A program made the translations under genes and the position numbers. A stretch of 64,000 nucleotides of DNA from Paludibacteraceae bacterium. Lineage in GTDB: Bacteria; Bacteroidota; Bacteroidia; Bacteroidales; Paludibacteraceae. Shown here piece after piece: positions 1 to 64,000 of this stretch. The first letter of the stretch is position 1. Every line of letters begins with the position of its first letter. The notes under the pieces were generated by a model that saw only the letters and a list, made by a program, of their open reading frames with translations, was not told the DNA's origin and ran no database searches. Where the stretch lies: positions 34,788-98,787 of the forward strand of contig JAFSWF010000071.1 in NCBI GenBank assembly GCA_017444615.1, given 5' to 3'.

Positions 1-230
1 TCTTGCTCACTATCTACCACCACATAACGAATATCTGCTATGTGTGCTACCAATTGCCTCGTTTTAGACGAAACAATATCTTTATTGAAATAACTATTCA
101 CCCGTCTATGCAGGTTCTTAGCTTTACCCACATAGATGATTTGCCCGTCCTTGTCAAAGTATTGGTACACACCCGGACTTTCCGGTATGCGTTTTAATAA
201 TAATCCTATGTGCTCGCTCTTTTTCGACAT
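1..230 (-). CDS. uvrC: UvrABC excinuclease subunit C, N-terminal part (runs off the left edge)
   Basis: The start codon is at 230 and the gene continues beyond base 1, so about 76 codons are visible. The translation begins MSKKSEHIGLLLKRIPESPG, followed by VYQYFDKDGQIIYVGKAKNL. This is the GIY-YIG nuclease domain that opens UvrC, with VYQY and IIYVGKAKNL as the GIY and YIG strands. UvrC makes the dual incisions of nucleotide-excision repair with UvrA and UvrB in the cytoplasm. It is the last gene of the leftward run apt-uvrC, 53 bp downstream of apt. The GIY-YIG identity is clear from sequence; UvrC rather than another GIY-YIG protein is inferred from the SPGVYxxxD context and the family N-terminus. 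Confidence 0.88.
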   Translation of the reverse strand, partial: MSKKSEHIGLLLKRIPESPGVYQYFDKDGQIIYVGKAKNLHRRVNSYFNKDIVSSKTRQLVAHIADIRYVVVDSEQ

Positions 231-283
231 TTTGTCTTTTGTCTTTCAACGAAGCGGTCTTTACTCTTTTAGGCAAAGCCGGT

Positions 284-823
284 CTATTCATCCACTTCGA
301 TGCCAAAGAGGCAATCTACATCCTCTGCTTTTCCTGCCAGATACTCGCGTCCATGCAGACCTTCCAGTTCTATAACACAATTGACGTAGATCTTCTTAAC
401 GCCTAATTTTTTAACCAGATTTATGGCCGCCTCCATCGAACCTCCTGTTGCAAGAATGTCATCATGGATAAGGACTACATCGTTTTCATTGAGTGCATCT
501 TTGTGCATCTGAATAGTGTCATCTCCATATTCCTTAGCATATGTGATAGAAACGGTCTCTGCCGGTAGTTTGTTATGCTTACGGATAGGAACAAATCCTG
601 CGCCTATCTCCATAGCCACAGCCGGCGCTAAGATAAATCCCCGCGACTCAATACCTACTACCTGAGTAATCCCTAAATCTTTGTAACGTTTTACAATCTC
701 ATCCCGCATCCATTTCAAGCAATCATTCTTTGCCAAAGCGGTTGTAATGTCTTTGAATTGAATACCCGGAATTGGAAAATCCGGCACGTTACGAATGGCT
801 TTTTTTACATCTTCTGCTGTCAT
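284..823 (-). CDS. apt: Adenine phosphoribosyltransferase
   Basis: 179 aa, the normal length for Apt. It converts adenine and PRPP to AMP in purine salvage in the cytoplasm. The PRPP-binding loop is visible as VVLIHDDILATGGS at about residues 117-130. The N-terminal part carries FPIPGIQFKDIT, and GIESRGFILAPAVA gives the conserved ESRGF motif. The ATG at 823 follows a junction that contains a parS-type palindrome. It lies downstream of mnmG on the same strand, about 108 bp away. No unusual residues are seen. Confidence 0.95.
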   Translation of the reverse strand: MTAEDVKKAIRNVPDFPIPGIQFKDITTALAKNDCLKWMRDEIVKRYKDLGITQVVGIESRGFILAPAVAMEIGAGFVPIRKHNKLPAETVSITYAKEYGDDTIQMHKDALNENDVVLIHDDILATGGSMEAAINLVKKLGVKKIYVNCVIELEGLHGREYLAGKAEDVDCLFGIEVDE

Positions 824-844
824 AATTGTATATGTTTTATTGTT

Positions 845-860
845 TGTTCCACGTGAAACA
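845..860. other. parS-type centromere site (ParB/Spo0J binding palindrome)
   Basis: The 16-mer TGTTCCACGTGAAACA matches the classical parS consensus TGTTNCACGTGAAACA at every position. It sits in the short apt-mnmG junction, outside coding sequence. parS sites bind ParB and normally cluster around the replication origin; mnmG (gidA) is also origin-proximal in many bacteria. Only one copy was found in this window on reading by eye. The sequence match is direct; ParB binding and origin proximity are inference. Confidence 0.8.
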
Positions 861-931
861 TTCTTTATTAGTTTGTTTGCAAACTAAAATCATCCTTTGT
901 ACATCGTACATTATCCCTTTGTACATCGTTC

Positions 932-2797
932 TTATCTTCCCATTAGTATCAGCAACACGCTAATATCATTTGGACTAACGCCCGGGATACGTTGCGCTTC
1001 GCCAATAGATTGCGGACGAATACGGCTTAGTTTTTGTCTTGCTTCGGTACTCAAACTTTGTATTTCGTCATAATTAAAACTATCCGGAATACGTATTTGG
1101 TCCAATCGTTGCAGTTTAGCGGCCTCTACTTGTTCGCGTTTTATATAACCGGCGTACTTAATTTGTATCTCACAACTCTCCACCACTTCTTCGGAAAGAT
1201 GGGTTAGTTGTGCTTTTAATGAAGGCAGCACTTCTGCTAACCCACCAATAGTTACTTGTGGACGAAGAATCAAATCGCTTAGTTTGCTTCCTTCATGAAG
1301 CGCGCTACTACCGATACTTTCCAACCAACCGTCAATCTCTCCTTTATGAACAATTGTTTGACGCAAATAGCTGATAAATTCCTCACAGGCGTCTTGTTTA
1401 GTTTTCCACCCGTCGTAGCGTGCTCTATCGGCTAACCCCATCTCATAACTGCGTTCGGTTAATCGCTCGTCCGCATTATCCTGCCGCAACAAGATACGGT
1501 ATTCCGCGCGGGAAGTGAACATACGATACGGCTCATCTACGCCCTTATTAACCAAATCATCAATCAGCACGCCAATATAACTCTCGTCTCTTCCCATGGT
1601 AAAAGGTGCTCCTCCGTGAACGTTGATATGTGCGTTCACACCGGCCACTAACCCTTGTCCAGCCGCTTCTTCATAACCGGTGGTGCCGTTGATCTGCCCG
1701 GCAAAGAAGAGATTTTGGATCCGTTTGGTCTCTAAAGTGTGATGCAGTTGTGTCGGATCAAAGAAATCATATTCAATGGCATACCCGGGGCGATACAACA
1801 CAATATCTTCCAATCCTTTGACTGTCCTCAATCCCGCTAACTGAACCTGCCATGGCAGACTACTGGAAAAACCATTCACATAATATTCATTACTATCCAC
1901 GCCTTCGGGTTCCAGGAATAACTGATGAGCTTCTTTGTCAGCAAACGTAACAATCTTGGTCTCTATACTGGGGCAATAACGCGGACCGATACTTTGTATT
2001 TGTCCGTTAAAAAGGGGCGAATCGGCTAATCCGGCGCGTAAGGCTTCGTGCGTCTTCGGATTGGTGTAGGTGATCCAGCAAGGCATCTGTTTCAGTTCTC
2101 TACGAACGCTACTCAAATACGAGAATTGATGCCAATCTGTATCTCCATTTTGCCGGATCATCTCCTCGAAATGAATAGAACGTGCATCCACACGAGCAGG
2201 AGTACCGGTTTTCATTCTATCGGCTTGGAACCCCAACTCCACTAACTGTTCAGTCAAACCATATGATGCCGGTTCGGAGGTTCGTCCACCCCGTATTTGT
2301 GTCTTGCCGCAATGCATCAATCCATTCAAGAAAGTACCATTTGTCAGTACTACGGTGCCTGCAACCATCTCTATGCCTAAAGCCGTCTTTACACCGCAAA
2401 CCTTATTATCTTTGATAATAAGACTAACAACAGTGTCTTGCCATATAAAGAGATTATCCGTGTGAGATAACACATCCACCCATGCCTCAATAAAACGCTT
2501 ACGATCGCTTTGACTACGCGGACTCCACATAGCTGCTCCTTTGCTTCTATTGAGCATCCTAAACTGAATAGCCGTCCTATCCGTCACAATACCCATTTGC
2601 CCTCCAAGCGCATCTATCTCTCTCACAATCTGACCTTTAGCTATTCCTCCAACGGCAGGATTGCAACTCATCTGGGCAATCTTATTCATGTCCATTGTGA
2701 TGAGTAAGGTCTTACTTCCCATCCGCGCCGCTGCACTGGCAGCCTCACAACCGGCGTGTCCTGCTCCTACTACTATGACATCGTATCTAAAATCCAT
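932..2797 (-). CDS. mnmG: tRNA uridine-5-carboxymethylaminomethyl modification enzyme MnmG (GidA)
   Basis: 621 aa, full family length. With MnmE it installs the carboxymethylaminomethyl group at U34 of certain tRNAs. The N-terminus has the FAD-binding Rossmann motif VVGAGHAGCEAA (about residues 10-21), followed by the family signature SCNPAVGGIAKGQIVREIDA. The second signature GYEEAAGQGLVAG is present near residue 370, and the C-terminal helical MnmE/tRNA-binding region ends in the typical PGVSPNDISVLLILMGR. The ATG lies 2 bp after the yraN stop, so it is probably translated from the same mRNA as the mre-rodA-yraN run. Confidence 0.97.
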   Translation of the reverse strand: MDFRYDVIVVGAGHAGCEAASAAARMGSKTLLITMDMNKIAQMSCNPAVGGIAKGQIVREIDALGGQMGIVTDRTAIQFRMLNRSKGAAMWSPRSQSDRKRFIEAWVDVLSHTDNLFIWQDTVVSLIIKDNKVCGVKTALGIEMVAGTVVLTNGTFLNGLMHCGKTQIRGGRTSEPASYGLTEQLVELGFQADRMKTGTPARVDARSIHFEEMIRQNGDTDWHQFSYLSSVRRELKQMPCWITYTNPKTHEALRAGLADSPLFNGQIQSIGPRYCPSIETKIVTFADKEAHQLFLEPEGVDSNEYYVNGFSSSLPWQVQLAGLRTVKGLEDIVLYRPGYAIEYDFFDPTQLHHTLETKRIQNLFFAGQINGTTGYEEAAGQGLVAGVNAHINVHGGAPFTMGRDESYIGVLIDDLVNKGVDEPYRMFTSRAEYRILLRQDNADERLTERSYEMGLADRARYDGWKTKQDACEEFISYLRQTIVHKGEIDGWLESIGSSALHEGSKLSDLILRPQVTIGGLAEVLPSLKAQLTHLSEEVVESCEIQIKYAGYIKREQVEAAKLQRLDQIRIPDSFNYDEIQSLSTEARQKLSRIRPQSIGEAQRIPGVSPNDISVLLILMGR

Positions 2798-2799
2798 TT

Positions 2800-3255
2800 C
2801 TATCTACGTTTGCTTCCTATTGTTTTATTTCGATGTTCCCATTTCCATTGCCCGTTAAATGAACCCGTGTTCAGTGTTCGGTTAGAGGGATAAAAGGCGT
2901 TCTCTAAATGACATCGATACGTTATTTCTAATGTCTCCGGGTGAAGGAGCACACCGATGATATCAAATCGCAGCAACTTTTCAGTTTTGCGGTACTTGAT
3001 ATACGCATTGGCAGCCGCTATCATGCGTTGTTTCTTATGCGCATCCACAAACTCTTCCGGTCGCACATCGCCAAAAGTACTCGTACGTGCTTTCACTTCA
3101 GCAAACACTATCTCATGGCGATTCTCAGCAATCAGGTCCACCTCCAAATGTCCCATACGCCAATTGCGTTCAATCACTTTGAAGCCTTTTTTCTCTAATA
3201 GCTTAGCGGCTTCTTGCTCACCCGCGATTCCTATAGGGTCTGTTACAAATGCCAT
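2800..3255 (-). CDS. yraN: YraN/UPF0102 family nuclease-fold protein
   Basis: I chose the ATG at 3255 (MAFVTDPIGIAGEQ) rather than the longer frame from 3324, because it gives the usual YraN N-terminus and its A overlaps the rodA stop (TGATG). That leaves 151 aa. The core has the family motifs GEQEAAKLLEKKGFKVIERN, GHLEVDLIAE and IVFAEVKAR, which is the restriction-endonuclease-like D/E-x-K fold. The biological role of the family is unsettled. It is translationally coupled to rodA and followed closely by mnmG. The tail after about residue 120 (FYPSNRTLNTGSFNG...) is low-conservation extension. Confidence 0.85.
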   Translation of the reverse strand: MAFVTDPIGIAGEQEAAKLLEKKGFKVIERNWRMGHLEVDLIAENRHEIVFAEVKARTSTFGDVRPEEFVDAHKKQRMIAAANAYIKYRKTEKLLRFDIIGVLLHPETLEITYRCHLENAFYPSNRTLNTGSFNGQWKWEHRNKTIGSKRR

Positions 3256-4718
3256 CAGCGTAGTTGTTCTGTGCGCGCTACATCTAACCTCAGTAAGATG
3301 AAGAGCAGCAATGTGAAACCCCATAACGAACTACCGCCATAACTGAAGAACGGTAGTGGAATACCAATCACCGGCAATAATCCCAATACCATACCCACGT
3401 TGATCGTTAGGTGGAATAGAAAAATGCTGGCAACGGAGTAAGCGTATATACGATTGAAGATCGTTCGCTGACGCTCAGCTATCACAATCAGCCGTAGGAT
3501 GAAAAACAGATACGCTAACAGCACAATCACTGACCCCACAAAACCCCATTCTTCGCCTACGGTGCAGAAGATAAAGTCCGTATCTTGTTCCGGCACGAAT
3601 TGTAATTTCGTCTGCGTACCATTCAGATAGCCTTTTCCAAAGAGTTGACCGGAACCAATGGCAATACGTGCTTGGTTGACGTTGTAGCCTGCTCCGGCTG
3701 GGTCTTCTTTCATACCCAGCAGCACTTCGATACGTATCCGTTGATGCGGTTGGAGCACTTTGGTAAACACAAAATCGCAAGCCTGCGTGTAACCGATGCA
3801 GAATAAACTGAATAGCGCTACAATCAGTAACTGGTATTTTCGCCAATACAAACTTTCAATCACGGTGTAGATACTCAGCGCCACCACCACACCGATGCTT
3901 AACCAATCAAACGGTACTTGAATCCAAATATTCACCACAAGTCCGATACCGTAAACAAGCATGACACTTCCCGTCAAAATCAGCCATAATAGACCGTTTT
4001 TATTTTCCTTGCATGTGAAATAAATCTCCACTAATGTCAGCAGAAGCATACATGCCAACACTCCCACACTTCCGCTTCCTAATGGTAACGCCACTGCGCT
4101 AAATCGAATACTGATAATAAACAACGCCACCGCTGCAACGCCTACCCACAGCACATAACCGCTCATTCCTTGTCGATAGAAAACCAGCAGAAATGCAGCG
4201 AAGACCAGCGCCGAACCGGTCTCTTTCTGAAGCACCATGATGATGAGCGCCGGTACGCCGATGATGGCAAAAGGTACGATCAAATCGCGCCAAGTTCGTA
4301 TCTTGTACTCGTATCGACCCATATATTTGGCAATGGCTAAAGCCACAATACATTTGGCAAACTCAGCCGGTTGCAGACTAACAGGACCTAACGAAATCCA
4401 ACTCATCGAACCCTTGATATCATGGGCCAAGAAGGGTGTTGCCAACAGTAGTAATAGCATGGCGCCATAGGCAATATAGGCCAACACATCATACGTTTTG
4501 TAATCAATCAGCAGTAGTACCACCCCTAATACCAGCGAACCCAAAATCCACGTGAATTGTTTGCCGGCGCGGTTGGAAAAATCGAAGATACTGGTTTGGT
4601 CAAACGTATAACTGGCGCCATAGATGTTTAACCATCCAAATAGCACCAAGCCGAGGAAGAGACCTATCGTCGGCCAATCTAAGTTTTGCCATATGTTACC
4701 AGTTCTGGACGCTCTCAT
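3255..4718 (-). CDS. rodA: Rod-shape SEDS peptidoglycan polymerase RodA
   Basis: 487 aa polytopic membrane protein of the SEDS (FtsW/RodA/SpoVE) family, which polymerises glycan strands with PBP2 in the elongasome. Visible family blocks include GSMSWISLGPVSLQPAEFAK near residue 110 and the C-terminal NVGMVLGLLPVIGIPLPFFSYGGSS (about 440-465). It is longer than E. coli RodA (about 370 aa) because of an insertion of several extra hydrophobic segments in the middle, a form common in Bacteroidetes. Its start lies within the end of mrdA (23 bp overlap), fitting the mrdA-rodA partner arrangement. Confidence 0.95.
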   Translation of the reverse strand: MRASRTGNIWQNLDWPTIGLFLGLVLFGWLNIYGASYTFDQTSIFDFSNRAGKQFTWILGSLVLGVVLLLIDYKTYDVLAYIAYGAMLLLLLATPFLAHDIKGSMSWISLGPVSLQPAEFAKCIVALAIAKYMGRYEYKIRTWRDLIVPFAIIGVPALIIMVLQKETGSALVFAAFLLVFYRQGMSGYVLWVGVAAVALFIISIRFSAVALPLGSGSVGVLACMLLLTLVEIYFTCKENKNGLLWLILTGSVMLVYGIGLVVNIWIQVPFDWLSIGVVVALSIYTVIESLYWRKYQLLIVALFSLFCIGYTQACDFVFTKVLQPHQRIRIEVLLGMKEDPAGAGYNVNQARIAIGSGQLFGKGYLNGTQTKLQFVPEQDTDFIFCTVGEEWGFVGSVIVLLAYLFFILRLIVIAERQRTIFNRIYAYSVASIFLFHLTINVGMVLGLLPVIGIPLPFFSYGGSSLWGFTLLLFILLRLDVARTEQLR

Positions 4719-6534
4719 TCAAAATACTCTCTCGCATTTTCTTTCGTAATCCCGTTCGTTTGATGCTGCCGGTTAGGTATTGCTCAAAGAGCAAACTGCC
4801 CACCGGACATGCCCAGGTTGCACCAAATCCGGCATTTTCAACCACTACCGCAACGGCAATTTGAGGATTTTCCACCGGCGCAAATCCGATGAAGATAGCA
4901 TGATCCTTGCCATGCGGGTTCTGGGCCGTTCCGGTCTTGCCGGCGCATTCAATGCTGTCAATGGGATACCACCGGCCGGTACCGTATTTCATTACGCGAT
5001 GCATGCCCTCTTTCACCTCTGCAAAATGTTTCGTATCAATCGCCAACTCATGTCTGTGCGTACTCATCGAATCATTCTTATTGAGATGCGGTGTGATGAA
5101 ATAGCCTTCATTAGCGATAGCGGCTGCCTGATTAGCTAACTGCAACGGAGTCACTAATATCTCGCCCTGCCCGATACTTAGGGAACGAATAGTGATTGCT
5201 TTCCACCCTGTTTTGCCATATATGCGGTCAAAGAGTTTGGTACTCGGCACACTACCTGCCGATTGTTCGCTCAGGTCTGTATCTGTGAACCGTTGACCCA
5301 GGCCAAAAGCCATCACCGCCTCGCGCCATAGTTCGTAACGATGCCGAAAAGCCTCGTTTTCATCGCCGTATCCATCTTTCTGCAGCAAGTCTCGGAAGGC
5401 GCACCAGAAATAGGGATTGCAACTCTGCTCAATCGCTTCACCCAATGCCACCGGCGAACCGTGATGGTGAGTACATTTGATGGGACTGCTCTGTGGTCCG
5501 CTGCAAGGGTATAACGTGTTGGGGGTGATGGCTTTTTGCTGCAAACAAACCAGCGCTTGAATGGTCTTAAAGGTTGAACCGGGAGGGTACATAGCTTGCG
5601 TAGCACGGTTCATCAGCGGTTTGAGCGGATCATTCAATAGGGTGTTGTAGTTCTTGCTTCGCTCTTTGCCTACCAGTACTTTGGGGTTCCATGCCGGACT
5701 GGAAGCCAAGGCTAAGATCTCGCCTGTTTGGGGTTCGATGGCTACTACGCTGCCTATTTTGCCGGTTAATAACTCTTCTGCCAGCAACTGCAGTTGAATG
5801 TCCAATGTGGTGTAGAGGTCGGTACCTGCAACGGCGTTGCGGTCCAACGCACCATCTTGATAACTGCCTTGCATTCGCCCCCGCGAGTCGCGCATCAGCA
5901 CTTCCACTCCTTTCTCGCCGCGTAACTGCTGCTCATACGTGCGCTCAAGACCATCACGTCCGGAGTAGTCGCCTCGGGCATAGTAATGATCGCGGTCTAT
6001 ATCGTTTTGGTTCACCTCGCCTACTGATCCCAGCACGTGTGCTGCGGCTTTGTAGGTATAGTCTCGCAAAGTGCGTTTCTGGATCTGCACACCGGGGAAT
6101 AAGAATAATTCCTCTTGCAGCATTGCAATGTCTTCTTTCTTGAGTTGCGATAGAAACACCTGCGGCGTCCAACGAGAATAACCACGGTTCTTGCGACGGT
6201 TCTTAATATCCGCTATCCGCAAATCAAACTCTTCACGACTGATGTGCATACAGCGGCAGAATTGCGTCGTGTCCCAGTTTGCACCCATCTCACGCATCGT
6301 CAGCGTCACTTCATAGATAGGCTGATTAAAGACCAATAACTCACCGTTTCGGTCGTATATTAGTCCGCGGGAGGGATAAATAGTCTGCTTAACCAACGCG
6401 TTATTATCCGCTTGACCTTGTGTTGATTGGTCGATGATTTGCAGGTAAAACAACCGAATAATATACACCAATACAATCACAATGGCGATGCCACTGATCA
6501 CGTACTTGCGACTATCATTCGGGTCATTAATCAT
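4696..6534 (-). CDS. mrdA: Penicillin-binding protein 2 (elongasome transpeptidase)
   Basis: 612 aa with one N-terminal membrane helix (about residues 13-30), a PBP dimerisation domain and a transpeptidase domain. The catalytic motifs are complete: SxxK as PPGSTFKTI, SxN as EQSCNPYFW and KTG as CAGKTGTAQNP. It cross-links peptidoglycan made by RodA during side-wall growth. Its ATG overlaps the mreD stop by 4 bp and its end overlaps rodA, which indicates tight coupling within the shape operon. Confidence 0.95.
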   Translation of the reverse strand: MINDPNDSRKYVISGIAIVIVLVYIIRLFYLQIIDQSTQGQADNNALVKQTIYPSRGLIYDRNGELLVFNQPIYEVTLTMREMGANWDTTQFCRCMHISREEFDLRIADIKNRRKNRGYSRWTPQVFLSQLKKEDIAMLQEELFLFPGVQIQKRTLRDYTYKAAAHVLGSVGEVNQNDIDRDHYYARGDYSGRDGLERTYEQQLRGEKGVEVLMRDSRGRMQGSYQDGALDRNAVAGTDLYTTLDIQLQLLAEELLTGKIGSVVAIEPQTGEILALASSPAWNPKVLVGKERSKNYNTLLNDPLKPLMNRATQAMYPPGSTFKTIQALVCLQQKAITPNTLYPCSGPQSSPIKCTHHHGSPVALGEAIEQSCNPYFWCAFRDLLQKDGYGDENEAFRHRYELWREAVMAFGLGQRFTDTDLSEQSAGSVPSTKLFDRIYGKTGWKAITIRSLSIGQGEILVTPLQLANQAAAIANEGYFITPHLNKNDSMSTHRHELAIDTKHFAEVKEGMHRVMKYGTGRWYPIDSIECAGKTGTAQNPHGKDHAIFIGFAPVENPQIAVAVVVENAGFGATWACPVGSLLFEQYLTGSIKRTGLRKKMRESILNESVQNW

Positions 6535-7025
6535 CGGTCAAACAGTAGATTGTATCCTAAAATCAGCAGAATAGTCAAGGTGCTGCTCACCACCGTCTCT
6601 GCCAGTACAAAACCTATATGGCTCCAGCTCCATGCAGCCAGCATAAAGATCGCCAAATGGTGAACGAGCACTAAGATAACTGCGTATTTGATAAATGCCT
6701 CAAAGCCTATAGTGCGAACACTAATCTGCTCATTTAGACGGTCTTTTTCGTTGATAAACGCCGCCAGTAGATACGGTCGGATGAACATTACCAAAATACA
6801 GCTTGCGGTATGAATGCCTAACGAATTGCAGAACATATCCATCACCAATCCCACCGCTGCGCCAATGAACATATCCGCTATATGTGGCAGCGTGATAGGC
6901 ATCATCAGCAGGCATAGCAGGTACACATACGGATGGCAAACACCCCATAACTGCAACTGATTGAAGAGTAGCACTTGCAGGACCATCACGATGATGTAAC
7001 GTATGAGTTGCTTAGTCCAATCCAT
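6531..7025 (-). CDS. mreD: Rod-shape determining membrane protein MreD
   Basis: 164 aa, almost entirely hydrophobic, with about five transmembrane segments starting at LIRYIIVMVLQVLLFNQL. The motif FIGAAVGLVMDMF matches the conserved GxxxGLxxDxF block of MreD. It is part of the membrane scaffold connecting MreB to the wall synthases. It overlaps mreC by 14 bp upstream and mrdA by 4 bp downstream. The primary sequence of this family is poorly conserved, so context carries much of the assignment. Confidence 0.88.
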   Translation of the reverse strand: MDWTKQLIRYIIVMVLQVLLFNQLQLWGVCHPYVYLLCLLMMPITLPHIADMFIGAAVGLVMDMFCNSLGIHTASCILVMFIRPYLLAAFINEKDRLNEQISVRTIGFEAFIKYAVILVLVHHLAIFMLAAWSWSHIGFVLAETVVSSTLTILLILGYNLLFDR

Positions 7026-7803
7026 ATTGTAATTCCTCCAATTCGTTTTTAGAGCGGTTTTGTATCACTTCTACGTGCTTTAATCGCTTGAAATCGGTGT
7101 TCAATCGTACGCGTATAGTGTGGTACGAATCACCGGCCTGTAAACGGCTACTTTCTACGATTCCAACGGGTATTCCTTCGGGAAAGACAGGACTCAAACC
7201 GCTCGTCACAATCGTATCACCGGCGTTAATAACCATATGCGCGGCTACATCGGTCAGGTTGGCGTAGCGCGTGTCTTTGCCGTCCCATACGAGCGTAGCG
7301 ATGTAATCATTCTTCGTAAACCGGCAACTGATATGTGTGTGCGTGTTGATGATCGGCAGTACGACGCTATAATGAGGGCCTACCGTTCGCACGATGCCGA
7401 CTACACCCTCCGCATTGCGCACGCCTTGACCACGCACAACACTATCTTTGCTGCCGCGATTAATCGTCAGATAATTATGCAACTCATCGGTCGTCATCTG
7501 TACCACTTGAGCCGGCATATAATGCACGTTAGGGGCTATTTCTCCCGATTTCATCGACTCTATCTGATTGCGTAGCACTGCGTTTTCTGCCGCCAATTGT
7601 TCATTCGTCTGACGCAAGGAGAAGTAACCGCGCACCTCACTCTCCTGCTCGTATTGCCACGCAATGAACGCATTGGCACTACTCAACACATGACTGCGAG
7701 GAGCTGCGTTATGGTACACAATCAGTAAAAACGCAGCAACTTCCAGTATCAAGAAGACAAGGAAGTTGCTATACCGCTGCAGTATTTTAAGCAATGTCTG
7801 CAT
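7012..7803 (-). CDS. mreC: Rod-shape determining protein MreC
   Basis: 263 aa. One N-terminal transmembrane helix (about 14-29) is followed by a periplasmic coiled coil (EQLAAENAVLRNQIESM, about 66-82) and the MreC beta-barrel core with GQGVRNAEGVVGIV and DTIVTSGLSPVFPEGIPVG. It links MreB inside the cell to PBP2 and RodA outside. It lies downstream of mreB across a 145-bp spacer rich in short repeats and overlaps mreD. Confidence 0.93.
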   Translation of the reverse strand: MQTLLKILQRYSNFLVFLILEVAAFLLIVYHNAAPRSHVLSSANAFIAWQYEQESEVRGYFSLRQTNEQLAAENAVLRNQIESMKSGEIAPNVHYMPAQVVQMTTDELHNYLTINRGSKDSVVRGQGVRNAEGVVGIVRTVGPHYSVVLPIINTHTHISCRFTKNDYIATLVWDGKDTRYANLTDVAAHMVINAGDTIVTSGLSPVFPEGIPVGIVESSRLQAGDSYHTIRVRLNTDFKRLKHVEVIQNRSKNELEELQYGLD

Positions 7804-7948
7804 AAATAGAATTTACAATGTACAATTTACAATGTACAAAGGGCTGACGGGGTTTGGTACAAACTCATTGAATCCGAACTGACACCCAACGTTGTACAAA
7901 AACCACTAGAACGCTTTGTTAATTGTTAATTATTAATTGTTAATTTAT
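7804..7948. repeat. mreB-mreC spacer built partly of 7-bp-period repeats
   Basis: The junction contains two low-complexity blocks: about 7808-7842, with repeated ACAATGT/ACAATTT units, and about 7919-7945, with ATTGTTA/ATTATTA units. Both have a period near 7 bp. No promoter of the TTTG-N20-TAnnTTTG type was found here, so mreC is probably read through from mreB. Similar blocks occur at many other junctions in the window. Confidence 0.7.
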
Positions 7949-8968
7949 TTAGCGAATCAAGAAGCCGAAGTTGTTCACGTTCTTCAGTGCTATTCCTGTA
8001 CCGCGGGCTACAGCGCGCAACGGATCATCCGCTACGTGGAACGGAATTGTAATCTTATCCGTCAAACGCTTAGCCAAACCATGCAGTAACGCACCACCAC
8101 CGGCTAGATAAATACCATTTTTCACAATATCCGAATACAACTCAGGCGGCGTGCTCTCCAAGGCCTGCAGAATAGCACCCTCGATCTTCGAAACACTCTT
8201 CTCCAAGCAATGCGAGATCTCCTGATAGCTCACAGGAACAGACATCGGCAACGCTGTCACTTTGTTCGGGCCGACCACGATAAAATCTTCCGGCGCGTCT
8301 TCCAGTTCCGGTAACGCTGAACCTACTTGAATCTTAATCCGCTCGGCCGTCGGTTCGTCTATACGCAGGTTGTGCATACGACCCATATACTCGATGATAT
8401 CTTGGTTGAAGTCATCTCCGGCTATCTTAATGGACTTGTTGCTCACAATGCCACCCAGCGAGATAACAGCAATCTCCGTCGTACCGCCACCGATATCTAC
8501 AATCATACAGCCCTCCGGACTCTCTACATCTATACCTATACCTATCGCTGCGGCCATCGGCTCATAAATCATATAGATATCACGGCCGCCGGCATGCTCC
8601 GAACTGTCGCGCACCGCACGGATCTCCACCTCCGTTGAACCTGAAGGAATACATACCACCATGCGAATCGACGGAGTGAATAAACGACTCTGCTTAGGAA
8701 TCATCTTAATCATACCGCGAATCATCATCTCGCATGCGTAGAAATCGGCAATCACACCATCGCGCAGCGGTCGAACGGTACGAATCATGTTCCCGCCCTT
8801 ACCAATCATCTGTTGCGCTTTGCGGCCTACGGCAACCATCTTGTTGTCCGCCATCGAAATAGCCACTACTGAAGGCTCATCTACCACCACTTTGTCATCA
8901 CACATGATGATGGTGTTCGCTGTCCCCAAGTCAATGGCAATCTCTTGAGTAAATGAAAAAAGTCCCAT
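7949..8968 (-). CDS. mreB: Actin-like rod-shape protein MreB
   Basis: 339 aa, normal length. Actin-fold ATPase that forms membrane-bound filaments guiding elongation. The phosphate-1 motif is IAIDLGTANTIIM, the phosphate-2 motif is MIVDIGGGTTEIAVIS, and the adenosine motif is IYLAGGGALLHGL. The N-terminal GLFSF fits a membrane-touching start. It is the first gene of the leftward shape operon mreB-mreC-mreD-mrdA-rodA and has a strong canonical promoter just upstream. Confidence 0.97.
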   Translation of the reverse strand: MGLFSFTQEIAIDLGTANTIIMCDDKVVVDEPSVVAISMADNKMVAVGRKAQQMIGKGGNMIRTVRPLRDGVIADFYACEMMIRGMIKMIPKQSRLFTPSIRMVVCIPSGSTEVEIRAVRDSSEHAGGRDIYMIYEPMAAAIGIGIDVESPEGCMIVDIGGGTTEIAVISLGGIVSNKSIKIAGDDFNQDIIEYMGRMHNLRIDEPTAERIKIQVGSALPELEDAPEDFIVVGPNKVTALPMSVPVSYQEISHCLEKSVSKIEGAILQALESTPPELYSDIVKNGIYLAGGGALLHGLAKRLTDKITIPFHVADDPLRAVARGTGIALKNVNNFGFLIR

Positions 8969-9009
8969 ATATTATTGTTGTTTAAAGTGCCTATTTCGGA
9001 AATTACGCG

Positions 9010-9041
9010 CAAAGGTACACATTTTTTTTGACATGTGCAAA
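9010..9041 (-). promoter_or_regulatory. mreB promoter (Bacteroidetes sigma-70 type)
   Basis: On the minus strand the -33 TTTG (9038-9041) is followed by exactly 20 bp and then the -7 element TACCTTTG (9010-9017). The -33 is extended as TTTGCACATGTC, the same extended form seen at tRNA-Pro and, in part, at other promoters here. It lies 42 bp upstream of the mreB start. Confidence 0.85.
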
Positions 9042-9160
9042 TTTTTATAGAAAAATTTTTTCTTCCATCTATGTCACACGCTTTCGATGCGCCCTTCTTC
9101 CCCTCAACTGCCCCTTAATAATGTCTGCCCTAATACCCAACCAAACTTCTGGAAATATAG

Positions 9161-9299
9161 AACATTTTCCTTAGTCGAAGGCAAGTCGAATGCAAGTCGA
9201 AGGCAAAACGAATGCAAGCCGTACCTAATTTAGACCCCAAATTGAACATTTAGCGCCCATAATGCCCCTACTAGAAGTCTAGATAATTAGAAAACTAGA
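9161..9299 (+). repeat. Dispersed intergenic repeat, copy 1
   Basis: A 139-bp noncoding block that reappears in inverted orientation at 30661..30804. Shared blocks in order are AACATTTT, an array of 11-bp units of the form AAGTCGAAGGC, GCCGTACCTAATTTA, AAATTGAACATTT, CTAGA-rich sequence and AGAAAACTAG. It lies just beyond the end of the fructokinase gene, at the outer border of PUL-A. No open reading frame of interest is inside. The rest of the 8969-9372 gap holds the mreB promoter and a possible terminator; I see nothing else in it. Confidence 0.8.
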
Positions 9300-9304
9300 T
9301 GCAA

Positions 9305-9322
9305 CAAAAAAGCGCAGCGCTT
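9305..9322 (-). terminator. Possible terminator of the PUL-A operon
   Basis: Reading the minus strand, a short GC stem AAGCG-CTG-CGCTT is followed by a T run and lies about 50 bp after the fructokinase stop. The stem is only 5 bp with a 3-base loop, so it may be part of a larger structure or not function alone. Confidence 0.4.
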
Positions 9323-9372
9323 CACAGCGACACGCTTCCAATACTAATACCAATCTTTTTTGCTTTGTTGTA

Positions 9373-10275
9373 TTATTTATAGCGGTCCTCAAGGACAGGC
9401 ATTGCGCCTTTTTGAGTGCAGACGAAGGCTGAAACAGCTACGGCTTTTTCGTGCGCTTCTCGGATAGGTTTGCCGAGCAGGTATTGTGCCACGAAAGTAG
9501 CGGTGAAAGAGTCGCCTGCACCTACGGTGTCTGCTACAGTCACTTTTGGGGTTGCTACATAACTCTCTTCACTGTGGGTGAATACATACGAGCATTTATC
9601 ACCACAAGTGAGGATGAGCATCTGCAGGTCATATTTAGCGATCAGTTCGCGGCAGACAACACGTGTTTTTTCTTCGTCCGTAGCAATAAGTTTCTCCGGA
9701 TTAGACGGAACTCCTAAGAGTATCGTTGCTACTACGTCGAGTTCCTCATCGTTGATTTTGAGCACGTTTGCACGGCTGAGCGAATCGGCGATGATCTCTG
9801 CGGTGAACCAATGTTGACGGAGGTTGATATCAAAAACACGTAGAGCATCTGCAGGGGCTGCATCGAGAAACGCCTGAATAGTCTTACGGCTGGTTTCGGA
9901 GCGTTGAGCGAGCGAACCAAAGCAGATAGCTTGCGCGTTCTTAGCCACCGAAAGCATTTCATCAGTGAGGGGAATATTATCCCACGCCACACCCAAACAG
10001 ATGTCGTATTGCGGCACACCCTTGTCGTCAAGAGTGACCTGAACCGTGCCGGTAGGTTGTTCTACAACCGGCAGAATATGATTGAGTCCAACTGCATTGA
10101 ACTTCTCAACAATCTCTTTTCCCAACTCATCATCCCCGATAGCAGAGATGGCACATCCGTTGAGTCCGAACTGCGATACATGGTAGGCAAAATTAGCGGG
10201 TGCACCACCCAGTTTGCGCCCCTCCGGCAGGCAGTCAAACAACGCCTCACCGATTCCGATTACGTATTTACTCAT
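9373..10275 (-). CDS. Fructokinase-type PfkB sugar kinase
   Basis: 300 aa of the ribokinase/PfkB family. The N-terminus has GIGEALFDCLPEGRKLGGAPANFAYHV, with the substrate-binding GGAPANFA block. The C-terminal ATP/anion-hole motif is DTVGAGDSFTATFVAQ with the catalytic Asp. Such kinases phosphorylate fructose to fructose-6-phosphate in the cytoplasm. The start overlaps the stop of the upstream MFS transporter (ATGA), so import and phosphorylation are coupled. It ends the PUL-A operon and corresponds in position to BT1757 of the B. thetaiotaomicron fructan locus. Fructose specificity is inferred from context. Confidence 0.9.
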   Translation of the reverse strand: MSKYVIGIGEALFDCLPEGRKLGGAPANFAYHVSQFGLNGCAISAIGDDELGKEIVEKFNAVGLNHILPVVEQPTGTVQVTLDDKGVPQYDICLGVAWDNIPLTDEMLSVAKNAQAICFGSLAQRSETSRKTIQAFLDAAPADALRVFDINLRQHWFTAEIIADSLSRANVLKINDEELDVVATILLGVPSNPEKLIATDEEKTRVVCRELIAKYDLQMLILTCGDKCSYVFTHSEESYVATPKVTVADTVGAGDSFTATFVAQYLLGKPIREAHEKAVAVSAFVCTQKGAMPVLEDRYK

Positions 10276-11441
10276 GATTTCTTTATTTTAAAACAGTAGA
10301 ACAATAAGTATGCAGCGCCGATAGCCATAACGAGGACTGCACCTGCTGAACCCATCACATCTGACATCAGACCCATTGCCAGCGGGAAAATCGTTCCGCC
10401 GAATAGACCCATGATCATCAGACCCGAGATCTCATTCTGGTGGTCGGGATCATAGAGCAATGCTTGCGAGAAGCAAATGGAGAAGATATTCGAGTTACCA
10501 AATCCTACCAATGCGATGCCGATGTACAGTGCCCAAGCCGCCGTACCGAACCACAAGCAAATCATCGAAGCTACAATCATACATACAGAGATGACAGCGA
10601 ACGAGCGTGCCGAGAGGTAACGCAGAATAAAACTACCGCTGAAGCATCCGATTGTACGGAAGATAAAATAGAGCGAGGTCGCAAAAGCCGCTTCGTCAAG
10701 GCTGAGCGAGAGACGCTCCATGAGAATCTTCGGAGCGGTAGTGTTCGTTCCTACATCGATGCCTACGTGGCACATGATGCCCAGGAAGCACAAGAGAATA
10801 TAAGGTTTGCCAAGCAGCGCGAAAGCCTCTTTGAACGATGCCGCTTTATCAGCCGGAGCTTCGTCAATGTGCGTAAAACCGAGGGCGAGGATTGCCAATA
10901 TACCTATGAGCGCATAGATAGGGAACAGCACTTTCCAGCCTAATCCAAAGGACGGTAACACTTGCGTTGCACCCCACATAGCGATGTAAGGAGCCGAGAA
11001 AGAAGCGATCGCTTTGACAAATTGACCAAAAGTGAGGGTCGATGCCAGTTTATCGCCCGTTACGATGTTCGACACCAACGGGTTGAGAGATGTTTGCATC
11101 AATGCATTACCGATGCCCAGCAGCGAAAATGCGATAAGCATCAGTGCATAGCTCTCGCCAAAAAGCGGCAGAACAAGCGACAGCACGGTAACAATGATAG
11201 AAAGCAACACGGTTTTCTTACGGCCAATCTTATTCATCAACATTCCCGTCGGAACGGAGAACAAGAGGAACCAGAAGAAGACGAGCGAAGGCATGATATT
11301 CGCCTGCGCATGAGTGAGACCGAGATCTTTCTGCACGTAGTTGGAAGCGATGCCGACGAGGTCCACAAAGCCCATGGTGAAGAAAGCAAGGAGTACAGGA
11401 AGCAAGACCAGCTTGCTCATTTGCGATTTGTCAGTAGTCAT
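10272..11441 (-). CDS. MFS sugar transporter (FucP/fructose importer type)
   Basis: 389 aa with about 12 transmembrane segments. The loop between helices 2 and 3 has the MFS signature GMLMNKIGRKKTVL. The FucP-like features are the opening VLLAFFTMGFVDLVGIA and the block SFSAPYIAMWGA. It probably carries fructose across the inner membrane for the overlapping fructokinase. It occupies the BT1758-like position in the locus. Substrate is inferred from neighbours; glucose or galactose cannot be excluded from sequence alone. Confidence 0.87.
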   Translation of the reverse strand: MTTDKSQMSKLVLLPVLLAFFTMGFVDLVGIASNYVQKDLGLTHAQANIMPSLVFFWFLLFSVPTGMLMNKIGRKKTVLLSIIVTVLSLVLPLFGESYALMLIAFSLLGIGNALMQTSLNPLVSNIVTGDKLASTLTFGQFVKAIASFSAPYIAMWGATQVLPSFGLGWKVLFPIYALIGILAILALGFTHIDEAPADKAASFKEAFALLGKPYILLCFLGIMCHVGIDVGTNTTAPKILMERLSLSLDEAAFATSLYFIFRTIGCFSGSFILRYLSARSFAVISVCMIVASMICLWFGTAAWALYIGIALVGFGNSNIFSICFSQALLYDPDHQNEISGLMIMGLFGGTIFPLAMGLMSDVMGSAGAVLVMAIGAAYLLFYCFKIKKS

Positions 11442-11461
11442 TGGTATATAATTTTTAATTC

Positions 11462-12880
11462 TTAATTCTTAATTTCGTAGATAGTGGCTTCTCCGCCCTG
11501 CACTTCAAGGTGATTATAGGGCTCAGAAGGGAAGACGAGGTTGGTCATCGCCCATGCACCATCGCCGTCAAAAGCTTCAATAGAGCAGTGGTCGATGAAG
11601 AGGTGTATGGTGTATGATGAACGTTGTACAAAGAGGGGAGTGGTGGTGACGGCGGCAAACTCATGCGAGAAAGAGCAGTCGCCCGAGGCGGTGCGGTCCA
11701 TAGAGAAGGTATGACTGTGCACATCAAGCGTCATCGTCACTTTCTCGCCTTTATTATTCGAAAGAGTGATGACTGCATCTTGTTCGCCGGTAAGGTGTAG
11801 CTCAATGATGCACGCATCGGTCGGACGTTTGATACTTTTGCCTTTGATAGCCCATGATTCCGGAGAGGGCACTACGCGTACACGTGCCTCGCCCGCGTCA
11901 TCTATATATAACGAGAGATCGCGTGCGATGGTGTTCTGCGAACGGAAAGCGACGGTTGGAACAATGGTGGCGTATTGCCAGTTACTCATCCATCCGATGG
12001 CCACAATGCGGTTATCGGGCGCATTATGCCATGTAACGGTCGCATAGTGGTCCTTGCCGTAGTCAAGCCACTTAATCTCTTCCGGCGCATCCTCGCACGT
12101 AAAGGTCTTACCATCCCAGTTACCGACAAAGTATTGGGTAGCCGAACCGCCGAACGGTCCACCCGGGTTGATATTGAGTAACAACACCCACTTATCTCCT
12201 TCCTCCTTCATCCTTTCATCTTTCAATTGAACAAGGTCCGGGCACTCCCACACACCACCGTGCTCACCATATTCAGCTCCGAAGCGGCTGAGCAACGTCC
12301 ATTCTTTGAGATTAGGCGAACCATAGAAACGCACTTCCTGCTGGCATGCCAGCACCATCGTCCATTGGTTAGACTGCTCATCCCAGAACACTTTGGGGTC
12401 GCGGAAATCAGGAATGTCACCCATAAGAACCGGATTGCCTTCATAAGCAGTAAACGTACGCCCGCCATCAAGGCTATAAGAGATCGATTGGTTTTGTGTC
12501 TCACCGGCAGAGGTGTAGATGGCAATGATAGCGTTTTCTCCGAAACCTGCTGTGTTAGCACGGTCAATGACGGCAGAACCGGAGAAGATAGTGCCGTTGG
12601 CATCGGGGTAGATAGCTATCGGCAGATACTCCCAATGAATAAGATCCTTGCTCACTGAGTGCGCCCAGTGCATAGGACCCCAAACGGGAGCCTCAGGGTT
12701 ATGCTGGTAATAAAGATGCCAGAGACCGGTGGTCTCGTCAAAGAACATACCATTGGGATCATTCATCCAATTAGCCTCAGGCGTATGGTGATAAACAGAA
12801 CGGTAAGGCTCAGACGGCTTGGTGCATGCCGAGAGAAGCACAAAGAGACAAAGTACAATGTACAAAGGAATGCGTTTCAT
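11462..12880 (-). CDS. GH32 fructan hydrolase, lipoprotein
   Basis: 472 aa. A signal peptide ends in the lipobox LLSACT (Cys19), so it is probably anchored in a membrane facing the periplasm or surface. GH32 catalytic residues are all present: nucleophile Asp41 in WMNDPNG, transition-state Asp161 in FRDP, and acid/base Glu212 in WECPD. A C-terminal beta-sandwich ends with the SSYTIHLFIDHCSIEAF block. The classical motifs suggest an exo-acting fructosidase releasing fructose, like BT1759. A loop around LKDERMKEEGDKW (coded at about 12191-12229) is made of 7-bp-period DNA. The gene begins 76 bp after the DUF4960 gene upstream, beyond a hairpin. Confidence 0.95.
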   Translation of the reverse strand: MKRIPLYIVLCLFVLLSACTKPSEPYRSVYHHTPEANWMNDPNGMFFDETTGLWHLYYQHNPEAPVWGPMHWAHSVSKDLIHWEYLPIAIYPDANGTIFSGSAVIDRANTAGFGENAIIAIYTSAGETQNQSISYSLDGGRTFTAYEGNPVLMGDIPDFRDPKVFWDEQSNQWTMVLACQQEVRFYGSPNLKEWTLLSRFGAEYGEHGGVWECPDLVQLKDERMKEEGDKWVLLLNINPGGPFGGSATQYFVGNWDGKTFTCEDAPEEIKWLDYGKDHYATVTWHNAPDNRIVAIGWMSNWQYATIVPTVAFRSQNTIARDLSLYIDDAGEARVRVVPSPESWAIKGKSIKRPTDACIIELHLTGEQDAVITLSNNKGEKVTMTLDVHSHTFSMDRTASGDCSFSHEFAAVTTTPLFVQRSSYTIHLFIDHCSIEAFDGDGAWAMTNLVFPSEPYNHLEVQGGEATIYEIKN

Positions 12881-12916
12881 GAGTGTTGTGTTTTGTGTTA
12901 TGTTATGAACAAGTCA

Positions 12917-12943
12917 GCATAGGCGGTAGTCGGCCGCCTATGC
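12917..12943. other. Intercistronic hairpin in the PUL-A operon
   Basis: A perfect 10-bp inverted repeat, GCATAGGCGG and CCGCCTATGC, separated by 7 bases, lies 13 bp after the stop of the 817-aa gene. No T run follows on the transcribed strand, so it is more likely an mRNA-stabilising or attenuating hairpin between surface-protein and enzyme/transport cistrons than a full terminator. Confidence 0.6.
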
Positions 12944-12956
12944 CGTTTAAAAGGTA

Positions 12957-15410
12957 TTATAATTGTGCCCCAAGCACGTTGTATGTTTTGTTGTCACGAA
13001 TGATAACTACTTGACCGTTACGCAGCGCCTTAGTTGCTTTCACCGCATTAACATTGGTATTTTCAACGCCGGTAGGGGTAGATTTCGAAACCGTAATCGT
13101 TTTGGTTACTTGGGTAGTAGCGGTTACGTTCTTCGGAATCTTATAACCATCGGCACTACGAGTAGCGGTGATAGTTGCTTCACCTTCTGCCTTAAGAACG
13201 AGTTTCTTGTAGTTAGCGTCATTCTCATGCTCCGGATCTGCTACGATCTCTACGATATCTGGATTGCTGCTGATCCATTCGAGCGCAGACGATTTATCCT
13301 CTATTTGCACGATTTGCTCATTATTCACATATCCATCTGTCGGTTCAGCGACCCATGCAAATCCGGGTACCTCATCAATATTGAGGTAATAGAGGATGTC
13401 GCGGGTGAGAATCTTAATGGCATCCGTCGGACTTGCCCAATGGTAAGAGGCTAGACCCATTGCAATGATAGTGCCTCGGCCAGTTGCTGTAGGATAGAAC
13501 TCGGCCATACCTACGTTCTCTATGATACTATTGACACCGTCTGTATCGTCATGTCCCCATGCTCCAAGTACACGGCAGTTATGATCGGCCTCGTATTGGG
13601 TAAGACGTTGCGCATCGTTTTTTCCATAATCTGCGAAATTAAACCAAACGCAGTTATTATCAGTATGTTGTCCCCATGCCATGATTTCGGTATTTGTGCC
13701 CATGTTCGCATAGACAGCATGGGTACTATGGTCAATTGCGCCGCCATTTTCGAAGTTCCAGCTATTACCCACACGCCATGGACCACGCTCTGCATAACCA
13801 CCATTTTGGTATTGCGGATAGTCATTGCGACCGAGGTCACCTACGAGACGGGTTGCTTGTTTGGAAACGAACACATTACCACCGGCATTGACAAAGGCTG
13901 CAAGGTTGTCTCGGAAGGTGTCACCTCCAAGGTCATTGTAATAATCAGCACTTTCTTTGCCTACATGGTCATTATGGATCCAAAGCACTTTAACAGCCGA
14001 GTTGAGAGAAGCTAAATCAGAAGGACGAATGAAGCAACCATGCTGACCACCTACTTCCCCAACAATGAATTGCTCACGGAACCAGTTGGCTGCCTCAAAG
14101 TCAGGACGAAGACCTTCCTCGTTATCATAGTTGGACATTGTATGCAACGAATATGGCAGTACATACGCGAATTTGACAGCTTGGTCACCACCGGTTACAG
14201 GAATCTCAGCCGAGTTAATCGTAACTACATCGCTTTTCGGAGTTGTCCAACCGTCACCACTGACCGAAGCTTTGAAGGTGGCAGTACCGAAATAGTTGTA
14301 GTAAATATTTCCATCCCCACTGCCAATATTGGCGATGGTAGCATCATCTGCCGAGTAGGTAATGGTATAATGTGAGTCATTCGTTGTAGCAGTCATGTAA
14401 TGCTCTGAGCCAATCACACCGGATTCAGGAACGGTCTCGTTATTCCATGCGAGTGTGGGTTTCGGGGTGTTCAAGTATTCCAAAAGGCTCTTAGTAAATG
14501 CCTCGGTGTCTTCAAATCCCCATCCGGCATTATTGTTAATCCAAGAATAGGCCGCAAGACCCATGGTAATCACCGTTCCTTTGCGAGTATCAGTCGGATA
14601 GAACTCGATAAGACCTCCGTAATGGCAGCCTGTACCATTTGCCCAACCGGCAAGAACCTTACAGTTATTGCGAGTTTGGAAAGCAATTAAATGGTCGCGA
14701 TCATTTACATTAGTTTTAAGTTCTTCTCCTTCATAATAGTACATTCCCATATTGTAAAGAGAAATACCACAGTTGTTGTCGGTGATTTGTTTGCCGTTAG
14801 ACCAAATCAATTCAGCATATCGGTATCCGTCTCTGTCTATAATATGGGGAATCGTAGAGAACATACGATGTCCTTCGTTGGAACCATCTGCATCAAAGAA
14901 CTTAATGCTCATGCCCCATGTGTCTGCAGCACGATAGCCCCCATTACCGAAATCAGGTTCTATCACATCACCTGTCCCCGCTTCACTACTTTGGCCATTT
15001 GTAGCACCCACGAGACTCATCTCCAGACGAGTAGCTTGTTTTGCCAAAAAGACATTACCTCCGGCATTAACGAACGCTTGTAATTCATCAATATAGTCTG
15101 CAAATAATGCATCAAAACTATCATCTCCTGTTTTAGTGAAATTAATGCGGTCTACATATATCCAAATGGCATTGATGTCTGTAGGAATATTGCTCAGGTC
15201 ATTGAAACAGATAAACTGACCGTTACCGGCCTCTACGTAATTGGTATTAAACCAATCATACGCACGGCGCTCAGGACTTTGCTCTGCGCCGTCCACTTCT
15301 TCATACCGCAATGCATCCCTATTCGTATTGTCCGCTGGAACGAGGAATGCCACTTTGGCATTGACCATAGTTGCTAAGCATAAAGCAACTAAAAAGAATA
15401 ATTTTCTCAT
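12957..15410 (-). CDS. Secreted protein with two DUF4960 domains and Ig-like domains
   Basis: 817 aa. A cleavable signal peptide (MRKLFFLVALCLATMVNA) without a lipobox is followed by a DUF4960-type domain (about 20-310), an Ig/BIG2-like segment (about 315-400), a second DUF4960 domain (about 405-690), a second Ig-like segment (about 693-780) and a short tail ending VVIIRDNKTYNVLGAQL. Each DUF4960 copy contains the hallmark FVNAGGNVFxxKQATRL. DUF4960 is the domain I associate with the levan-binding surface protein BT1761; binding is therefore inferred. It is a close paralogue of the next gene upstream (784 aa), especially over the first 120 residues. The tail resembles a T9SS sorting or anchoring signal. 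Confidence 0.8.
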   Translation of the reverse strand: MRKLFFLVALCLATMVNAKVAFLVPADNTNRDALRYEEVDGAEQSPERRAYDWFNTNYVEAGNGQFICFNDLSNIPTDINAIWIYVDRINFTKTGDDSFDALFADYIDELQAFVNAGGNVFLAKQATRLEMSLVGATNGQSSEAGTGDVIEPDFGNGGYRAADTWGMSIKFFDADGSNEGHRMFSTIPHIIDRDGYRYAELIWSNGKQITDNNCGISLYNMGMYYYEGEELKTNVNDRDHLIAFQTRNNCKVLAGWANGTGCHYGGLIEFYPTDTRKGTVITMGLAAYSWINNNAGWGFEDTEAFTKSLLEYLNTPKPTLAWNNETVPESGVIGSEHYMTATTNDSHYTITYSADDATIANIGSGDGNIYYNYFGTATFKASVSGDGWTTPKSDVVTINSAEIPVTGGDQAVKFAYVLPYSLHTMSNYDNEEGLRPDFEAANWFREQFIVGEVGGQHGCFIRPSDLASLNSAVKVLWIHNDHVGKESADYYNDLGGDTFRDNLAAFVNAGGNVFVSKQATRLVGDLGRNDYPQYQNGGYAERGPWRVGNSWNFENGGAIDHSTHAVYANMGTNTEIMAWGQHTDNNCVWFNFADYGKNDAQRLTQYEADHNCRVLGAWGHDDTDGVNSIIENVGMAEFYPTATGRGTIIAMGLASYHWASPTDAIKILTRDILYYLNIDEVPGFAWVAEPTDGYVNNEQIVQIEDKSSALEWISSNPDIVEIVADPEHENDANYKKLVLKAEGEATITATRSADGYKIPKNVTATTQVTKTITVSKSTPTGVENTNVNAVKATKALRNGQVVIIRDNKTYNVLGAQL

Positions 15411-15439
15411 AATACTAAAATTTTAATTGGGTTAATTAT

Positions 15440-17794
15440 TTATTGAATCCATACTTTTTGTCCATTGAGGATATAAATACCGCGAGAGGGGTTCGAAACT
15501 TTGCGACCGAGCAGGTCATAAATACCGTTAGACAGAGTCTCTGCATCAACGTCTTCTATGCCCGAGGGTTGCGCTTTGATGATCTCTATCTTAGTATATT
15601 CCACCTCTTGTGGTAGCTCTACAAATTCGGGGATTTGTGCTGCATCGACATATGCCATTCCGCTTTGGATGGCCTTTGGCGCATCGCTCTTTACCGCTTG
15701 CACCGCATTATCTTCGATAATATACATACCTTCATCTACCTGCTTGGTGTCCGATGCATAGAGGTTAATATAGCCGATCAAACCATTCTCTGCCTTCGCT
15801 TCTTCGCGCACTCCGCTGAAGGTCATTTTGAAGACACCGGTGGTGGTATAATAGATATAAGGCACTCCGGCCTCCATCGCCTCTTTGCGAACGAGGATAA
15901 CCGAATCACCGGTTTGATCGAAACTATAGATAGAATAGACTTCAGCACCCTCAATCTTGTCTGCCGCTACCGCATAATCCATACAGATGGTGCTGAAGAT
16001 CTGCGGTGCGCTATAACGGGTATACACCTTTTCCTCTATCGGCTCATTCTGCAGATAAGCGAGGGCATTAGTAGTAAGGGTGGTGACGTTATTGCGCTCA
16101 ATACCATTATTGCTCGTGCCCCATTGATAAGCTGCGGCACCGATAGTCAGTATGCGACCGGGCCATTCTTCGGTGGCATTGAACTCCACAATATTGCTCA
16201 AGCAGTAATCGCCTATATTGCCTTGGATAGCCAGCACCGTAGCATTCCAGTCGGTCTCAAAATCGCGTACGCGTTGGATAAGACAGTTATCATAATGCGT
16301 GTCATCGTCCGATGCGCGGAAGAAATCTTGCCACGAGCAGTAATCGTATGTTTTTTTGCACTCAGCGCCAACCAAGAACATATTCTTCGCTTCCCAATAG
16401 CCAAGCATATTGTTATACAGTTGATGACCACTCATGTTAAGTTGCTCATCCACGCATTCGCTCAAACCCATTACGGTGAGCATGCTGCGCTCATTGCCAC
16501 GGTCCTCCGTAGTATATTCCAGTGCTGAGTTGAACGCCGGTGCATAACCAATACGCCCCATGGTGTATGTCAGATAAACGGCTTGCTTGGTCAGCAGCAC
16601 ATTACCGCCTGCTTGAATATATTTGCTAAGTGCCTCACGGTACGGACTGAAGAGACCATCTTCAGGGCTTATACCTACGCGCTCAATGTTCACCCATAAG
16701 GTGCGCACACCGGCTGCATAGGCGTACGGCAGGTCTTGGATGGTGATAAAGCAACCTTTGCCGCTCTGCACATAGGTTTCGTTGAACCAAACAGCGGCGT
16801 TATGTTCCGGTTGTTCGCCATCATACCATCCTTTTAGCGACTCAATGGAAGAGGGAAGCAGGTACGCGACTTCTTTTAACGCATAGGCGGGGTGCATATG
16901 CTCCAAGTACTTAAGGGCACTGCGAGTAATGACCTGCGTGTTATCCCATCCGTTACCGGCATTACTGTAACTCCATGAGTACGCAGCCAGACCAAACATC
17001 AATACCGCTCCTTTGCGTGTGCTATTAGGGTTGAACTCAATGATGCCGCCGTATTCGCATCCGGTATTACCATTGGCCCACGAACCCAACACACGGCAGT
17101 TATTACGGCCTTGGAAATTCGCTAAAGCAGTATAATCATCTTTATCTGCCATACCAAAGGCGCCGATGCCCATACCGCAGTTATTGTTCGTCAACCGTTT
17201 GCCATCAGTCCAAATGAGCTCCGCTTCGTTCTCATTCTTATGCGGCGCATCTTTGAAAATGGGGTGGCTAATATTAGACCCCCAACCCGGAAGGTCAAAG
17301 AAATAGTAATCCACAGCCCAAGTAGCGGGATCGATATAGCCGCCGCAGTTATAATCCGGTGTGATGACCTCGTCATTGTCCATTGTGGCACCTACGAGGT
17401 CTTTCTCCAAACGGGTGGCTTGTTTGGCGAGCAGTACATTACCGCCGGCATTAACAAACGATTGCAATTGCGCTACGCGCTCCTCCGTAAAGAGAGCATC
17501 AAAATCTTCTGCTGTGAACCCTACGCGGTCCACATAGACCCAAAGGGTGTGCACATCGGAGGGAATGTTGCTCAGGTCATTGAAGCAGAGGAACTGCCCT
17601 TCGCTAGAGGCAACAAAATTCTCATTGAACCAGTACCAAGCACGACGTTCGGGACTCTGCTCGAAGCCGTCATTCTCTTCGTACTGCAAGGCTTCCACAC
17701 CGGTGTTATCCGCCGGAACAAGGAAGGCTACCTTGGCTTGGCTCATTGGAATGAGACCAAGGATAAGGGTGAAAAGAAGGAAAAGTTTTTTCAT
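15440..17794 (-). CDS. Secreted protein with two DUF4960 domains and sorting-like C-terminus
   Basis: 784 aa. Signal peptide MKKLFLLFTLILGLIPMSQA without a lipobox. Two DUF4960-type domains (about 20-300 and 308-595) carry FVNAGGNVLLAKQATRL and YIQAGGNVLLTKQAVYL. A beta-rich region (about 600-735) follows, then a terminal segment GIYDLLGRKVSNPSRGIYIL, which looks like a type-A sorting tail. Inferred role: surface-exposed fructan capture, like the single-domain relatives in this locus. No glycosidase motif is visible. It lies 27 bp from the GH32 gene upstream and 29 bp from its paralogue downstream, so it is co-transcribed. Confidence 0.8.
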   Translation of the reverse strand: MKKLFLLFTLILGLIPMSQAKVAFLVPADNTGVEALQYEENDGFEQSPERRAWYWFNENFVASSEGQFLCFNDLSNIPSDVHTLWVYVDRVGFTAEDFDALFTEERVAQLQSFVNAGGNVLLAKQATRLEKDLVGATMDNDEVITPDYNCGGYIDPATWAVDYYFFDLPGWGSNISHPIFKDAPHKNENEAELIWTDGKRLTNNNCGMGIGAFGMADKDDYTALANFQGRNNCRVLGSWANGNTGCEYGGIIEFNPNSTRKGAVLMFGLAAYSWSYSNAGNGWDNTQVITRSALKYLEHMHPAYALKEVAYLLPSSIESLKGWYDGEQPEHNAAVWFNETYVQSGKGCFITIQDLPYAYAAGVRTLWVNIERVGISPEDGLFSPYREALSKYIQAGGNVLLTKQAVYLTYTMGRIGYAPAFNSALEYTTEDRGNERSMLTVMGLSECVDEQLNMSGHQLYNNMLGYWEAKNMFLVGAECKKTYDYCSWQDFFRASDDDTHYDNCLIQRVRDFETDWNATVLAIQGNIGDYCLSNIVEFNATEEWPGRILTIGAAAYQWGTSNNGIERNNVTTLTTNALAYLQNEPIEEKVYTRYSAPQIFSTICMDYAVAADKIEGAEVYSIYSFDQTGDSVILVRKEAMEAGVPYIYYTTTGVFKMTFSGVREEAKAENGLIGYINLYASDTKQVDEGMYIIEDNAVQAVKSDAPKAIQSGMAYVDAAQIPEFVELPQEVEYTKIEIIKAQPSGIEDVDAETLSNGIYDLLGRKVSNPSRGIYILNGQKVWIQ

Positions 17795-17821
17795 AATGTG
17801 TGCTTTATTAGGTGTGATGTT

Positions 17822-19375
17822 TTATTTCCAGATTGTTTCAAGAGGCTGTACTTGCGCGTTGGTGCAATCGCCTTCGATGGTAATGGTGCGGTAAATACTC
17901 TTAGGGTACACCGTGTTGGTAAAGCAGCATGCACCATCATTAGCAAAGACCTCTACGCTGCTCTTATCCACCACAATGTCAATATCCATTCGATCGCTAT
18001 TACCTTCAATTGGACCGCTCATAGAGGGCACGGCAAAGAGGGCACTGAACTGATACTCTCCGGTTTTGCCGGAGCGATTGCAATAGAGGCGGCGTTGGTC
18101 CGCATCGTAGGAGATGCTATATTGCTCTCCGGCTTCGTTAGAGAGGGTGATTGTAGCATCTGTCTTGGTGGAGAGAGAGGCTTTCATCTCCCATGCATCC
18201 ACATAATCGCCGGGGATAGTATAGGGCGTTTCAGTAAAGGTCTGCCAACCCATTGACAGTTTATTGATTTCGCGTACGGGTTGGGAGCAGAGCACATAAT
18301 GGTTGCCCTTTTGTTTGAGCGATAACTCGCGCGGAATAGTATAAGCGCTCTTCCATTGCGTAGGCGGACATTGCGGAGCATAATCCCAGTTATTCATCCA
18401 TGCCAGTTGCACTTTGCGTCCACCGGGGGCATTCGCCCATGTGACACCGGCGTAGTTATCAGCCCCGTAATCCAACCACAACGGGTAATCATCGGCATCG
18501 GGGGTAAAGGTTACGCCATCGAAGTTGCCCACGAAATACATGGTGGACGAACCGGTAATATAACCATTTGGGTTAATGCTGACAATCATTACCCATTTAT
18601 TCACATCATCAAAATAGAGCAGGTCACAGCACTCCCATTGCGCCAGATTGCACCGATGAATATCCACGCGGAAGATGCCGTCATACTCCCAGTTCATGAG
18701 GTTATAACTATGCCAAATCTCAATACCAAGGTCCCAACCTCTGGCAACAGTCATGGTCCAGCGGGTGCGAATAGGGTCCCATGTAATCTTAGGGTCACGG
18801 AAATTATTGAGTTCGTAACTGGGCACGATAGGATTACCGTCAAATTTCCAAAAAGACTCGCCATTATCGGTACTGATAGCCAAACAAATCAATTGTTTGG
18901 CACCGGCAGCGGTGTAGTATGCCAAGATAGCACCATGACCAAAACCGGCTACATTATCATGGTCCACCACGCTACAACCGGAGAAGATAGCGCCGCGCTC
19001 ATCGGGATAAAGAACGGTGTTATGTTCCTCCCAATGCATGAGATCACGTGAGATGGCGTGTCCCCAACTCATTCCGCCGAAATCACATTCAATACCATGG
19101 GGATTATACTGGTAATACATATGCCATACGCCGTCCTTATAGACCAAACCATTAGGGTCATTGCTCCAGTTGCACCAAGTGGTATAATGAATCTGCGGAC
19201 GGTATTGCTCCTGCCGCGTACTGGGTGATTTCTCGGGCTCAGGAACAACGGTAGTGTCCTCCGGTGGTACCACAGGCGGTTCTACCGGCGTTTCGGGTGT
19301 CTGCGTACATGCAAAGAAAAGGAACACAGGGACAATGTACAATGTACAAAGGAATATATGATGGAGATTTTTCAT
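17822..19375 (-). CDS. GH32 fructan hydrolase, lipoprotein
   Basis: I start at the ATG at 19375 (MKNLHHIFLCTLYIVPVFLF, lipobox FFACT); an in-frame ATG at 19396 overlaps the previous stop and is less lipoprotein-like. About 517 aa. GH32 motifs are intact: CNWSNDPNG with nucleophile Asp, NFRDPK, and acid/base Glu in QWECCD. The C-terminal beta-sandwich ends with VDKSSVEVFANDGACCF. A proline/glutamate-rich spacer (PVEPPVVPPEDTTVVPEPE) separates the lipid anchor from the enzyme, as expected for surface display. Whether it acts on levan or inulin, endo or exo, cannot be read from sequence. The signal peptide is partly encoded by TTGTACATTGTACA-type repeat DNA. Confidence 0.93.
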   Translation of the reverse strand: MKNLHHIFLCTLYIVPVFLFFACTQTPETPVEPPVVPPEDTTVVPEPEKSPSTRQEQYRPQIHYTTWCNWSNDPNGLVYKDGVWHMYYQYNPHGIECDFGGMSWGHAISRDLMHWEEHNTVLYPDERGAIFSGCSVVDHDNVAGFGHGAILAYYTAAGAKQLICLAISTDNGESFWKFDGNPIVPSYELNNFRDPKITWDPIRTRWTMTVARGWDLGIEIWHSYNLMNWEYDGIFRVDIHRCNLAQWECCDLLYFDDVNKWVMIVSINPNGYITGSSTMYFVGNFDGVTFTPDADDYPLWLDYGADNYAGVTWANAPGGRKVQLAWMNNWDYAPQCPPTQWKSAYTIPRELSLKQKGNHYVLCSQPVREINKLSMGWQTFTETPYTIPGDYVDAWEMKASLSTKTDATITLSNEAGEQYSISYDADQRRLYCNRSGKTGEYQFSALFAVPSMSGPIEGNSDRMDIDIVVDKSSVEVFANDGACCFTNTVYPKSIYRTITIEGDCTNAQVQPLETIWK

Positions 19376-19388
19376 AGCTGACTTGTAA

Positions 19389-20468
19389 TTATTCATTGCC
19401 TAAACGCATGTATTCGATGGCATTGCGCGCCATGAGTAAAATATTTTCCTGATAACAGTTATTATGCGGGAACGGTGATTTATCATCGGTGGTTTCATAG
19501 ATGGGTGCACCGTTGGCATCCACGCCTACCTGACGGTAGTCTTTCATAGAGAACTCGCATCCACCGTTGCCAACGCAGAGTGCACGGCCTTTATAGTCTG
19601 TATTGCCTTTCTGCAACTCATAGACGTTGAGCTGAGACACCCAGTTGATTTGCGAATCCCACACACCCAGCGGCGTGATACCGTAATAGTCTTTGAGCAG
19701 CGTATAACAGATCTCTGCCTGCCAACTACGACCTGTTATCTCATGGGGGTAATTGAAGAAGAGGCAGTTATGGTTCTCCGACCATCCGGGGCCTTTGACC
19801 ATGAACCCGCGGACATTATTATCGGTAAAGATGGTGATGTCCTTGAAGAGCGGATGGGTGGAATGGTCTTTTTTGAACTTACCCCCTGGGAAGAGTTGTA
19901 CTGCCATGAGCCAATGACCCAAGTCCAGACCTCCTTTTCCGCAGAAACATTCCCAATCATGCGAAGGAGCGGTGTAAGTGCCTTGCGGCAGACGACCGAG
20001 ATTCTCTATATAAAGCACGGCATGAGACCAAAGAATGATGTTGCCTCCGTTTTTATACCACGGTTCGATGAACTGTACGGCATTGAGCGCATCGGCGGGG
20101 ATAGTGGTTACGTCATCGATATTATCCGTTTCAACGTCTCTTATCCAGAACAGAACGCGCAACGAATCGAGCGTGTGCTCTTTGATTTGATTGAAAGGCA
20201 GGAAGAGTGCTTGCGGGAACTGCTGGTGCATCCATAACCAAGCAGTGGCTTCGTCATCATCTCCTTCGTTCACCAATTGCTCCGGAGTGCTGTACAGGCT
20301 GAGGAAAGCAATCTGGTCTTCGCGAGCAAGGGGGATGTGACGCGTAGTGTCTTCTACTGGGTCAGGGTCGGGTACAACGGGTACAGGCACCTCTTCCGGC
20401 TTGCAGGCAACCAGCCAAAAAGCACAGAGGAACAATATACAAAGGACTATGGATTTTATCGTTCTCAT
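19389..20468 (-). CDS. DUF4960-type surface lipoprotein
   Basis: 359 aa. Signal peptide with lipobox FWLVAC (Cys22) followed by a proline/acidic linker (PEEVPVPVVPDPDPVED), then one DUF4960-type domain to the end. The motif WYKNGGNIILWSHAVLYIENLGR corresponds to the NAGGNVxLxxxATRLxxxLGR block of the other copies, but is more diverged. Probable outer-membrane fructan-binding lipoprotein; binding is inferred from family and locus. Its start overlaps the end of the 840-aa GH32 gene by 4 bp. Confidence 0.75.
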   Translation of the reverse strand: MRTIKSIVLCILFLCAFWLVACKPEEVPVPVVPDPDPVEDTTRHIPLAREDQIAFLSLYSTPEQLVNEGDDDEATAWLWMHQQFPQALFLPFNQIKEHTLDSLRVLFWIRDVETDNIDDVTTIPADALNAVQFIEPWYKNGGNIILWSHAVLYIENLGRLPQGTYTAPSHDWECFCGKGGLDLGHWLMAVQLFPGGKFKKDHSTHPLFKDITIFTDNNVRGFMVKGPGWSENHNCLFFNYPHEITGRSWQAEICYTLLKDYYGITPLGVWDSQINWVSQLNVYELQKGNTDYKGRALCVGNGGCEFSMKDYRQVGVDANGAPIYETTDDKSPFPHNNCYQENILLMARNAIEYMRLGNE

Positions 20469-22987
20469 AAGATCATATAGGGTTTCGAATAACGTTCGTG
20501 TGGATTATCGAGGGTAATGATGCAATAGCCTTTGTGATGGATCTCCATTTGACCGTTACCATCTACCGGTTGCGCCTGAACCAGTCGGCCTAAGTTATCA
20601 TAGACGCGGATAATGGAGGGGTAGGAAACGGTGTAGTCCACTATATTGCCTCGCATTGTGAAAGGCGCTGATTCTGCTACCGACTCCGTGTCGGTTGTTT
20701 TAGCATAGTGGGTGATTTCGCCTATGCCATATGCGTACACACCGCGCACATCCGTTTTCTCGCCTTCAACGAAGAACTCACACCCGTTAGCGGTGTAATC
20801 GTATGGGAAGACGCGAATGGAGGTGGCATATTGATCATTGATAAAAATATCCAGAATAGAGTGGTCAAAGAACACATCCAGTTTGCAAACATCTCCTTTT
20901 TCCAGACCGGAAGGAATAACGCTGGTATAGATGCCGTCAAAGACGCCGATATCATTGGCACGACGACCGATGGTGGTCATGTCCACTACCAGACTCTTAT
21001 CCGTTGGGTCTATATAGACTTGCATGCCGCCGTAGTTATTCTTGAGCAGTGTAAAGCCCACTTTAGCCTCTCCTACAGTGAAAGAAGTGCATAACTCGAC
21101 CGAGCGACCCTCTACCGGCGAGAGGTCAATCACCGTGTCAGGTAGCATTTGGCGATAAGGCATTTCTTTCCGTTCAGGCGTACGCATGTCGAAGAGACCC
21201 GAATACGGCGCTTGACAGAATTGTCCGCGGTCGTTGAGGTACCACTCGCGCGGGTAGGAGTATAAGTGCGCATACCCTAATGTATAATTGAGGGTGGTGC
21301 TGGCTTTATCCGGCACAATACCAAGGGCGATGGTCTTGCCGTCTTTTTGGAAGACAGTGGGCGAGAGAAGGCCGAAACCATCCTTTGCCATACCCGGCAG
21401 TTCAACGGTGAGTGGGCCTTGTGTAGGTACAAAATGTCCGCCACCGTCAATCCATCCAATCCAATAGAGGCAGCGCACGCCATAGGAAGTGGACATCGGG
21501 GTGCAGGTGAACACCCATAGCCCATCCCGCAGGTGGGTCACATTAGGCATTTCCCAAAAATGTCCACAGTCGGCCATGGCGTCAACCTGGAAGAACTTAT
21601 CGCCATCGCTGGACCAGCGACCATCCCCTTCGTAGCGATGCAGAGTGATGAAGCCTAATCCACCACCGCCGCAACCGGCAATGATGTAAGGTCTACCATT
21701 AGCACGGAAGAAATAAGGGTCACGGAAATCATCGTCATAGGAGCACCGAATACCTGGTGCCGCATGTTTGTGCCAATACTTGAGTCCCAGGTCTTTAGGC
21801 GAAGCGAACATTAGCTCGCAGTGGCTACCGTCATCGGGGTTTTCAGGATTAAAGGTCTCCATATTACCAATAGCCGAGTACAATGCCCATGGCGCACCGC
21901 CCGTTATCTCATCATCCTGCACGATGCAGCCTGACCAACAACCTTTGATGTCGTATGTTTGGTCAGGCATGAGTGCCACCACTTCTTCACGCCAATGGAA
22001 CAGATCCGGTGAAGAGATATGCCCCCAATGCAAGCGGCACATATAGGGTCCGTTACCATTCTTCTGGAAGAAGAGATGGTAGCGCCCGTCACTATAGGCC
22101 ATACCATGCGATTCATTGGTCCAGCCTTGCGACGGCATACCATGGTATCGCGGGCGACAAACATCATTGGCGTAGGCTTCGATAGGAATATTGAAATTGC
22201 CTTCATTCTGCGGCACATTGGCTGCAATGTCCGGCATCGCCCAAATACCCGTATCAATACGAATCTCATCAATGATGCCGTTGAAATAATTGAGGGCAAA
22301 CATACCTCCCATCACATCCGTGGCGCTCTTGCCAATGAGCAGGGGTTTCTCTCCTACTGTAGCATCATACATACAACCGGTAGATGCCACTTCATTACCA
22401 TTATCGTAGAAATGGATTTCTTGATTATACCCATCGATGGTAGCTACGATGTGATGCCAGTCATTCCACCATAGTTTTTGGTCGCCGCCATCACACGTCA
22501 CTTCCCATCCGGAGGAGTAACAACGGAAGCGATACCGTCCTTGGTTGCTGACTTGGAATACAAAGCCGGTATGTTTCTCATCGTCTATATTTCCAATGAT
22601 GTCAGCATAGAGTTGGTGGTTGGGCGACATAGTGCCTTCAGTCATCATGGGATAGGTCTCTATTGCACACCAGAAACTGATGGTAAGAGTAGAGACAACG
22701 GAGTCTTTCATATTCACGCCCAAGGCATTGTTATGAATGAGATGAGAGAAAGGCACTTCCGCGTATGATGAATACCCATCGGTTCGCAAACCGTTTCCTA
22801 CTGCTGCAGGAATACTGATGGGAGTACGGCTACCATGGACGGTATACCATTCTCCGCTTGTAGTCTCTTGAATCTTGCCATCCACCACTTCCATCGGCAG
22901 GTGAACCTGTGCGGAAAGGTACGAAGGTACTATGTATAAGGTACAAAGTAGTAGAATGGCTATGATATGTAGGTTTGATGCTTTCAT
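20465..22987 (-). CDS. Large GH32-family protein with LamG-like domain and Asp-to-Glu nucleophile site
   Basis: 840 aa. Signal peptide to about residue 26 (no lipobox), a LamG/concanavalin-like domain (about 45-260), a GH32 five-blade region (about 285-560), a C-terminal beta-sandwich (about 600-765) and a tail with IRVYDNLGRLVQAQ resembling a T9SS sorting signal. The nucleophile motif reads GWTNESHGMAY, so the usual Asp is Glu292. FRDP and the acid/base Glu in FWEMPN are kept. GH32 subfamilies with NE instead of ND exist (I recall WMNEPHAP forms), so it may be active with altered chemistry, or be a binding protein. It overlaps the DUF4960 lipoprotein gene downstream. Confidence 0.85.
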   Translation of the reverse strand: MKASNLHIIAILLLCTLYIVPSYLSAQVHLPMEVVDGKIQETTSGEWYTVHGSRTPISIPAAVGNGLRTDGYSSYAEVPFSHLIHNNALGVNMKDSVVSTLTISFWCAIETYPMMTEGTMSPNHQLYADIIGNIDDEKHTGFVFQVSNQGRYRFRCYSSGWEVTCDGGDQKLWWNDWHHIVATIDGYNQEIHFYDNGNEVASTGCMYDATVGEKPLLIGKSATDVMGGMFALNYFNGIIDEIRIDTGIWAMPDIAANVPQNEGNFNIPIEAYANDVCRPRYHGMPSQGWTNESHGMAYSDGRYHLFFQKNGNGPYMCRLHWGHISSPDLFHWREEVVALMPDQTYDIKGCWSGCIVQDDEITGGAPWALYSAIGNMETFNPENPDDGSHCELMFASPKDLGLKYWHKHAAPGIRCSYDDDFRDPYFFRANGRPYIIAGCGGGGLGFITLHRYEGDGRWSSDGDKFFQVDAMADCGHFWEMPNVTHLRDGLWVFTCTPMSTSYGVRCLYWIGWIDGGGHFVPTQGPLTVELPGMAKDGFGLLSPTVFQKDGKTIALGIVPDKASTTLNYTLGYAHLYSYPREWYLNDRGQFCQAPYSGLFDMRTPERKEMPYRQMLPDTVIDLSPVEGRSVELCTSFTVGEAKVGFTLLKNNYGGMQVYIDPTDKSLVVDMTTIGRRANDIGVFDGIYTSVIPSGLEKGDVCKLDVFFDHSILDIFINDQYATSIRVFPYDYTANGCEFFVEGEKTDVRGVYAYGIGEITHYAKTTDTESVAESAPFTMRGNIVDYTVSYPSIIRVYDNLGRLVQAQPVDGNGQMEIHHKGYCIITLDNPHERYSKPYMIL

Positions 22988-22988
22988 A

Positions 22989-24173
22989 TTATTTGCGCAA
23001 ACTTTCCAAAATATTTTCCGTCAATCGCTCTATCTGGTATTGGTAGGTATTGCCATCATCTTTTGCCCACTCATAGCAACCTAATCCCATTGCTACAATG
23101 CGTCCGCGGTACACCTCCGTGGGATCAAAGTCCACGAGACCGATGATGTTGAGGTCGGTGTATTGTCCCCATGTAGCCAATGCGGTCGATTTGGTAGCCA
23201 ATTCCCATCCGCGAATCTTATCGGAACCGGAAGTGAACTTAATCTTGGATAAATCCCATAGGCAGTTATGGTCTTCTCGTACGCCGGCGCTAAGCATCGG
23301 GTAGGAGGTGTACTCATACTCATTGAAATAATCGAGTGTCATTCCTTCGAAGAACGCATGTCCGCGGTGGTCATAGACAGTTTCAGTGCTATAGCCCAAG
23401 CAAGCGTTCATGGTCCACACATCGGCTCCCCAGCCACCATCGCCGGTAGAAACCTGATTAGGACGTTGGTCTTCGGTCAGACGGCCTACGGCGGTTAGCA
23501 GTTGGGTAGCATGGTTCGAGAGGAAGAGGTGTCCACCTTCGCCCATAAAGGCTTTTAGATTAGCGATAAACACAGGATCATTGAATCCGCCGGATAGGTT
23601 CTGCCAGCCCTCTACCATTCCTTTGCGGTCTATGTGAATCCACAAGCACCCTACTTCATCCAAATTAACCTTGTCCAGTTCCCACATGTCAATGAACCGT
23701 CCTCTATTGCTCCGTACATACTCGCGTTCAAACCACTCGGCTGCGGCGCGCTCGTCATCATCCGCTAAATCGCCAATAGAGGGAGCGGACATCACATAAC
23801 CCACATGGATGGGTTTATCATATTGAACGCGCACACGCACAGATACACCTTCGGAAACGATGGAGTCTTTGTACCGTATTTTGACGGTGTAGAGCACATC
23901 CTCATTAGGAGTGACATGGCGCACGGTGTAGGAAGTCATCAACGAGTCTATATTGAGCGGATTCTCGCCGTTTCGCGCTACCTGCATACCGCACATGGTG
24001 CTATCCACATCCATGTCCCAGGTCAGATAAACAGTACGACCTTCGCTGGTGTATTGGAGATTATACACTTTCTTTCGTCCTAAGTTAGCAGGCGGCTCCA
24101 ATTCCACATGCGTACAGGAAGCGAAGAAAACGCTTGTCAAAACAAATAAGATGATTGAACGAAAATGATTCAT
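22989..24173 (-). CDS. Fructan-binding surface lipoprotein (fibronectin-like + DUF4960), SusE-position
   Basis: 394 aa. Lipobox FFASC (Cys20), an N-terminal Ig/fibronectin-like module (about 30-125, YNLQYTSEGRTVYLTWDMD) and a DUF4960-type domain (about 130-394) with FMGEGGHLFLSNHATQLL. It is the first gene after susD and so occupies the surface glycan-binding position held by BT1761 in the B. thetaiotaomicron levan locus. Expected to capture fructan at the cell surface and hand it to the SusCD pair. It lies 1 bp before the GH32 gene. Confidence 0.82.
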   Translation of the reverse strand: MNHFRSIILFVLTSVFFASCTHVELEPPANLGRKKVYNLQYTSEGRTVYLTWDMDVDSTMCGMQVARNGENPLNIDSLMTSYTVRHVTPNEDVLYTVKIRYKDSIVSEGVSVRVRVQYDKPIHVGYVMSAPSIGDLADDDERAAAEWFEREYVRSNRGRFIDMWELDKVNLDEVGCLWIHIDRKGMVEGWQNLSGGFNDPVFIANLKAFMGEGGHLFLSNHATQLLTAVGRLTEDQRPNQVSTGDGGWGADVWTMNACLGYSTETVYDHRGHAFFEGMTLDYFNEYEYTSYPMLSAGVREDHNCLWDLSKIKFTSGSDKIRGWELATKSTALATWGQYTDLNIIGLVDFDPTEVYRGRIVAMGLGCYEWAKDDGNTYQYQIERLTENILESLRK

Positions 24174-24232
24174 AGTATAATTTTTAGTGACAGTGTCACG
24201 TTAAATTGTTAATTCGTTAAACTGTTAAGCTG
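24174..24232. repeat. 8-bp-period spacer between susD and the surface lipoprotein gene
   Basis: Most of this 59-bp junction (about 24203-24238) consists of GTTAAxxT-like units with period 8 that run into the susD stop. No promoter is seen. It belongs with the other short-period spacers in the window. Confidence 0.6.
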
Positions 24233-25885
24233 TTATTTATAGAGCCCGTCTGCTGTGCGTACTTCTTCGATAGGAGTAGGCATATAGACATTCTGTTCAG
24301 AGAGGGAAGCGCCTCTAAGGTAAGAGCGCAGTTCGGATTCAGATTGATAGTATGCATTCATCGTCTCGACGGCAATGCCCCAACGGCAGAGGTCGAACCA
24401 ACGGTGTCCCTCCATGGCCAGTTCTATACGACGCTCCATGCGCACGGCTTTGCGGGCGTAGTCTTGTGTCCAACCGGCAGATGGGTATTCGCCTACCTTG
24501 TAGTTCGTGATCATCGGATTGAGATCAACCGGCGAGTAATACGGATCGATGGAGCGAGCCGCTTTTTCTCGAATCATATTGATGTGCTGGCGCGCAATGT
24601 CCAAGTTCTTATTCTGCTCAATCAGCGCCTCTGCATACAGCAGGATAATATCCGCATAGCGGAGGAAGATGAAATTGAGGTTGCTTGCGCCCCATGGGAA
24701 GCCACGAACCATTTGGTCTGATTCGGGTTCTACGAGCCATTTCTTGCCGCTGAACTCGCCATAGATGTCATAGGCACGGCACCATTTGCGGGTGTACAAG
24801 TGTCCACGGAAAGGCAGACCAATACGAGCGATAGTGAAATCAACACGGGGGTCTGTATTGCCTTTGTAACCGCCATTCATACGGTTAGTACCTCCTTGAG
24901 GTGCTACGGCCGGGTCCAAATACGGCAGACCGTTTGCATCTGTGCGGAAACAATCTGCCAGATCTTGGGAGGCAATGAAGAAATCATCCCCCGTGCCGTA
25001 CAGGTTACCGTCCGAATAAGTTGTATTGAGCAGGTTGGACCAGTTGATTTGACCGAAGTCGCTGGTAACGACGCATTGGAGAGCAATGATGGATTCGTAT
25101 TGGTTGTCAAACTCAATCTTGGACATGTCGGCGAAGTTATTGTAGAGTTGGTACTTGCCGGATTGAATCACCAACGCCGCATATTTCTCTACCATAGGCC
25201 AGTCGCTCAATTGTGCGCTTATCTTCGCCATCAGAGCCGCTGCAGTGTATTTATTGAACCGCGCGGGGGAGAGTGACTCTTCCTCCATTATAAGGAAGGC
25301 TTTTTCCAAATCTTGCTGCAGCATACGCATAATACTATCTTGGGTATAGACGTCATTGCGCACGAAACTCGGGTCCTCTGTATAGGTGAAATAAGGTACA
25401 TGCTTGAAGATACGCACCATGTCGAAATAGTACCAAGCACGTAGAATCATTAACTCACCCCGCATCTGGTCTATATGTGCGATGTTGGATATCTCGTCCA
25501 AAGCTTTCATTGCTTTGTGGACACGCGTGATACCATAGAAATCATTTTTCCATTTATCTTCAAGGCTGACATTATCGCTATTGATGATGCCCACTTCCAA
25601 TTGGTGGATGTTGGCCTCCATTGTGATGGCGCCACCACCTTTATAAGCATCATCTGAACGGACGTCAAAGATCCAGTTGGTACTCGGTCCTGCAAAGGCC
25701 TCGTTATTACCGAAGTAGTGTGCATTCAAACCGGCATATGCCGCTGCCAACAGACCTTCTACGGAGTTATCATCCAACTGATCAGCGGTGAAAGCACCAT
25801 AGGGTTCTTGGTTCAGCAGACTGTCGCAACTGATTAAGGTCAGTGCGGCGAACAAAAATATACAAATTTTGCTTTTCATATTCAT
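24233..25885 (-). CDS. susD: SusD-family glycan-binding lipoprotein (PUL-A)
   Basis: 550 aa. Lipobox LTLISC (Cys20) and the SusD opening DSLLNQEPYGAFTADQ. The TPR-helical core has DKWKNDFYGITRVHKAM and LRAWYYFDMVRIFKHVPYF. The C-terminal RagB/SusD block includes RYADIILLYAEALIEQN and RRIELAMEGHRWFDLCRWG. It acts as the lid on the TonB-dependent SusC barrel in the outer membrane. It lies 13 bp downstream of susC. The specificity for fructan is inferred from the four GH32 enzymes around it. Confidence 0.96.
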   Translation of the reverse strand: MNMKSKICIFLFAALTLISCDSLLNQEPYGAFTADQLDDNSVEGLLAAAYAGLNAHYFGNNEAFAGPSTNWIFDVRSDDAYKGGGAITMEANIHQLEVGIINSDNVSLEDKWKNDFYGITRVHKAMKALDEISNIAHIDQMRGELMILRAWYYFDMVRIFKHVPYFTYTEDPSFVRNDVYTQDSIMRMLQQDLEKAFLIMEEESLSPARFNKYTAAALMAKISAQLSDWPMVEKYAALVIQSGKYQLYNNFADMSKIEFDNQYESIIALQCVVTSDFGQINWSNLLNTTYSDGNLYGTGDDFFIASQDLADCFRTDANGLPYLDPAVAPQGGTNRMNGGYKGNTDPRVDFTIARIGLPFRGHLYTRKWCRAYDIYGEFSGKKWLVEPESDQMVRGFPWGASNLNFIFLRYADIILLYAEALIEQNKNLDIARQHINMIREKAARSIDPYYSPVDLNPMITNYKVGEYPSAGWTQDYARKAVRMERRIELAMEGHRWFDLCRWGIAVETMNAYYQSESELRSYLRGASLSEQNVYMPTPIEEVRTADGLYK

Positions 25886-25898
25886 CTTCGGTTAGGAG

Positions 25899-28800
25899 TT
25901 AAAAACTGAAATTGACGCCCATAGTAAAGTTACGGGAACGTGGGTAAGGTCCGTTATCGATGCGTGCTCCCCAAGTGCCTAATGGCAATTCGGGGTCCAA
26001 ACCGGTATAGCGCGTGATGGTAAAGAGGTTCTCAATCTGGAAATGCACATTGACTGATTGCGCATGAATGGCTTTCACGGCTTTGTTAGGCAGATCGTAT
26101 GCCAGTTTGAGATATTTCATCTTGACGTAACTTCCATCCTCTACGTAATAGGTGGACATTCGCATTTCATTATTGACATCGGTAGCACTGATAGCAGGGA
26201 TGGTGGCATCGGTATTTGCCATGCTCCATGCATTGAGGATGTCCACGCTGCGGTTGGAGCTGCGGTCGCCGTAACTCATGAAGTGCAACTGACGCTTGGT
26301 GGAGTTGATGACATCAAAGCCCATTTCGGAATAGAAGAACATCGACAGGGAGAAACCTTTGTATTTGAAATCAAGATTGAGACCTAACGATACATTGGGG
26401 TTCGGGTCACCGATAATACATTGGTCTTTCTCGTCAATATAACCGTTTCCGTCAATGTCGCGGTAGCGAATACGGCCTAAGCCTTTTCCTTGTTGGTCTG
26501 CATGGTTCGCCACTTCTTCCATTGTACGGAAAAGGCCGTCGGCTACATAACCATAGTACACACCCATCGGTTGACCAACCATCAAGCGCACATCTCCACC
26601 CATCGATTGCGTAAAGTCGTTGAGTTTGACGACGGTATTTTTATAATGTCCTAAGTTCAAGTTTCCGGACCATGTGAAGCCGTTGTAATTAGGGCTATGA
26701 TAATCGACATTCAGTTCCACACCCATATTGCGCATGTCACCTGTATTGGCTACGTAAGATGCACCTTCACCTGCGGTGGATAGTACGGGCGGAACGGTGA
26801 TCATGTCTTTGGTCTCTTTGAGATACCAGTCAAAATTGACGGTGAGCGAATTATTGAAGAATCCCAAGTCCAAACCTACGTTCGTTTGCGTAGTGGTCTC
26901 CCATCGCAGATCCTTATTACCGGTGGAAGCCAATGCAATACCTGCAATCGGGGTCTCATTCGTTCCGTTCAGGTCGTAATAGGCGTTGCCTGCGTAAACG
27001 TAGGTACTATAGGAAGCGTAGTTATTGCTGATAGCCGCGTTACCATTCTGTCCCCAACTTACGCGAATCTTTGCATCGGTGAACCATTGTTGCTGCGGGA
27101 AGAAAGGTTCTGCAGTAAAACGCCAAGCTGCCGAGACTGCAGGGAAAATGCCGGCGTTATTCTCTTTGGCCAAGCGAGAGGTAGCATCGCGACGAAGTGT
27201 GGCACTAATGAGATAGCGGTCCGCATAGTTATAGTCGGCTTTCGCGAAGACGGAAAACAGCGCCCATGTTTGCTTACCACCGCCGTTGGTGGCTGTTGTG
27301 GCATCACCGGCATCGATGGTCATGAAGTGCTCTGTCTCAAAGATGTAAGATTGACGCGAGGCTCCAATTGATTGATATTTATAACTGATAGCCTCTGTAC
27401 CTAACAACGCATTCACATGATGTTTTTCCTTAAACACGTTGGAGTAAGCAATGGTGTTAGTCCAGGTCCAAGTGTCGCCTGTTCCATAGTCACGTCCCAC
27501 TGATGCAATGTCGGAGGGATTAACACGTCTATTGAGGTTATCATTCAGGTATTGAATATGCTCAATACCGATGTTCGTTTTAATGTACAGACCTTTAACC
27601 CACGGATTGACTTCCAAGAAGGCATTTCCAAAGATACGCCAAGAGTCGGAGGAGTTGTTCTTTCCGTTTTCAATGATTTGTACCGGGTTAGCAAGATCTG
27701 AGTTGACGAGTGTCAACGGGCTGGTAAACTTACCATCCAAATCTCGAACAGGAATGGCCGGATGTTGACGCATCGCCAAGAAGGGTATGCCGCCGTCAGA
27801 GTTGGTACCATAGCCGTTACCTTTCCATTTGGCCACCATGAGGTTCTCGCCGCCTTTGACCCATTTGCCGAGTTTGAAATCACTATTAATACGGGCGGTG
27901 AAGCGCTCGTAGTAACTCTCTTTAATCAAACCTTGCTGGTTCATATAGTTGCCGGAGAAATAGAAACCTCCCTTTTGCGTATTAAGGGCCACATTGGCAT
28001 TCACATTGTGGGTCCATGCGGTACGGTACACCTCATCCTGCCAATTGGTGTTGGAAGAGGGCACTTTGTTTTTATCATCCAAATACTGAATTAGGACGGG
28101 TTGTCCGCTCACTTCTGTATAGAAAAGATGCGACGGGATGATGCCTGCGTTTTTATAGGCAGCCCAGTACGCTTGTCCCCATTGGTCAGCGTTGAGCATT
28201 TGGAAGGTGCGAGCTACCGTTTGTGCCGTAGCGGAGTAACCTATATTAACATTCAGTTTTTCGCCTTTAGCATTTTTCGTAGTGATGATTACTACACCAT
28301 TAGACGCGCGCGAACCATATATAGAAGCACTCGCAGCATCCTTGAGGACTTGAATAGACTCAATGTCAGCCGGGTTAAGGGAGTTGAGGTTCTCCGAAGT
28401 GGGCACACCATCAATAATGTACAATGGTTCGCAGGAGTTCATTGTACCCATACCACGAATACGAATACTACTACCGCTTGAACCCGGTGCGGCATCGGAA
28501 ATGATCTGCACGCCGGCTAAACGTCCTTGTAGGGAACTGACCATGTTGGCGTTACTTTCGCTGATGGCAGTATTCATATCCATCACTGCTACCGAACCCG
28601 TCAAATCAGCCTTACGCTGCGTGGTATAACCGGTCACGATCACTTCCTCGAGCACCTCTGCGTCTTCTGCCAAACGAATCTGCAGGTTGGTTCCGGCGGC
28701 TAAGGTCTGTGTTTTATAACCTACATAAGAAACGGAGAGCGTGGCTCCGGCAGCAACGGGTAACGTAAACTTACCATCATAATCGGTGATGGTACCATTT

Positions 28801-28961
28801 TCGGTTCCCACCTCTAAGACAGAAGCGCCAATAATCGGTTCTCCGGTCTCAGCCTCTACTACAAAACCAGTTGCTGTTGTTTGAGCGAGAATTGACATTC
28901 CTCCTACTAACAACAGCATCACGGTGGTTAAAAAAAGTCGTTTTTGTGTCTTCATCTGCAT
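25899..28961 (-). CDS. susC: SusC-family TonB-dependent outer-membrane transporter (PUL-A)
   Basis: 1020 aa. Signal peptide, then a CarboxypepD_reg-like plug extension (TGFVVEAETGEPIIGASVLE, about 30-110), the TonB-box region EEVIVTGYTTQRKADLTGSV, the plug domain with RIRGMGTMNSCEPLYIIDGVP, and the beta-barrel ending in an aromatic residue (NFSF). It imports fructo-oligosaccharides with SusD. An in-frame ATG at 28955 (MKTQKRLF) is an equally likely start. It heads the PUL-A operon and its promoter carries four TGCAACA-type half-sites. Confidence 0.96.
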   Translation of the reverse strand: MQMKTQKRLFLTTVMLLLVGGMSILAQTTATGFVVEAETGEPIIGASVLEVGTENGTITDYDGKFTLPVAAGATLSVSYVGYKTQTLAAGTNLQIRLAEDAEVLEEVIVTGYTTQRKADLTGSVAVMDMNTAISESNANMVSSLQGRLAGVQIISDAAPGSSGSSIRIRGMGTMNSCEPLYIIDGVPTSENLNSLNPADIESIQVLKDAASASIYGSRASNGVVIITTKNAKGEKLNVNIGYSATAQTVARTFQMLNADQWGQAYWAAYKNAGIIPSHLFYTEVSGQPVLIQYLDDKNKVPSSNTNWQDEVYRTAWTHNVNANVALNTQKGGFYFSGNYMNQQGLIKESYYERFTARINSDFKLGKWVKGGENLMVAKWKGNGYGTNSDGGIPFLAMRQHPAIPVRDLDGKFTSPLTLVNSDLANPVQIIENGKNNSSDSWRIFGNAFLEVNPWVKGLYIKTNIGIEHIQYLNDNLNRRVNPSDIASVGRDYGTGDTWTWTNTIAYSNVFKEKHHVNALLGTEAISYKYQSIGASRQSYIFETEHFMTIDAGDATTATNGGGKQTWALFSVFAKADYNYADRYLISATLRRDATSRLAKENNAGIFPAVSAAWRFTAEPFFPQQQWFTDAKIRVSWGQNGNAAISNNYASYSTYVYAGNAYYDLNGTNETPIAGIALASTGNKDLRWETTTQTNVGLDLGFFNNSLTVNFDWYLKETKDMITVPPVLSTAGEGASYVANTGDMRNMGVELNVDYHSPNYNGFTWSGNLNLGHYKNTVVKLNDFTQSMGGDVRLMVGQPMGVYYGYVADGLFRTMEEVANHADQQGKGLGRIRYRDIDGNGYIDEKDQCIIGDPNPNVSLGLNLDFKYKGFSLSMFFYSEMGFDVINSTKRQLHFMSYGDRSSNRSVDILNAWSMANTDATIPAISATDVNNEMRMSTYYVEDGSYVKMKYLKLAYDLPNKAVKAIHAQSVNVHFQIENLFTITRYTGLDPELPLGTWGARIDNGPYPRSRNFTMGVNFSF

Positions 28962-28983
28962 AATAGGGATTGCATTGGTACTG

Positions 28984-29078
28984 CAAAAGTACTACAATCT
29001 ATGCGTACGTGCAAATAAATATGTTGCAAAAAATGCCTTGTTTGTTACACTGCAACAAATCTTACATATTTTGCAACA
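28984..29078 (-). promoter_or_regulatory. susC (PUL-A) promoter with two pairs of TTGCAACA half-sites
   Basis: Minus-strand -7 element TACTTTTG (28984-28991) and -33 TTTG (29012-29015) are 20 bp apart. The half-site TTGCAACA (29022-29029) ends exactly 30 bp upstream of the -7, with a variant GTGTAACA (29043-29050) 21 bp further up. A distal pair in the opposite orientation, TGCAACA on the plus strand, is at 29051-29057 and 29072-29078, again 21 bp apart. Direct repeats two helical turns apart are the usual binding geometry of AraC-type domains. The regulator gene 29104-30582 ends just upstream. Confidence 0.75.
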
Positions 29079-29103
29079 TTTAGCATATTCTATTTGGTGG
29101 ATT

Positions 29104-30582
29104 TTATTTTCGGGTACTAGGAAGATGGCCAAAGAGCTCTTTGTAGCATTTGGTGAAATAACTGGGATTGGAGAAGCCCAGTTCCAATGCCACTTGTTGC
29201 ACCGTCATGTCTGTAGTTTGGAGCAATTCATCGGCTTTCATCAGGCGAAGTTCGCGAATGTATTCCAAGGGGCCCTTGCCGGTGATTGCTTTCACGCGTC
29301 GGAAGATTTGCGTGCGGCTTAAGTGTAGCATGTTGCTCAAAAACTCTACATTCAGGTTCGGGTCGGTTAGATGTTCTTCTACCACTTGTTTTAATCGTTC
29401 GGCAAAAGCCTCGTCGCGTTTGCTGAGTTGAATTGTTTGTTGCACATCTTTTAATTGCGGTAGAATCTCTTTCCGTATCTCTCGTTGTATTTTGGTTTGC
29501 TTGATAAAAAGGGTCCATAACGCGTAGCAAAACAATAACAGAACGATTGCAAGGACAACCACTAAGGTGATGCGACTAACATTCATGCTTTGCCAGCGTC
29601 TGTCTGCACGCATCTGTATAATCCGGATGGTTTCTATTTGGTGGCGTTCTTCAGCCTCTTTGATGAGCATCGCTTTAGCTGCAATGTTATCTATGAGGGT
29701 TGTTTCTAAAACGGTTTCTCGTTTGAAAGGCGTGTTTGTCAGTATTTGGAAAGCCGTTTCGATGATGATGTCTCCTCGTGAAGGGTATGTGGCGGTGCAC
29801 TCCAGTTGTCCTTTTGCCACAGCCTCTATACCTATTTGTATTCCATCAACGCCCATGATGGGCACGCTGCCTGCGCCATACCCTTTGCTGTCGCGAACTG
29901 CCTCTGCGGCGCCTATGGCCATTAGGTCGTTTTGCGCAACGATGGCGTCTATATTCTTATGCTTGCGCAGGTATTCCAGTACTGCGTCATAGGCGTTTTC
30001 TCGATACCATTCTCCTTGTAGAGGTGTAATAGATGGTTGTACTCCCCCCATAGAGGCCAAGCCTTCCATCAAGCCCTGATGGCGAAGCATCGCCGGTGTG
30101 GAGCCAGGCAGTCCGCACACCTCTACCACATGGATGGGGCGATGTTTGGCGGATTGAAGTTTATGTACCCACTCCGCCATCAGTAGTCCAACGCGGTAGT
30201 TATCTCCCCCGATGAACGTTGTCCACTCATTTCCGCTCACGCGGCGGTCAGCCACGATGACCGGAATGCCGGCTTTGAATGCACGTGAGACCGCGGGTTT
30301 CACCTCTTCCGCTTCGTTGGGACTGACGATGAGCAGGTTCACACGCTCAGCGATAAACGAATCGATCTGGGCGCACTGCAATTCATTACTGCCGTAGGCG
30401 ATGCGTTTGGTGAGGGTCATTTCCGGATAGAGCAGCAATTCGCGCTCCATCTCTTCGTTCATCTTCTGCCGCCACGCGTCATCTAAGCACTGACTGACGC
30501 CAATACGGTACTGCGGTTGAGGGTTGTTACAAGATCCTAAAAAACAAGCACAAACAAGGAATATAGCAACTATGTTTCTCAT
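29104..30582 (-). CDS. One-component membrane regulator: periplasmic sugar-binding domain, one helix, AraC DNA-binding domain
   Basis: The ATG at 30582 (MRNIVAIFLVCACFLGSC) is preferred; the longer TTG frame from 30606 overlaps the -7 element. 492 aa. A signal peptide with a lipobox-like Cys is followed by a periplasmic binding protein domain (about 25-290), with VADRRVSGNEWTTFIGGDN and VAQNDLMAIGAAEAV. A single transmembrane helix (about 338-360, ITLVVVLAIVLLLFCYALW) precedes a charged linker and an AraC-type HTH domain (about 405-492, EFLSNMLHLSRTQIFRRVK and ALELGFSNPSYFTKCYKELFG). No histidine kinase or receiver is present. The sensor is a clear paralogue of the hybrid regulator at 39843. 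By analogy with BT1754 it may sense fructose directly. It lies immediately upstream of the PUL-A susC. Confidence 0.9.
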   Translation of the reverse strand: MRNIVAIFLVCACFLGSCNNPQPQYRIGVSQCLDDAWRQKMNEEMERELLLYPEMTLTKRIAYGSNELQCAQIDSFIAERVNLLIVSPNEAEEVKPAVSRAFKAGIPVIVADRRVSGNEWTTFIGGDNYRVGLLMAEWVHKLQSAKHRPIHVVEVCGLPGSTPAMLRHQGLMEGLASMGGVQPSITPLQGEWYRENAYDAVLEYLRKHKNIDAIVAQNDLMAIGAAEAVRDSKGYGAGSVPIMGVDGIQIGIEAVAKGQLECTATYPSRGDIIIETAFQILTNTPFKRETVLETTLIDNIAAKAMLIKEAEERHQIETIRIIQMRADRRWQSMNVSRITLVVVLAIVLLLFCYALWTLFIKQTKIQREIRKEILPQLKDVQQTIQLSKRDEAFAERLKQVVEEHLTDPNLNVEFLSNMLHLSRTQIFRRVKAITGKGPLEYIRELRLMKADELLQTTDMTVQQVALELGFSNPSYFTKCYKELFGHLPSTRK

Positions 30583-30603
30583 GATGCAACATTTTTCACG
30601 CTG

Positions 30604-30635
30604 CAAAGTTACGAAAAAAAACGCACATATGCAAA
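30604..30635 (-). promoter_or_regulatory. Promoter of the one-component regulator
   Basis: Minus-strand TTTG (30632-30635), 20 bp, TAACTTTG (30604-30611). The leader to the ATG is only about 20 bases and contains TGTTGCA (plus strand 30585-30591, read as TGCAACA), which could allow autoregulation; that last point is speculative. Confidence 0.75.
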
Positions 30636-30660
30636 TTTTTGTGCGCTTTTTTCTGAATTT

Positions 30661-30804
30661 ACTAGTTTTCTAGATTTCTAGAATTCTAGAAGATAGCCCT
30701 TCCTATGAGAGCAAAATGTTCAATTTCGTACTTAAATTAGGTACGGCTTGCCTTCGACTTGCCTTCGAGATGCTCTCGACTTGCCCTCGTCTACGAAAAA
30801 TGTT
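30661..30804 (-). repeat. Dispersed intergenic repeat, copy 2 (inverted relative to copy 1)
   Basis: The reverse complement of this segment aligns block by block with 9161..9299: AACATTTT, 11-bp units around AAGTCGAAGGC, GCCGTACCTAATTTA, AAATTGAACATTT, CTAGA-rich sequence and AGAAAACTAG. It touches the stop codon of the 31670 gene and lies between PUL-B and PUL-A. The two copies therefore bracket PUL-A. Confidence 0.8.
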
Positions 30805-31670
30805 TAATTTTTCTCTAAGATTTGTGTGCCGAGGAGGTTGAAGGTCTTGTTGTCACGGATGATAACCACCTGACCATTCACTATCGCTTTCACGGCTTTT
30901 GCTTCTATACCTACGTTCTCTACAGCGGTCTCGTTCTTTGGAACGAGCACGATGTCGGTGAGGTTGAATGCAGAACCGTCTTCCGGATTGCCTTGCACCA
31001 ATAAGCGGTCAGAAGTGGTAGCTTCATCGGCATAAATATTCGCCACATCCACGGCTGTGAGATCAATTTCAAAGCGATCCGTATATTTAGTAGCTGTTTG
31101 GGAAATGATAGCATCATCGTTGTCAAATTTAGACAACACTTTCATAAAATAGGTATCAAATCCGGCTTCGTGGTACACAACCATTTTGTCGTACAGGCTC
31201 CAGTCAATCGACCAGCCAGCGAGGAATAACTCCATTGTATTCCAGTCCTCAATCCAGAAATAGCCTTTCCAAATGGTCAATCCACCCTCTTTGAAGGCAT
31301 CACCTTCTTCTATCGCTACATTCGTGATGGTGAAGTTGGCGCCAATGATTTCGAGACCAAAAGCCTTTAAGTCTGCGACTGCAGCCTCTGTAAGTGCCAG
31401 ATTATAATTACCATCTCCACTAATCCATTGTTGATTATGTGTTCCCGGCAAGTAGTGAAAATCATTTAGCACTTTGAACTCTATACCATCCGAAGCGCCT
31501 GTGAAGGAAACAACGAGTTTTTGGCCTGCCACAGCGTCAGCGAACTGAGCAGCCTCGATTTGGATACCGCCGTCTTCCCACGAAATGTGTTTTTCACCTG
31601 TCCAGATGTCGGTTGCGTTGATAGTCATTGCTGCAAACAAAGCAGTTGCAAAGAGGAAAAGTTTTTTCAT
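30804..31670 (-). CDS. Secreted protein with two tandem beta-sandwich (CBM-like) domains
   Basis: I start at ATG 31670 (MKKLFLFATALFAAMTINA, a cleavable signal peptide); the frame is open from 31682. 288 aa. Two tandem related segments begin DIWTGEKHISWEDGG (about 20) and TIWKGYFWIEDW (about 125); each looks like a galactose-binding-type beta-sandwich. The tail GQVVIIRDNKTFNLLGTQIL nearly matches that of the 817-aa DUF4960 protein, so the two probably share a sorting or anchoring route. I do not recognise a named family. It has its own operator-bearing promoter, so it belongs to the fructan regulon, probably as a glycan-binding protein. Function is inference. Confidence 0.7.
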   Translation of the reverse strand: MKKLFLFATALFAAMTINATDIWTGEKHISWEDGGIQIEAAQFADAVAGQKLVVSFTGASDGIEFKVLNDFHYLPGTHNQQWISGDGNYNLALTEAAVADLKAFGLEIIGANFTITNVAIEEGDAFKEGGLTIWKGYFWIEDWNTMELFLAGWSIDWSLYDKMVVYHEAGFDTYFMKVLSKFDNDDAIISQTATKYTDRFEIDLTAVDVANIYADEATTSDRLLVQGNPEDGSAFNLTDIVLVPKNETAVENVGIEAKAVKAIVNGQVVIIRDNKTFNLLGTQILEKN

Positions 31671-31718
31671 AAAATCATGCATTTATAGTTAAACAAAAAA
31701 TGGTTTTCATTTTCGATG

Positions 31719-31785
31719 CAAAAGTACTGCTATTTGCGCATATACGCTATAACATATGTTGCAAACAGTAGTACTTTTGTATCAA
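31719..31785 (-). promoter_or_regulatory. Promoter of the 31670 gene with TTGCAACA operator
   Basis: Minus-strand -7 TACTTTTG (31719-31726). TTGCAACA (31757-31764) lies 30 bp upstream and the variant TTGATACA (31778-31785) a further 21 bp upstream. There is no TTTG at the -33 position, which suggests activator dependence. The region also forms an imperfect inverted repeat of about 24 bp around its centre, so a plus-strand TACTTTTG is present as well; no gene follows it in that direction. Confidence 0.7.
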
Positions 31786-31789
31786 GGGC

Positions 31790-33451
31790 CTAATAATGGG
31801 TTCTTTTCAGGTTCGAAATGGTGATGTTGCCGTTATAGGAATTGATGCTCCAGCAGTTATGTTGATTGCCGTAGATGCGATTCGTGTAACATACATTATC
31901 GTTAATATAAACGACGCAAACCGAATTGTCGGTATAGATGTCGATGTGGTACGTATTATCGGCAGGGGAGTTGAATACATAGCCATCAATGGCTTCGATG
32001 AAACCTTTTCCTTCCGGTCCCTCTTCCTCGAAATTCACCTTACGCGTAGTGGCACTTTCTGGGTTGACAATGATAGTGTAGTATTTGACGCTATCAGTAC
32101 TTTGACTATTGGTTCCGCGGCAGAAAGAGAAGCCAAACTTATCGGTTGCCTCATCGGTCGTGATGGTCATAGAGAGATGGTTGTGGTAATCAAGGCGATT
32201 GAAGAGGGCGTAACTATTCGGCTCCAGTTTATACCCACCTCCATTATCCGGTGTAACACCGGTTTCGCTCTGCGCCATCAGTTTGATTTCTTTCGTTTGC
32301 GCGTATTTATCTTTGATGCCCGGCACTTCGCCGAGGGTGAGTGTGCCGTCTTCGTGCTGGATGAGGCGATGGGCAACGAGCGAACCGGCCCATTGTGGTT
32401 CTGAACCGGAGTTCGTTTTGGCGTTATTGTTTCCTTCGCGTGTCGGGCACCAACCCCATATATAGCGGTTCGTGCCGTCCGAAGCGGTCTTGCCTGCATA
32501 GAAACCGCGGCTATCGAGGAATCCTTCGTGGTTGTCTGGCCAGATACCGGCATCGCCTGCGGTGCAAGCCTTCAGTTCGGCAAGTGTGTGCCCCTTGAAA
32601 TATTGTACGCGGCGGACAGCACTGTGCATTTCGCTATAGATAAGATACCAGTACTCGCCCATTTTGAACACATCGGGACACTCGTAGAAACGATCCCACA
32701 TCATGGGCATGAAGATACCTACGTGTGACCAGTTATTGAGGTCGGTGGAGGAGAACTCAGCCAAGTTGCCTTTGCCGCCCACTTTGGTAGTTACGATCAT
32801 ATGCCAAAGCTTATCTTCGTCGTTGAAGAAAACGAACGGGTCACGGAAATCGGTAGAACTATAGGCATACTCGACGCCACGAAGGCGGAAGAGCGGGTCT
32901 TTGGTCCATGTTTTGAAGTCCGGCGAGGTTGCCTTCATGATAATCTGCGCATCTTCGCCTACTTTGGGTAGATGGCGGTTGGCCGTGTAGAAGATGTAAT
33001 AGAGTTGGTCAGTTTCGTTATAGACCACGCAACCCGTTCCGAGGGCGGCATCTGCTTCGGCTATACTACCGGTGGGTAACACTTCGTTGAGGGAGGCGTA
33101 GTGCGCTACGTCTTTGGTCTGCACGCCCCAGAAAGGATGGTACGTGCCCGGCATGTTCGGACGGAACTCCTGCAGGTAGAGAACCTTGAAATCCTGTGCA
33201 ACGGGGTCGAAGAACGGCATCGGGTCGCCTACAAAACCCGCAGAAGGTTTGTAGTAGGTGGTCGATTGCTTCTCGTCCGTGGAGGCATAGTAGTTGGTGG
33301 TACCGTCCCAGTCTTTTTGTTCTACAGGTATGTTCTCCGAGCAAGCAGAGAACATGACCGTTAGCACTGCAAGACCGGCAACAAGTCGCCTGTAAGACCA
33401 CTTCGCTATAAGACCGCAACTAACGTTGCTGTAAGATTTTATCGTTTTCAT
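31790..33451 (-). CDS. GH32-family lipoprotein with VGDPMP-type active site
   Basis: 553 aa. Lipobox FSACS after a hydrophobic segment (about 23-37). The usual WMNDPNG is replaced by FVGDPMPFFDP, with the Asp of GD as candidate nucleophile; DFRDPF and the acid/base Glu in FYECPD are present. GH32 enzymes with GDxMPFY motifs form a recognised branch, in my recollection. The C-terminal beta-sandwich includes YHIDIYTDNSVCVVYIND. It follows the PUL-B surface lipoprotein gene by 2 bp. It probably attacks a different fructan linkage or end from the PUL-A enzymes; that is inference. Confidence 0.88.
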   Translation of the reverse strand: MKTIKSYSNVSCGLIAKWSYRRLVAGLAVLTVMFSACSENIPVEQKDWDGTTNYYASTDEKQSTTYYKPSAGFVGDPMPFFDPVAQDFKVLYLQEFRPNMPGTYHPFWGVQTKDVAHYASLNEVLPTGSIAEADAALGTGCVVYNETDQLYYIFYTANRHLPKVGEDAQIIMKATSPDFKTWTKDPLFRLRGVEYAYSSTDFRDPFVFFNDEDKLWHMIVTTKVGGKGNLAEFSSTDLNNWSHVGIFMPMMWDRFYECPDVFKMGEYWYLIYSEMHSAVRRVQYFKGHTLAELKACTAGDAGIWPDNHEGFLDSRGFYAGKTASDGTNRYIWGWCPTREGNNNAKTNSGSEPQWAGSLVAHRLIQHEDGTLTLGEVPGIKDKYAQTKEIKLMAQSETGVTPDNGGGYKLEPNSYALFNRLDYHNHLSMTITTDEATDKFGFSFCRGTNSQSTDSVKYYTIIVNPESATTRKVNFEEEGPEGKGFIEAIDGYVFNSPADNTYHIDIYTDNSVCVVYINDNVCYTNRIYGNQHNCWSINSYNGNITISNLKRTHY

Positions 33452-33453
33452 AA

Positions 33454-34824
33454 TTATTCTCCTTTCAAATAATTAATGGCATTTTCTGTGATTTTGGCAA
33501 TATTAGCATGGTAATATTCCGTACCGGCATCGCCTGCCACGGAGTACCAGTCGTAGCAACCCGAACCGATGCAGACGATTGCACCATGGTCGGCTGTACG
33601 CGCGTATTCCCATGCTACAACGGCGTCATTACCTCCAGCTATGTCTATTGCACCGGTCTTGGTGCGGAACATATCGCGGTCATCATAGCCTCCCCAATCA
33701 GCACCGATGTGGTACTGAGCCGTAGAGTTGGTAATACGATAACCGGCATCACAAGTGAACACATTCTCCGGAGCATTGGATTTCATGATGAGGTTCTGCC
33801 AGAGGGCGTGGTTGGTATGACCGGCGATGGAGAAATCCCATGGCCCGCTGACGGTCTCGGCTTTGTCTTCATCCTGTCCCCAACAGTTATTGGGCACACA
33901 ATCGGCTTCACCAAGATATTTGGGCAAGTAGGTAGCATAACGAGTGAGGAAGAACGAACCGCCTGCTTGATAATATGCTTTCAGTGCATCGGCTGCGGCA
34001 ATGGCTTCCACTGCATTGTTCTTGAACTGCCCATCGCCATCAATGCCACCATCTTTGTGAAGATGCCACCAGATCACTTTACATTCGCTCAGGTCAACGG
34101 CACCTGCTTTCAGGTCAGCAAAGGAAACGTAAGCGGATTTATTGACATTGCTCAATAGCCATGTCACAGCCGTTTGTTCTTCGATAGGCAGTTGTTGTTG
34201 TGTAGCGGCGAGGCCTACATAGAGCACATGCGGCGCACTCATCTCGGACACTGTAACGGTGTAGGTGAGCGATGCTGTACCATACGTTACCGTGTAGGCC
34301 ACAGGCTGGCTGAAATCTTGTGCCACACCACTTGCGGGAGTCAACGTGGCTCCTTCGGTCGTGGTGATAGTCGGCGTCAAGGACTGAAGGTTGGTGCCTG
34401 CCGGTACTTGAACAGAGATCGTATGTGCTATTTGGTTGATGACGCCTATGTATTGGCCGTTAATCGTAAAACTGATAATGCGCGCTTCATCATGTTTGAC
34501 GGATAAGGCATAATCGAGGAACACATCGCCGTTCGTAACTCGAAGAAGCTGTGGTGCGATTAGGTTGAGTCGGTCTCCTACCTGACGATTAGCGCTTGCT
34601 CCCTCCGAAAGGCTCAACGCGGTAATCTCCATCTCGCGCTCATCGTACACTTCCGGAATGGCTACTACTATCGTGCGGGCTTTTCTATCCACTACACCAT
34701 TGTACACACTATCTAATTGAATGGACAGCACATCGCAGTCTCCGCTAATATTGAAATCTGAATTGCGCTTCTCGCAAGAGACGAAAACCAGTATTACTGA
34801 TAATATATATAGTAACTTTTTCAT
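33454..34824 (-). CDS. Surface fructan-binding lipoprotein (two Ig-like modules + DUF4960)
   Basis: Start taken at ATG 34824 (MKKLLYILSVILVFVSC lipobox); the frame extends to 34836. 456 aa. Two Ig-like/DUF5018-like modules (about 25-105 and 106-190) come first; the second includes ISFTINGQYIGVINQIAHTI. A DUF4960-type domain (about 195-456) follows with YYQAGGSFFLTRYATYLPKYLG. It holds the position after susD that BT1761 holds in the model fructan locus. Inferred role: surface capture of fructan for the PUL-B SusCD pair. Confidence 0.82.
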   Translation of the reverse strand: MKKLLYILSVILVFVSCEKRNSDFNISGDCDVLSIQLDSVYNGVVDRKARTIVVAIPEVYDEREMEITALSLSEGASANRQVGDRLNLIAPQLLRVTNGDVFLDYALSVKHDEARIISFTINGQYIGVINQIAHTISVQVPAGTNLQSLTPTITTTEGATLTPASGVAQDFSQPVAYTVTYGTASLTYTVTVSEMSAPHVLYVGLAATQQQLPIEEQTAVTWLLSNVNKSAYVSFADLKAGAVDLSECKVIWWHLHKDGGIDGDGQFKNNAVEAIAAADALKAYYQAGGSFFLTRYATYLPKYLGEADCVPNNCWGQDEDKAETVSGPWDFSIAGHTNHALWQNLIMKSNAPENVFTCDAGYRITNSTAQYHIGADWGGYDDRDMFRTKTGAIDIAGGNDAVVAWEYARTADHGAIVCIGSGCYDWYSVAGDAGTEYYHANIAKITENAINYLKGE

Positions 34825-34849
34825 AATCATTCGCAATTTTAACGTATCA

Positions 34850-36571
34850 TTACCAATTACCTATGTTTTGTGTATAATGCCCATTAGATGCCGCAATCTG
34901 GCTGAACGGGATAGGCAAATATTCGTTCTTGTTCGCCGTGAAATGAGCATCGGAATAGATGGCGCAATTATCGGCCTCTTCTGCATAGTATTTATTGATG
35001 ACTGTTTCTGCTTCTCCCCATCTAACGAGGTCAAAGAATCGCTCTGACTCCAAAGCCAATTCCAGACGCCGCTCCATCTTTACGCGAGCCAGCGTCTCTT
35101 CCTTACCATAGGTAGTAGGATAAGGCATAACGCGGATATGAGCACCGTAATTGACATCGTAGCCGTTCAGCATGCCTGTTTGTGCGGCGCGGACACGGAG
35201 TTGGTTAACCAAGCCTATCGCCTCAGCGAGGTCGGTTCCTAACTGCGCTAACGCCTCCGCACGCATGAGCATCACATCCGAATAACGCAGCACAATACGA
35301 TTCATCGGACTGCCCCACCAAGCACCTTTAATGAGGTACTCACTATCGGGGTCCACATTATGCTTGAGGGTTACATTATAGCCATACAATCCATTCGAAC
35401 GGCTCCATGTTTTGGTCTTTGCCATCATATAGTTCGTGTTGAACATGTAAGGGAATCCAGGAATACCAACCGTGAGCCATAGACGCGGATCAGCGTTGTC
35501 GGAGGAGGCATTGAAATCTTTGTTATTATAGGTGTCAATGAGCGGCAGACCGGCATCATCGGTATGGAAGGCATTGACGAGGTTTTGACTGGGCTTGTAG
35601 AAATCGCAGCCACCATCCGTTACACCAGGGATGTTCGGTACAATCAGACCGTACGACCAGTTGAGGTTACCGTTTTTTGTACCATCGTTCATCGAATATT
35701 GCATTGCCCAAAGGCTTTCTATGCCATTCTCATATTGCGGTTCGGGACGGAAATTATTATGGAAATCCGGTTCCAGACCATAACCGCCGTAGAGTGCAGG
35801 GTCGGTGTATTCCACTACTTTTTGCAGATCCTCTGCGTTGATTTCCGTTACGCTGTGCGTATTGGGGTCATCTTGACGATAAGCCTTGTAAAGATAAGTC
35901 TTTGCCAAGAGCGCCGCAGCAGACGCTTTGGTGGGACGACCCTTATCGGCTTGACTAACCGGTAACACGCGGAAAGCATAATCCAAATCGTTGATAATCA
36001 CCTGCCATCCTTGGTCGTTTGTATATTCGGTGTTGCTTAATGCGAGGTAATCCTCTTGCGTCATATTACCTTTGATAACGAACGGGATATTCTTATACAA
36101 TCGTTTGAGCAGAAAATGACCATAAGCGCGCAGGAAATACATTTCACCCAGGCGTTGCTCTTTCAGCTCGTAGGAATTGTCCATCTTATTGAGCGCATCA
36201 ATCGCCATATTGACACGGCTGAGACAATTATAGAGCCGCACCCACATATCGTTGATATTCCAGTTCGTGGTCAAAATACCCTGTGATATCTCCAATTGGT
36301 GGAACACATCGCCATCCGAAGTGCCGTTACCACCTTTGTATGCATCATCGGAGCGCACATCGAAGTTCCACATCGAGAAAGAAGAGTTGATATCCTCCGC
36401 GGAGATGAAGATAGCGTATGCCGAGATAACTAAGTTATCTATATATTGCGGGTCGCTTACCTGCTCTTCGTCCAAGATTCCTTGCGGCACATCCTGATTG
36501 AGGAAGTTGTCGCAAGAAGCGAAGAGAACGGCGCAGAGGGTTAAGATAATATATAATTTATTCGTTTTCAT
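34850..36571 (-). CDS. susD: SusD-family glycan-binding lipoprotein (PUL-B)
   Basis: The ATG at 36571 (MKTNKLYIILTLCAVLFASC) gives a normal lipoprotein signal; the frame extends to 36598. 573 aa. SusD features: DNFLNQDVPQGILDEEQ, MYFLRAYGHFLLKRLYKNIPFV, RYSDVMLMRAEALAQLG and RRLELALESERFFDLVRWG. It lies 33 bp after the PUL-B susC. It is clearly diverged from the PUL-A SusD, so the two pairs are not recent duplicates. Confidence 0.95.
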   Translation of the reverse strand: MKTNKLYIILTLCAVLFASCDNFLNQDVPQGILDEEQVSDPQYIDNLVISAYAIFISAEDINSSFSMWNFDVRSDDAYKGGNGTSDGDVFHQLEISQGILTTNWNINDMWVRLYNCLSRVNMAIDALNKMDNSYELKEQRLGEMYFLRAYGHFLLKRLYKNIPFVIKGNMTQEDYLALSNTEYTNDQGWQVIINDLDYAFRVLPVSQADKGRPTKASAAALLAKTYLYKAYRQDDPNTHSVTEINAEDLQKVVEYTDPALYGGYGLEPDFHNNFRPEPQYENGIESLWAMQYSMNDGTKNGNLNWSYGLIVPNIPGVTDGGCDFYKPSQNLVNAFHTDDAGLPLIDTYNNKDFNASSDNADPRLWLTVGIPGFPYMFNTNYMMAKTKTWSRSNGLYGYNVTLKHNVDPDSEYLIKGAWWGSPMNRIVLRYSDVMLMRAEALAQLGTDLAEAIGLVNQLRVRAAQTGMLNGYDVNYGAHIRVMPYPTTYGKEETLARVKMERRLELALESERFFDLVRWGEAETVINKYYAEEADNCAIYSDAHFTANKNEYLPIPFSQIAASNGHYTQNIGNW

Positions 36572-36604
36572 AATCTTTAAACATTCACTAGTAAACATTA
36601 AACA

Positions 36605-39600
36605 TTAGAAAGTTACTTTAGTTCCTAAAGTTACGGTCAGCGGAATGGGATAGGAGAAATTAGGATTCTCCGGGTCTACACCGGTAAAACTCTTGGAATG
36701 AATAGTGAATACATTCTGCGCTGAAACGAACCAACGCCAGTTCTGCATTTTCATTTTATCGCACGCCGATTTAGGCAGGTTATAACCTAATTGAAGATTG
36801 CGCAGTTTAAGGAATGAACCGTCTTCTATCCAGTACGTAGAGACGCGTTTCTCATTGTTATTATCGCTGAGGCTGAGGGCGGGAATATTGCTATTGGGGT
36901 TGGTATAACTCCAGGCATTCAACAGACGTGTACCCTTGTTGAGAAAACCAATATTGAGTCCCGCCCAAATATCGGTCTCTTTCTTAAGGTCTGTGATCAC
37001 TTGTACCCCACCTACGCCTTGGAAGAAGACCGTCAAGTCAAACCCTTTATACTCAAAATAGAAGTTCGCACCGAACGAAACTGCCGGTACCGGCGAATAA
37101 ATCCAATCTTGGTCGGCTTCAGTGATCCTTCCGTCGCCATTGAGGTCGCGGTAACGAATGCGTCCAATGTCTGCACCCTCTTGGATGGCATGGTTATCTA
37201 CCTCTTCCTGGCTCTTGAAAATGCCATCCGCGATGTAACCTACTTGCGAACCGAGTGCGTGGCCTACTACTGACTTAACGCCATTACCGCCGAAAGTACC
37301 GCGGGCAGCAATAGTAGCCGGCAACTGGGTGATCGTATTATCATAGTGCGATATATTAGCAGTGATGTCGTATTTGAATCCACCTTTCGTTTGATTGCGA
37401 TAACCGAGTGCCAGTTCCACACCCATGTTATCCATCGCACCAGCATTCACCCATTGTACCGCACCTTCACCCATCGCACCGATGCCATCCATCAGCACCA
37501 GAATATCCTTCGTTTGCTTGTAGAACCAATCGAACGAACCGTAGAAAGTCTGCTTGAAGAACGAAAAATCCAAACCCGCATTGGTCTGCGTCGTTGTCTC
37601 CCATTTGATGTTATCGTTTCCTATCTGGTTGCGCTTGAATCCCGAGGGTAAGGTGCTACCTCCGTTGGTTCCGGCAATGTCGTACGAAGTGCCGTAACTC
37701 TGACCACCGCTCTCGTTCACACCGTAATTGGAAACATAGATGGTGTAACGCGCGGTGGACGAGATGTCTTGATTACCGGTCTGCCCCCACGAGGCACGAA
37801 TCTTCAAATCATCGAGCCACGAGTTAGCTCCTGCCATGAATTTCTCCTGACTAATACGCCAACCGGCGGAAACGGAGGGGAATGTAGCAAAGCGGTTATT
37901 CTTACCGAAGCGGCTTGAACCATCATGTCGCAGCGTTACCGAAACGAGATAACGGTTATCGTAACTATAGTTCGCTTTGCCGAAGAACGAAATGAGCGAA
38001 TAACTGCCGGAAGAGCCGTAGGCTTGCGCTTTACCTACACCCGCATCGGGCCACATATAATTGGGCGTTAACACCAGATAATCTTCTTTGTAGCCGGAGA
38101 AATATTCATCTATCTGACGGTTCAATTCTGTACCCAACAAGAAGTCTGCACGGTGCTTACCGATCTCAAGGTTATAGGTAATAATCGCATTCCACATCCA
38201 TTTCATCCAATGTTCCTGCTTGGCTTCTACGGCGTTGGTCGCGTTAGCCACCGTTCCTTCCGTCACGGGATAGGTGAAGATACGTTGTTTCTTTTGCGAA
38301 TAATCAATACCGGCGGTAGTGCGGATGTTCAGACCCTTGTAGGGATTGATGTTGATAAACGCATTTCCGAACACACGCCAGTAGGTATAGCGGTTATCCT
38401 TATTGCGCGTTAAACGAGCTAACGGGTTTTGACGGTCTGGATAACCTCCTACCGGTCCCGCAAACTCTCCGTCCGTTGTGTAAATAGGTAACGACGGGTT
38501 GAATTGCAACACATTCTGCAGGAAGCCTTCAGGGGCAGCCACTTCACTTGTGCGACTAAGGGTGAAGTTCTCACCAATGGTTACGTAATCGCCGATAATC
38601 TTATAATCCGTATTGATACGCGCGGAGAAACGGTCGAAATCAGAGAACTTGATAATACCGTCATTCTTGAAATAACCGAGCGAGAAGAACGAAGATCCTT
38701 TCTGACTTCCGTGTGACACGGAGACATTATAATTTTGTACTACGCCCGGGCGCGTGGTAGCGCCGAACCAATCGGTATCAGCAGCCGGTACCGTTCCGGC
38801 TTCATCCAGATACTTATTCATCATGAGATGGTTCAGTACCGGATAACCGGCAGCGTTATAGCCCCAATTATAGTGGTAGCCTAACGCATTCGTGTTGGGA
38901 TCCATGCCATCGTTCACATAGGCTTGCCACATCACCTGACCGAACTGCTCTGCATTGAGCACCGATAATTTATTCGTGTACGATTGTACCGCCACGGAGG
39001 CATCAAGGCTGACATTGAGTTTGCCTTCTGCACCTTTCTTGGTGGTAACGATAATCACACCGTTGGCAGCGCGTGAACCGTAGATAGAAGCCGATGCGGC
39101 ATCTTTGAGCACCTGAATAGACTCTATGTCGTTAGGGTTTAATTCATGCATACCGGATTTGGTAGGTACACCATCGATGATGTAGAGTGGGTCGTTGTCA
39201 TTCAAGGTTCCTACACCGCGAATACGGATAGTAGCAGCACCGGATGGATTACCGTCTGCTGTCACATTCATACCGGGAATCTTACCCTGCAGCGCTTTCA
39301 TCGGGTTATTCTCCTGTTGCTTCTCCAAGTCCTTGGCACTCACCGCACTCACGGCACCCGTCAAATCAGCTTTGCGCTGGGTGGTATAACCCGTCACCAC
39401 CACTTCTTCCAGCACCTCCGTGTCTTCCGCCAAACGCACTTGCAGATTGACGCCAGCCGCTAAAGTCTGTGCTTGGTAACCCACATACGAGATGGTCAAC
39501 TGTGCTCCATCGGACACCGTGAGCGTAAAATGACCGTCAAAATCGGTGATAGTACCGTTTGAGGTGCCCACTTCCAATACACTGGCTCCGATAATAGCCT

Positions 39601-39712
39601 CACCTGTACCGTCCACTACTGTTCCGGTCGCAACCGTTTGCGCCATAGCAGCGGACGATGTCATAAGCAAGAGCATCATCATCCAGCTGGTTAGTTGTTT
39701 TTTCATACGCAT
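36605..39712 (-). CDS. susC: SusC-family TonB-dependent outer-membrane transporter (PUL-B)
   Basis: Start taken at ATG 39712 (MRMKKQLTSWMMM); the longer frame from 39754 begins at a TTG inside the -7 promoter element. About 1035 aa. CarboxypepD_reg-like extension (GTVVDGTGEAIIGASVLEVG), TonB region EEVVVTGYTTQRKADLTGAV, plug domain with RIRGVGTLNDNDPLYIIDGVP, and beta-barrel ending VTF. It imports fructo-oligosaccharides with its SusD. The N-terminal third is very similar to the PUL-A SusC while the barrel differs, which suggests different fructan preferences. Confidence 0.95.
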   Translation of the reverse strand: MRMKKQLTSWMMMLLLMTSSAAMAQTVATGTVVDGTGEAIIGASVLEVGTSNGTITDFDGHFTLTVSDGAQLTISYVGYQAQTLAAGVNLQVRLAEDTEVLEEVVVTGYTTQRKADLTGAVSAVSAKDLEKQQENNPMKALQGKIPGMNVTADGNPSGAATIRIRGVGTLNDNDPLYIIDGVPTKSGMHELNPNDIESIQVLKDAASASIYGSRAANGVIIVTTKKGAEGKLNVSLDASVAVQSYTNKLSVLNAEQFGQVMWQAYVNDGMDPNTNALGYHYNWGYNAAGYPVLNHLMMNKYLDEAGTVPAADTDWFGATTRPGVVQNYNVSVSHGSQKGSSFFSLGYFKNDGIIKFSDFDRFSARINTDYKIIGDYVTIGENFTLSRTSEVAAPEGFLQNVLQFNPSLPIYTTDGEFAGPVGGYPDRQNPLARLTRNKDNRYTYWRVFGNAFININPYKGLNIRTTAGIDYSQKKQRIFTYPVTEGTVANATNAVEAKQEHWMKWMWNAIITYNLEIGKHRADFLLGTELNRQIDEYFSGYKEDYLVLTPNYMWPDAGVGKAQAYGSSGSYSLISFFGKANYSYDNRYLVSVTLRHDGSSRFGKNNRFATFPSVSAGWRISQEKFMAGANSWLDDLKIRASWGQTGNQDISSTARYTIYVSNYGVNESGGQSYGTSYDIAGTNGGSTLPSGFKRNQIGNDNIKWETTTQTNAGLDFSFFKQTFYGSFDWFYKQTKDILVLMDGIGAMGEGAVQWVNAGAMDNMGVELALGYRNQTKGGFKYDITANISHYDNTITQLPATIAARGTFGGNGVKSVVGHALGSQVGYIADGIFKSQEEVDNHAIQEGADIGRIRYRDLNGDGRITEADQDWIYSPVPAVSFGANFYFEYKGFDLTVFFQGVGGVQVITDLKKETDIWAGLNIGFLNKGTRLLNAWSYTNPNSNIPALSLSDNNNEKRVSTYWIEDGSFLKLRNLQLGYNLPKSACDKMKMQNWRWFVSAQNVFTIHSKSFTGVDPENPNFSYPIPLTVTLGTKVTF

Positions 39713-39751
39713 TTGTTTTACGATTAAATGAATAATTTCCAATTCCGACGA

Positions 39752-39818
39752 CAAAATTACTGCTTTTCGCGCATATAGATTAAAAAAAATGTTGCAATCT
39801 TTTGTACTTTTGTTGCAA
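39752..39818 (-). promoter_or_regulatory. susC (PUL-B) promoter with paired TTGCAACA operator
   Basis: Minus-strand -7 TAATTTTG (39752-39759). Perfect TTGCAACA half-sites at 39790-39797 and 39811-39818 are 21 bp apart as direct repeats, and the proximal one ends 30 bp from the -7 element. There is no TTTG at -33. The spacer resembles that of the 31670 promoter (TATATGCGC followed by AGCAG). Geometry identical to the other two promoters supports binding by an AraC-type regulator encoded in the locus. Confidence 0.8.
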
Positions 39819-39842
39819 CACTTTTTTTTTACGCCTTACACC

Positions 39843-42506
39843 TTACATTTTACCCTTCACATCCGACGGTTTTTCACCGAAGTATTCCGTGTAGCATCGG
39901 GTGAAATAAGAGGGCGAAGTGAAGCCGGTTTTGTAGGCTATTTCGCTGACGGTCATCGTACCTTTAGTGAGCATCGCGCGCGCTTCGTGCATGCGCACGT
40001 TCCGTATAATCTCATTCGGTGAGTAATGGGTTAATTGCTTCATCTTGCGGTATAACTGTGTACGACTCATAGCCATCTTATCGGCAATCACCTCCACGCT
40101 CAGTCTCTCATCATCCAAGTTCTCACGCACAATATCGTTGAACCGTTGCACGAACTGCTCTTCTGGGGTTTGCAACTCAGTTTTCTGATGACTGACGGCA
40201 GACGACTGATTGCTCATTACTCGTTGACGGTTAGCCACGAGTGCCGCCACTTGCGCCTTCAGCACCTCTGTCTTAAACGGCTTCGACACGTACGCATCTG
40301 CACCGTGCGCGTAACCTTCCACCTGTTGCTCGTCCATCGAACGAGCGGTCAGCATCATAAACGGAATATGCGATGTCACAGGCTCTTTCTTCAACTGCTC
40401 GCATACCTTCAGACCATCGATATCCGGCATCGACAGGTCGCACAAGATAATATCCGGCACACTGATAAACGCCTTACGGATACCTGTATTACCATTTTCG
40501 GCAGTTATAACCGTGTACGTGTCGCTGAAGAGCTGCCGTAAGTACGCACGGATATCCGCATTATCATCCACCACTAACATGATCGACTTATCATCTTCGC
40601 CTTCTACCGGCGTCTCTTCTGTTGATTCGGTGCCTAATTCCGTCAAGATCTGCTCCGAGGAGATGTGCTGATAGCTGACTTTTGATGGCTGAAAGCTGAC
40701 GTCTGACAACTCTCCTATCGGTAAGCAAACGGTAAACACCGTTCCTTGCCCCTCAGGATTATCCGTTACGGAGATTGTACCGCTTTGCAGCGTCACGAAT
40801 GAGCGCACTAAGGCCAGACCGATGCCCGAACCCTGACTATTGGTCGCATCCAATTGGAAGAACGTGTCGAAAATGCGTTGCTTGTATTCCTCCGGCACAC
40901 CCGAACCCGTGTCCGCTATCGCAAAACACACCTGCTCGCCCTCGCGCCATAATTGTACACTCACATGACCGTTTGCAGGCGTAAACTTAAACGCGTTGGC
41001 CACTAAGTTGAAAACAATACGTTCCGTTTTTTCTACGTCTAAAACGGCCTCTATTGCTTCTTCCGGTGCTTCGTATGATAAATGCACATGCCGTCTCTTA
41101 GCCAGCGGTTGAAACGCCTCTACCCATTCCTTCAGTGCCCAACCAACCTCCACGCAAGTCATCTTAGGCTTCAACATGCCGCTTTCGTACTTGCGGAAAT
41201 CCAATACCTGATTGATTAGCCGCAGCAACACTTGTGCATTACGATGGGCAATAGCCACTAGCCGATGTTGCTCTTCGCCCAACGCCGTGTCTCGCTCCAA
41301 CTGACCCAAAGGGTCAGCTATTAGCGTCAACGGCGTGCGGAAATCGTGACTCACATTGGTAAAGAATGTCAACTTACTACGGGTGGCTTCTTCCAACCGA
41401 CTCTGTGCCTCCAGCAACTGCTCGTGCAAACGCTTGCGCTGACGGTATAAATGCCATACATAAACCAAGAAAAACAGCGTGACTACCGCCAGAATAATAA
41501 TCAACCATAAGATGGTTCGTTGTTGACGGTACTCTTTGCTCAGAATATCCGTTCGCTGCTTGAGCATAGAGATGGTGCCCACTTCGTGATCCATCTCCGA
41601 GGACAAATCCAGCATAGCCTCCGCGGCACCTCGATCTACGATAATGGACGGCAAAATCGAATCTTTCGTAAAGGGTTCTCCGTTCAGTATCTGAGCTACT
41701 GTCTCGATCAATAAATCGCCGCGTGAAGGATAAGTAGCAGTACATTCAATCACCCCTTCCATAATAGCTTGCAGCCCCTCACTCGCGCCATCTACGCCCA
41801 TGATACGAAGCGGGGGATAATCCAAATCGCGTGCGGCTCGTGAAGCATCAATAGCCATCCGGTCATTTTGCGCAACGATAGCATCTACATCCTTATGAAC
41901 CGATAAATATGCCAGCGCCGCCTTATACGCACTCACACTGCCGTTGACGGAATTCAGCGTTACCCCCTCACCATTTATCGCTAACCCCTCTATTAATCCT
42001 TGATGGCGAAGACGAGCAGGAGTAGAACCTTCCATACCACATATTTCTAACACCAGCAAACGATGATCCGTCTCTGACTGAACTTGCTTAAGCCAAGTGC
42101 TAAACTGCACTCCTACGCCGTAGTTATCGCCGCCTATAAAAGCCGTCCACTGATCTCCTGAAACCCTTCGGTCGGCTAACACAACCGGAATGCCGGATTC
42201 GTAAGCCCTCGTCACAGCCGATTGGACCCCTTCTTCTGCACTCGGGCTAACAATCAGAGCATCCACTCCTTCGGCGATAAAACTATCTATTTGCGCGCAT
42301 TGTAACGCATCATCGCCGTACGCCACACGCATACGCAACTCCATTTCCGGATGAAACAGCAACTGCCGCTCCATCTCCGCATTCATCTTTTGACGCCACG
42401 CATCATCGAAACACTGACTAAAGCCAATCGTGTACTGCGCTTCGTGCGTGGAACAAGACACTAAAAACAAACCTGTTATGCATGCAAGAAGAGTAGTGTT
42501 TCTCAT
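39843..42506 (-). CDS. Hybrid two-component regulator with periplasmic sugar-binding sensor (BT1754-type)
   Basis: Start at ATG 42506 (MRNTTLLACITGLFLVSC); the TTG frame from 42530 overlaps the -7 element. 887 aa. Periplasmic binding protein domain (about 20-285), transmembrane helix (about 335-357), HisKA with phospho-acceptor His in SHDFRTPLT, HATPase with NLVANAFKFTP and DTGSGVPEEYKQ, receiver with phospho-acceptor Asp in LCDLSMPD, and a C-terminal AraC HTH domain (KTGFTSPSYFTRCYTEYFG). All phosphorelay residues are present. In B. thetaiotaomicron the homologous BT1754 binds fructose and activates fructan genes. It sits directly upstream of the PUL-B susC. Two linkers, around FQPSKVSYQHIS and RVMSNQSSAVSHQ, are coded by 7-bp-period DNA. 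Confidence 0.95.
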   Translation of the reverse strand: MRNTTLLACITGLFLVSCSTHEAQYTIGFSQCFDDAWRQKMNAEMERQLLFHPEMELRMRVAYGDDALQCAQIDSFIAEGVDALIVSPSAEEGVQSAVTRAYESGIPVVLADRRVSGDQWTAFIGGDNYGVGVQFSTWLKQVQSETDHRLLVLEICGMEGSTPARLRHQGLIEGLAINGEGVTLNSVNGSVSAYKAALAYLSVHKDVDAIVAQNDRMAIDASRAARDLDYPPLRIMGVDGASEGLQAIMEGVIECTATYPSRGDLLIETVAQILNGEPFTKDSILPSIIVDRGAAEAMLDLSSEMDHEVGTISMLKQRTDILSKEYRQQRTILWLIIILAVVTLFFLVYVWHLYRQRKRLHEQLLEAQSRLEEATRSKLTFFTNVSHDFRTPLTLIADPLGQLERDTALGEEQHRLVAIAHRNAQVLLRLINQVLDFRKYESGMLKPKMTCVEVGWALKEWVEAFQPLAKRRHVHLSYEAPEEAIEAVLDVEKTERIVFNLVANAFKFTPANGHVSVQLWREGEQVCFAIADTGSGVPEEYKQRIFDTFFQLDATNSQGSGIGLALVRSFVTLQSGTISVTDNPEGQGTVFTVCLPIGELSDVSFQPSKVSYQHISSEQILTELGTESTEETPVEGEDDKSIMLVVDDNADIRAYLRQLFSDTYTVITAENGNTGIRKAFISVPDIILCDLSMPDIDGLKVCEQLKKEPVTSHIPFMMLTARSMDEQQVEGYAHGADAYVSKPFKTEVLKAQVAALVANRQRVMSNQSSAVSHQKTELQTPEEQFVQRFNDIVRENLDDERLSVEVIADKMAMSRTQLYRKMKQLTHYSPNEIIRNVRMHEARAMLTKGTMTVSEIAYKTGFTSPSYFTRCYTEYFGEKPSDVKGKM

Positions 42507-42527
42507 GACCTTTCCCTTTTTTCGCTG

Positions 42528-42559
42528 CAAAATTACTACAAAAAAATGGAATAAGCAAG
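42528..42559 (-). promoter_or_regulatory. Promoter of the hybrid regulator
   Basis: Minus-strand CTTG (42556-42559), 20 bp, TAATTTTG (42528-42535). No TTGCAACA pair is seen nearby, so the regulator itself is probably expressed constitutively at low level. Confidence 0.7.
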
Positions 42560-42675
42560 TATTTGACGAAAAAAATCCAAGATTTTTTGCAATAATCGTT
42601 CAAACGAAGTGAGATAAGACCACGGGTGCTTCGAGCCCTCGTAACAAAAAGGATGGCCGAATGACCATCCTTTTG

Positions 42676-42748
42676 TCGAGAAGAGGTGACTCGAACACCC
42701 GACCCCCACGTCCCGAACGTGGTGCGCTACCAACTGCGCTACTTCTCG
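42676..42748 (-). tRNA. tRNA-Pro (anticodon CGG)
   Basis: A 73-nt cloverleaf on the minus strand: acceptor CGAGAAG/CTTCTCG, D arm, anticodon stem CCACG/CGTGG with loop TTCGGGA (anticodon CGG), T arm with GTTCGAGTC and discriminator A. CCA is not encoded. It reads CCG proline codons. It has its own promoter upstream and lies between topA and the hybrid regulator gene. Confidence 0.95.
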
Positions 42749-42813
42749 GTTTTTTGACAAAAAACTCGATTATTTGCTGTCGCAAATTTTCTCGTTTTTT
42801 CAAAAAGCGGGTG

Positions 42814-42845
42814 CAAAGGTACTGCTTTTTTTTGACATGTGCAAA
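42814..42845 (-). promoter_or_regulatory. tRNA-Pro promoter
   Basis: Minus-strand TTTG (42842-42845), 20 bp, TACCTTTG (42814-42821). The extended -33 TTTGCACATGTC and an A-rich spacer match the mreB promoter almost base for base. Confidence 0.85.
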
Positions 42846-42846
42846 T

Positions 42847-42881
42847 AAAAGTGCATTTTTTCGTCATTATTTTGCACTTTT
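42847..42881 (-). terminator. Possible topA terminator hairpin
   Basis: On the minus strand the 3' end of topA forms a stem AAAAGTGCA/TGCACTTTT with a 17-base A-rich loop that includes the stop codon; a T-rich stretch follows. It overlaps the -33 of the tRNA-Pro promoter, so topA and the tRNA signals are tightly packed. The A-rich loop makes this only moderately convincing. Confidence 0.4.
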
Positions 42882-45182
42882 TTTGCGAGAAGTGCGTTTT
42901 GCGGCACTCATTGGCTCCGATTTAGCCATTATTTCGCGGGCTTGTGCTTCGGTCATTTCAGCAACATTAATGGACTTAGTCAGACGATAATTACCTTCCG
43001 GTGTATGGATGTAAGCACCATAGCGTCCGTTCAGCACCTGGATATCGCCCCATTGATGGATAGTGGCGCTTCCTTGCTGCTTCTCTGCAATCAGTTCAAG
43101 TGCCTGTTCCATCGTAATGGATAACGGGTTGATACCACGCGGAATAGAGATGAAGGCGCCCTCATAACGCACGTAAGGGCCGTACTTGCCTTCGCCGATA
43201 ACAATTGGTTTGCCTTCGTGTTCGCCCAAGGTGTACGGTAACGCGTTCTTAAAGAGATCCAGTGCATCTTTGAGGGTGATGGTGAAGACCGATTGGCCTT
43301 TTTGCAGGCTGGCAAAACGTGGTTTGTCTTGCGTCGCATCGCCGATCTGTACACAGGGACCAATCTTGCTGATTTTAGCATACACCGGCAACCCCGATTC
43401 AGGGTCATTCCCTAATAGACGCCCCTCGATTTTTCCCGATGGAATCGTAGTAATCATGGGGTGGAACTTCTTGTAGAACGCATCTACGGTCTCTATCCAA
43501 TTCGCTCTTCCTTCGGCGATTCGGTCGAACTGTTGTTCCTCATGCGCGGTGAAATCATAACTGAGGATTTCAGGGAAATGTGACACCAGAAAATCATTGG
43601 TGATAAAGCCCAAGTCCGTCGGTAACAGACGCTGTGTTTCTGCGCCGTACAACTCCGTTTTCTTTTTCTCCGTTACAAGGCCGTTCTTTAGCACCAGCGT
43701 GGATGTCTCTCTCTTTGTACCGGCCACTGATCCGCGTTCTACATACTTAACTTTCTGAATGGTCTCAATGATAGTAGCATATGTAGATGGACGCCCGATA
43801 CCTAATTCCTCCATGCGTTTGACGAGGGTCGCTTCGTTGAAGCGGTAAGGCGGTTTATTGTAGGTCTGAACCGCTTGTGCCTCTTGCAGACGCAGTTGTT
43901 CGCGGAGCGACATAGCCGGTAGCACGTGACGTTCTTCTTCCGCTTCGTCGGTCGATTGGACATAAACACGTGTGAAACCATCGAAAATGACGACTTCTCC
44001 GGTGGCAATGAAGCGATACGGAGTACCTGTGATACTTACTTCCACTTGCGTGCGTTCGATCTCTTCTTCCGCCATTTGTGAAGCAATGGTCCGTTTCCAA
44101 ATCAGTTCGTAAAGGCGTTGCTCATCGCGGTTAGTACCGGCGTTGAGTACGTTCATATAAGTCGGACGAATGGCTTCGTGTGCCTCTTGTGCTCCTTTGG
44201 CATTTGTGTGGAACTGCCGTGTATGTACGTACTGCTCGCCGTATTGGGCAGCAATCACTTCCTTGCTGGTTGCCAACGCCAGAGAAGACAGGTTGACGGA
44301 ATCCGTACGCATGTAAGTGATCCGTCCGCTTTCATAGAGCGACTGCGCTATACGCATCGTTTTAGAAACGGAGAATTTCAGCTTGCGCGCAGCTTCTTGT
44401 TGAAGCGTGGAAGTGGTGAAGGGCGGCGCCGGCATGTGCTTGGCAGGTTTGCGCTGTACATCCACTACAAAGAAACGGGATTTGGGGAGCGATTCCAAAA
44501 ATGCTTGCGCATCTTTCTTATGCGAAAAACGATGGTTCAACTCGCATCTCAACACCGATGCATCACCCGGATTTATTCCGATGAAATCAGCGATAATTCG
44601 ATATTGCGAGCTAGCGCGGAACGATTCTATCTCACGCTCTTTTTCGACGATCAGTCGTACGGCTACTGATTGAACACGACCGGCAGAGAGACCGGTTGTC
44701 ACTTTGCGCCAAAGCACTGGAGATAATTCAAAACCCACGATGCGATCGAGCACACGGCGCGCCTGCTGTGCGTTAACAAGGTTATAGTCAATTCCCCTCG
44801 GGTTAAGAATCGCTTCCTGAATGGCAGGTTTGGTGATTTCATGAAAAACGATACGTTTAGTGTCTTTTTTGCCCAGATTGAGCACTTCCTGCAAGTGCCA
44901 CGCAATCGCTTCTCCCTCACGGTCTTCATCGGAAGCTAACCAAACGGTATCCGCTTTGCCGACTTCGCGCTGAAGTTGTTCCACCAAATGTTGCTTAGTG
45001 GCGTCAATCACATAATTGGGCGTGTAACCATGTTCAAAATCAATACCCATCGAGTTCTTACCAAGCGGTTCGATGTCACGGATGTGGCCTTGACTACTCA
45101 ATACATGAAAATCTGTACCTAAAAATTTCTCAATCGTCTTGGCTTTTGCCGGAGACTCAACTATCACCAAATTTTTGCTCAT
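42867..45182 (-). CDS. topA: DNA topoisomerase I
   Basis: 771 aa type IA topoisomerase that relaxes negative supercoils. TOPRIM domain at the N-terminus (LVIVESPAKAKTIEKFLG and the acidic WLASDEDREGEAIAWHL). The catalytic Tyr region is SGRITYMRTDSVNLS (about residue 300). Several C-terminal repeats of the topo C4/bacterial type follow (KYGPYVRYEGAFISIPRG and GDIQVLNGRYGAYIHTPEG), ending in a lysine-rich tail. Zinc cysteines typical of E. coli TopA are absent, as is usual in Bacteroidetes. It is transcribed divergently from the nfeD-floA genes. Confidence 0.97.
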   Translation of the reverse strand: MSKNLVIVESPAKAKTIEKFLGTDFHVLSSQGHIRDIEPLGKNSMGIDFEHGYTPNYVIDATKQHLVEQLQREVGKADTVWLASDEDREGEAIAWHLQEVLNLGKKDTKRIVFHEITKPAIQEAILNPRGIDYNLVNAQQARRVLDRIVGFELSPVLWRKVTTGLSAGRVQSVAVRLIVEKEREIESFRASSQYRIIADFIGINPGDASVLRCELNHRFSHKKDAQAFLESLPKSRFFVVDVQRKPAKHMPAPPFTTSTLQQEAARKLKFSVSKTMRIAQSLYESGRITYMRTDSVNLSSLALATSKEVIAAQYGEQYVHTRQFHTNAKGAQEAHEAIRPTYMNVLNAGTNRDEQRLYELIWKRTIASQMAEEEIERTQVEVSITGTPYRFIATGEVVIFDGFTRVYVQSTDEAEEERHVLPAMSLREQLRLQEAQAVQTYNKPPYRFNEATLVKRMEELGIGRPSTYATIIETIQKVKYVERGSVAGTKRETSTLVLKNGLVTEKKKTELYGAETQRLLPTDLGFITNDFLVSHFPEILSYDFTAHEEQQFDRIAEGRANWIETVDAFYKKFHPMITTIPSGKIEGRLLGNDPESGLPVYAKISKIGPCVQIGDATQDKPRFASLQKGQSVFTITLKDALDLFKNALPYTLGEHEGKPIVIGEGKYGPYVRYEGAFISIPRGINPLSITMEQALELIAEKQQGSATIHQWGDIQVLNGRYGAYIHTPEGNYRLTKSINVAEMTEAQAREIMAKSEPMSAAKRTSRKKSAK

Positions 45183-45222
45183 AATCTATATAATTAAGGT
45201 GTACCCACCAAAAAAATCGCTG

Positions 45223-45254
45223 CAAAAGTAGTATATTTAATTTATTTATGCAAA
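45223..45254 (-). promoter_or_regulatory. topA promoter
   Basis: Minus-strand TTTG (45251-45254), 20 bp, TACTTTTG (45223-45230), 41 bp upstream of the topA start. It is back to back with the nfeD promoter. Confidence 0.8.
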
Positions 45255-45268
45255 TTTTTTTTCTTGCG

Positions 45269-45300
45269 CTTGCATATGTCAAAGATATTTTGTATCTTTG
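45269..45300 (+). promoter_or_regulatory. nfeD-floA promoter
   Basis: CTTG (45269-45272), 20 bp, TATCTTTG (45293-45300), with the extended CTTGCATATGTC form. The nfeD ATG follows 49 bp downstream. Confidence 0.82.
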
Positions 45301-45349
45301 CACCCGATTTGAAAAAAAATAGTTGTAAATTTTTTAGCAAAAGACTTGC

Positions 45350-45700
45350 ATGAATATTTTTTTAGTTGTATTATTAGTGCTCGCGGGCGTCGCGTTATTA
45401 TTAGCGGAGATGTTCCTTTTGCCGGGGTTCGGAATTGCGGGCGTCAGTGGTTTTGGTTGCCTGGTAGGCGCCGTAGTAGTAGCTTATTGGAAGTTAGGTC
45501 TGACAGCTGGTTATATTACCTTAGGAGCCTGTGTGGTAGTATCCGCATTGGCTATTTGGGGTTTCTTGCGTAGCCGCGCGCTGGATAAGATGGCGCTGGA
45601 TACACAGATAGACAGCCACGTGGAGTTGGCCAACAATAAATTAAAAGATCAAGAGGTCAAAACCAAAAAACAAAAGCCAATAGCCAAAACTAAATCATAA
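45350..45700 (+). CDS. Short NfeD-like membrane protein
   Basis: 116 aa with three hydrophobic segments (about 3-20, 25-45 and 52-72) and a lysine-rich cytoplasmic tail. The motif LLAEMFLLPGFGIAGVSG matches the membrane part of NfeD proteins (usually E-xxxPGFGxxG). The OB-fold C-terminal domain of long NfeD is missing. NfeD and flotillin-like proteins are regularly encoded together and act in membrane-microdomain organisation; floA follows 30 bp downstream across a spacer of ATCATAA/ATCACAA 7-bp repeats. Confidence 0.78.
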   Translation: MNIFLVVLLVLAGVALLLAEMFLLPGFGIAGVSGFGCLVGAVVVAYWKLGLTAGYITLGACVVVSALAIWGFLRSRALDKMALDTQIDSHVELANNKLKDQEVKTKKQKPIAKTKS

Positions 45701-45730
45701 ATCATAAATCACAAATCACAAATCATCACC

Positions 45731-46708
45731 ATGGATCCTATTACAATTGTTTTGGTGGCGTTGCTATTTGTAGCCATCTGTATTTTCTTCTATTATGTGC
45801 CGTTCATGCTATGGATTAACGCCGTAGTGAGTGGTGTGCACATCAGTTTGGTACAACTCTTCCTGATGCGAATACGTAAGGTACCACCCTCAAAAATCGT
45901 CAATTGTATGATTGAGGCGCACAAAGCAGGTTTGGTGGAAGTGAAACGTGACGGATTAGAGGCGCACTATCTGGCCGGTGGACATATCGAGCGTGTGGTT
46001 CACGCACTCGTTTCTGCCAGCAAGGCAGGCATTGACTTGACCTTCCAGATGGCCACTGCGATAGATTTGGCAGGCCGTGATGTGTTCGAAGCAGTGCAGA
46101 TGAGTGTGAATCCCAAAGTGATAGACACTCCGCCGGTTGCTGCCGTGGCGAAAGATGGTATTCAGTTGATTGCCAAAGCGCGTGTAACGGTGCGTGCGAA
46201 CATTCGTCAGTTAGTCGGAGGTGCAGGAGAAGATACCATACTTGCCCGTGTAGGCGAAGGAATAGTCAGCTCAATCGGTAGCGCAGAGAGTCACAAGCAA
46301 GTGCTCGAAAACCCCGATTCCATCAGCAAATTAGTACTATCCAAAGGTCTGGATGACGGAACGGCGTTTGAGATTCTATCTATTGATATTGCCGATATAG
46401 ACGTTGGTAAGAACATCGGTGCACAACTACAAATGGATCAAGCAGAGGCAGATAAGAATATCGCGCAAGCCAAAGCAGAAGAGCGTCGCGCCATGGCCAT
46501 CGCCAGCGAACAAGAGATGAAGGCGAAAGCACAAGAAGCGCGTGCCAAAGTGATTGAAGCAGAAGCATTAGTGCCGCAGGCAATGGCAGAAGCCTTCCGG
46601 AATGGTAACCTCGGCATCATGGATTATTACCGCATGCAGAATATCCAAGCCGATACCGCCATGCGAGAGAACATCGCCGGCGCACCGGAAAAGAAAAATA
46701 AAAAATAA
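45731..46708 (+). CDS. floA: Flotillin-like protein FloA (UPF0365)
   Basis: 325 aa. An N-terminal membrane anchor (about 5-27) is followed by an SPFH/band-7 domain with [23 protein letters not shown] and [31 protein letters not shown], both diagnostic for FloA. A long EA-rich coiled coil (about 240-300, [20 protein letters not shown]) follows. It organises lipid microdomains in the inner membrane. It is in an operon with the NfeD-like gene. Confidence 0.95.
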
Positions 46709-46734
46709 TCAGAAGGCTTAATTCTGAATGCTGA

Positions 46735-47529
46735 ATGAAAATAGCACTTTTACAATATCCGATTGAGTGGGCAAACCCCCAAGCCAATGTGGGCTTGCTC
46801 AACGAACGCTTAGCCGCTATAGCGGGACAAGTGGATATTGCTGTAGTGCCGGAGATGTTCAGTACAGGTTTTTGTCCGGATCGACCGGGATTAGCAGAAG
46901 AATGGGGGAAAGGTGAAGTGTATAACGCCTTGCAACGAATGGCGGACACCTATCAGATGGCGATTGTGGGGTCGATGATGGCAACCGAGAAAGGCAAACT
47001 ATACAACCGAGGGTTCATGTTCCGGCCCAACGACACGCCCTTCCACTACGACAAACACCATCTGTACAAAAGCGGCGGAGAAGCGGAGTTCTTCACGCCC
47101 GGCAATAACCGTCCGATATGGGAGTTCCGAGGCGTGAAGATACGATTGGCGATCTGTTATGACTTGCGTTTCCCTGTATGGCTACGCCAGGACAAGCATA
47201 ATCTGTACGATCTCCTGATCTGTATAGCATGCTGGCCATCCATTCGTATTCAGTACTGGGATGTCTTATTACCTGCCCGCGGAGCGGAGAACCATTGTTA
47301 CGCCATCGGGGTGAATATGGTTGGAACAGACGGTGCACAAATGGATTATAATGGTCATTCAGCCGCGTATGACACTTGGCTACATAACGTAGCAAGCTTT
47401 GAGGATTATGAATCAGCCACACGTATCGTGGATTTATCCATCGCCAAATTGCGACATTTCCGCGAAGTGCTACCCCAATGGCAAGAAGGAGATGAATATA
47501 AATTGGAAAATACGACAGTTAACGCCTGA
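46735..47529 (+). CDS. Nitrilase-family amidohydrolase (omega-amidase type)
   Basis: 264 aa, the size of YafV/NIT2-type omega-amidases. The catalytic triad is visible: Glu in VVPEMFSTGF, Lys in YDKHHLY and Cys in RLAICYDLRFPVWLR. Likely reaction: hydrolysis of 2-oxoglutaramate or 2-oxosuccinamate to the oxoacid and ammonia. That substrate is inferred from overall similarity to YafV; another small amide is possible. Its end overlaps the recJ start by 38 bp, so the two are translated together. Confidence 0.87.
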   Translation: MKIALLQYPIEWANPQANVGLLNERLAAIAGQVDIAVVPEMFSTGFCPDRPGLAEEWGKGEVYNALQRMADTYQMAIVGSMMATEKGKLYNRGFMFRPNDTPFHYDKHHLYKSGGEAEFFTPGNNRPIWEFRGVKIRLAICYDLRFPVWLRQDKHNLYDLLICIACWPSIRIQYWDVLLPARGAENHCYAIGVNMVGTDGAQMDYNGHSAAYDTWLHNVASFEDYESATRIVDLSIAKLRHFREVLPQWQEGDEYKLENTTVNA

Positions 47530-49204
47530 GGAACAAGTAGCCGCAGAGCGTTTGAGTAACGAACTGGAAATCGGTCCGGTAGCCGGTCGTATTTTAGCCG
47601 GTCGAGGTATTCGTACTGCCGCAGAAGCGCGTGCGTACATTCGCCCCACGTTGGATAGTTTGCACGACCCCTTCCTTATGCGTGATATGGGAGCAGCAGT
47701 GGACCGTTTGGAGCGAGCTATCGATGCCAACGAACGGATCATGGTTTATGGGGATTATGATGTGGACGGTACTACTGCTGTGGCGCTGATGTATTCATTC
47801 CTCAAAACACAAACAACGAACCTTGTTTATTACATTCCGGATCGTTACACCGAGGGATACGGTATCTCTACAAAAGGCATCGACACCGCCAAAGACAAAG
47901 GGTGCACCTTGGTGATTGCGCTAGATTGCGGTATCAAAGCAGTGGATAAGATTGACTATGCCAATAGCCTAGGCATCGATTTCATCATCTGTGACCACCA
48001 CACCCCGGGTGACCGTATTCCCGATGCCGTGGCAGTGCTGAATATGAAACGCGCCGATTGTATGTACCCCTTCAAAGAACTGAGCGGCTGCGGAGTAGGA
48101 TTCAAGTTAGTGCAAGCCTATGCCCAACGCCGAGGCATTGATAAACAAGAGGTGTACCGACTCTTACCGCTCTTGGCTATGTCTATCGCCAGTGACATCG
48201 TACCGGTGACGGGAGAGAACAGAGTATTGGCGTTCTATGGTTTGCGAGCGCTCAATGCCCAACCTTCCGTGGGTGTAAAAGCCATCATGCAAGTGGCGGG
48301 TATAGAGGGCAAAAAAGTGACTATAAGCGATTTGGTCTTTAAGTTTGGTCCGCGGATCAATGCCGCCGGTCGTATCAAGAGTGGCGCTGAGGCGGTGCGA
48401 TTGCTCATTACGGATGATGAAGAGGCGGCAATGCAGTTTGCAGAAGACATCAATACCTATAACCAGGATCGACGCGATTATGATAGCCGTACTACCGACG
48501 AAGCCTTGGAGCAGTTGGCCACGGACCCGATGAATGCGGACCGACATACAACCGTTGTGTTCTCGCCCGACTGGCACAAAGGGGTAGTGGGTATAGCCGC
48601 GAGTCGATTGACGGAGACCTATTACCGTCCTACCATTGTGTTGACAGCCGGAGAGGATGATATTATCAGTGGTAGCGCACGTTCGGTAAGCGATTTTGAT
48701 ATATACACGGCCATTGACTCTTGCCGCGATTTGTTGACCAACTTCGGAGGACATAAGTTCGCGGCAGGTTTGAGCATGCATCGCAAAGACTTGCCGGAGT
48801 TCAAACAGCGTTTTGAAGCCTATGTGGCTGCTCATATAACGCCCGAACAACAAGTACCGACGCTCGAAGTGGAAGCCGAAGTGGAACTGAGCGATTTGAA
48901 TTGGAAATTGTATAAGATTCTGCAGTGTTTAGAACCGTTTGGACCCGGAAACGAACGACCACTCTTCCTCTGCCGCGGACTAATCAATAACCGTAACACC
49001 CGTGCGGTAAGCGACGGCAAACATCTGCATTTGGATGTAACCGATAGGATAGTGGCAATGGATGGAATTGCGTTCGGACAAGGAGACAAAGCACTCCCCC
49101 TGCAAAACGGACAAAGCGTCGATGTGTGCTTCTATCTGGATGAGAACACCTACCGCGGCAGAACAACCCTCCAAATGAACGCCCAAGACATCCGTTTGAA
49201 TTAG
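47492..49204 (+). CDS. recJ: Single-stranded-DNA exonuclease RecJ
   Basis: Start at ATG 47492 (MNINWKIRQLTPEEQ), which has AGAAGGA just upstream; the frame is open from 47399, but the extra part is nitrilase reading in another frame. 570 aa. DHH motifs: MVYGDYDVDGTTAVALMY, ALDCGI, ICDHHTPG and the DHHA1 GGHKFAAGLSM. It is a 5'-3' exonuclease in recombination and mismatch repair. The nuclease core and the C-terminal OB domain are complete. Confidence 0.95.
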   Translation: MNINWKIRQLTPEEQVAAERLSNELEIGPVAGRILAGRGIRTAAEARAYIRPTLDSLHDPFLMRDMGAAVDRLERAIDANERIMVYGDYDVDGTTAVALMYSFLKTQTTNLVYYIPDRYTEGYGISTKGIDTAKDKGCTLVIALDCGIKAVDKIDYANSLGIDFIICDHHTPGDRIPDAVAVLNMKRADCMYPFKELSGCGVGFKLVQAYAQRRGIDKQEVYRLLPLLAMSIASDIVPVTGENRVLAFYGLRALNAQPSVGVKAIMQVAGIEGKKVTISDLVFKFGPRINAAGRIKSGAEAVRLLITDDEEAAMQFAEDINTYNQDRRDYDSRTTDEALEQLATDPMNADRHTTVVFSPDWHKGVVGIAASRLTETYYRPTIVLTAGEDDIISGSARSVSDFDIYTAIDSCRDLLTNFGGHKFAAGLSMHRKDLPEFKQRFEAYVAAHITPEQQVPTLEVEAEVELSDLNWKLYKILQCLEPFGPGNERPLFLCRGLINNRNTRAVSDGKHLHLDVTDRIVAMDGIAFGQGDKALPLQNGQSVDVCFYLDENTYRGRTTLQMNAQDIRLN

Positions 49205-49233
49205 AAATTTCATTGTATTAGTGAACGCTAATT

Positions 49234-49635
49234 ATGTACCAGTTTGAAGTTGAAAATCCGTATAACGGAATCAAGAAAGTAATCACAGTGCCGGAGGAGA
49301 TGAGTATTGAGGATTTCACGCGGGAATTGCGGTGTGAAACGGGATTGGAGTACACCGTAGGTGCGCAATACCACATGATCATCGACCAACAAAACCGCGT
49401 CTTCATGCTTGATGACTCCATCGCCACCCATGTGGATATGCTCTGGGAGGGAGGAGATATCCCCGATGATCCAGAGAAAAAAGCCTACTACCGCGAAGAC
49501 TTCTACTACCCCGAGAGCCAATACACGCTCAAGGACCTTTTCCCTGAAATAGGTGCAAATATCCTCTATGGCCAGGATTACGACAAAGTTTATTGCAAGT
49601 TGATAGATGTGATAGACGACGAAGAAAATTCATAA
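49234..49635 (+). CDS. Hypothetical acidic protein
   Basis: 133 aa, acidic, without a signal peptide, membrane segment or cysteine cluster. It opens MYQFEVENPYNGIKKVITVP. The end (YTLKDLFPEIGANILYGQDY) has a weak flavour of pRiA4b ORF-3-like proteins (LYxYDFGD region), but the key residues are not present, so I do not assign it. Codon use and the position 29 bp after recJ support a real gene. Confidence 0.65.
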   Translation: MYQFEVENPYNGIKKVITVPEEMSIEDFTRELRCETGLEYTVGAQYHMIIDQQNRVFMLDDSIATHVDMLWEGGDIPDDPEKKAYYREDFYYPESQYTLKDLFPEIGANILYGQDYDKVYCKLIDVIDDEENS

Positions 49636-49649
49636 ATATTCTTCTTTTA

Positions 49650-49681
49650 TTTGCATATATGCAAAAAAAGTTGTACCTTTG
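49650..49681 (+). promoter_or_regulatory. tdk promoter
   Basis: TTTG (49650-49653), 20 bp, TACCTTTG (49674-49681). The -33 lies in the palindrome TTGCATATATGCAA. The tdk ATG follows 41 bp downstream. Confidence 0.83.
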
Positions 49682-49722
49682 CACTCGCATTGGGTAGCGA
49701 ATCATAAATCGTAAAAATACAT

Positions 49723-50313
49723 ATGTTTTCAGAACGAGACACCAAAGGGCCAACCTTTCGCAAGGGGGCGATTGAAGTAGTTTGCGGATCGATGTTCAGC
49801 GGCAAGACCGAAGAACTTATCCGTCGTATGAAACGCGCTAAGTTCGCTAAATTGCGGGTAGAGATTTTCAAACCCGCCATCGATGTGCGCTATAGCGAAG
49901 AAGATGTGGTTAGTCACGACCGTACGGTCATTCAATCCACACCGGTGGAAAATAGCCAAACAATCCTTCTGCTGGCGAACGATATTGATGTGGTGGGCAT
50001 TGACGAGGCGCAGTTCTTCGATATGGGTATCGTGGATGTGTGCCAACAGTTGGCTAACCGAGGTATTCGTGTTATTGCCGGTGGACTCGATATGGATTAC
50101 CGTGGCGTGCCCTTTGGACCTATGCCGGCATTGATGGCGATTGCAGATGATGTGTACAAAGCGCATGCTATCTGCGTTCATTGTGGTGATTTGGCGTATG
50201 TGAGCCATCGTCTTGTTCAGAGCGATAAGCGTGTTTTATTGGGCGAAACAGAGAGTTATGAACCGCTTTGCCGCGCTTGTTACAACAAAGCGATTGCCGC
50301 AGAGCAATCATAG
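49723..50313 (+). CDS. tdk: Thymidine kinase
   Basis: 196 aa type II thymidine kinase (dT + ATP to dTMP). P-loop [16 protein letters not shown], Walker-B-like [12 protein letters not shown], lasso loop [14 protein letters not shown] and zinc cysteines in [11 protein letters not shown] and CRACYNKA. Normal length. Followed by priA after a block of TACATCA repeats. Confidence 0.96.
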
Positions 50314-52394
50314 ATTATACATTAAACATCATACATCATACATCATACATCATACATTATATCGATGTCATATTACCCTTAGCCATCCGGGATTGCTATA
50401 CGTATAGCGTTCCGGATGATTTGGCTTTACCACCTGTAGGTAGTCGAGTGGTAGTGCCGCTGATGAAAAAAGAAGTGCGGGGCGTTGTATTACGCCAACA
50501 TGTAGAACCAATAGATGCCGCTTTGCAGGCTAAGATTCGTCCGATTTCATCGATTATATCCGATGCACCGATTGTACCGCGTGAGCAGTTGGCGTTATGG
50601 CAATGGATGAGTGCTTATTACATGTGCACCTTAGGCGAAGTGATGAGTGCCGCATTGCCGGTAGGCGTGGATAAACGATTATTGAGCCCCCCTAAGCGTC
50701 GACGCACGCATATAACACCCTATACGGGGGAGATTGTACCACACCATCCGCTTAGCCTTGCGCAAACGAATTGTGTCGATTCCATCGAGCAAAATTGGCA
50801 GGAAGGAAAGTCTATAGTGCTTCTGCACGGAGTGACAGGAAGCGGGAAGACCGATATTTATATTCATCTGATTGAGAAACAACTGCAGCAATGTAAGAAT
50901 GCGCTTTATTTAGTACCGGAGATAGCCCTTACGACCCAACTAACCAGCCGCTTACAGCGTATTTTCGGAGACCGATTGATTGTTTATCATAGCCGTTTCA
51001 CCGATGCCGAACGCGAGGAACGCTACAAACAAATCACCAATCACCAATCACCAATTACCAATTCCCAATCACCAACAACCAATAACTTTGTGGCCATTGG
51101 AGCGAGAAGTGCTGTCTTTTTGCCGATTCCTAACTTAGGTTTAGTGATTGTAGATGAGGAGCATGATCCCAGTTATAAGCAGACCGAACCGGCTCCTCGC
51201 TATCATGCGCGTGCGGCAGCTATTGTGTTGGCAAAAGAACATGGAGCGAAAGTACTATTAGGAACGGCTACGCCTTCGATGGAATCGTACTATTTGGCAC
51301 AAAAAGGGGTCTATGGATTCGTCTCGCTTACTGAGCGGTTTGGAGGATTGGAATTGCCGCAGATTACTACTATTGACTTGCAACAGCAGTACACACGCAA
51401 AGAGATGGAAGGCCATTTTAGCGATCCGCTCATAGTTACTATTCGGCAGTGTTTGGCGGATCATAAGCAGGTTATTTTGTTTCAGAACAGACGTGGATAT
51501 GCCCCCCAGTTGCTATGTACCTCTTGTGGTCAGCCACCTCGATGTGTGCAATGCGATGTGCCCTTAACGCTGCATAAACAAGCCAATGAGCTGCGATGCC
51601 ACTATTGCGGTTATAAGATGCCTATCCCTCCTGTTTGTCCGGAGTGCGGTGGTGAATGGAAGGTGGTTGGTTTTGGAACGGAGCGGATAGAAGATGAGAT
51701 ACAAACGCTTTTTCCTCAAGCGCGCGTTTTGCGTATGGATTTGGATACCACACGCAGCAAAACAGCCTATCAAGATATCATCAATGCCTTCTCTCGGCAC
51801 GAGTGTGATATTTTAGTGGGTACACAGATGGTGACCAAAGGGTTGGACTTTGCAGAAGTACGGTTAGTAGCGGTGCTCAATGCTGATCCGCTTTTCAATC
51901 AACCGGATTTTCGGGCGTATGAGAGGGCTTATCAGATGTTGGAACAAGTGGCAGGTCGAGCCGGCCGCAAAGGGCAGCAGGGACAAGTGATGATACAAAC
52001 ATTCAATCCGACTAATCCGGTTTTGGAGTTTGTGCGTAAGCACGATTATGAAGGGCTTTATAAACAGCAGATCAAAGAGCGGGAAATGTTCCATTATCCT
52101 CCATTTCATCGGCTGATTCGGGTTGAACTGCGTCACCATGATCGCAGACGTGTGGAGCAAGCTACTGAACTGCTGCAGCAACGACTGAACCGTATATTCG
52201 GATCGCGCGTGTCTGCTGTTATTGTGCCCAGTGTGGAGCGCGTACAAGCGTATTATATCCGCTGCTTGACACTTCGGATGGAGCAAGGCGTGTCGTTGAC
52301 GGAAGCAAAGAAGCGATTGCGAGAGGCGATCACGTATGTGGCAACTATGAAAGCGAATACAAACATAAAAATTATTATAGATGTCGATTCCTGA
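50268..52394 (+). CDS. priA: Primosomal helicase PriA, start uncertain
   Basis: Superfamily 2 helicase that restarts stalled forks. Core motifs: [13 protein letters not shown] (Walker A), [13 protein letters not shown] (DEEH), four CxxC zinc pairs from [13 protein letters not shown] to CPECGG, and VAGRAGRKG. The conserved N-terminus starts at [20 protein letters not shown] (about 50356), but no ATG, GTG or TTG precedes it until the TTGs at 50277 and 50268, inside tdk. The intervening frame runs through TACATCA repeats. An insert [16 protein letters not shown] between motifs Ia and II is coded by eight 7-bp units (51032-51087). The end overlaps the next gene by 14 bp. Confidence 0.92.
50311..50359. 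repeat. 7-bp repeat array at the tdk-priA junction
   Basis: Seven consecutive units related to TACATCA/TACATTA (49 bp) begin at the tdk stop and end just where the conserved PriA sequence begins. They are part of the open priA frame and remove any standard start codon from this stretch. Confidence 0.85.
51032..51087. repeat. 7-bp repeat array inside priA
   Basis: Eight units, AATCACC three times, then AATTACC, AATTCCC, AATCACC, AACAACC and AATAACT. They encode a Gln/Asn/Ser/Pro/Thr-rich loop in the helicase domain where other PriA proteins have a short turn. Confidence 0.85.
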
Positions 52395-53349
52395 AAACAA
52401 ACGCCGTGTGGCGTACATTAATGAGCAGATTGAGAACGGTAAAGCCGCTCAGTTAGTAGCAGAAGGTGAGGCGTATCATGAAGAGCAACTCACGCGCATT
52501 GCGCAAGATATATGTTCGCGCGCCGGCGTGCGCGTGGTGTTGATAGCCGGACCTTCCTCCAGTGGCAAAACCAGCACTTCTATTCGGCTGTGCTTGGCAC
52601 TTCTGGAACAAGGCAAACAACCGGTTTCCTTGTCGTTGGATAATTGGTTTTTAAGTAGCGATAAAGCACCGGTGGATGAGGATGGAAACAAAGATTACGA
52701 AAGTGTCTATGCGTTGGACTTGGCGCAATTAGATGACGATTTAGACGGATTATTGGCAGGAGAAGAGGTAGAATTGCCGACCTTCAATTTCAAGACAGGT
52801 CAACGTGAGTACAACGGTGATCGATTGCAATTGACGGAAAATAATATCTTGGTGGTAGAAGGTATTCACGCCTTGAATCCGATTTTATTCACCTACGATG
52901 ATGATGGTCCGGCGTTTGAGGCGAGTACGTTCTATAAGATCTATGCAGCTCCAATGAGTCCCGTCACCTTAGATGGCGAAAAATGGATACCTACCTCTAC
53001 ACATCGTTTGTTGCGTCGGATGAGCCGCGATCTGCGTACGCGCGGCAAGTCGCCTCAAACCACTATTGCACAATGGCAATCGGTGCGTGATGGCGAGGCG
53101 AAATGGATCGAACCGTTCCATGCCGAAGCCGATGCGCAGTTCGATACCAGTATGACGTATGAGATACCGGCTATTCGAAGTTGTGTGGAAACGGCCTTGC
53201 AAAGTGTTCCGGCGGCATCGGCGGAATATGAGGTGGCCGAGCGATTGCTGTATTACCTCAGTTTCTTCGAGTCCTTAGATGCCTCGTATGTGCCAAGAAC
53301 TTCTATTTTGAGGGAGTTTATAGGCGGTTCACAGTTCAATGTGGGCTAA
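52381..53349 (+). CDS. Uridine-kinase/phosphoribulokinase-like nucleoside kinase
   Basis: 322 aa. P-loop VLIAGPSSSGKTSTSIRL, the substrate loop SLDNWFLSSDKAPVDEDGNKDYESVYALDL and NILVVEGIHALNP, typical of the PRK/Udk P-loop kinases. It is longer than classical Udk (about 210 aa) and matches the single-kinase-domain form that in other species carries an N-terminal TGS-like half. Probable pyrimidine nucleoside salvage, consistent with tdk two genes upstream; the exact substrate is unproven. It overlaps the priA stop. Confidence 0.83.
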   Translation: MSIPENKRRVAYINEQIENGKAAQLVAEGEAYHEEQLTRIAQDICSRAGVRVVLIAGPSSSGKTSTSIRLCLALLEQGKQPVSLSLDNWFLSSDKAPVDEDGNKDYESVYALDLAQLDDDLDGLLAGEEVELPTFNFKTGQREYNGDRLQLTENNILVVEGIHALNPILFTYDDDGPAFEASTFYKIYAAPMSPVTLDGEKWIPTSTHRLLRRMSRDLRTRGKSPQTTIAQWQSVRDGEAKWIEPFHAEADAQFDTSMTYEIPAIRSCVETALQSVPAASAEYEVAERLLYYLSFFESLDASYVPRTSILREFIGGSQFNVG

Positions 53350-53382
53350 TTTTGCGCTTTTTTGCAAAAAAATGCAAAAATA

Positions 53383-53414
53383 TTTGGTCATGTCAAAATT
53401 TTGTTGTACCTTTG
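53383..53414 (+). promoter_or_regulatory. tRNA-Met promoter
   Basis: TTTG (53383-53386), 20 bp, TACCTTTG (53407-53414), 31 bp upstream of the tRNA. The spacer begins GTCATGTC, part of the extended -33 form seen elsewhere in the window. Confidence 0.83.
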
Positions 53415-53445
53415 CACCCGCTTTTCGCTCGAAAGGGCAAAAGAA

Positions 53446-53522
53446 GGCGGGATAGCTCAGCTGGTTAGAGCGCATGATTCATAATCATGAGGTCCCCAGT
53501 TCAATCCTGGGTCCCGCTACCA
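53446..53522 (+). tRNA. tRNA with CAT anticodon (Met, elongator type)
   Basis: A 77-nt cloverleaf with encoded CCA. Acceptor GGCGGGA/TCCCGCT (with one G-T pair at position 1), D stem GCTC/GAGC, anticodon stem CATGA/TCATG with loop TTCATAA (anticodon CAT), and T arm CCCAG-TTCAATC-CTGGG. CAT could be elongator Met or lysidine-modified Ile; the adjacent metG and the non-initiator acceptor favour elongator Met. A strong terminator follows. Confidence 0.93.
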
Positions 53523-53551
53523 AAGAGAGACGCAATTTTGCGTCTCTCTTT
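53522..53551. terminator. Bidirectional terminator after tRNA-Met and metG
   Basis: A perfect stem AAAGAGAGACGCAA/TTGCGTCTCTCTTT with a 2-base centre, flanked by A and T runs on the two sides. It lies between the plus-strand tRNA and the minus-strand metG stop and can serve both. Confidence 0.88.
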
Positions 53552-53580
53552 TCTCTAAACTCTCATCTCTAAACTCTCTC

Positions 53581-55656
53581 TCACCCTACTGCAGAGCCAT
53601 TTTTTACCGGTGCAGAGACGGTAGTAACAACTAATTTGCCATCGGCATTAACGGCTGAGAGGATCATTCCTTGCGATTCGACGCCCATCATCTTACGCGG
53701 CGGGAAGTTAGCAATATAAAGTACTTGTTTGCCAACTAATACCGAAGGATCTGGATAAGACTGTGCAATACCGCTCAGGATCGTTCGTCCGCCCATACCA
53801 TCGTCCAGTTTGAATTGCAGCAGACGATCGGATTTCTTGACGGGTGTGCATTCCAAAACGGTTGCAACGCGGATGTCTGTTTTGTCGAATTCATCGATGG
53901 TTGTAGCCGCCTTTATAGGCTCGGGGCGCCAGTTCTTAAGCGCTTCAGCTTTAGCGGCCGCTTCGTTCTCTGCTTTGATACGCGCGAGTTTATCTAATTG
54001 TGCTTGAATAGCGGCGTCTTCAATCTTTTCGAAGAGCAGCGATACTTCGCCCAAAGCTTCGCCCGTATGCAACAAGTCGATGCGTCCCAAATCGCCCCAA
54101 CCGATAGCGCTGTTCAAGCGTAACATCGACCTTAATTTCTTCGATGAAAACGGCAGGAAAGGCTCAAAAGCGATGGCTAAGTTAGCGGCTATTTGTAGCG
54201 CTATATGGAGTGCGGTAGCAGTACGATTCATATCCGTTTTGGCAAGTTTCCAAGGTTCAGTATCCGCCAAATACTTATTACCGATACGCGCGAGGTTCAT
54301 GGCTTCTTTCTGCGCATCACGGAAACGGAAGGACTCAATCAGTTGCTCCAATGTGGCTTTGACGTTCTTGAATTCTTCGATCGTCTCTTTGTCATAATCC
54401 GTTAACTCACCGCAAACAGGCACTTTGCCTTCGAAATATTTTCCCGTCAAAACCAGGGCTCTATTGACGAAATTGCCGTAAATAGCTACAAGTTCGTTGT
54501 TATTACGTGCCTGAAAATCTGCCCACGTGAAGTCGTTATCCTTGGTCTCCGGTGCATTGGCGGTGAGCACATAACGGAGTGTGTCTTGTTTGCCCGGAAA
54601 ATCCTCCAAGTACTCGTTCAGCCAAACCGCCCAGTTACGCGAAGTGGATATCTTGTCGCCCTCGAGGTTCAAGAACTCATTCGATGGCACATTATCCGGC
54701 AGGTTATAACCTTGCGCTTTGAGCATAGCAGGGAAGACGATACAATGGAAGACGATGTTATCTTTTCCGATGAAATGGATCATTCTTGTATCTTCTTGCT
54801 TCCACCATTTCTCCCATGGACCGTATTTGTCAGGCTGTGCATCGCATAGTTCTTTGGTATTGGAGATATAACCTATTGGAGCATCGAACCACACATAGAG
54901 CACTTTGCCTTCTGCGCCTTCTACCGGCACAGGAATACCCCAATCGAGGTCGCGCGTTACCGCACGCGGTTTGAGTCCACCATCTAACCAAGACTTACAT
55001 TGCCCATAGACGTTCGGTCGCCACTCTTTATGTTGGTTCAAGATCCAATCTTCCAACCATGCTTGGTATTGGTCCAACGGCAAGTACCAGTGTTTGGTTT
55101 CTTTCTTGGCCAGCGGGTTACCCGTTTCGGCGTTGTAGGGATTGATCAATTCATCTGGCGAAAGAGTTGCACCGCATTTCTCGCATTGATCGCCGTAGGC
55201 TCCTAAGGAATGGCATCGCGGACACTCGCCGCGGATGTTTCGGTCGGTGAGGAAATGTCCGGTCTCAGGGTCATAGAACTGCTCGGATGTCTCCTCTGTA
55301 AACTGTCCAGCGTCGTACATTTTGCGGAAATAATCGGCTGCAAACTGATGATGAATAGCCGAAGTGGTACGCGAATAAATATCAAAAGAGATCCCGAAAT
55401 CGGCGAACGAACGTTTGATCAGTTCGTGGTATCGATCCACCACCTGTTGGGTGGTTATTCCTTCTTTACGAGCGCGGATGGTGACAGGCACACCGTGTTC
55501 GTCGCTTCCGCAAACGAATAGCGATTCTTGCCCTTTTAGACGCAAGTAACGTGCGTAGATGTCAGCCGGTACATACACCCCGGCGAGGTGTCCGATATGC
55601 ACAGGACCGTTGGCGTACGGCAGTGCGGCGGTGATTAAAGTGCGATTAAAAGCCAT
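53581..55656 (-). CDS. metG: Methionyl-tRNA synthetase
   Basis: 691 aa. HIGH motif as [11 protein letters not shown], zinc knuckle [22 protein letters not shown]-like motif as [13 protein letters not shown], an anticodon-binding helical domain (about 400-550) and a C-terminal Trbp111-type tRNA-binding OB domain (about 590-691, [24 protein letters not shown]). It charges tRNA-Met and lies next to a CAT tRNA gene on the opposite strand. It follows cdaA by 24 bp. Confidence 0.97.
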
Positions 55657-55680
55657 ATGTTGTAGTATTTAGTTACAATG

Positions 55681-56460
55681 TTAATTTTCCAGATTAGTAG
55701 CGGATTGCAGGATAAGGAATAGCTCATCCGCTGTCACTTCGCGTATTTTGCCTTCTTTCGCCACGGAGATACGACCTGTTTCTTCGGAAACGACGATACA
55801 AGTGGCGTCTGTTTTTTCTACCAAACCCAGCGCAGCGCGGTGACGCAGACCATAATGTTGCGGAATAGTCTGGTCTTTGCTGACGGGAAGAATGCAGGCT
55901 GCGCCTAACATTTTTGCATCGCGGATGACCAAAGCGCCATCATGGAGAGGGGTGTTTTTGAAGAAGATATTCTCAATCAGACGCGCCGAAACGATGGCGT
56001 CGAGGCGTTCGCCGGTGTCCACAATCTCTTTCAAGTTGCCTTCTCCTGCCAGAACGATGAGTGCACCGGTTTTAGTGGAAGCCATATGCCGGCAAGCTTG
56101 TGTTATTTCCAGGATCTGCTGACGCGAGGCGGCTTCGTCTGCGGGATTGAGTCGGCGGAAGAGTTTCCACGAAGAGAACCGTGCGCCTAAGCGATAGAAG
56201 AAAGTGCGGATCTCTTCTTGGAAAATAACGATTAAGGCGATGGCACCGACTGAAATGATACGATCGAAGAGTGCGCCTGTTAAGTCCAATTGGAAGACAA
56301 AACTAACGAGGAACCAAACAATTAAGAATGCCAAAATACCCCAGAAAAGGTTCGTGGCACCTGTGCGGCGAAGTAACCGGTAGGTTTCATACAAGATAAA
56401 AGCTACCAGCAAAATGTCTATAAAGTCCTTAAATCCGAATGAAAAGGCTACTAATTGCAT
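55681..56460 (-). CDS. cdaA: Diadenylate cyclase CdaA (DAC domain)
   Basis: 259 aa. Three N-terminal membrane helices (about 10-80) precede a DAC domain carrying DGALVIRD and LRHRAALGL, the DGA and RHR motifs that bind and condense two ATP to cyclic di-AMP. The signal controls potassium and cell-wall homeostasis in many bacteria. It lies between folP and metG; the folP-cdaA order is common in Bacteroidetes, in my recollection. The junction with folP is an 8-bp-period repeat. Confidence 0.95.
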   Translation of the reverse strand: MQLVAFSFGFKDFIDILLVAFILYETYRLLRRTGATNLFWGILAFLIVWFLVSFVFQLDLTGALFDRIISVGAIALIVIFQEEIRTFFYRLGARFSSWKLFRRLNPADEAASRQQILEITQACRHMASTKTGALIVLAGEGNLKEIVDTGERLDAIVSARLIENIFFKNTPLHDGALVIRDAKMLGAACILPVSKDQTIPQHYGLRHRAALGLVEKTDATCIVVSEETGRISVAKEGKIREVTADELFLILQSATNLEN

Positions 56461-56461
56461 A

Positions 56462-56508
56462 AAATCCTATTAACCTATTAACTTATTAACGTTTTAACAA
56501 TTTAACGT
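56462..56508. repeat. 8-bp-period repeat at the folP-cdaA junction
   Basis: Units of the type CCTATTAA/CTTATTAA/CGTTTTAA/CAATTTAA repeat about five times and run into the end of folP. No promoter is seen. Confidence 0.7.
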
Positions 56509-57222
56509 CTCATAGAGACGGATTGTTTGTTTCGTTTCTCTGACGTCATGCGTTCGGAGGATGGCGGCTCCGTGGCATAGGGCATAAAACTGCAGTACTT
56601 GTGTAGCGCTGAGGCTGGTCTCCGGCGTTAAGCCTAAAGGCTTATAAATCATCGATTTGCGGCTTAGTCCTACCAAAACGGGGTGTCCGTAGGATGACAA
56701 TCGGTCTAATTGGCGCAAGCAGGCATAATCGGCTTCCACGCTTCCGATAAAGCCTAATCCCGGGTCGAGGATGAGCGATAAGTCGTGCATCTCCGGTCTC
56801 TTGGAAGGCAAGTCCAAGTCTCCGCGTAGCGTCCATACATAAGGCACATCAAAAGCCCGCACGACCGCATTCATCTCCTCGCTGCCTCCGGAAACATCGT
56901 TGATGATCATCGGTCCGAACTGCTCTAAGGCGCGTTGGGCGATAACAGGCCTAAACGTGTCCAGCGACAGTTGTGCGGATGGAAACGCCTCTTTGATAGC
57001 CTCCAAAGCCGGAGCCACACGTCGCCATTCGGTCTCTTCGCTTACCGGTTCGCTACCCGGACGTGTGGAACAACCGCCGATGTCTAATAGTTCTGCTCCA
57101 TCCGCCAACGCCTCACGTGCCCAATCGACCACAACGGACCGATTAACAGACTCTTCTCCACCCGCCGACATCAACCGTGAACCGGCATAAAAACTATCCG
57201 GCGTCACATTCCCTATCGCCAT
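56494..57222 (-). CDS. folP: Dihydropteroate synthase
   Basis: Start taken at ATG 57222 (MAIGNVTPDSFYAGSR), 242 aa. A GTG at 57237 is in frame, but it lies only 5 bp from the -7 element and would be almost leaderless. Motifs: NVTPDSFYAGSR (pterin site), ELLDIGGCSTRPG, LSLDTFRP, INDVSGG, LILDPGLGFIG and VGLSRKSMI. It joins pterin pyrophosphate and p-aminobenzoate in folate synthesis. It is shorter at the N-terminus than typical FolP, lacking the first beta-strand segment before GxxNVTPDSF. Confidence 0.92.
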   Translation of the reverse strand: MAIGNVTPDSFYAGSRLMSAGGEESVNRSVVVDWAREALADGAELLDIGGCSTRPGSEPVSEETEWRRVAPALEAIKEAFPSAQLSLDTFRPVIAQRALEQFGPMIINDVSGGSEEMNAVVRAFDVPYVWTLRGDLDLPSKRPEMHDLSLILDPGLGFIGSVEADYACLRQLDRLSSYGHPVLVGLSRKSMIYKPLGLTPETSLSATQVLQFYALCHGAAILRTHDVRETKQTIRLYETLNC

Positions 57223-57241
57223 AATCTGCGCTTTCACGCTG

Positions 57242-57273
57242 CAAAATTACTACAAAAATTCCGAATACGCAAA
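57242..57273 (-). promoter_or_regulatory. folP promoter
   Basis: Minus-strand TTTG (57270-57273), 20 bp, TAATTTTG (57242-57249). It is divergent from the gldJ promoter 16 bp away. It probably drives folP-cdaA-metG. Confidence 0.78.
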
Positions 57274-57288
57274 AAAAAGTAATAAAAA

Positions 57289-57320
57289 TTTGCGTGTTTG
57301 AGAAAAAAATACTATCTTTG
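57289..57320 (+). promoter_or_regulatory. gldJ promoter
   Basis: TTTG (57289-57292), 20 bp, TATCTTTG (57313-57320), 41 bp upstream of the gldJ ATG. Confidence 0.83.
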
Positions 57321-57361
57321 CAGGCTGAATTATGTACGCATACAAATAAATTTCAAAAAAT

Positions 57362-58966
57362 ATGAAGAACGTATTTAAGTATTTCTTGATTGTTTCGGTG
57401 GCTGTGAGCGCTACATCGTGCTTCAACCAACGCGAGTTGAACACACGCGTCAGCAACACCACCGGCTGGAACTATTTTGACCAAAAGACCACTAATTTCC
57501 AGGCTCATGAAGGAGTGGGTAATGTGAATCCTGTGGGTATGATTCCAATTCAAGGTGGTTCGTTCACCGTAGGAGAGAAAGATGAGTTCATCACCGCTCC
57601 GCGTAATAACGAGACCCGTACGCTGACCGTTAGTTCCTTCTATATGGACAAGTACGAGATCTCGAACATCAACTGGAATGAGTACTTGCATTGGCTGGAG
57701 GTAGTCTTCGGTGGCGTAGCTCCGGAGTTGGTGGATCAAGCGCGTCCGGACAAAACGGTTTGGCGCAGCGACTTGGCGTACAATGATCCGTATGAGCAGA
57801 ATTATTTTGACCATCCGGCCTTCTCTTTCTATCCGGTAGTGGGTATCACATGGCAGCAAGCGATGGCGTATTGCCAGTGGCGTACCGACCGTGTGAATGA
57901 GATGGCGTTGATTAACGCCGGCCTGATTGAGGTGCCTGCTTTCGCTGAGTTGGAACCAACGGATGATGAGGCTAAGAAAGCGGAGTGGGAGCAACGGACA
58001 GGATTCCAGATGGAAGCTTTCCAGCAACCCAGTCCGGAGGATCCGAATCAACAAGTGACTTGGTATAGACCGAGTTACGAGTGGATTCGCGATCATTTTG
58101 TGTTCAATACCGAGAAGTATCTCTTGGACGAAGATTATGTGCCGGCTTTTGGCCGCAATGCCAAGCGTGATACGTACGGTCGTCAGCATAAAGTATCGCG
58201 TGCGGACGGTTTGTTCGTTACCGGTTATCGTCTGCCGACCGAGGCAGAGTGGGAGTTTGCAGCTTATGCACCGGTGGCAGGGCCTGATGGTTTGACCGTA
58301 GAAGGTAAGGTTTATCCGTGGTCGGGTTATCATCCGCGTGAGGCGTCTAAGAAGAACAACGGTCAGATGCAAGCGAACTTCGTTCGTGGTCGTGGCGATA
58401 TGATGGGTGTGAGTGGAGCGCTTAACGACGGACATGTCATCACAGCACCGGTGGATGCTTATGCGCCGAATGATTTCGGATTGTATAACATGGCCGGAAA
58501 CGTCAACGAATGGGTAATGGATGTGTATCGCGAGACCACTTATCAGGATGCTTCGGAGTATAACTCTTATCGCGGTAATGTATATAGCCATGTGGTCCGC
58601 GGTGAGGATGGTAAAGTGCAGATTGACTCGCTCGGTCGCGTGCAGATCTCTTGGGGCAAAGATGCGGACAAGCGTGACGTGCTGGATGGTGATTTTGCCA
58701 GCATTATTGACACCGATTATCCGCTGGATACCATAGGCGTACGCAATCTGACGGAGATTAAATACGACCCAACCGATATTCTCGCTCCGCGTGTATCGAA
58801 GAAGAGCCGCGTGTACAAAGGTGGTTCGTGGGCTGACCGCATTTATTGGCTCAATCCGTCTAACCGTCGTTACATGGATGAGGATAAGGCTTCGTCAACA
58901 GTTGGTTTCCGCTGCGCTATGTCCACGCTTGGCGATCAGATCCAAGGTACACAAGTACGGAAATAA
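57362..58966 (+). CDS. gldJ: GldJ-like T9SS/gliding-associated lipoprotein (FGE-sulfatase fold)
   Basis: 534 aa. Lipobox VSATSC (Cys20). The body is an FGE/SUMF1-type domain with IPIQGGSFTVGEK, DKYEISNINWNEYL, GYRLPTEAEWEFAA, NMAGNVNEWVMD and a terminal YKGGSWADR...VGFRCAMS. The blocks PDKTVWRSDLAYND and WRTDRVNEMALINAGL match GldJ rather than GldK in my recollection. GldJ is needed for type IX secretion and gliding in Flavobacterium; here it supports a T9SS that could export the fructan proteins with sorting-like tails. It is on its own promoter, followed by gcvH. Confidence 0.78.
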   Translation: MKNVFKYFLIVSVAVSATSCFNQRELNTRVSNTTGWNYFDQKTTNFQAHEGVGNVNPVGMIPIQGGSFTVGEKDEFITAPRNNETRTLTVSSFYMDKYEISNINWNEYLHWLEVVFGGVAPELVDQARPDKTVWRSDLAYNDPYEQNYFDHPAFSFYPVVGITWQQAMAYCQWRTDRVNEMALINAGLIEVPAFAELEPTDDEAKKAEWEQRTGFQMEAFQQPSPEDPNQQVTWYRPSYEWIRDHFVFNTEKYLLDEDYVPAFGRNAKRDTYGRQHKVSRADGLFVTGYRLPTEAEWEFAAYAPVAGPDGLTVEGKVYPWSGYHPREASKKNNGQMQANFVRGRGDMMGVSGALNDGHVITAPVDAYAPNDFGLYNMAGNVNEWVMDVYRETTYQDASEYNSYRGNVYSHVVRGEDGKVQIDSLGRVQISWGKDADKRDVLDGDFASIIDTDYPLDTIGVRNLTEIKYDPTDILAPRVSKKSRVYKGGSWADRIYWLNPSNRRYMDEDKASSTVGFRCAMSTLGDQIQGTQVRK

Positions 58967-59001
58967 AATCGTAAATCGTAAATCGTCAAATCGTAAATTA
59001 T
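58967..59001. repeat. 7-bp-period spacer between gldJ and gcvH
   Basis: Four units of AAATCGT with one base inserted once fill the junction directly before the gcvH ATG. No promoter is seen, so gcvH is probably read through from gldJ. Confidence 0.75.
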
Positions 59002-59379
59002 ATGAATTTTCCTTCTAACATTAAATACACCCGCGAACATGAATGGATTCGCGTGGAGGGTAATGAAGCGTTTGTAGGTATTACCGATTATGCTCAATCG
59101 GAGTTAGGCGAGATCGTTTTTGTGGACGTTCCTACAGTAGGCGAGACCGTTGGCCAAGGCGAAGTGTTTGGTTCCATCGAAGCGGTTAAGACCGTGAGTG
59201 ACCTGAATATGCCGGCAACGGGTGAGGTGCTCGAATTGAACGAAGAACTCGACGCACAGCCGGAATTGGTTAATAATGATCCGTACGGCAAGGGTTGGAT
59301 TATCCGCGTAGCGCTGAGCGATGTAGCAGAGTTGGATAATCTGCTTGACGCTGAGGCTTATCAAGCACTCCTTAAATAA
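59002..59379 (+). CDS. gcvH: Glycine cleavage system H protein
   Basis: 125 aa, normal length. The lipoyl-Lys motif is [16 protein letters not shown] with the modified Lys about residue 62, in the typical [24 protein letters not shown]...G context. It shuttles the aminomethyl group between P, T and L proteins. No other gcv genes are in the window. Confidence 0.96.
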
Positions 59380-59384
59380 TACGT

Positions 59385-59434
59385 ACGTGCGCACGCGTGC
59401 CTTCCGTATAGAGGATTTCCCGCGTGCGCGTGTA
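59385..59434. terminator. Hairpin after gcvH
   Basis: Inverted repeat GCGCACGCG (59389-59397) / CGCGTGCGC (59421-59429), extended imperfectly, 9 bp after the stop. There is no T run, so termination would be weak or factor-assisted. Confidence 0.5.
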
Positions 59435-59450
59435 TGCACTACCATATTAG

Positions 59451-59501
59451 ATTTGTCCGAAAGGACCTTTAAAACTATATTTGTCCGAAAGGACCCTTAA
59501 A
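59451..59501. repeat. Twin GTCC-GAAA-GGAC hairpins
   Basis: Two direct copies of a 23-bp unit (59451-59473 and 59479-59501), 28 bp apart start to start, each containing the small hairpin GTCC-GAAA-GGAC with a GNRA-type tetraloop followed by CCTTTAAA/CCCTTAAA. They lie in the 341-bp gap 59380-59720. The rest of the gap holds the gcvH hairpin, an imperfect stem near 59559-59581, one arm of a 15-bp inverted repeat and the promoter of the next gene. Confidence 0.75.
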
Positions 59502-59650
59502 CAAAATACATAGAAACATTGCGAGAATTATTTTCTTTTATTATGTTTCCCCAGTGCCCAGCCTCACGGCGCTAAACCGAGGCAAATGACCCTTGACGTA
59601 TTGAATTTACCGCAAAAAAAGTGCATAAAATGCATTTTATGTCCGAAAAA

Positions 59651-59682
59651 CTTGCATATGTCGAAAAAATATTGTACTTTTG
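59651..59682 (+). promoter_or_regulatory. Promoter of the toxin-antitoxin remnant
   Basis: CTTG (59651-59654), 20 bp, TACTTTTG (59675-59682), with the extended CTTGCATATGTC form. The ATG follows 38 bp downstream with AGGATAA as the ribosome-binding region. Confidence 0.78.
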
Positions 59683-59720
59683 CACTGCAAAAGTTAAAAC
59701 AACCCGAAGAAAGGATAATT

Positions 59721-60182
59721 ATGGAAGCAGTAAGACAAGTATATCTTTCTATTCCGAAGAGTGACTACCATTTTGTCAGCACCTTATCTCGTAAGATGGG
59801 ATGGACGATACATCGTGAGCGTAAATGTGGTTTGGAGCGTGCTATTGATGATGTGCGTGCAGGTCGCGTATATCAAGCAGAAAGTGTAGATGACTTAATG
59901 GCACAATTGGAAGCAATTAGATACTCCGGACAGTTCAAACGCTCCTATAAGTTATGTAAGAAGCGCGGATATGATATGTCGAAATTAGAGACAGTTATCC
60001 GCCTTTTGAGCGAAAATGGTGAACTTCCTGAAATATACCAACCTCACAAATTAGTTGGTAGGCGTTGGGCTGGATATTGAGAATGCCATATTGAGTCTAA
60101 TTGGCTTCTCGTATGGGATCAAAATGACACGGAACTTGTGCTATTATTAATGGACACAGGTACTCACTCAGATTTATTTTAA
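59721..60182 (+). pseudogene. Antitoxin-YafQ/RelE toxin fusion interrupted by an in-frame TGA
   Basis: ATG 59721 opens a frame that starts with a small antitoxin-like part (MEAVRQVYLSIPKSDYHFVS, to about residue 75, ending DDLMAQLEA). It continues without a stop or new ATG into a YafQ-type toxin (IRYSGQFKRSYKLCKKRGYD). A TGA at 60078-60080 ends the visible protein at LVGRRWAGY. The same frame then continues to TAA 60180 as ECHIESNWLLVWDQND and MDTGTHSDLF, which are the rest of YafQ. The family reads G-x-RECHI, so the TGA sits where Arg (possibly CGA) is expected. The part after the stop also lacks the usual PDW and the Arg before TGTHSDLF. The toxin is therefore almost certainly inactive, while the antitoxin part may still be made. 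Confidence 0.85.
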
Positions 60183-60201
60183 ATAACACAAAATACTTTT
60201 A

Positions 60202-60237
60202 AAGCGGTAAATTCAATAGCGAGTTTACCGCTTTTTT
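60202..60237 (+). terminator. Terminator after the toxin-antitoxin remnant
   Basis: Stem AAGCGGTAAA/TTTACCGCTT with a 12-base loop followed by TTTTG, 20 bp after the remnant's final stop. One arm and its flank (60204-60218) also form a 15-bp perfect inverted repeat with 59599-59613. Confidence 0.82.
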
Positions 60238-60473
60238 GTTGTGCGGTGGATTCGATTAGTCCAAAAAGACCGACAAAGGATCAAAAAAATAAAGAGAGAA
60301 AAAAGCGGAACTGGTCCGACCGAGGCATCTAATAAACTAAGAACGCCGAAACACCAGTCAACTACGACGGTCGAACGACGGTCGAACGACAGTCGAACGA
60401 CAGTCAAAGCCAATGTCACAAGTACGTCGAACCAAGAAAAGAATAAGAAAAAGACTAAAATTCAGAATAAAAC
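60238..60473. repeat. Noncoding gap with an 11-bp-period GTCGAA array
   Basis: About 60360-60404 has four near-identical 11-bp units GTCGAACGACG/GTCGAACGACA. The unit length and GTCGAA core are shared with the arrays inside the dispersed repeats at 9161 and 30661. An open frame 60241-60489 covers this stretch, but it has poor composition and no recognisable protein, so I treat it as noncoding. Confidence 0.65.
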
Positions 60474-60968
60474 ATGGAATGTGCGTTAGCATCATATAAT
60501 CAGGTACTTCTGCAGATTGCTATTTTATTGGGAATAGTGTGTGCTATTGTAGTTATGACCACGATTACCATCAAGTATATTCGTAAGGCTTTACGCAAAG
60601 TGCAAGCCACTTATGCACAAAATGAGGCAGATGCTAAAAAAGGGAAAAAGACTAAGACGCCTAATTATGTAATCATTTCATTAGTTACAGCAGCAATCAT
60701 AGCATGTGTGTTTATTGTGTTTGTTATTGTCGCTAACAAAGAGTGGGGGTTTGCTCTTTCATCCAATAATGTAGTCTTAACGTTTGTTGGTATACTGGCA
60801 ACATTTATTGTGATTACTAATTATGCGCAAGTCTCTGACATCAAACACGAGGTTGATAGTAAATTATTACAACTACAACGAGAACACGATTCCTTTGTTC
60901 GGAAGGTAATGAAAGAGTTAAAGAAGAATAAGAATAATAGAAAAAATAAGGAAAAGGAAAATGGTTAG
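60474..60968 (+). CDS. Hypothetical membrane protein with three transmembrane segments
   Basis: 164 aa. Three hydrophobic helices (about 9-33, 66-88 and 99-119), a basic loop after the first (KKGKKTKT) and a charged, lysine/asparagine-rich C-terminal coil (about 122-164). I do not recognise the family. It overlaps the next gene by 8 bp, so the two probably act together. Base composition is lower in GC than the housekeeping genes, which fits an acquired pair. Confidence 0.7.
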   Translation: MECALASYNQVLLQIAILLGIVCAIVVMTTITIKYIRKALRKVQATYAQNEADAKKGKKTKTPNYVIISLVTAAIIACVFIVFVIVANKEWGFALSSNNVVLTFVGILATFIVITNYAQVSDIKHEVDSKLLQLQREHDSFVRKVMKELKKNKNNRKNKEKENG

Positions 60969-61278
60969 TTTTGATTCATTAGCGGATAGTTTGAAGTTTT
61001 CCTTCATTTGTCCTCATTGCCACCAAAAGACATCATTTTATTTGATGCATCTCCCATCTCCGGATTGGTCGGGAGACACGGCTGCAAGTACAGAAAATTA
61101 TGACGATGTGGACTTTTGCTGTGACCATTGCGGGCATGATTATTCAGCGGATATATTTGTCAATATGTACGAGGGGAACTTAGTAGTAACAGATTCTGAT
61201 ACTCAAAAAGAAATTGAAAACGTGGAGATAAAAGAGAAGTATGTTGATGAAGGGGAGTACGAAGCAGCATATGCATAA
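60961..61278 (+). CDS. Hypothetical zinc-ribbon protein
   Basis: 105 aa, acidic. Two CxxC pairs, FICPHCHQKTSF (about 15-26) and FCCDHCGHDYS (about 52-62), form a likely zinc ribbon. No catalytic motif is seen. It is translationally coupled to the membrane protein upstream. A role in nucleic-acid or protein recognition together with the membrane partner is possible, but I do not assign one. Confidence 0.7.
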   Translation: MVSFDSLADSLKFSFICPHCHQKTSFYLMHLPSPDWSGDTAASTENYDDVDFCCDHCGHDYSADIFVNMYEGNLVVTDSDTQKEIENVEIKEKYVDEGEYEAAYA

Positions 61279-61324
61279 ATACAACTATTCAACAATAAAT
61301 CATTGAAATAAATATAATACAAAT

Positions 61325-64000
61325 ATGAAAAACTTTAACTTTAATCAACTCCTAATGAGTTATAATGAAAAACAAACACCGCATAGATTTGGACGCTATA
61401 CGGCGATGTTGCTGATGGTTCTCTCCCTCAGTGTGGGACAGATGTGGGCGTATAATGAGTATAACAAGAAGTATTTGTATATCAATGCAACAAATTGTTC
61501 TTGGTACACGACTGATGATTGTAAGCCAACTCTTGACATTTTTGACGATTATGACCACAATACTTGGAAGGCTTATCAAGAGACGCCAACTGGTACAATA
61601 ACCTCGGGCGTTTGGTATTATGATCTATCTTCTTTTTACACGTATTATCTGTATTCTCGTGCATTTGGAACAAAACGCCATGTTGGGTCATACTGGAGTG
61701 ACGAACTATACGTTGGCTATATTGATCAATCTACCTATAACTGTCTATGGATCAATGATGACAACACTTCAGTATCCTTAGGATACTATGCTGTTCCGAT
61801 CTCAAGTATCGCTTTAGCAGGATCGGGCGCAAATATTATTAGTGGTTCTGGTACAAGCGCAAGTCCTTATTTGGTGGCTGTCGGAAATACAATTACTTTA
61901 ACGGCTACGCCTACTTATACTCCAGCCGATAACACCATGAGTTTCTGTGCCAATTTTGGTACCAGCCCAGCTTCTAATCCGACCACAGTACAAAACTCTA
62001 CTACATATACCGTTTCTTCTACATCCAAAGTAGAATTGAAATGTGTGGGGCGCAACAAATATGGTGATGTTTATTCATCAGATGTAACAAGTAGTTCTGT
62101 TTATGTGCAGGGTGTCCCATCCTATACCTTGACCTATTCTGTGGGCGATGTAGCCGGTAATGATGGAAGTATTACATCAAGTCCATCAACCGCCAGCGGC
62201 TCATCTGTTCAGAGTGGCAATACCGTAACTTTGACAGCTCCCTCTGCAAAGACAGGTTATACTTGGAAAGGCTGGTATGGTAATTCGGATGGTTCGGGTG
62301 CGCAATTATGTTCTACTGCCGCCTATGCCATTACAGTTAGTGACAACACTACGGTGTACGCTTGCTATACAGAAAATGACTATACGGTAACGGTGGCTGC
62401 AAGTTCCGGAGGCTCGGTCGCAAGTACCAGTGTAACCGGACATAAAGATACGAAAGTGACGCTGCCGACGGCAACGGCTAACACCGGTTATTATTTCACA
62501 GGTTGGACCACAACAAGCGGATATGCTACTTATACAAATCAGTATAGCGCAACATCAGCACAAGTGAACGGCCTAACTGCTGCAGCAACTGTCACAGCGA
62601 ACTTTGCTCCTATTTGGACTATCGCAGGTAGTGATGAATTGGGAGAGTGGGATGCCAACACGAATACATTATGGCAAACTTATGTGGATGCCACCGTTAA
62701 TTATGCATATTTCGACATCACCACTCTTGAACCTAATAAAGATTATACCTTCAAAGTTGTTCAACGCTCTCAAGGAGACTACGTGTGGTGGCGTGCAGAA
62801 ACAGACGCTGAAGAAACTATCAATTACGGAAACTCCAATACTCGGTTGAATATTGTTGATAGTGACGGTGATAATTTTACAATGCACACAGCAGGAAAGG
62901 GAACATATACTTTTGATATTAATCTGGATAATAACAAGCACCCGATAAAGGTTCATTATCCGACTTCCTATACTGTAACTTTTGGTTACGGGACTGGAGG
63001 TAGTGCTGTATCTGCGACAGTGGAGGATGCCACGACAATTACCACAGGACAATATGCAGCTGAAGGTAAGGATGTTACCTTTACACAGACACCAACAACG
63101 GGTTACACCTTCAAGGGGTGGTATGATGCCTCGAGTGGAGGCTCCGCTATTTCTTCTATGACAAGCGATAATGTCTATGATGATATAGCTGCAAACATTA
63201 ATGTCTATGCGCAATATACCGAGAATATGACGACAGTAACGCTGGCACATACGGGAAATGGACATATCGAAATAGGCGGAGCAACAGTCACAGAGACAAC
63301 AGCCGGTGTGGCTACAACTCGTACCATTACTGCCGTTCCTGACGCAGGATATTACTTCGCAGGGTGGGTTGTTTCTGATGGTTCAGATTGTACGGTTGCA
63401 AGTACCGCAGGAAGAGATGATAACGAATCCAGTTCTACTACGCTTACCGGTTCAGGTGCTGGAACAACAGGAACAGTAACGGCTAATTTCGTAGAATGCG
63501 AGAAGATTTATTTCCGCGATATATTTGATGATGGTTCTACTGTAACACATTGGGGAGATGTATATGTGAATTTAGGTATTACATGGAATGGTTCTAATCA
63601 GGCAATAACTAATAGCACGAATGCTTCTTGGCGTGTGCATATGACGCAGATTACAGGAACGAATGTATGGTGGGCATATGTGCCACGTAATTATACAGTT
63701 AGCAGTAATAAGAATGTTGGTTTTAGCAAGGATAATCAAAATGACTTGAGCTATACATTTTATAACACAAAAGCTGCTACGCGTGGTGACTACAACAAAG
63801 CATTGAATATGTTTGTTCCTTATCACACCGCAAAGACAACCGGCAATAATAGTGTTGACTATTTCGACAATGGATATTGGATGAAGTATGATACGAAGGC
63901 AGACCAAGGAGCAGGATATTACTTGAAACAGTACAACAGCAGAAACGACTACACGCAAAAGGGAGAGTTTACTGCTAATACCGATGATGCCACCACGATC
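61325..64000 (+). CDS. Large surface protein with InlB-type repeats, 3' end outside the window
   Basis: The frame is open from ATG 61325 to the window end without a stop (892 codons). A signal-like segment (about 27-46, YTAMLLMVLSLSVGQMWA) follows a 26-residue polar extension. At least four InlB B-repeat/Listeria-Bacteroides-type modules are visible, each ending in a G-Y-x-x-x-G-W core: TGYTWKGWYG, TGYYFTGWTT, TGYTFKGWYD and AGYYFAGWVV. Between the second and third is a module resembling a starch- or glycan-binding beta-sandwich (about 435-545, WTIAGSDELGEWDANTNTLW). Such proteins are surface adhesins of Bacteroidales, often ending in a sorting domain that is not visible here. Partners are unknown. 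Confidence 0.85.
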   Translation, partial: MKNFNFNQLLMSYNEKQTPHRFGRYTAMLLMVLSLSVGQMWAYNEYNKKYLYINATNCSWYTTDDCKPTLDIFDDYDHNTWKAYQETPTGTITSGVWYYDLSSFYTYYLYSRAFGTKRHVGSYWSDELYVGYIDQSTYNCLWINDDNTSVSLGYYAVPISSIALAGSGANIISGSGTSASPYLVAVGNTITLTATPTYTPADNTMSFCANFGTSPASNPTTVQNSTTYTVSSTSKVELKCVGRNKYGDVYSSDVTSSSVYVQGVPSYTLTYSVGDVAGNDGSITSSPSTASGSSVQSGNTVTLTAPSAKTGYTWKGWYGNSDGSGAQLCSTAAYAITVSDNTTVYACYTENDYTVTVAASSGGSVASTSVTGHKDTKVTLPTATANTGYYFTGWTTTSGYATYTNQYSATSAQVNGLTAAATVTANFAPIWTIAGSDELGEWDANTNTLWQTYVDATVNYAYFDITTLEPNKDYTFKVVQRSQGDYVWWRAETDAEETINYGNSNTRLNIVDSDGDNFTMHTAGKGTYTFDINLDNNKHPIKVHYPTSYTVTFGYGTGGSAVSATVEDATTITTGQYAAEGKDVTFTQTPTTGYTFKGWYDASSGGSAISSMTSDNVYDDIAANINVYAQYTENMTTVTLAHTGNGHIEIGGATVTETTAGVATTRTITAVPDAGYYFAGWVVSDGSDCTVASTAGRDDNESSSTTLTGSGAGTTGTVTANFVECEKIYFRDIFDDGSTVTHWGDVYVNLGITWNGSNQAITNSTNASWRVHMTQITGTNVWWAYVPRNYTVSSNKNVGFSKDNQNDLSYTFYNTKAATRGDYNKALNMFVPYHTAKTTGNNSVDYFDNGYWMKYDTKADQGAGYYLKQYNSRNDYTQKGEFTANTDDATTI

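Follow-up and report, generated by a model that had tools for sequence, protein, structure and literature searches.

HTCSs constitute a major class of glycan regulators in gut bacteria. In the araI1-I2 site of AraC, direct half-sites lie two helical turns apart, and the proximal one sits beside the -35 region. For Bacteroides, the motif descriptions of Ravcheev et al. give 21-bp direct repeats as the layout of 16 HTCS motifs (PMC3878776). ChIP with intact BT1754 gave enrichment at the 3′ region of the gene that encodes it, which is membrane-tethered binding (PMC3404733), and in HTCSs the receiver inhibits the DNA-binding domain until phosphorylation (PMC11253607). The window analyzed here, a stretch of 64,000 nucleotides from a gut bacterium of the Paludibacteraceae, encodes a BT1754-like fructose HTCS, and the 21-bp repeat at its fructan promoters is, judged from sequence, a predicted operator of this known HTCS kind.

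A DNA tag with identical, precise spacing was found on the minus strand at three fructan promoters, those of PUL-A susC, PUL-B susC and the 31670 gene (Table 1). The first-pass annotation had placed the half-site TTGCAACA 30 bp before TAnnTTTG at all three promoters, and every coordinate holds. It had also described a second half-site 21 bp further upstream (GTGTAACA, TTGATACA and TTGCAACA) and the lack of a -33 TTTG at two of the three promoters; both were confirmed, the -33 element being present at PUL-A susC only. The other two promoters have the right arm (D and P) only. The -7 element of PUL-B susC overlaps the mechanical TTG start of its open reading frame (position 39754), which places the real start further down, at about 39706 to 39712. 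As read from the sequence, the promoters are of two classes, each adjoining its own regulator: PUL-A susC, with a dyad and a -33 TTTG, adjoins a kinase-less protein, and PUL-B susC, with a right arm and no -33 element, directly follows the HTCS gene. The 31670 promoter looks like the PUL-B susC class.

Table 1. Features of the fructan locus (positions in the window)
Feature	Positions	Strand	Description
Fructokinase-like kinase	9373-10275		
MFS transporter	10272-11441		
PUL-A susC	25899..28961	-	Pfam
PUL-A susC promoter, -7 element	28984..28991	-	TACTTTTG
PUL-A susC promoter, -33 element	29012..29015	-	TTTG, 20 bp from -7 element; read from sequence
PUL-A susC half-site P (proximal direct)	29022..29029	-	TTGCAACA; conserved in relatives
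PUL-A susC half-site D (distal direct)	29043..29050	-	GTGTAACA, 21 bp from P; conserved in relatives
PUL-A susC half-site I (inner inverted)	29051..29057 (8-mer 29050-29057)	+	TGCAACA on +, abuts D; 7/7 match to kinase-less-clade consensus
PUL-A susC half-site O (outer inverted)	29071..29078	+	TTGCAACA on +, 21 bp from I; 8/8 match
Kinase-less fructose regulator (predicted)	29104..30606	-	Lipoprotein-like signal, Peripla_BP_4 sensor, one membrane helix, AraC HTH (Pfam); likely ATG start 30582
31670 gene	30804..31682	-	Secreted all-beta protein, candidate carbohydrate-binding; follows levanase in relatives
31670 promoter, -7 element	31719..31726	-	TACTTTTG; without -33 TTTG
31670 half-site P	31757..31764	-	TTGCAACA
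31670 half-site D	31778..31785	-	TTGATACA
GH32 levanase, BT1760-like	31790..33451	-	Pfam PF16346, PF00251
PUL-B susC	36605..39754 (ORF bounds)	-	Pfam
PUL-B susC promoter, -7 element	39752..39759	-	TAATTTTG; without -33 TTTG
PUL-B susC half-site P	39790..39797	-	TTGCAACA
PUL-B susC half-site D	39811..39818	-	TTGCAACA
BT1754-like HTCS	39843..42530	-	Sensor, HisKA, HATPase, receiver, AraC HTH in one chain (Pfam); likely ATG start 42506

The product of the 31670 gene had no Pfam or NCBIfam match. An earlier description of it as an orphan gene tied to the fructan regulon stands with regard to regulon membership, by the shared operator, but the gene is not an orphan, being the counterpart of the gene after the levanase in relatives. 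A reading of gene class o11462 as a permease was ruled out, as Pfam gives GH32.

The specificity of the arrangement was assessed in the organism's own genome, a 1.6-Mb assembly that is 76% complete. The combination TTGCAACA-N30-TAnnTTTG occurs exactly at three places, all at these promoters, and nowhere with one mismatch. When up to two mismatches were allowed, 22 places were found, compared to 12 for the reversed control; apart from the three exact ones, all 19 had two mismatches. The pair TTGCAACA-N13-TTGCAACA with at most two mismatches gave seven places, five of which are readings of the three promoters. In neither of the remaining two (C3:11197 and C45:5169) does TAnnTTTG lie exactly 30 bp downstream, though C3 has a version with two mismatches. 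The single 8-mer TTGCAACA, with one mismatch allowed, showed no enrichment in the window (72 seen versus 74 expected). The full arrangement, rather than a lone 8-mer or a loose pair, sets these promoters apart. The genome scan proposed with the first-pass annotation, for the repeat pair with TAnnTTTG at 30 bp, returned the full arrangement in exact form at these three promoters only. The objection foreseen there, that the pair might be common at unrelated promoters, applies at three mismatches, where the pair is ordinary in this genome (34 places versus 26 for the reversed control), but at up to two mismatches most places come from the promoters under study.

The spacing is also kept in relatives. 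Repeat pairs were picked without using the -7 element in 78 upstream regions from four gene classes, and 47 of these, among them the three of the window, have a pair with at most three mismatches. TAnnTTTG lies exactly 30 bp away in 47/47 pair-bearing regions, many of which are from near-identical relatives; from a random position, the first TAnnTTTG falls at exactly 30 with a frequency of 0.0005. Upstream of genes used as negative controls, the 21-bp pair was found in 0/22 cases for GH32, 0/27 for susD and 1/50 for the regulator gene itself. A -33 TTTG 20 bp from the -7 element was present at 66/70 kinase-less-type promoters versus 0/12 HTCS-type promoters, a set that includes the 31670 promoter by our assignment (11 without it; its nearest regulator by distance is the kinase-less one). 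In HTCS-only genomes this element was seen at 1/18 promoters, and that one had no dyad. The description of a fructan-promoter operator of the AraC-domain type, with two-turn direct repeats at a fixed distance from the -7 element, is right as a predicted layout.

At PUL-A susC the repeat forms one side of a dyad with four half-sites, TGTTGCAA-N13-TGTTGCA·GTGTAACA-N13-TTGCAACA (O-21-I·D-21-P). An opposing pair had been noted at this promoter as an extra; the pair is present, with its half-sites 21 bp apart, but it constitutes the second arm of a dyad that is widely conserved in relatives. A dyad was counted when no more than 6 of its 31 scored bases mismatched and it lay within 260 bp downstream of the regulator stop codon, and all 86 regulators screened were gathered by protein-based fetches. 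It was found after 62/74 kinase-less regulators (56/64 at ≥55% identity to P0001 and 6/10 at 48 to 55%), in relatives that are not independent (some dyads are near-copies, and 64 of them reduce to 53 distinct sequences, which form 20 clusters separated by more than 8 differences in 57 positions). TAnnTTTG lay at +30 in 60 of these 62 regulator-adjacent dyads, and the best of 1,720 shuffles had 10 mismatches. An adjacent dyad was missing for 12 of the 74, some of which adjoin other genes, and for 10 of the 12 kinase-less regulators that are more distant; L195 and L197, as well as L196, have a different layout. Within the genus, the dyad core pattern occurred in 65/178 genomes (reversed control, 0/178), with 63/85 among genomes that have the sensor versus 2/93 among those without it (Fisher P = 3e-26). 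In G216, one of the two sensor-less genomes with the pattern, the dyad lies upstream of susC just where the contig ends, and a regulator there would be cut off.

We also considered the dyad as a mark of kinase loss. This idea failed: HTCS-only genomes carry the dyad once the length of its centre may vary. Among 18 promoters of these genomes chosen by D, P and the -7 element alone, 15 also have I and O (mean of 0.15 and maximum of 2 in 500 shuffles), and their dyad centre is usually 1 bp shorter. Every listed match covering the P0001 sensor in the 14 HTCS-only genomes lies in an open reading frame of 921 to 984 amino acids, so no kinase-less form was found there among these matches. The contrast obtained earlier, with both inverted half-sites in 58/70 kinase-less-type versus 0/12 HTCS-type promoters, was misleading because only one register had been measured. 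In the genus of the window, the seven HTCS-linked promoters seen (PUL-B susC and 31670 of the window, one in L207, two in L209 and two in L210) all lack O, and one has I. Since the dyad also occurs where the kinase is kept, layout alone cannot show which regulator uses it. On the other side of the dyad, 67 of 138 strand-counted dyads have no TAnnTTTG within 90 bp, while 64 have it at exactly 30 on the first side; the left arm of those dyads is therefore not serving a divergent promoter. By eye, the column profile seems to show a second weak box in each arm, T...A about 12 bp beyond the 8-mer, by which all four half-sites could be occupied together. The notion that D and I overlap and are mutually exclusive is weakened by this possible box.

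The protein encoded next to the dyad has 500 amino acids, and its sensor, for which 2x7x is the best PDB match, is joined to the HTH by one long helix according to the structure model. Cys18 is invariant in 29/29 homologues. A Pfam scan found no HisKA, HATPase or receiver domain, and the DNA-binding domain is AraC HTH_18, with no SusR-type domain. By its predicted domains, with an HTCS-type sensor and neither kinase nor receiver, the protein is outside the HTCS class and fits a membrane-integrated one-component regulator, with a sensor, a single membrane helix and a DNA-binding domain in one chain. The window HTCS is a natural chimera that combines a sensor of the kinase-less lineage with an HTCS output.

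The three elements are likely to serve as operators of the locus's two AraC-type regulators, both of them fructose-sensing and anchored in the membrane, the dyad at PUL-A susC going with the kinase-less protein and the right-arm promoters with the HTCS. How the sites are arranged, that they are conserved and how they are linked to the regulator genes can be read from the sequences themselves, from which we infer binding and activation. One AraC domain would occupy each half-site xTGCAACA, and a dimer would place its two domains on a pair of half-sites that share a DNA face at a distance of 21 bp. The proximal half-site lies a little upstream of the -33 position, and an activator bound there could touch RNA polymerase. 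The full operator of PUL-A susC, two pairs back to back, would most likely be used by the kinase-less regulator, whose gene lies directly upstream; the HTCS, activated by phosphorylation, would most likely serve PUL-B susC and the 31670 gene. Cross-binding by both regulators is likely, because the half-site and the recognition helices are nearly identical. As the kinase-less protein has no receiver, and the receiver restrains the DNA-binding domain in HTCSs, the two-sided operator is probably bound without a phosphorelay. The fructose signal probably passes from the dimeric periplasmic sensor through the helix that connects it to the DNA-binding domains.

Alternatively, the HTCS alone could act at all three promoters, with the kinase-less protein being a nonregulatory or decoy paralogue. 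The identical half-site at all three promoters would agree with this, as would the four-part layout in HTCS-only genomes, by which the HTCS could serve PUL-A susC too. We regard it as improbable, since the sensor was matched in 85/178 genomes of the genus and an HTCS-length copy only in G000, G255, G346 and G347. Moreover, none of the 49 genomes reached via kinase-less loci has an HTCS-length copy (longest open frame, 661 amino acids), and even so the dyad next to the kinase-less gene has been conserved. Still less credible is that the back-to-back core belongs to another, global regulator and that only D and P serve the fructose regulators. The core TGTT...AACA does resemble a Crp-like palindrome (TATGTTnTAnAACATA in the published motif of PMC3878776); however, the gap between TGTT and AACA is 6 or 7 bp here and 4 in that consensus, and this would leave unexplained the outer half-site O, with its match to P and its spacing of exactly 21 bp from I.

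It is less doubtful, though still unlikely, that the left arm is used for repression or holding. An unliganded kinase-less dimer would then sit on O and I, or bridge the arms, until fructose shifts it to D and P in an AraC-like manner. In the kinase-less protein no receiver gates the binding, the consensus -33/-7 core of kinase-less-type promoters would need restraint, and the left arm serves no divergent promoter, all of which is consistent with holding. This proposal is pure inference, however, and such arms also occur with HTCSs, which are themselves gated by phosphorylation. Returning to paired use of the operators by the two regulators, we tentatively suggest, as one possible history, that a fructose receptor shed its kinase and receiver and became a direct sugar-to-DNA switch on a four-half-site operator, working by geometry and not by phosphate. 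It may have largely replaced the HTCS in this uncultured rumen genus; where both survive, the HTCS would have taken the kinase-less sensor and its promoters would have lost the left arm, leaving two wirings for one sugar in the same cell.

The locus offers a natural matched experiment on the role of the kinase: the same sensor family and near-identical half-sites occur both with a kinase and without one, within a single genome as well as across the genus. Should phosphorylation prove dispensable, simple sugar sensors made of a single chain could be built for Bacteroidota. No description of a kinase-less BT1754-like regulator or of a four-part HTCS operator was found in the open-access literature searched, and novelty in print is not established by this. 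CadC and ToxR share with the kinase-less protein a periplasmic sensor, one membrane helix, a cytoplasmic DNA-binding domain and the lack of a kinase. The N-to-C order of CadC is opposite, and it has a ToxR-type winged helix and no combination of a periplasmic binding protein (PBP) with AraC. With araI1-I2 the direct half-site layout is shared, whereas here the regulator is membrane anchored, the promoter elements are those of Bacteroidota and a second, inverted arm is present. SusR-like regulators share a single-polypeptide membrane sensor with a cytoplasmic DNA-binding part in Bacteroidetes, but the DNA-binding domain of SusR is not of the AraC type, and its sites are described as 67 or 77 bp apart (PMC3878776). 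Another close counterpart is the HTCS_Fru (BT1754) motif of Ravcheev et al. 2013 (PMC3878776), for which HTCS loci of other Bacteroidota and the published text description served as the comparison set. It shares with the operators described here the direct repeat with a spacing of about 21 bp, the position ahead of fructan/fructose utilisation genes next to a BT1754-like HTCS, and an AraC-type HTCS with a COG1879-type fructose sensor. The text of that description gives a two-site direct repeat only; here, one regulator of the two lacks a kinase, and in many relatives an inverted second pair completes a dyad of four half-sites, a four-part operator that corrects the two-site picture for fructose regulators.

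The three fructan promoters of the window (PUL-A susC, PUL-B susC and the 31670 gene) carry the spaced operator claimed in the first-pass annotation, with the layout and coordinates described there (see the table). The genome scan proposed at that stage agreed: in the genome's own assembly (1,595,505 bases, 76% complete), TTGCAACA-N30-TAnnTTTG, comprising the proximal half-site (P) and the -7 element, occurs exactly at three places, all of them these promoters, while no place has one mismatch and 19 have two. The 8-mer half-site alone showed no enrichment by its count in the window. A weak, sequence-based candidate for a fourth site lies upstream of a gene at G000:C3:11159-11225, where TTGCAAAA-N13-TTACAACA is accompanied by an imperfect -7 element at the right distance. 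Two one-mismatch half-sites, possibly due to chance, overlap the codon at which the kinase-less regulator likely starts. The same annotation's description of the 31670 gene as an orphan did not hold, since its homologue sits after the levanase in most relatives with a long enough locus. An operator of its own is rare there: the pair is missing in 13 of 14 upstream regions, and the window alone has it. For the modest protein model (pLDDT 72, pTM 0.52), the best structural matches were a surface glycan-binding protein of Bacteroides ovatus (E 3e-5 over about 115 residues) and other beta proteins with low scores; as a lead only, the product is a candidate secreted carbohydrate-binding protein.

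Features of the fructan locus, with genes in minus-strand order
Feature	Coordinates	Remarks
HTCS	39843-42530	BT1754-like hybrid two-component regulator
P, PUL-B susC promoter	39790-39797
PUL-B susC, susD, DUF4960 protein, GH32 levanase		in this order
P, 31670 promoter	31757-31764
31670 gene	30804-31682
One-mismatch half-sites	30582-30591	TTGCATCA on -, ATGCAACA on +
Kinase-less regulator	29104-30606	sensor, membrane helix, AraC HTH
P, PUL-A susC promoter	29022-29029
PUL-A susC, susD, DUF4960, GH32, DUF4960, GH32		in this order
Further genes, GH32, MFS transporter, PfkB-type kinase		kinase: fructokinase among best NCBIfam matches, below cut-off
817-aa protein	12957-15410	inside fructan operon (listed outside the gene order); no match in Pfam or NCBIfam

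Conservation was followed in 80 related loci kept of 182, most of the best being rumen/gut MAGs titled Paludibacteraceae or Bacteroidales. A pair with at most two mismatches at spacing 21 was found upstream of susC in 27/35 regions of one class and 8/9 of a second, as well as in 11/20 regions of a GH32 class; control regions yielded 0/22 (GH32-levanase), 0/27 (susD) and 1/50 (regulator). Spacing 26, the runner-up in the first susC class (n = 13), represents the inverted arm or chance. Alignment revealed a second, inverted pair, and the consensus reads outer (O) TGTTGCAA, 21 bp, inner (I) TGTTGCA, then distal (D) xTGAAACA, 21 bp, P TTGCAACA, 30 bp, TAnnTTTG. Protein-fetched loci supplied 70 promoters, chosen by D, P and the 30-bp -7 element without regard to I or O; of these, 61 had I, 62 had O and 58 had both, and a -33 TTTG lay exactly 20 bp from the -7 element in 66. 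Placed independently past the regulator stop codon, the dyad (all four half-sites) was present for 56/64, 6/10 and 2/12 kinase-less regulators with at least 55%, 48 to 55% and more distant identity to the reference P0001, respectively; shuffled sequences never scored below 10 mismatches. Its core pattern occurred in 65/178 genus genomes (reversed control, 0) and tracked the sensor (63/85 genomes with it versus 2/93 without). An operator-like site with a -7 element precedes the kinase-less regulator gene itself at L153 1362 and L063 4625, which suggests autoregulation in a few genomes.

The two dyads in the most distant identity group belong to kinase-less sensor-AraC proteins of ~30% identity, from a horse-faeces Bacteroidales MAG (L075) and the Fibrobacter sp. 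UBA1765 record (L078). Both show the same four-part geometry before the start of a predicted sugar transporter, and exact TAnnTTTG at 30 bp is absent. Because L075 pairs with an HTCS-length protein in the sensor tree, a second kinase loss is possible; for the Fibrobacter record, mis-binning is a possible alternative. Downstream of early-branching kinase-less regulators (L195, L197 and L196), inspection by eye showed a different layout, in which an inverted half-site lies between direct ones spaced by 28 bp.

In 25 genomes reached via HTCS loci, 18 promoters from 14 genomes, some of them near-copies (e.g., L279 and L283), fit D, P and the -7 element (reversed control, 0). I and O were also present in 15 of the 18 (shuffle mean 0.15, maximum 2 in 500 shuffles), with a dyad centre 1 bp shorter than the window's in 13 and equal in 2. 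Of the 18 downstream ORFs, 10 match susC or GH32 proteins of the window's fructan locus, and 8 match nothing in that protein set. Together with the single ORF (921-984 aa) that matches the fructose sensor in each of the 14 genomes, these dyads argue that the four-part operator is a property of fructose regulators both with and without a kinase. Two promoter classes were apparent. Beside the kinase-less gene (in the window and at L208 of G255, another genome with both regulators), the dyad is joined by a -33 TTTG or TTTG-like core; beside the HTCS (window and L207 of G255), a bare direct repeat stands and the -33 element is absent. A -33 TTTG was found in 0/12 HTCS-linked promoters (11 classed from the regulator next to them and the 31670 promoter, classed from its appearance) and in 1/18 promoters of the HTCS genomes.

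A Pfam scan of the kinase-less regulator found no HisKA, HATPase or receiver. Its sensor matches the fructose-binding domain of BT1754, whose structure has been solved (2x7x; sequence match E 7e-55, structural match with 34-35% identity), and all 29 of 29 aligned homologues retain Cys18, which lies in a lipobox-like context. In an AlphaFold2 model (29 sequences, pLDDT 89, pTM 0.62), a single helix (residues 299-403) links the sensor to the DNA-binding domain, with uncertain continuity at residues 371-390 (pLDDT about 55). Sequence layout, conservation, gene association and domain make-up are established here; we propose that the dyad would be bound by the kinase-less protein without phosphorylation, that the sugar signal would be relayed via its helix, and that the -33-less promoters would be activated by the HTCS. 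The left arm could serve either extra activation or holding. According to published work, HTCSs bind DNA while still membrane-tethered (PMC3404733), and their DNA-binding domain is restrained by the receiver (PMC11253607).

The two window regulators share 49% identity across sensor and membrane helix and 40% across the AraC domain. In the sensor tree (115 rows), the HTCSs of the window and G255 are nested in the clade of kinase-less sensors, where 49 of the 51 rows are kinase-less (support 100/100), and constraints uniting the genus HTCSs or all HTCSs were rejected (AU p 0.0003 and 0.0001; groups named only after the tree was seen). A tree of the DNA-binding domain (118 rows, few columns) instead groups both with the HTCSs of G346 and G347 (100/97) and unites 61/62 kinase-less domains (90/93, under the star threshold), with L075 unplaced. 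The best genus matches of the window HTCS's kinase-receiver-AraC part are the HTCSs of G255 (77%), G347 (60%) and G346 (55%). Operator class tracks the DNA-binding domain rather than the sensor. The simplest reading is that the sensor of the window HTCS was probably swapped between paralogues by recombination. Such a natural swap is plausible, since a laboratory chimera carrying the BT1754 sensor on another HTCS was functional (PMC3404733).
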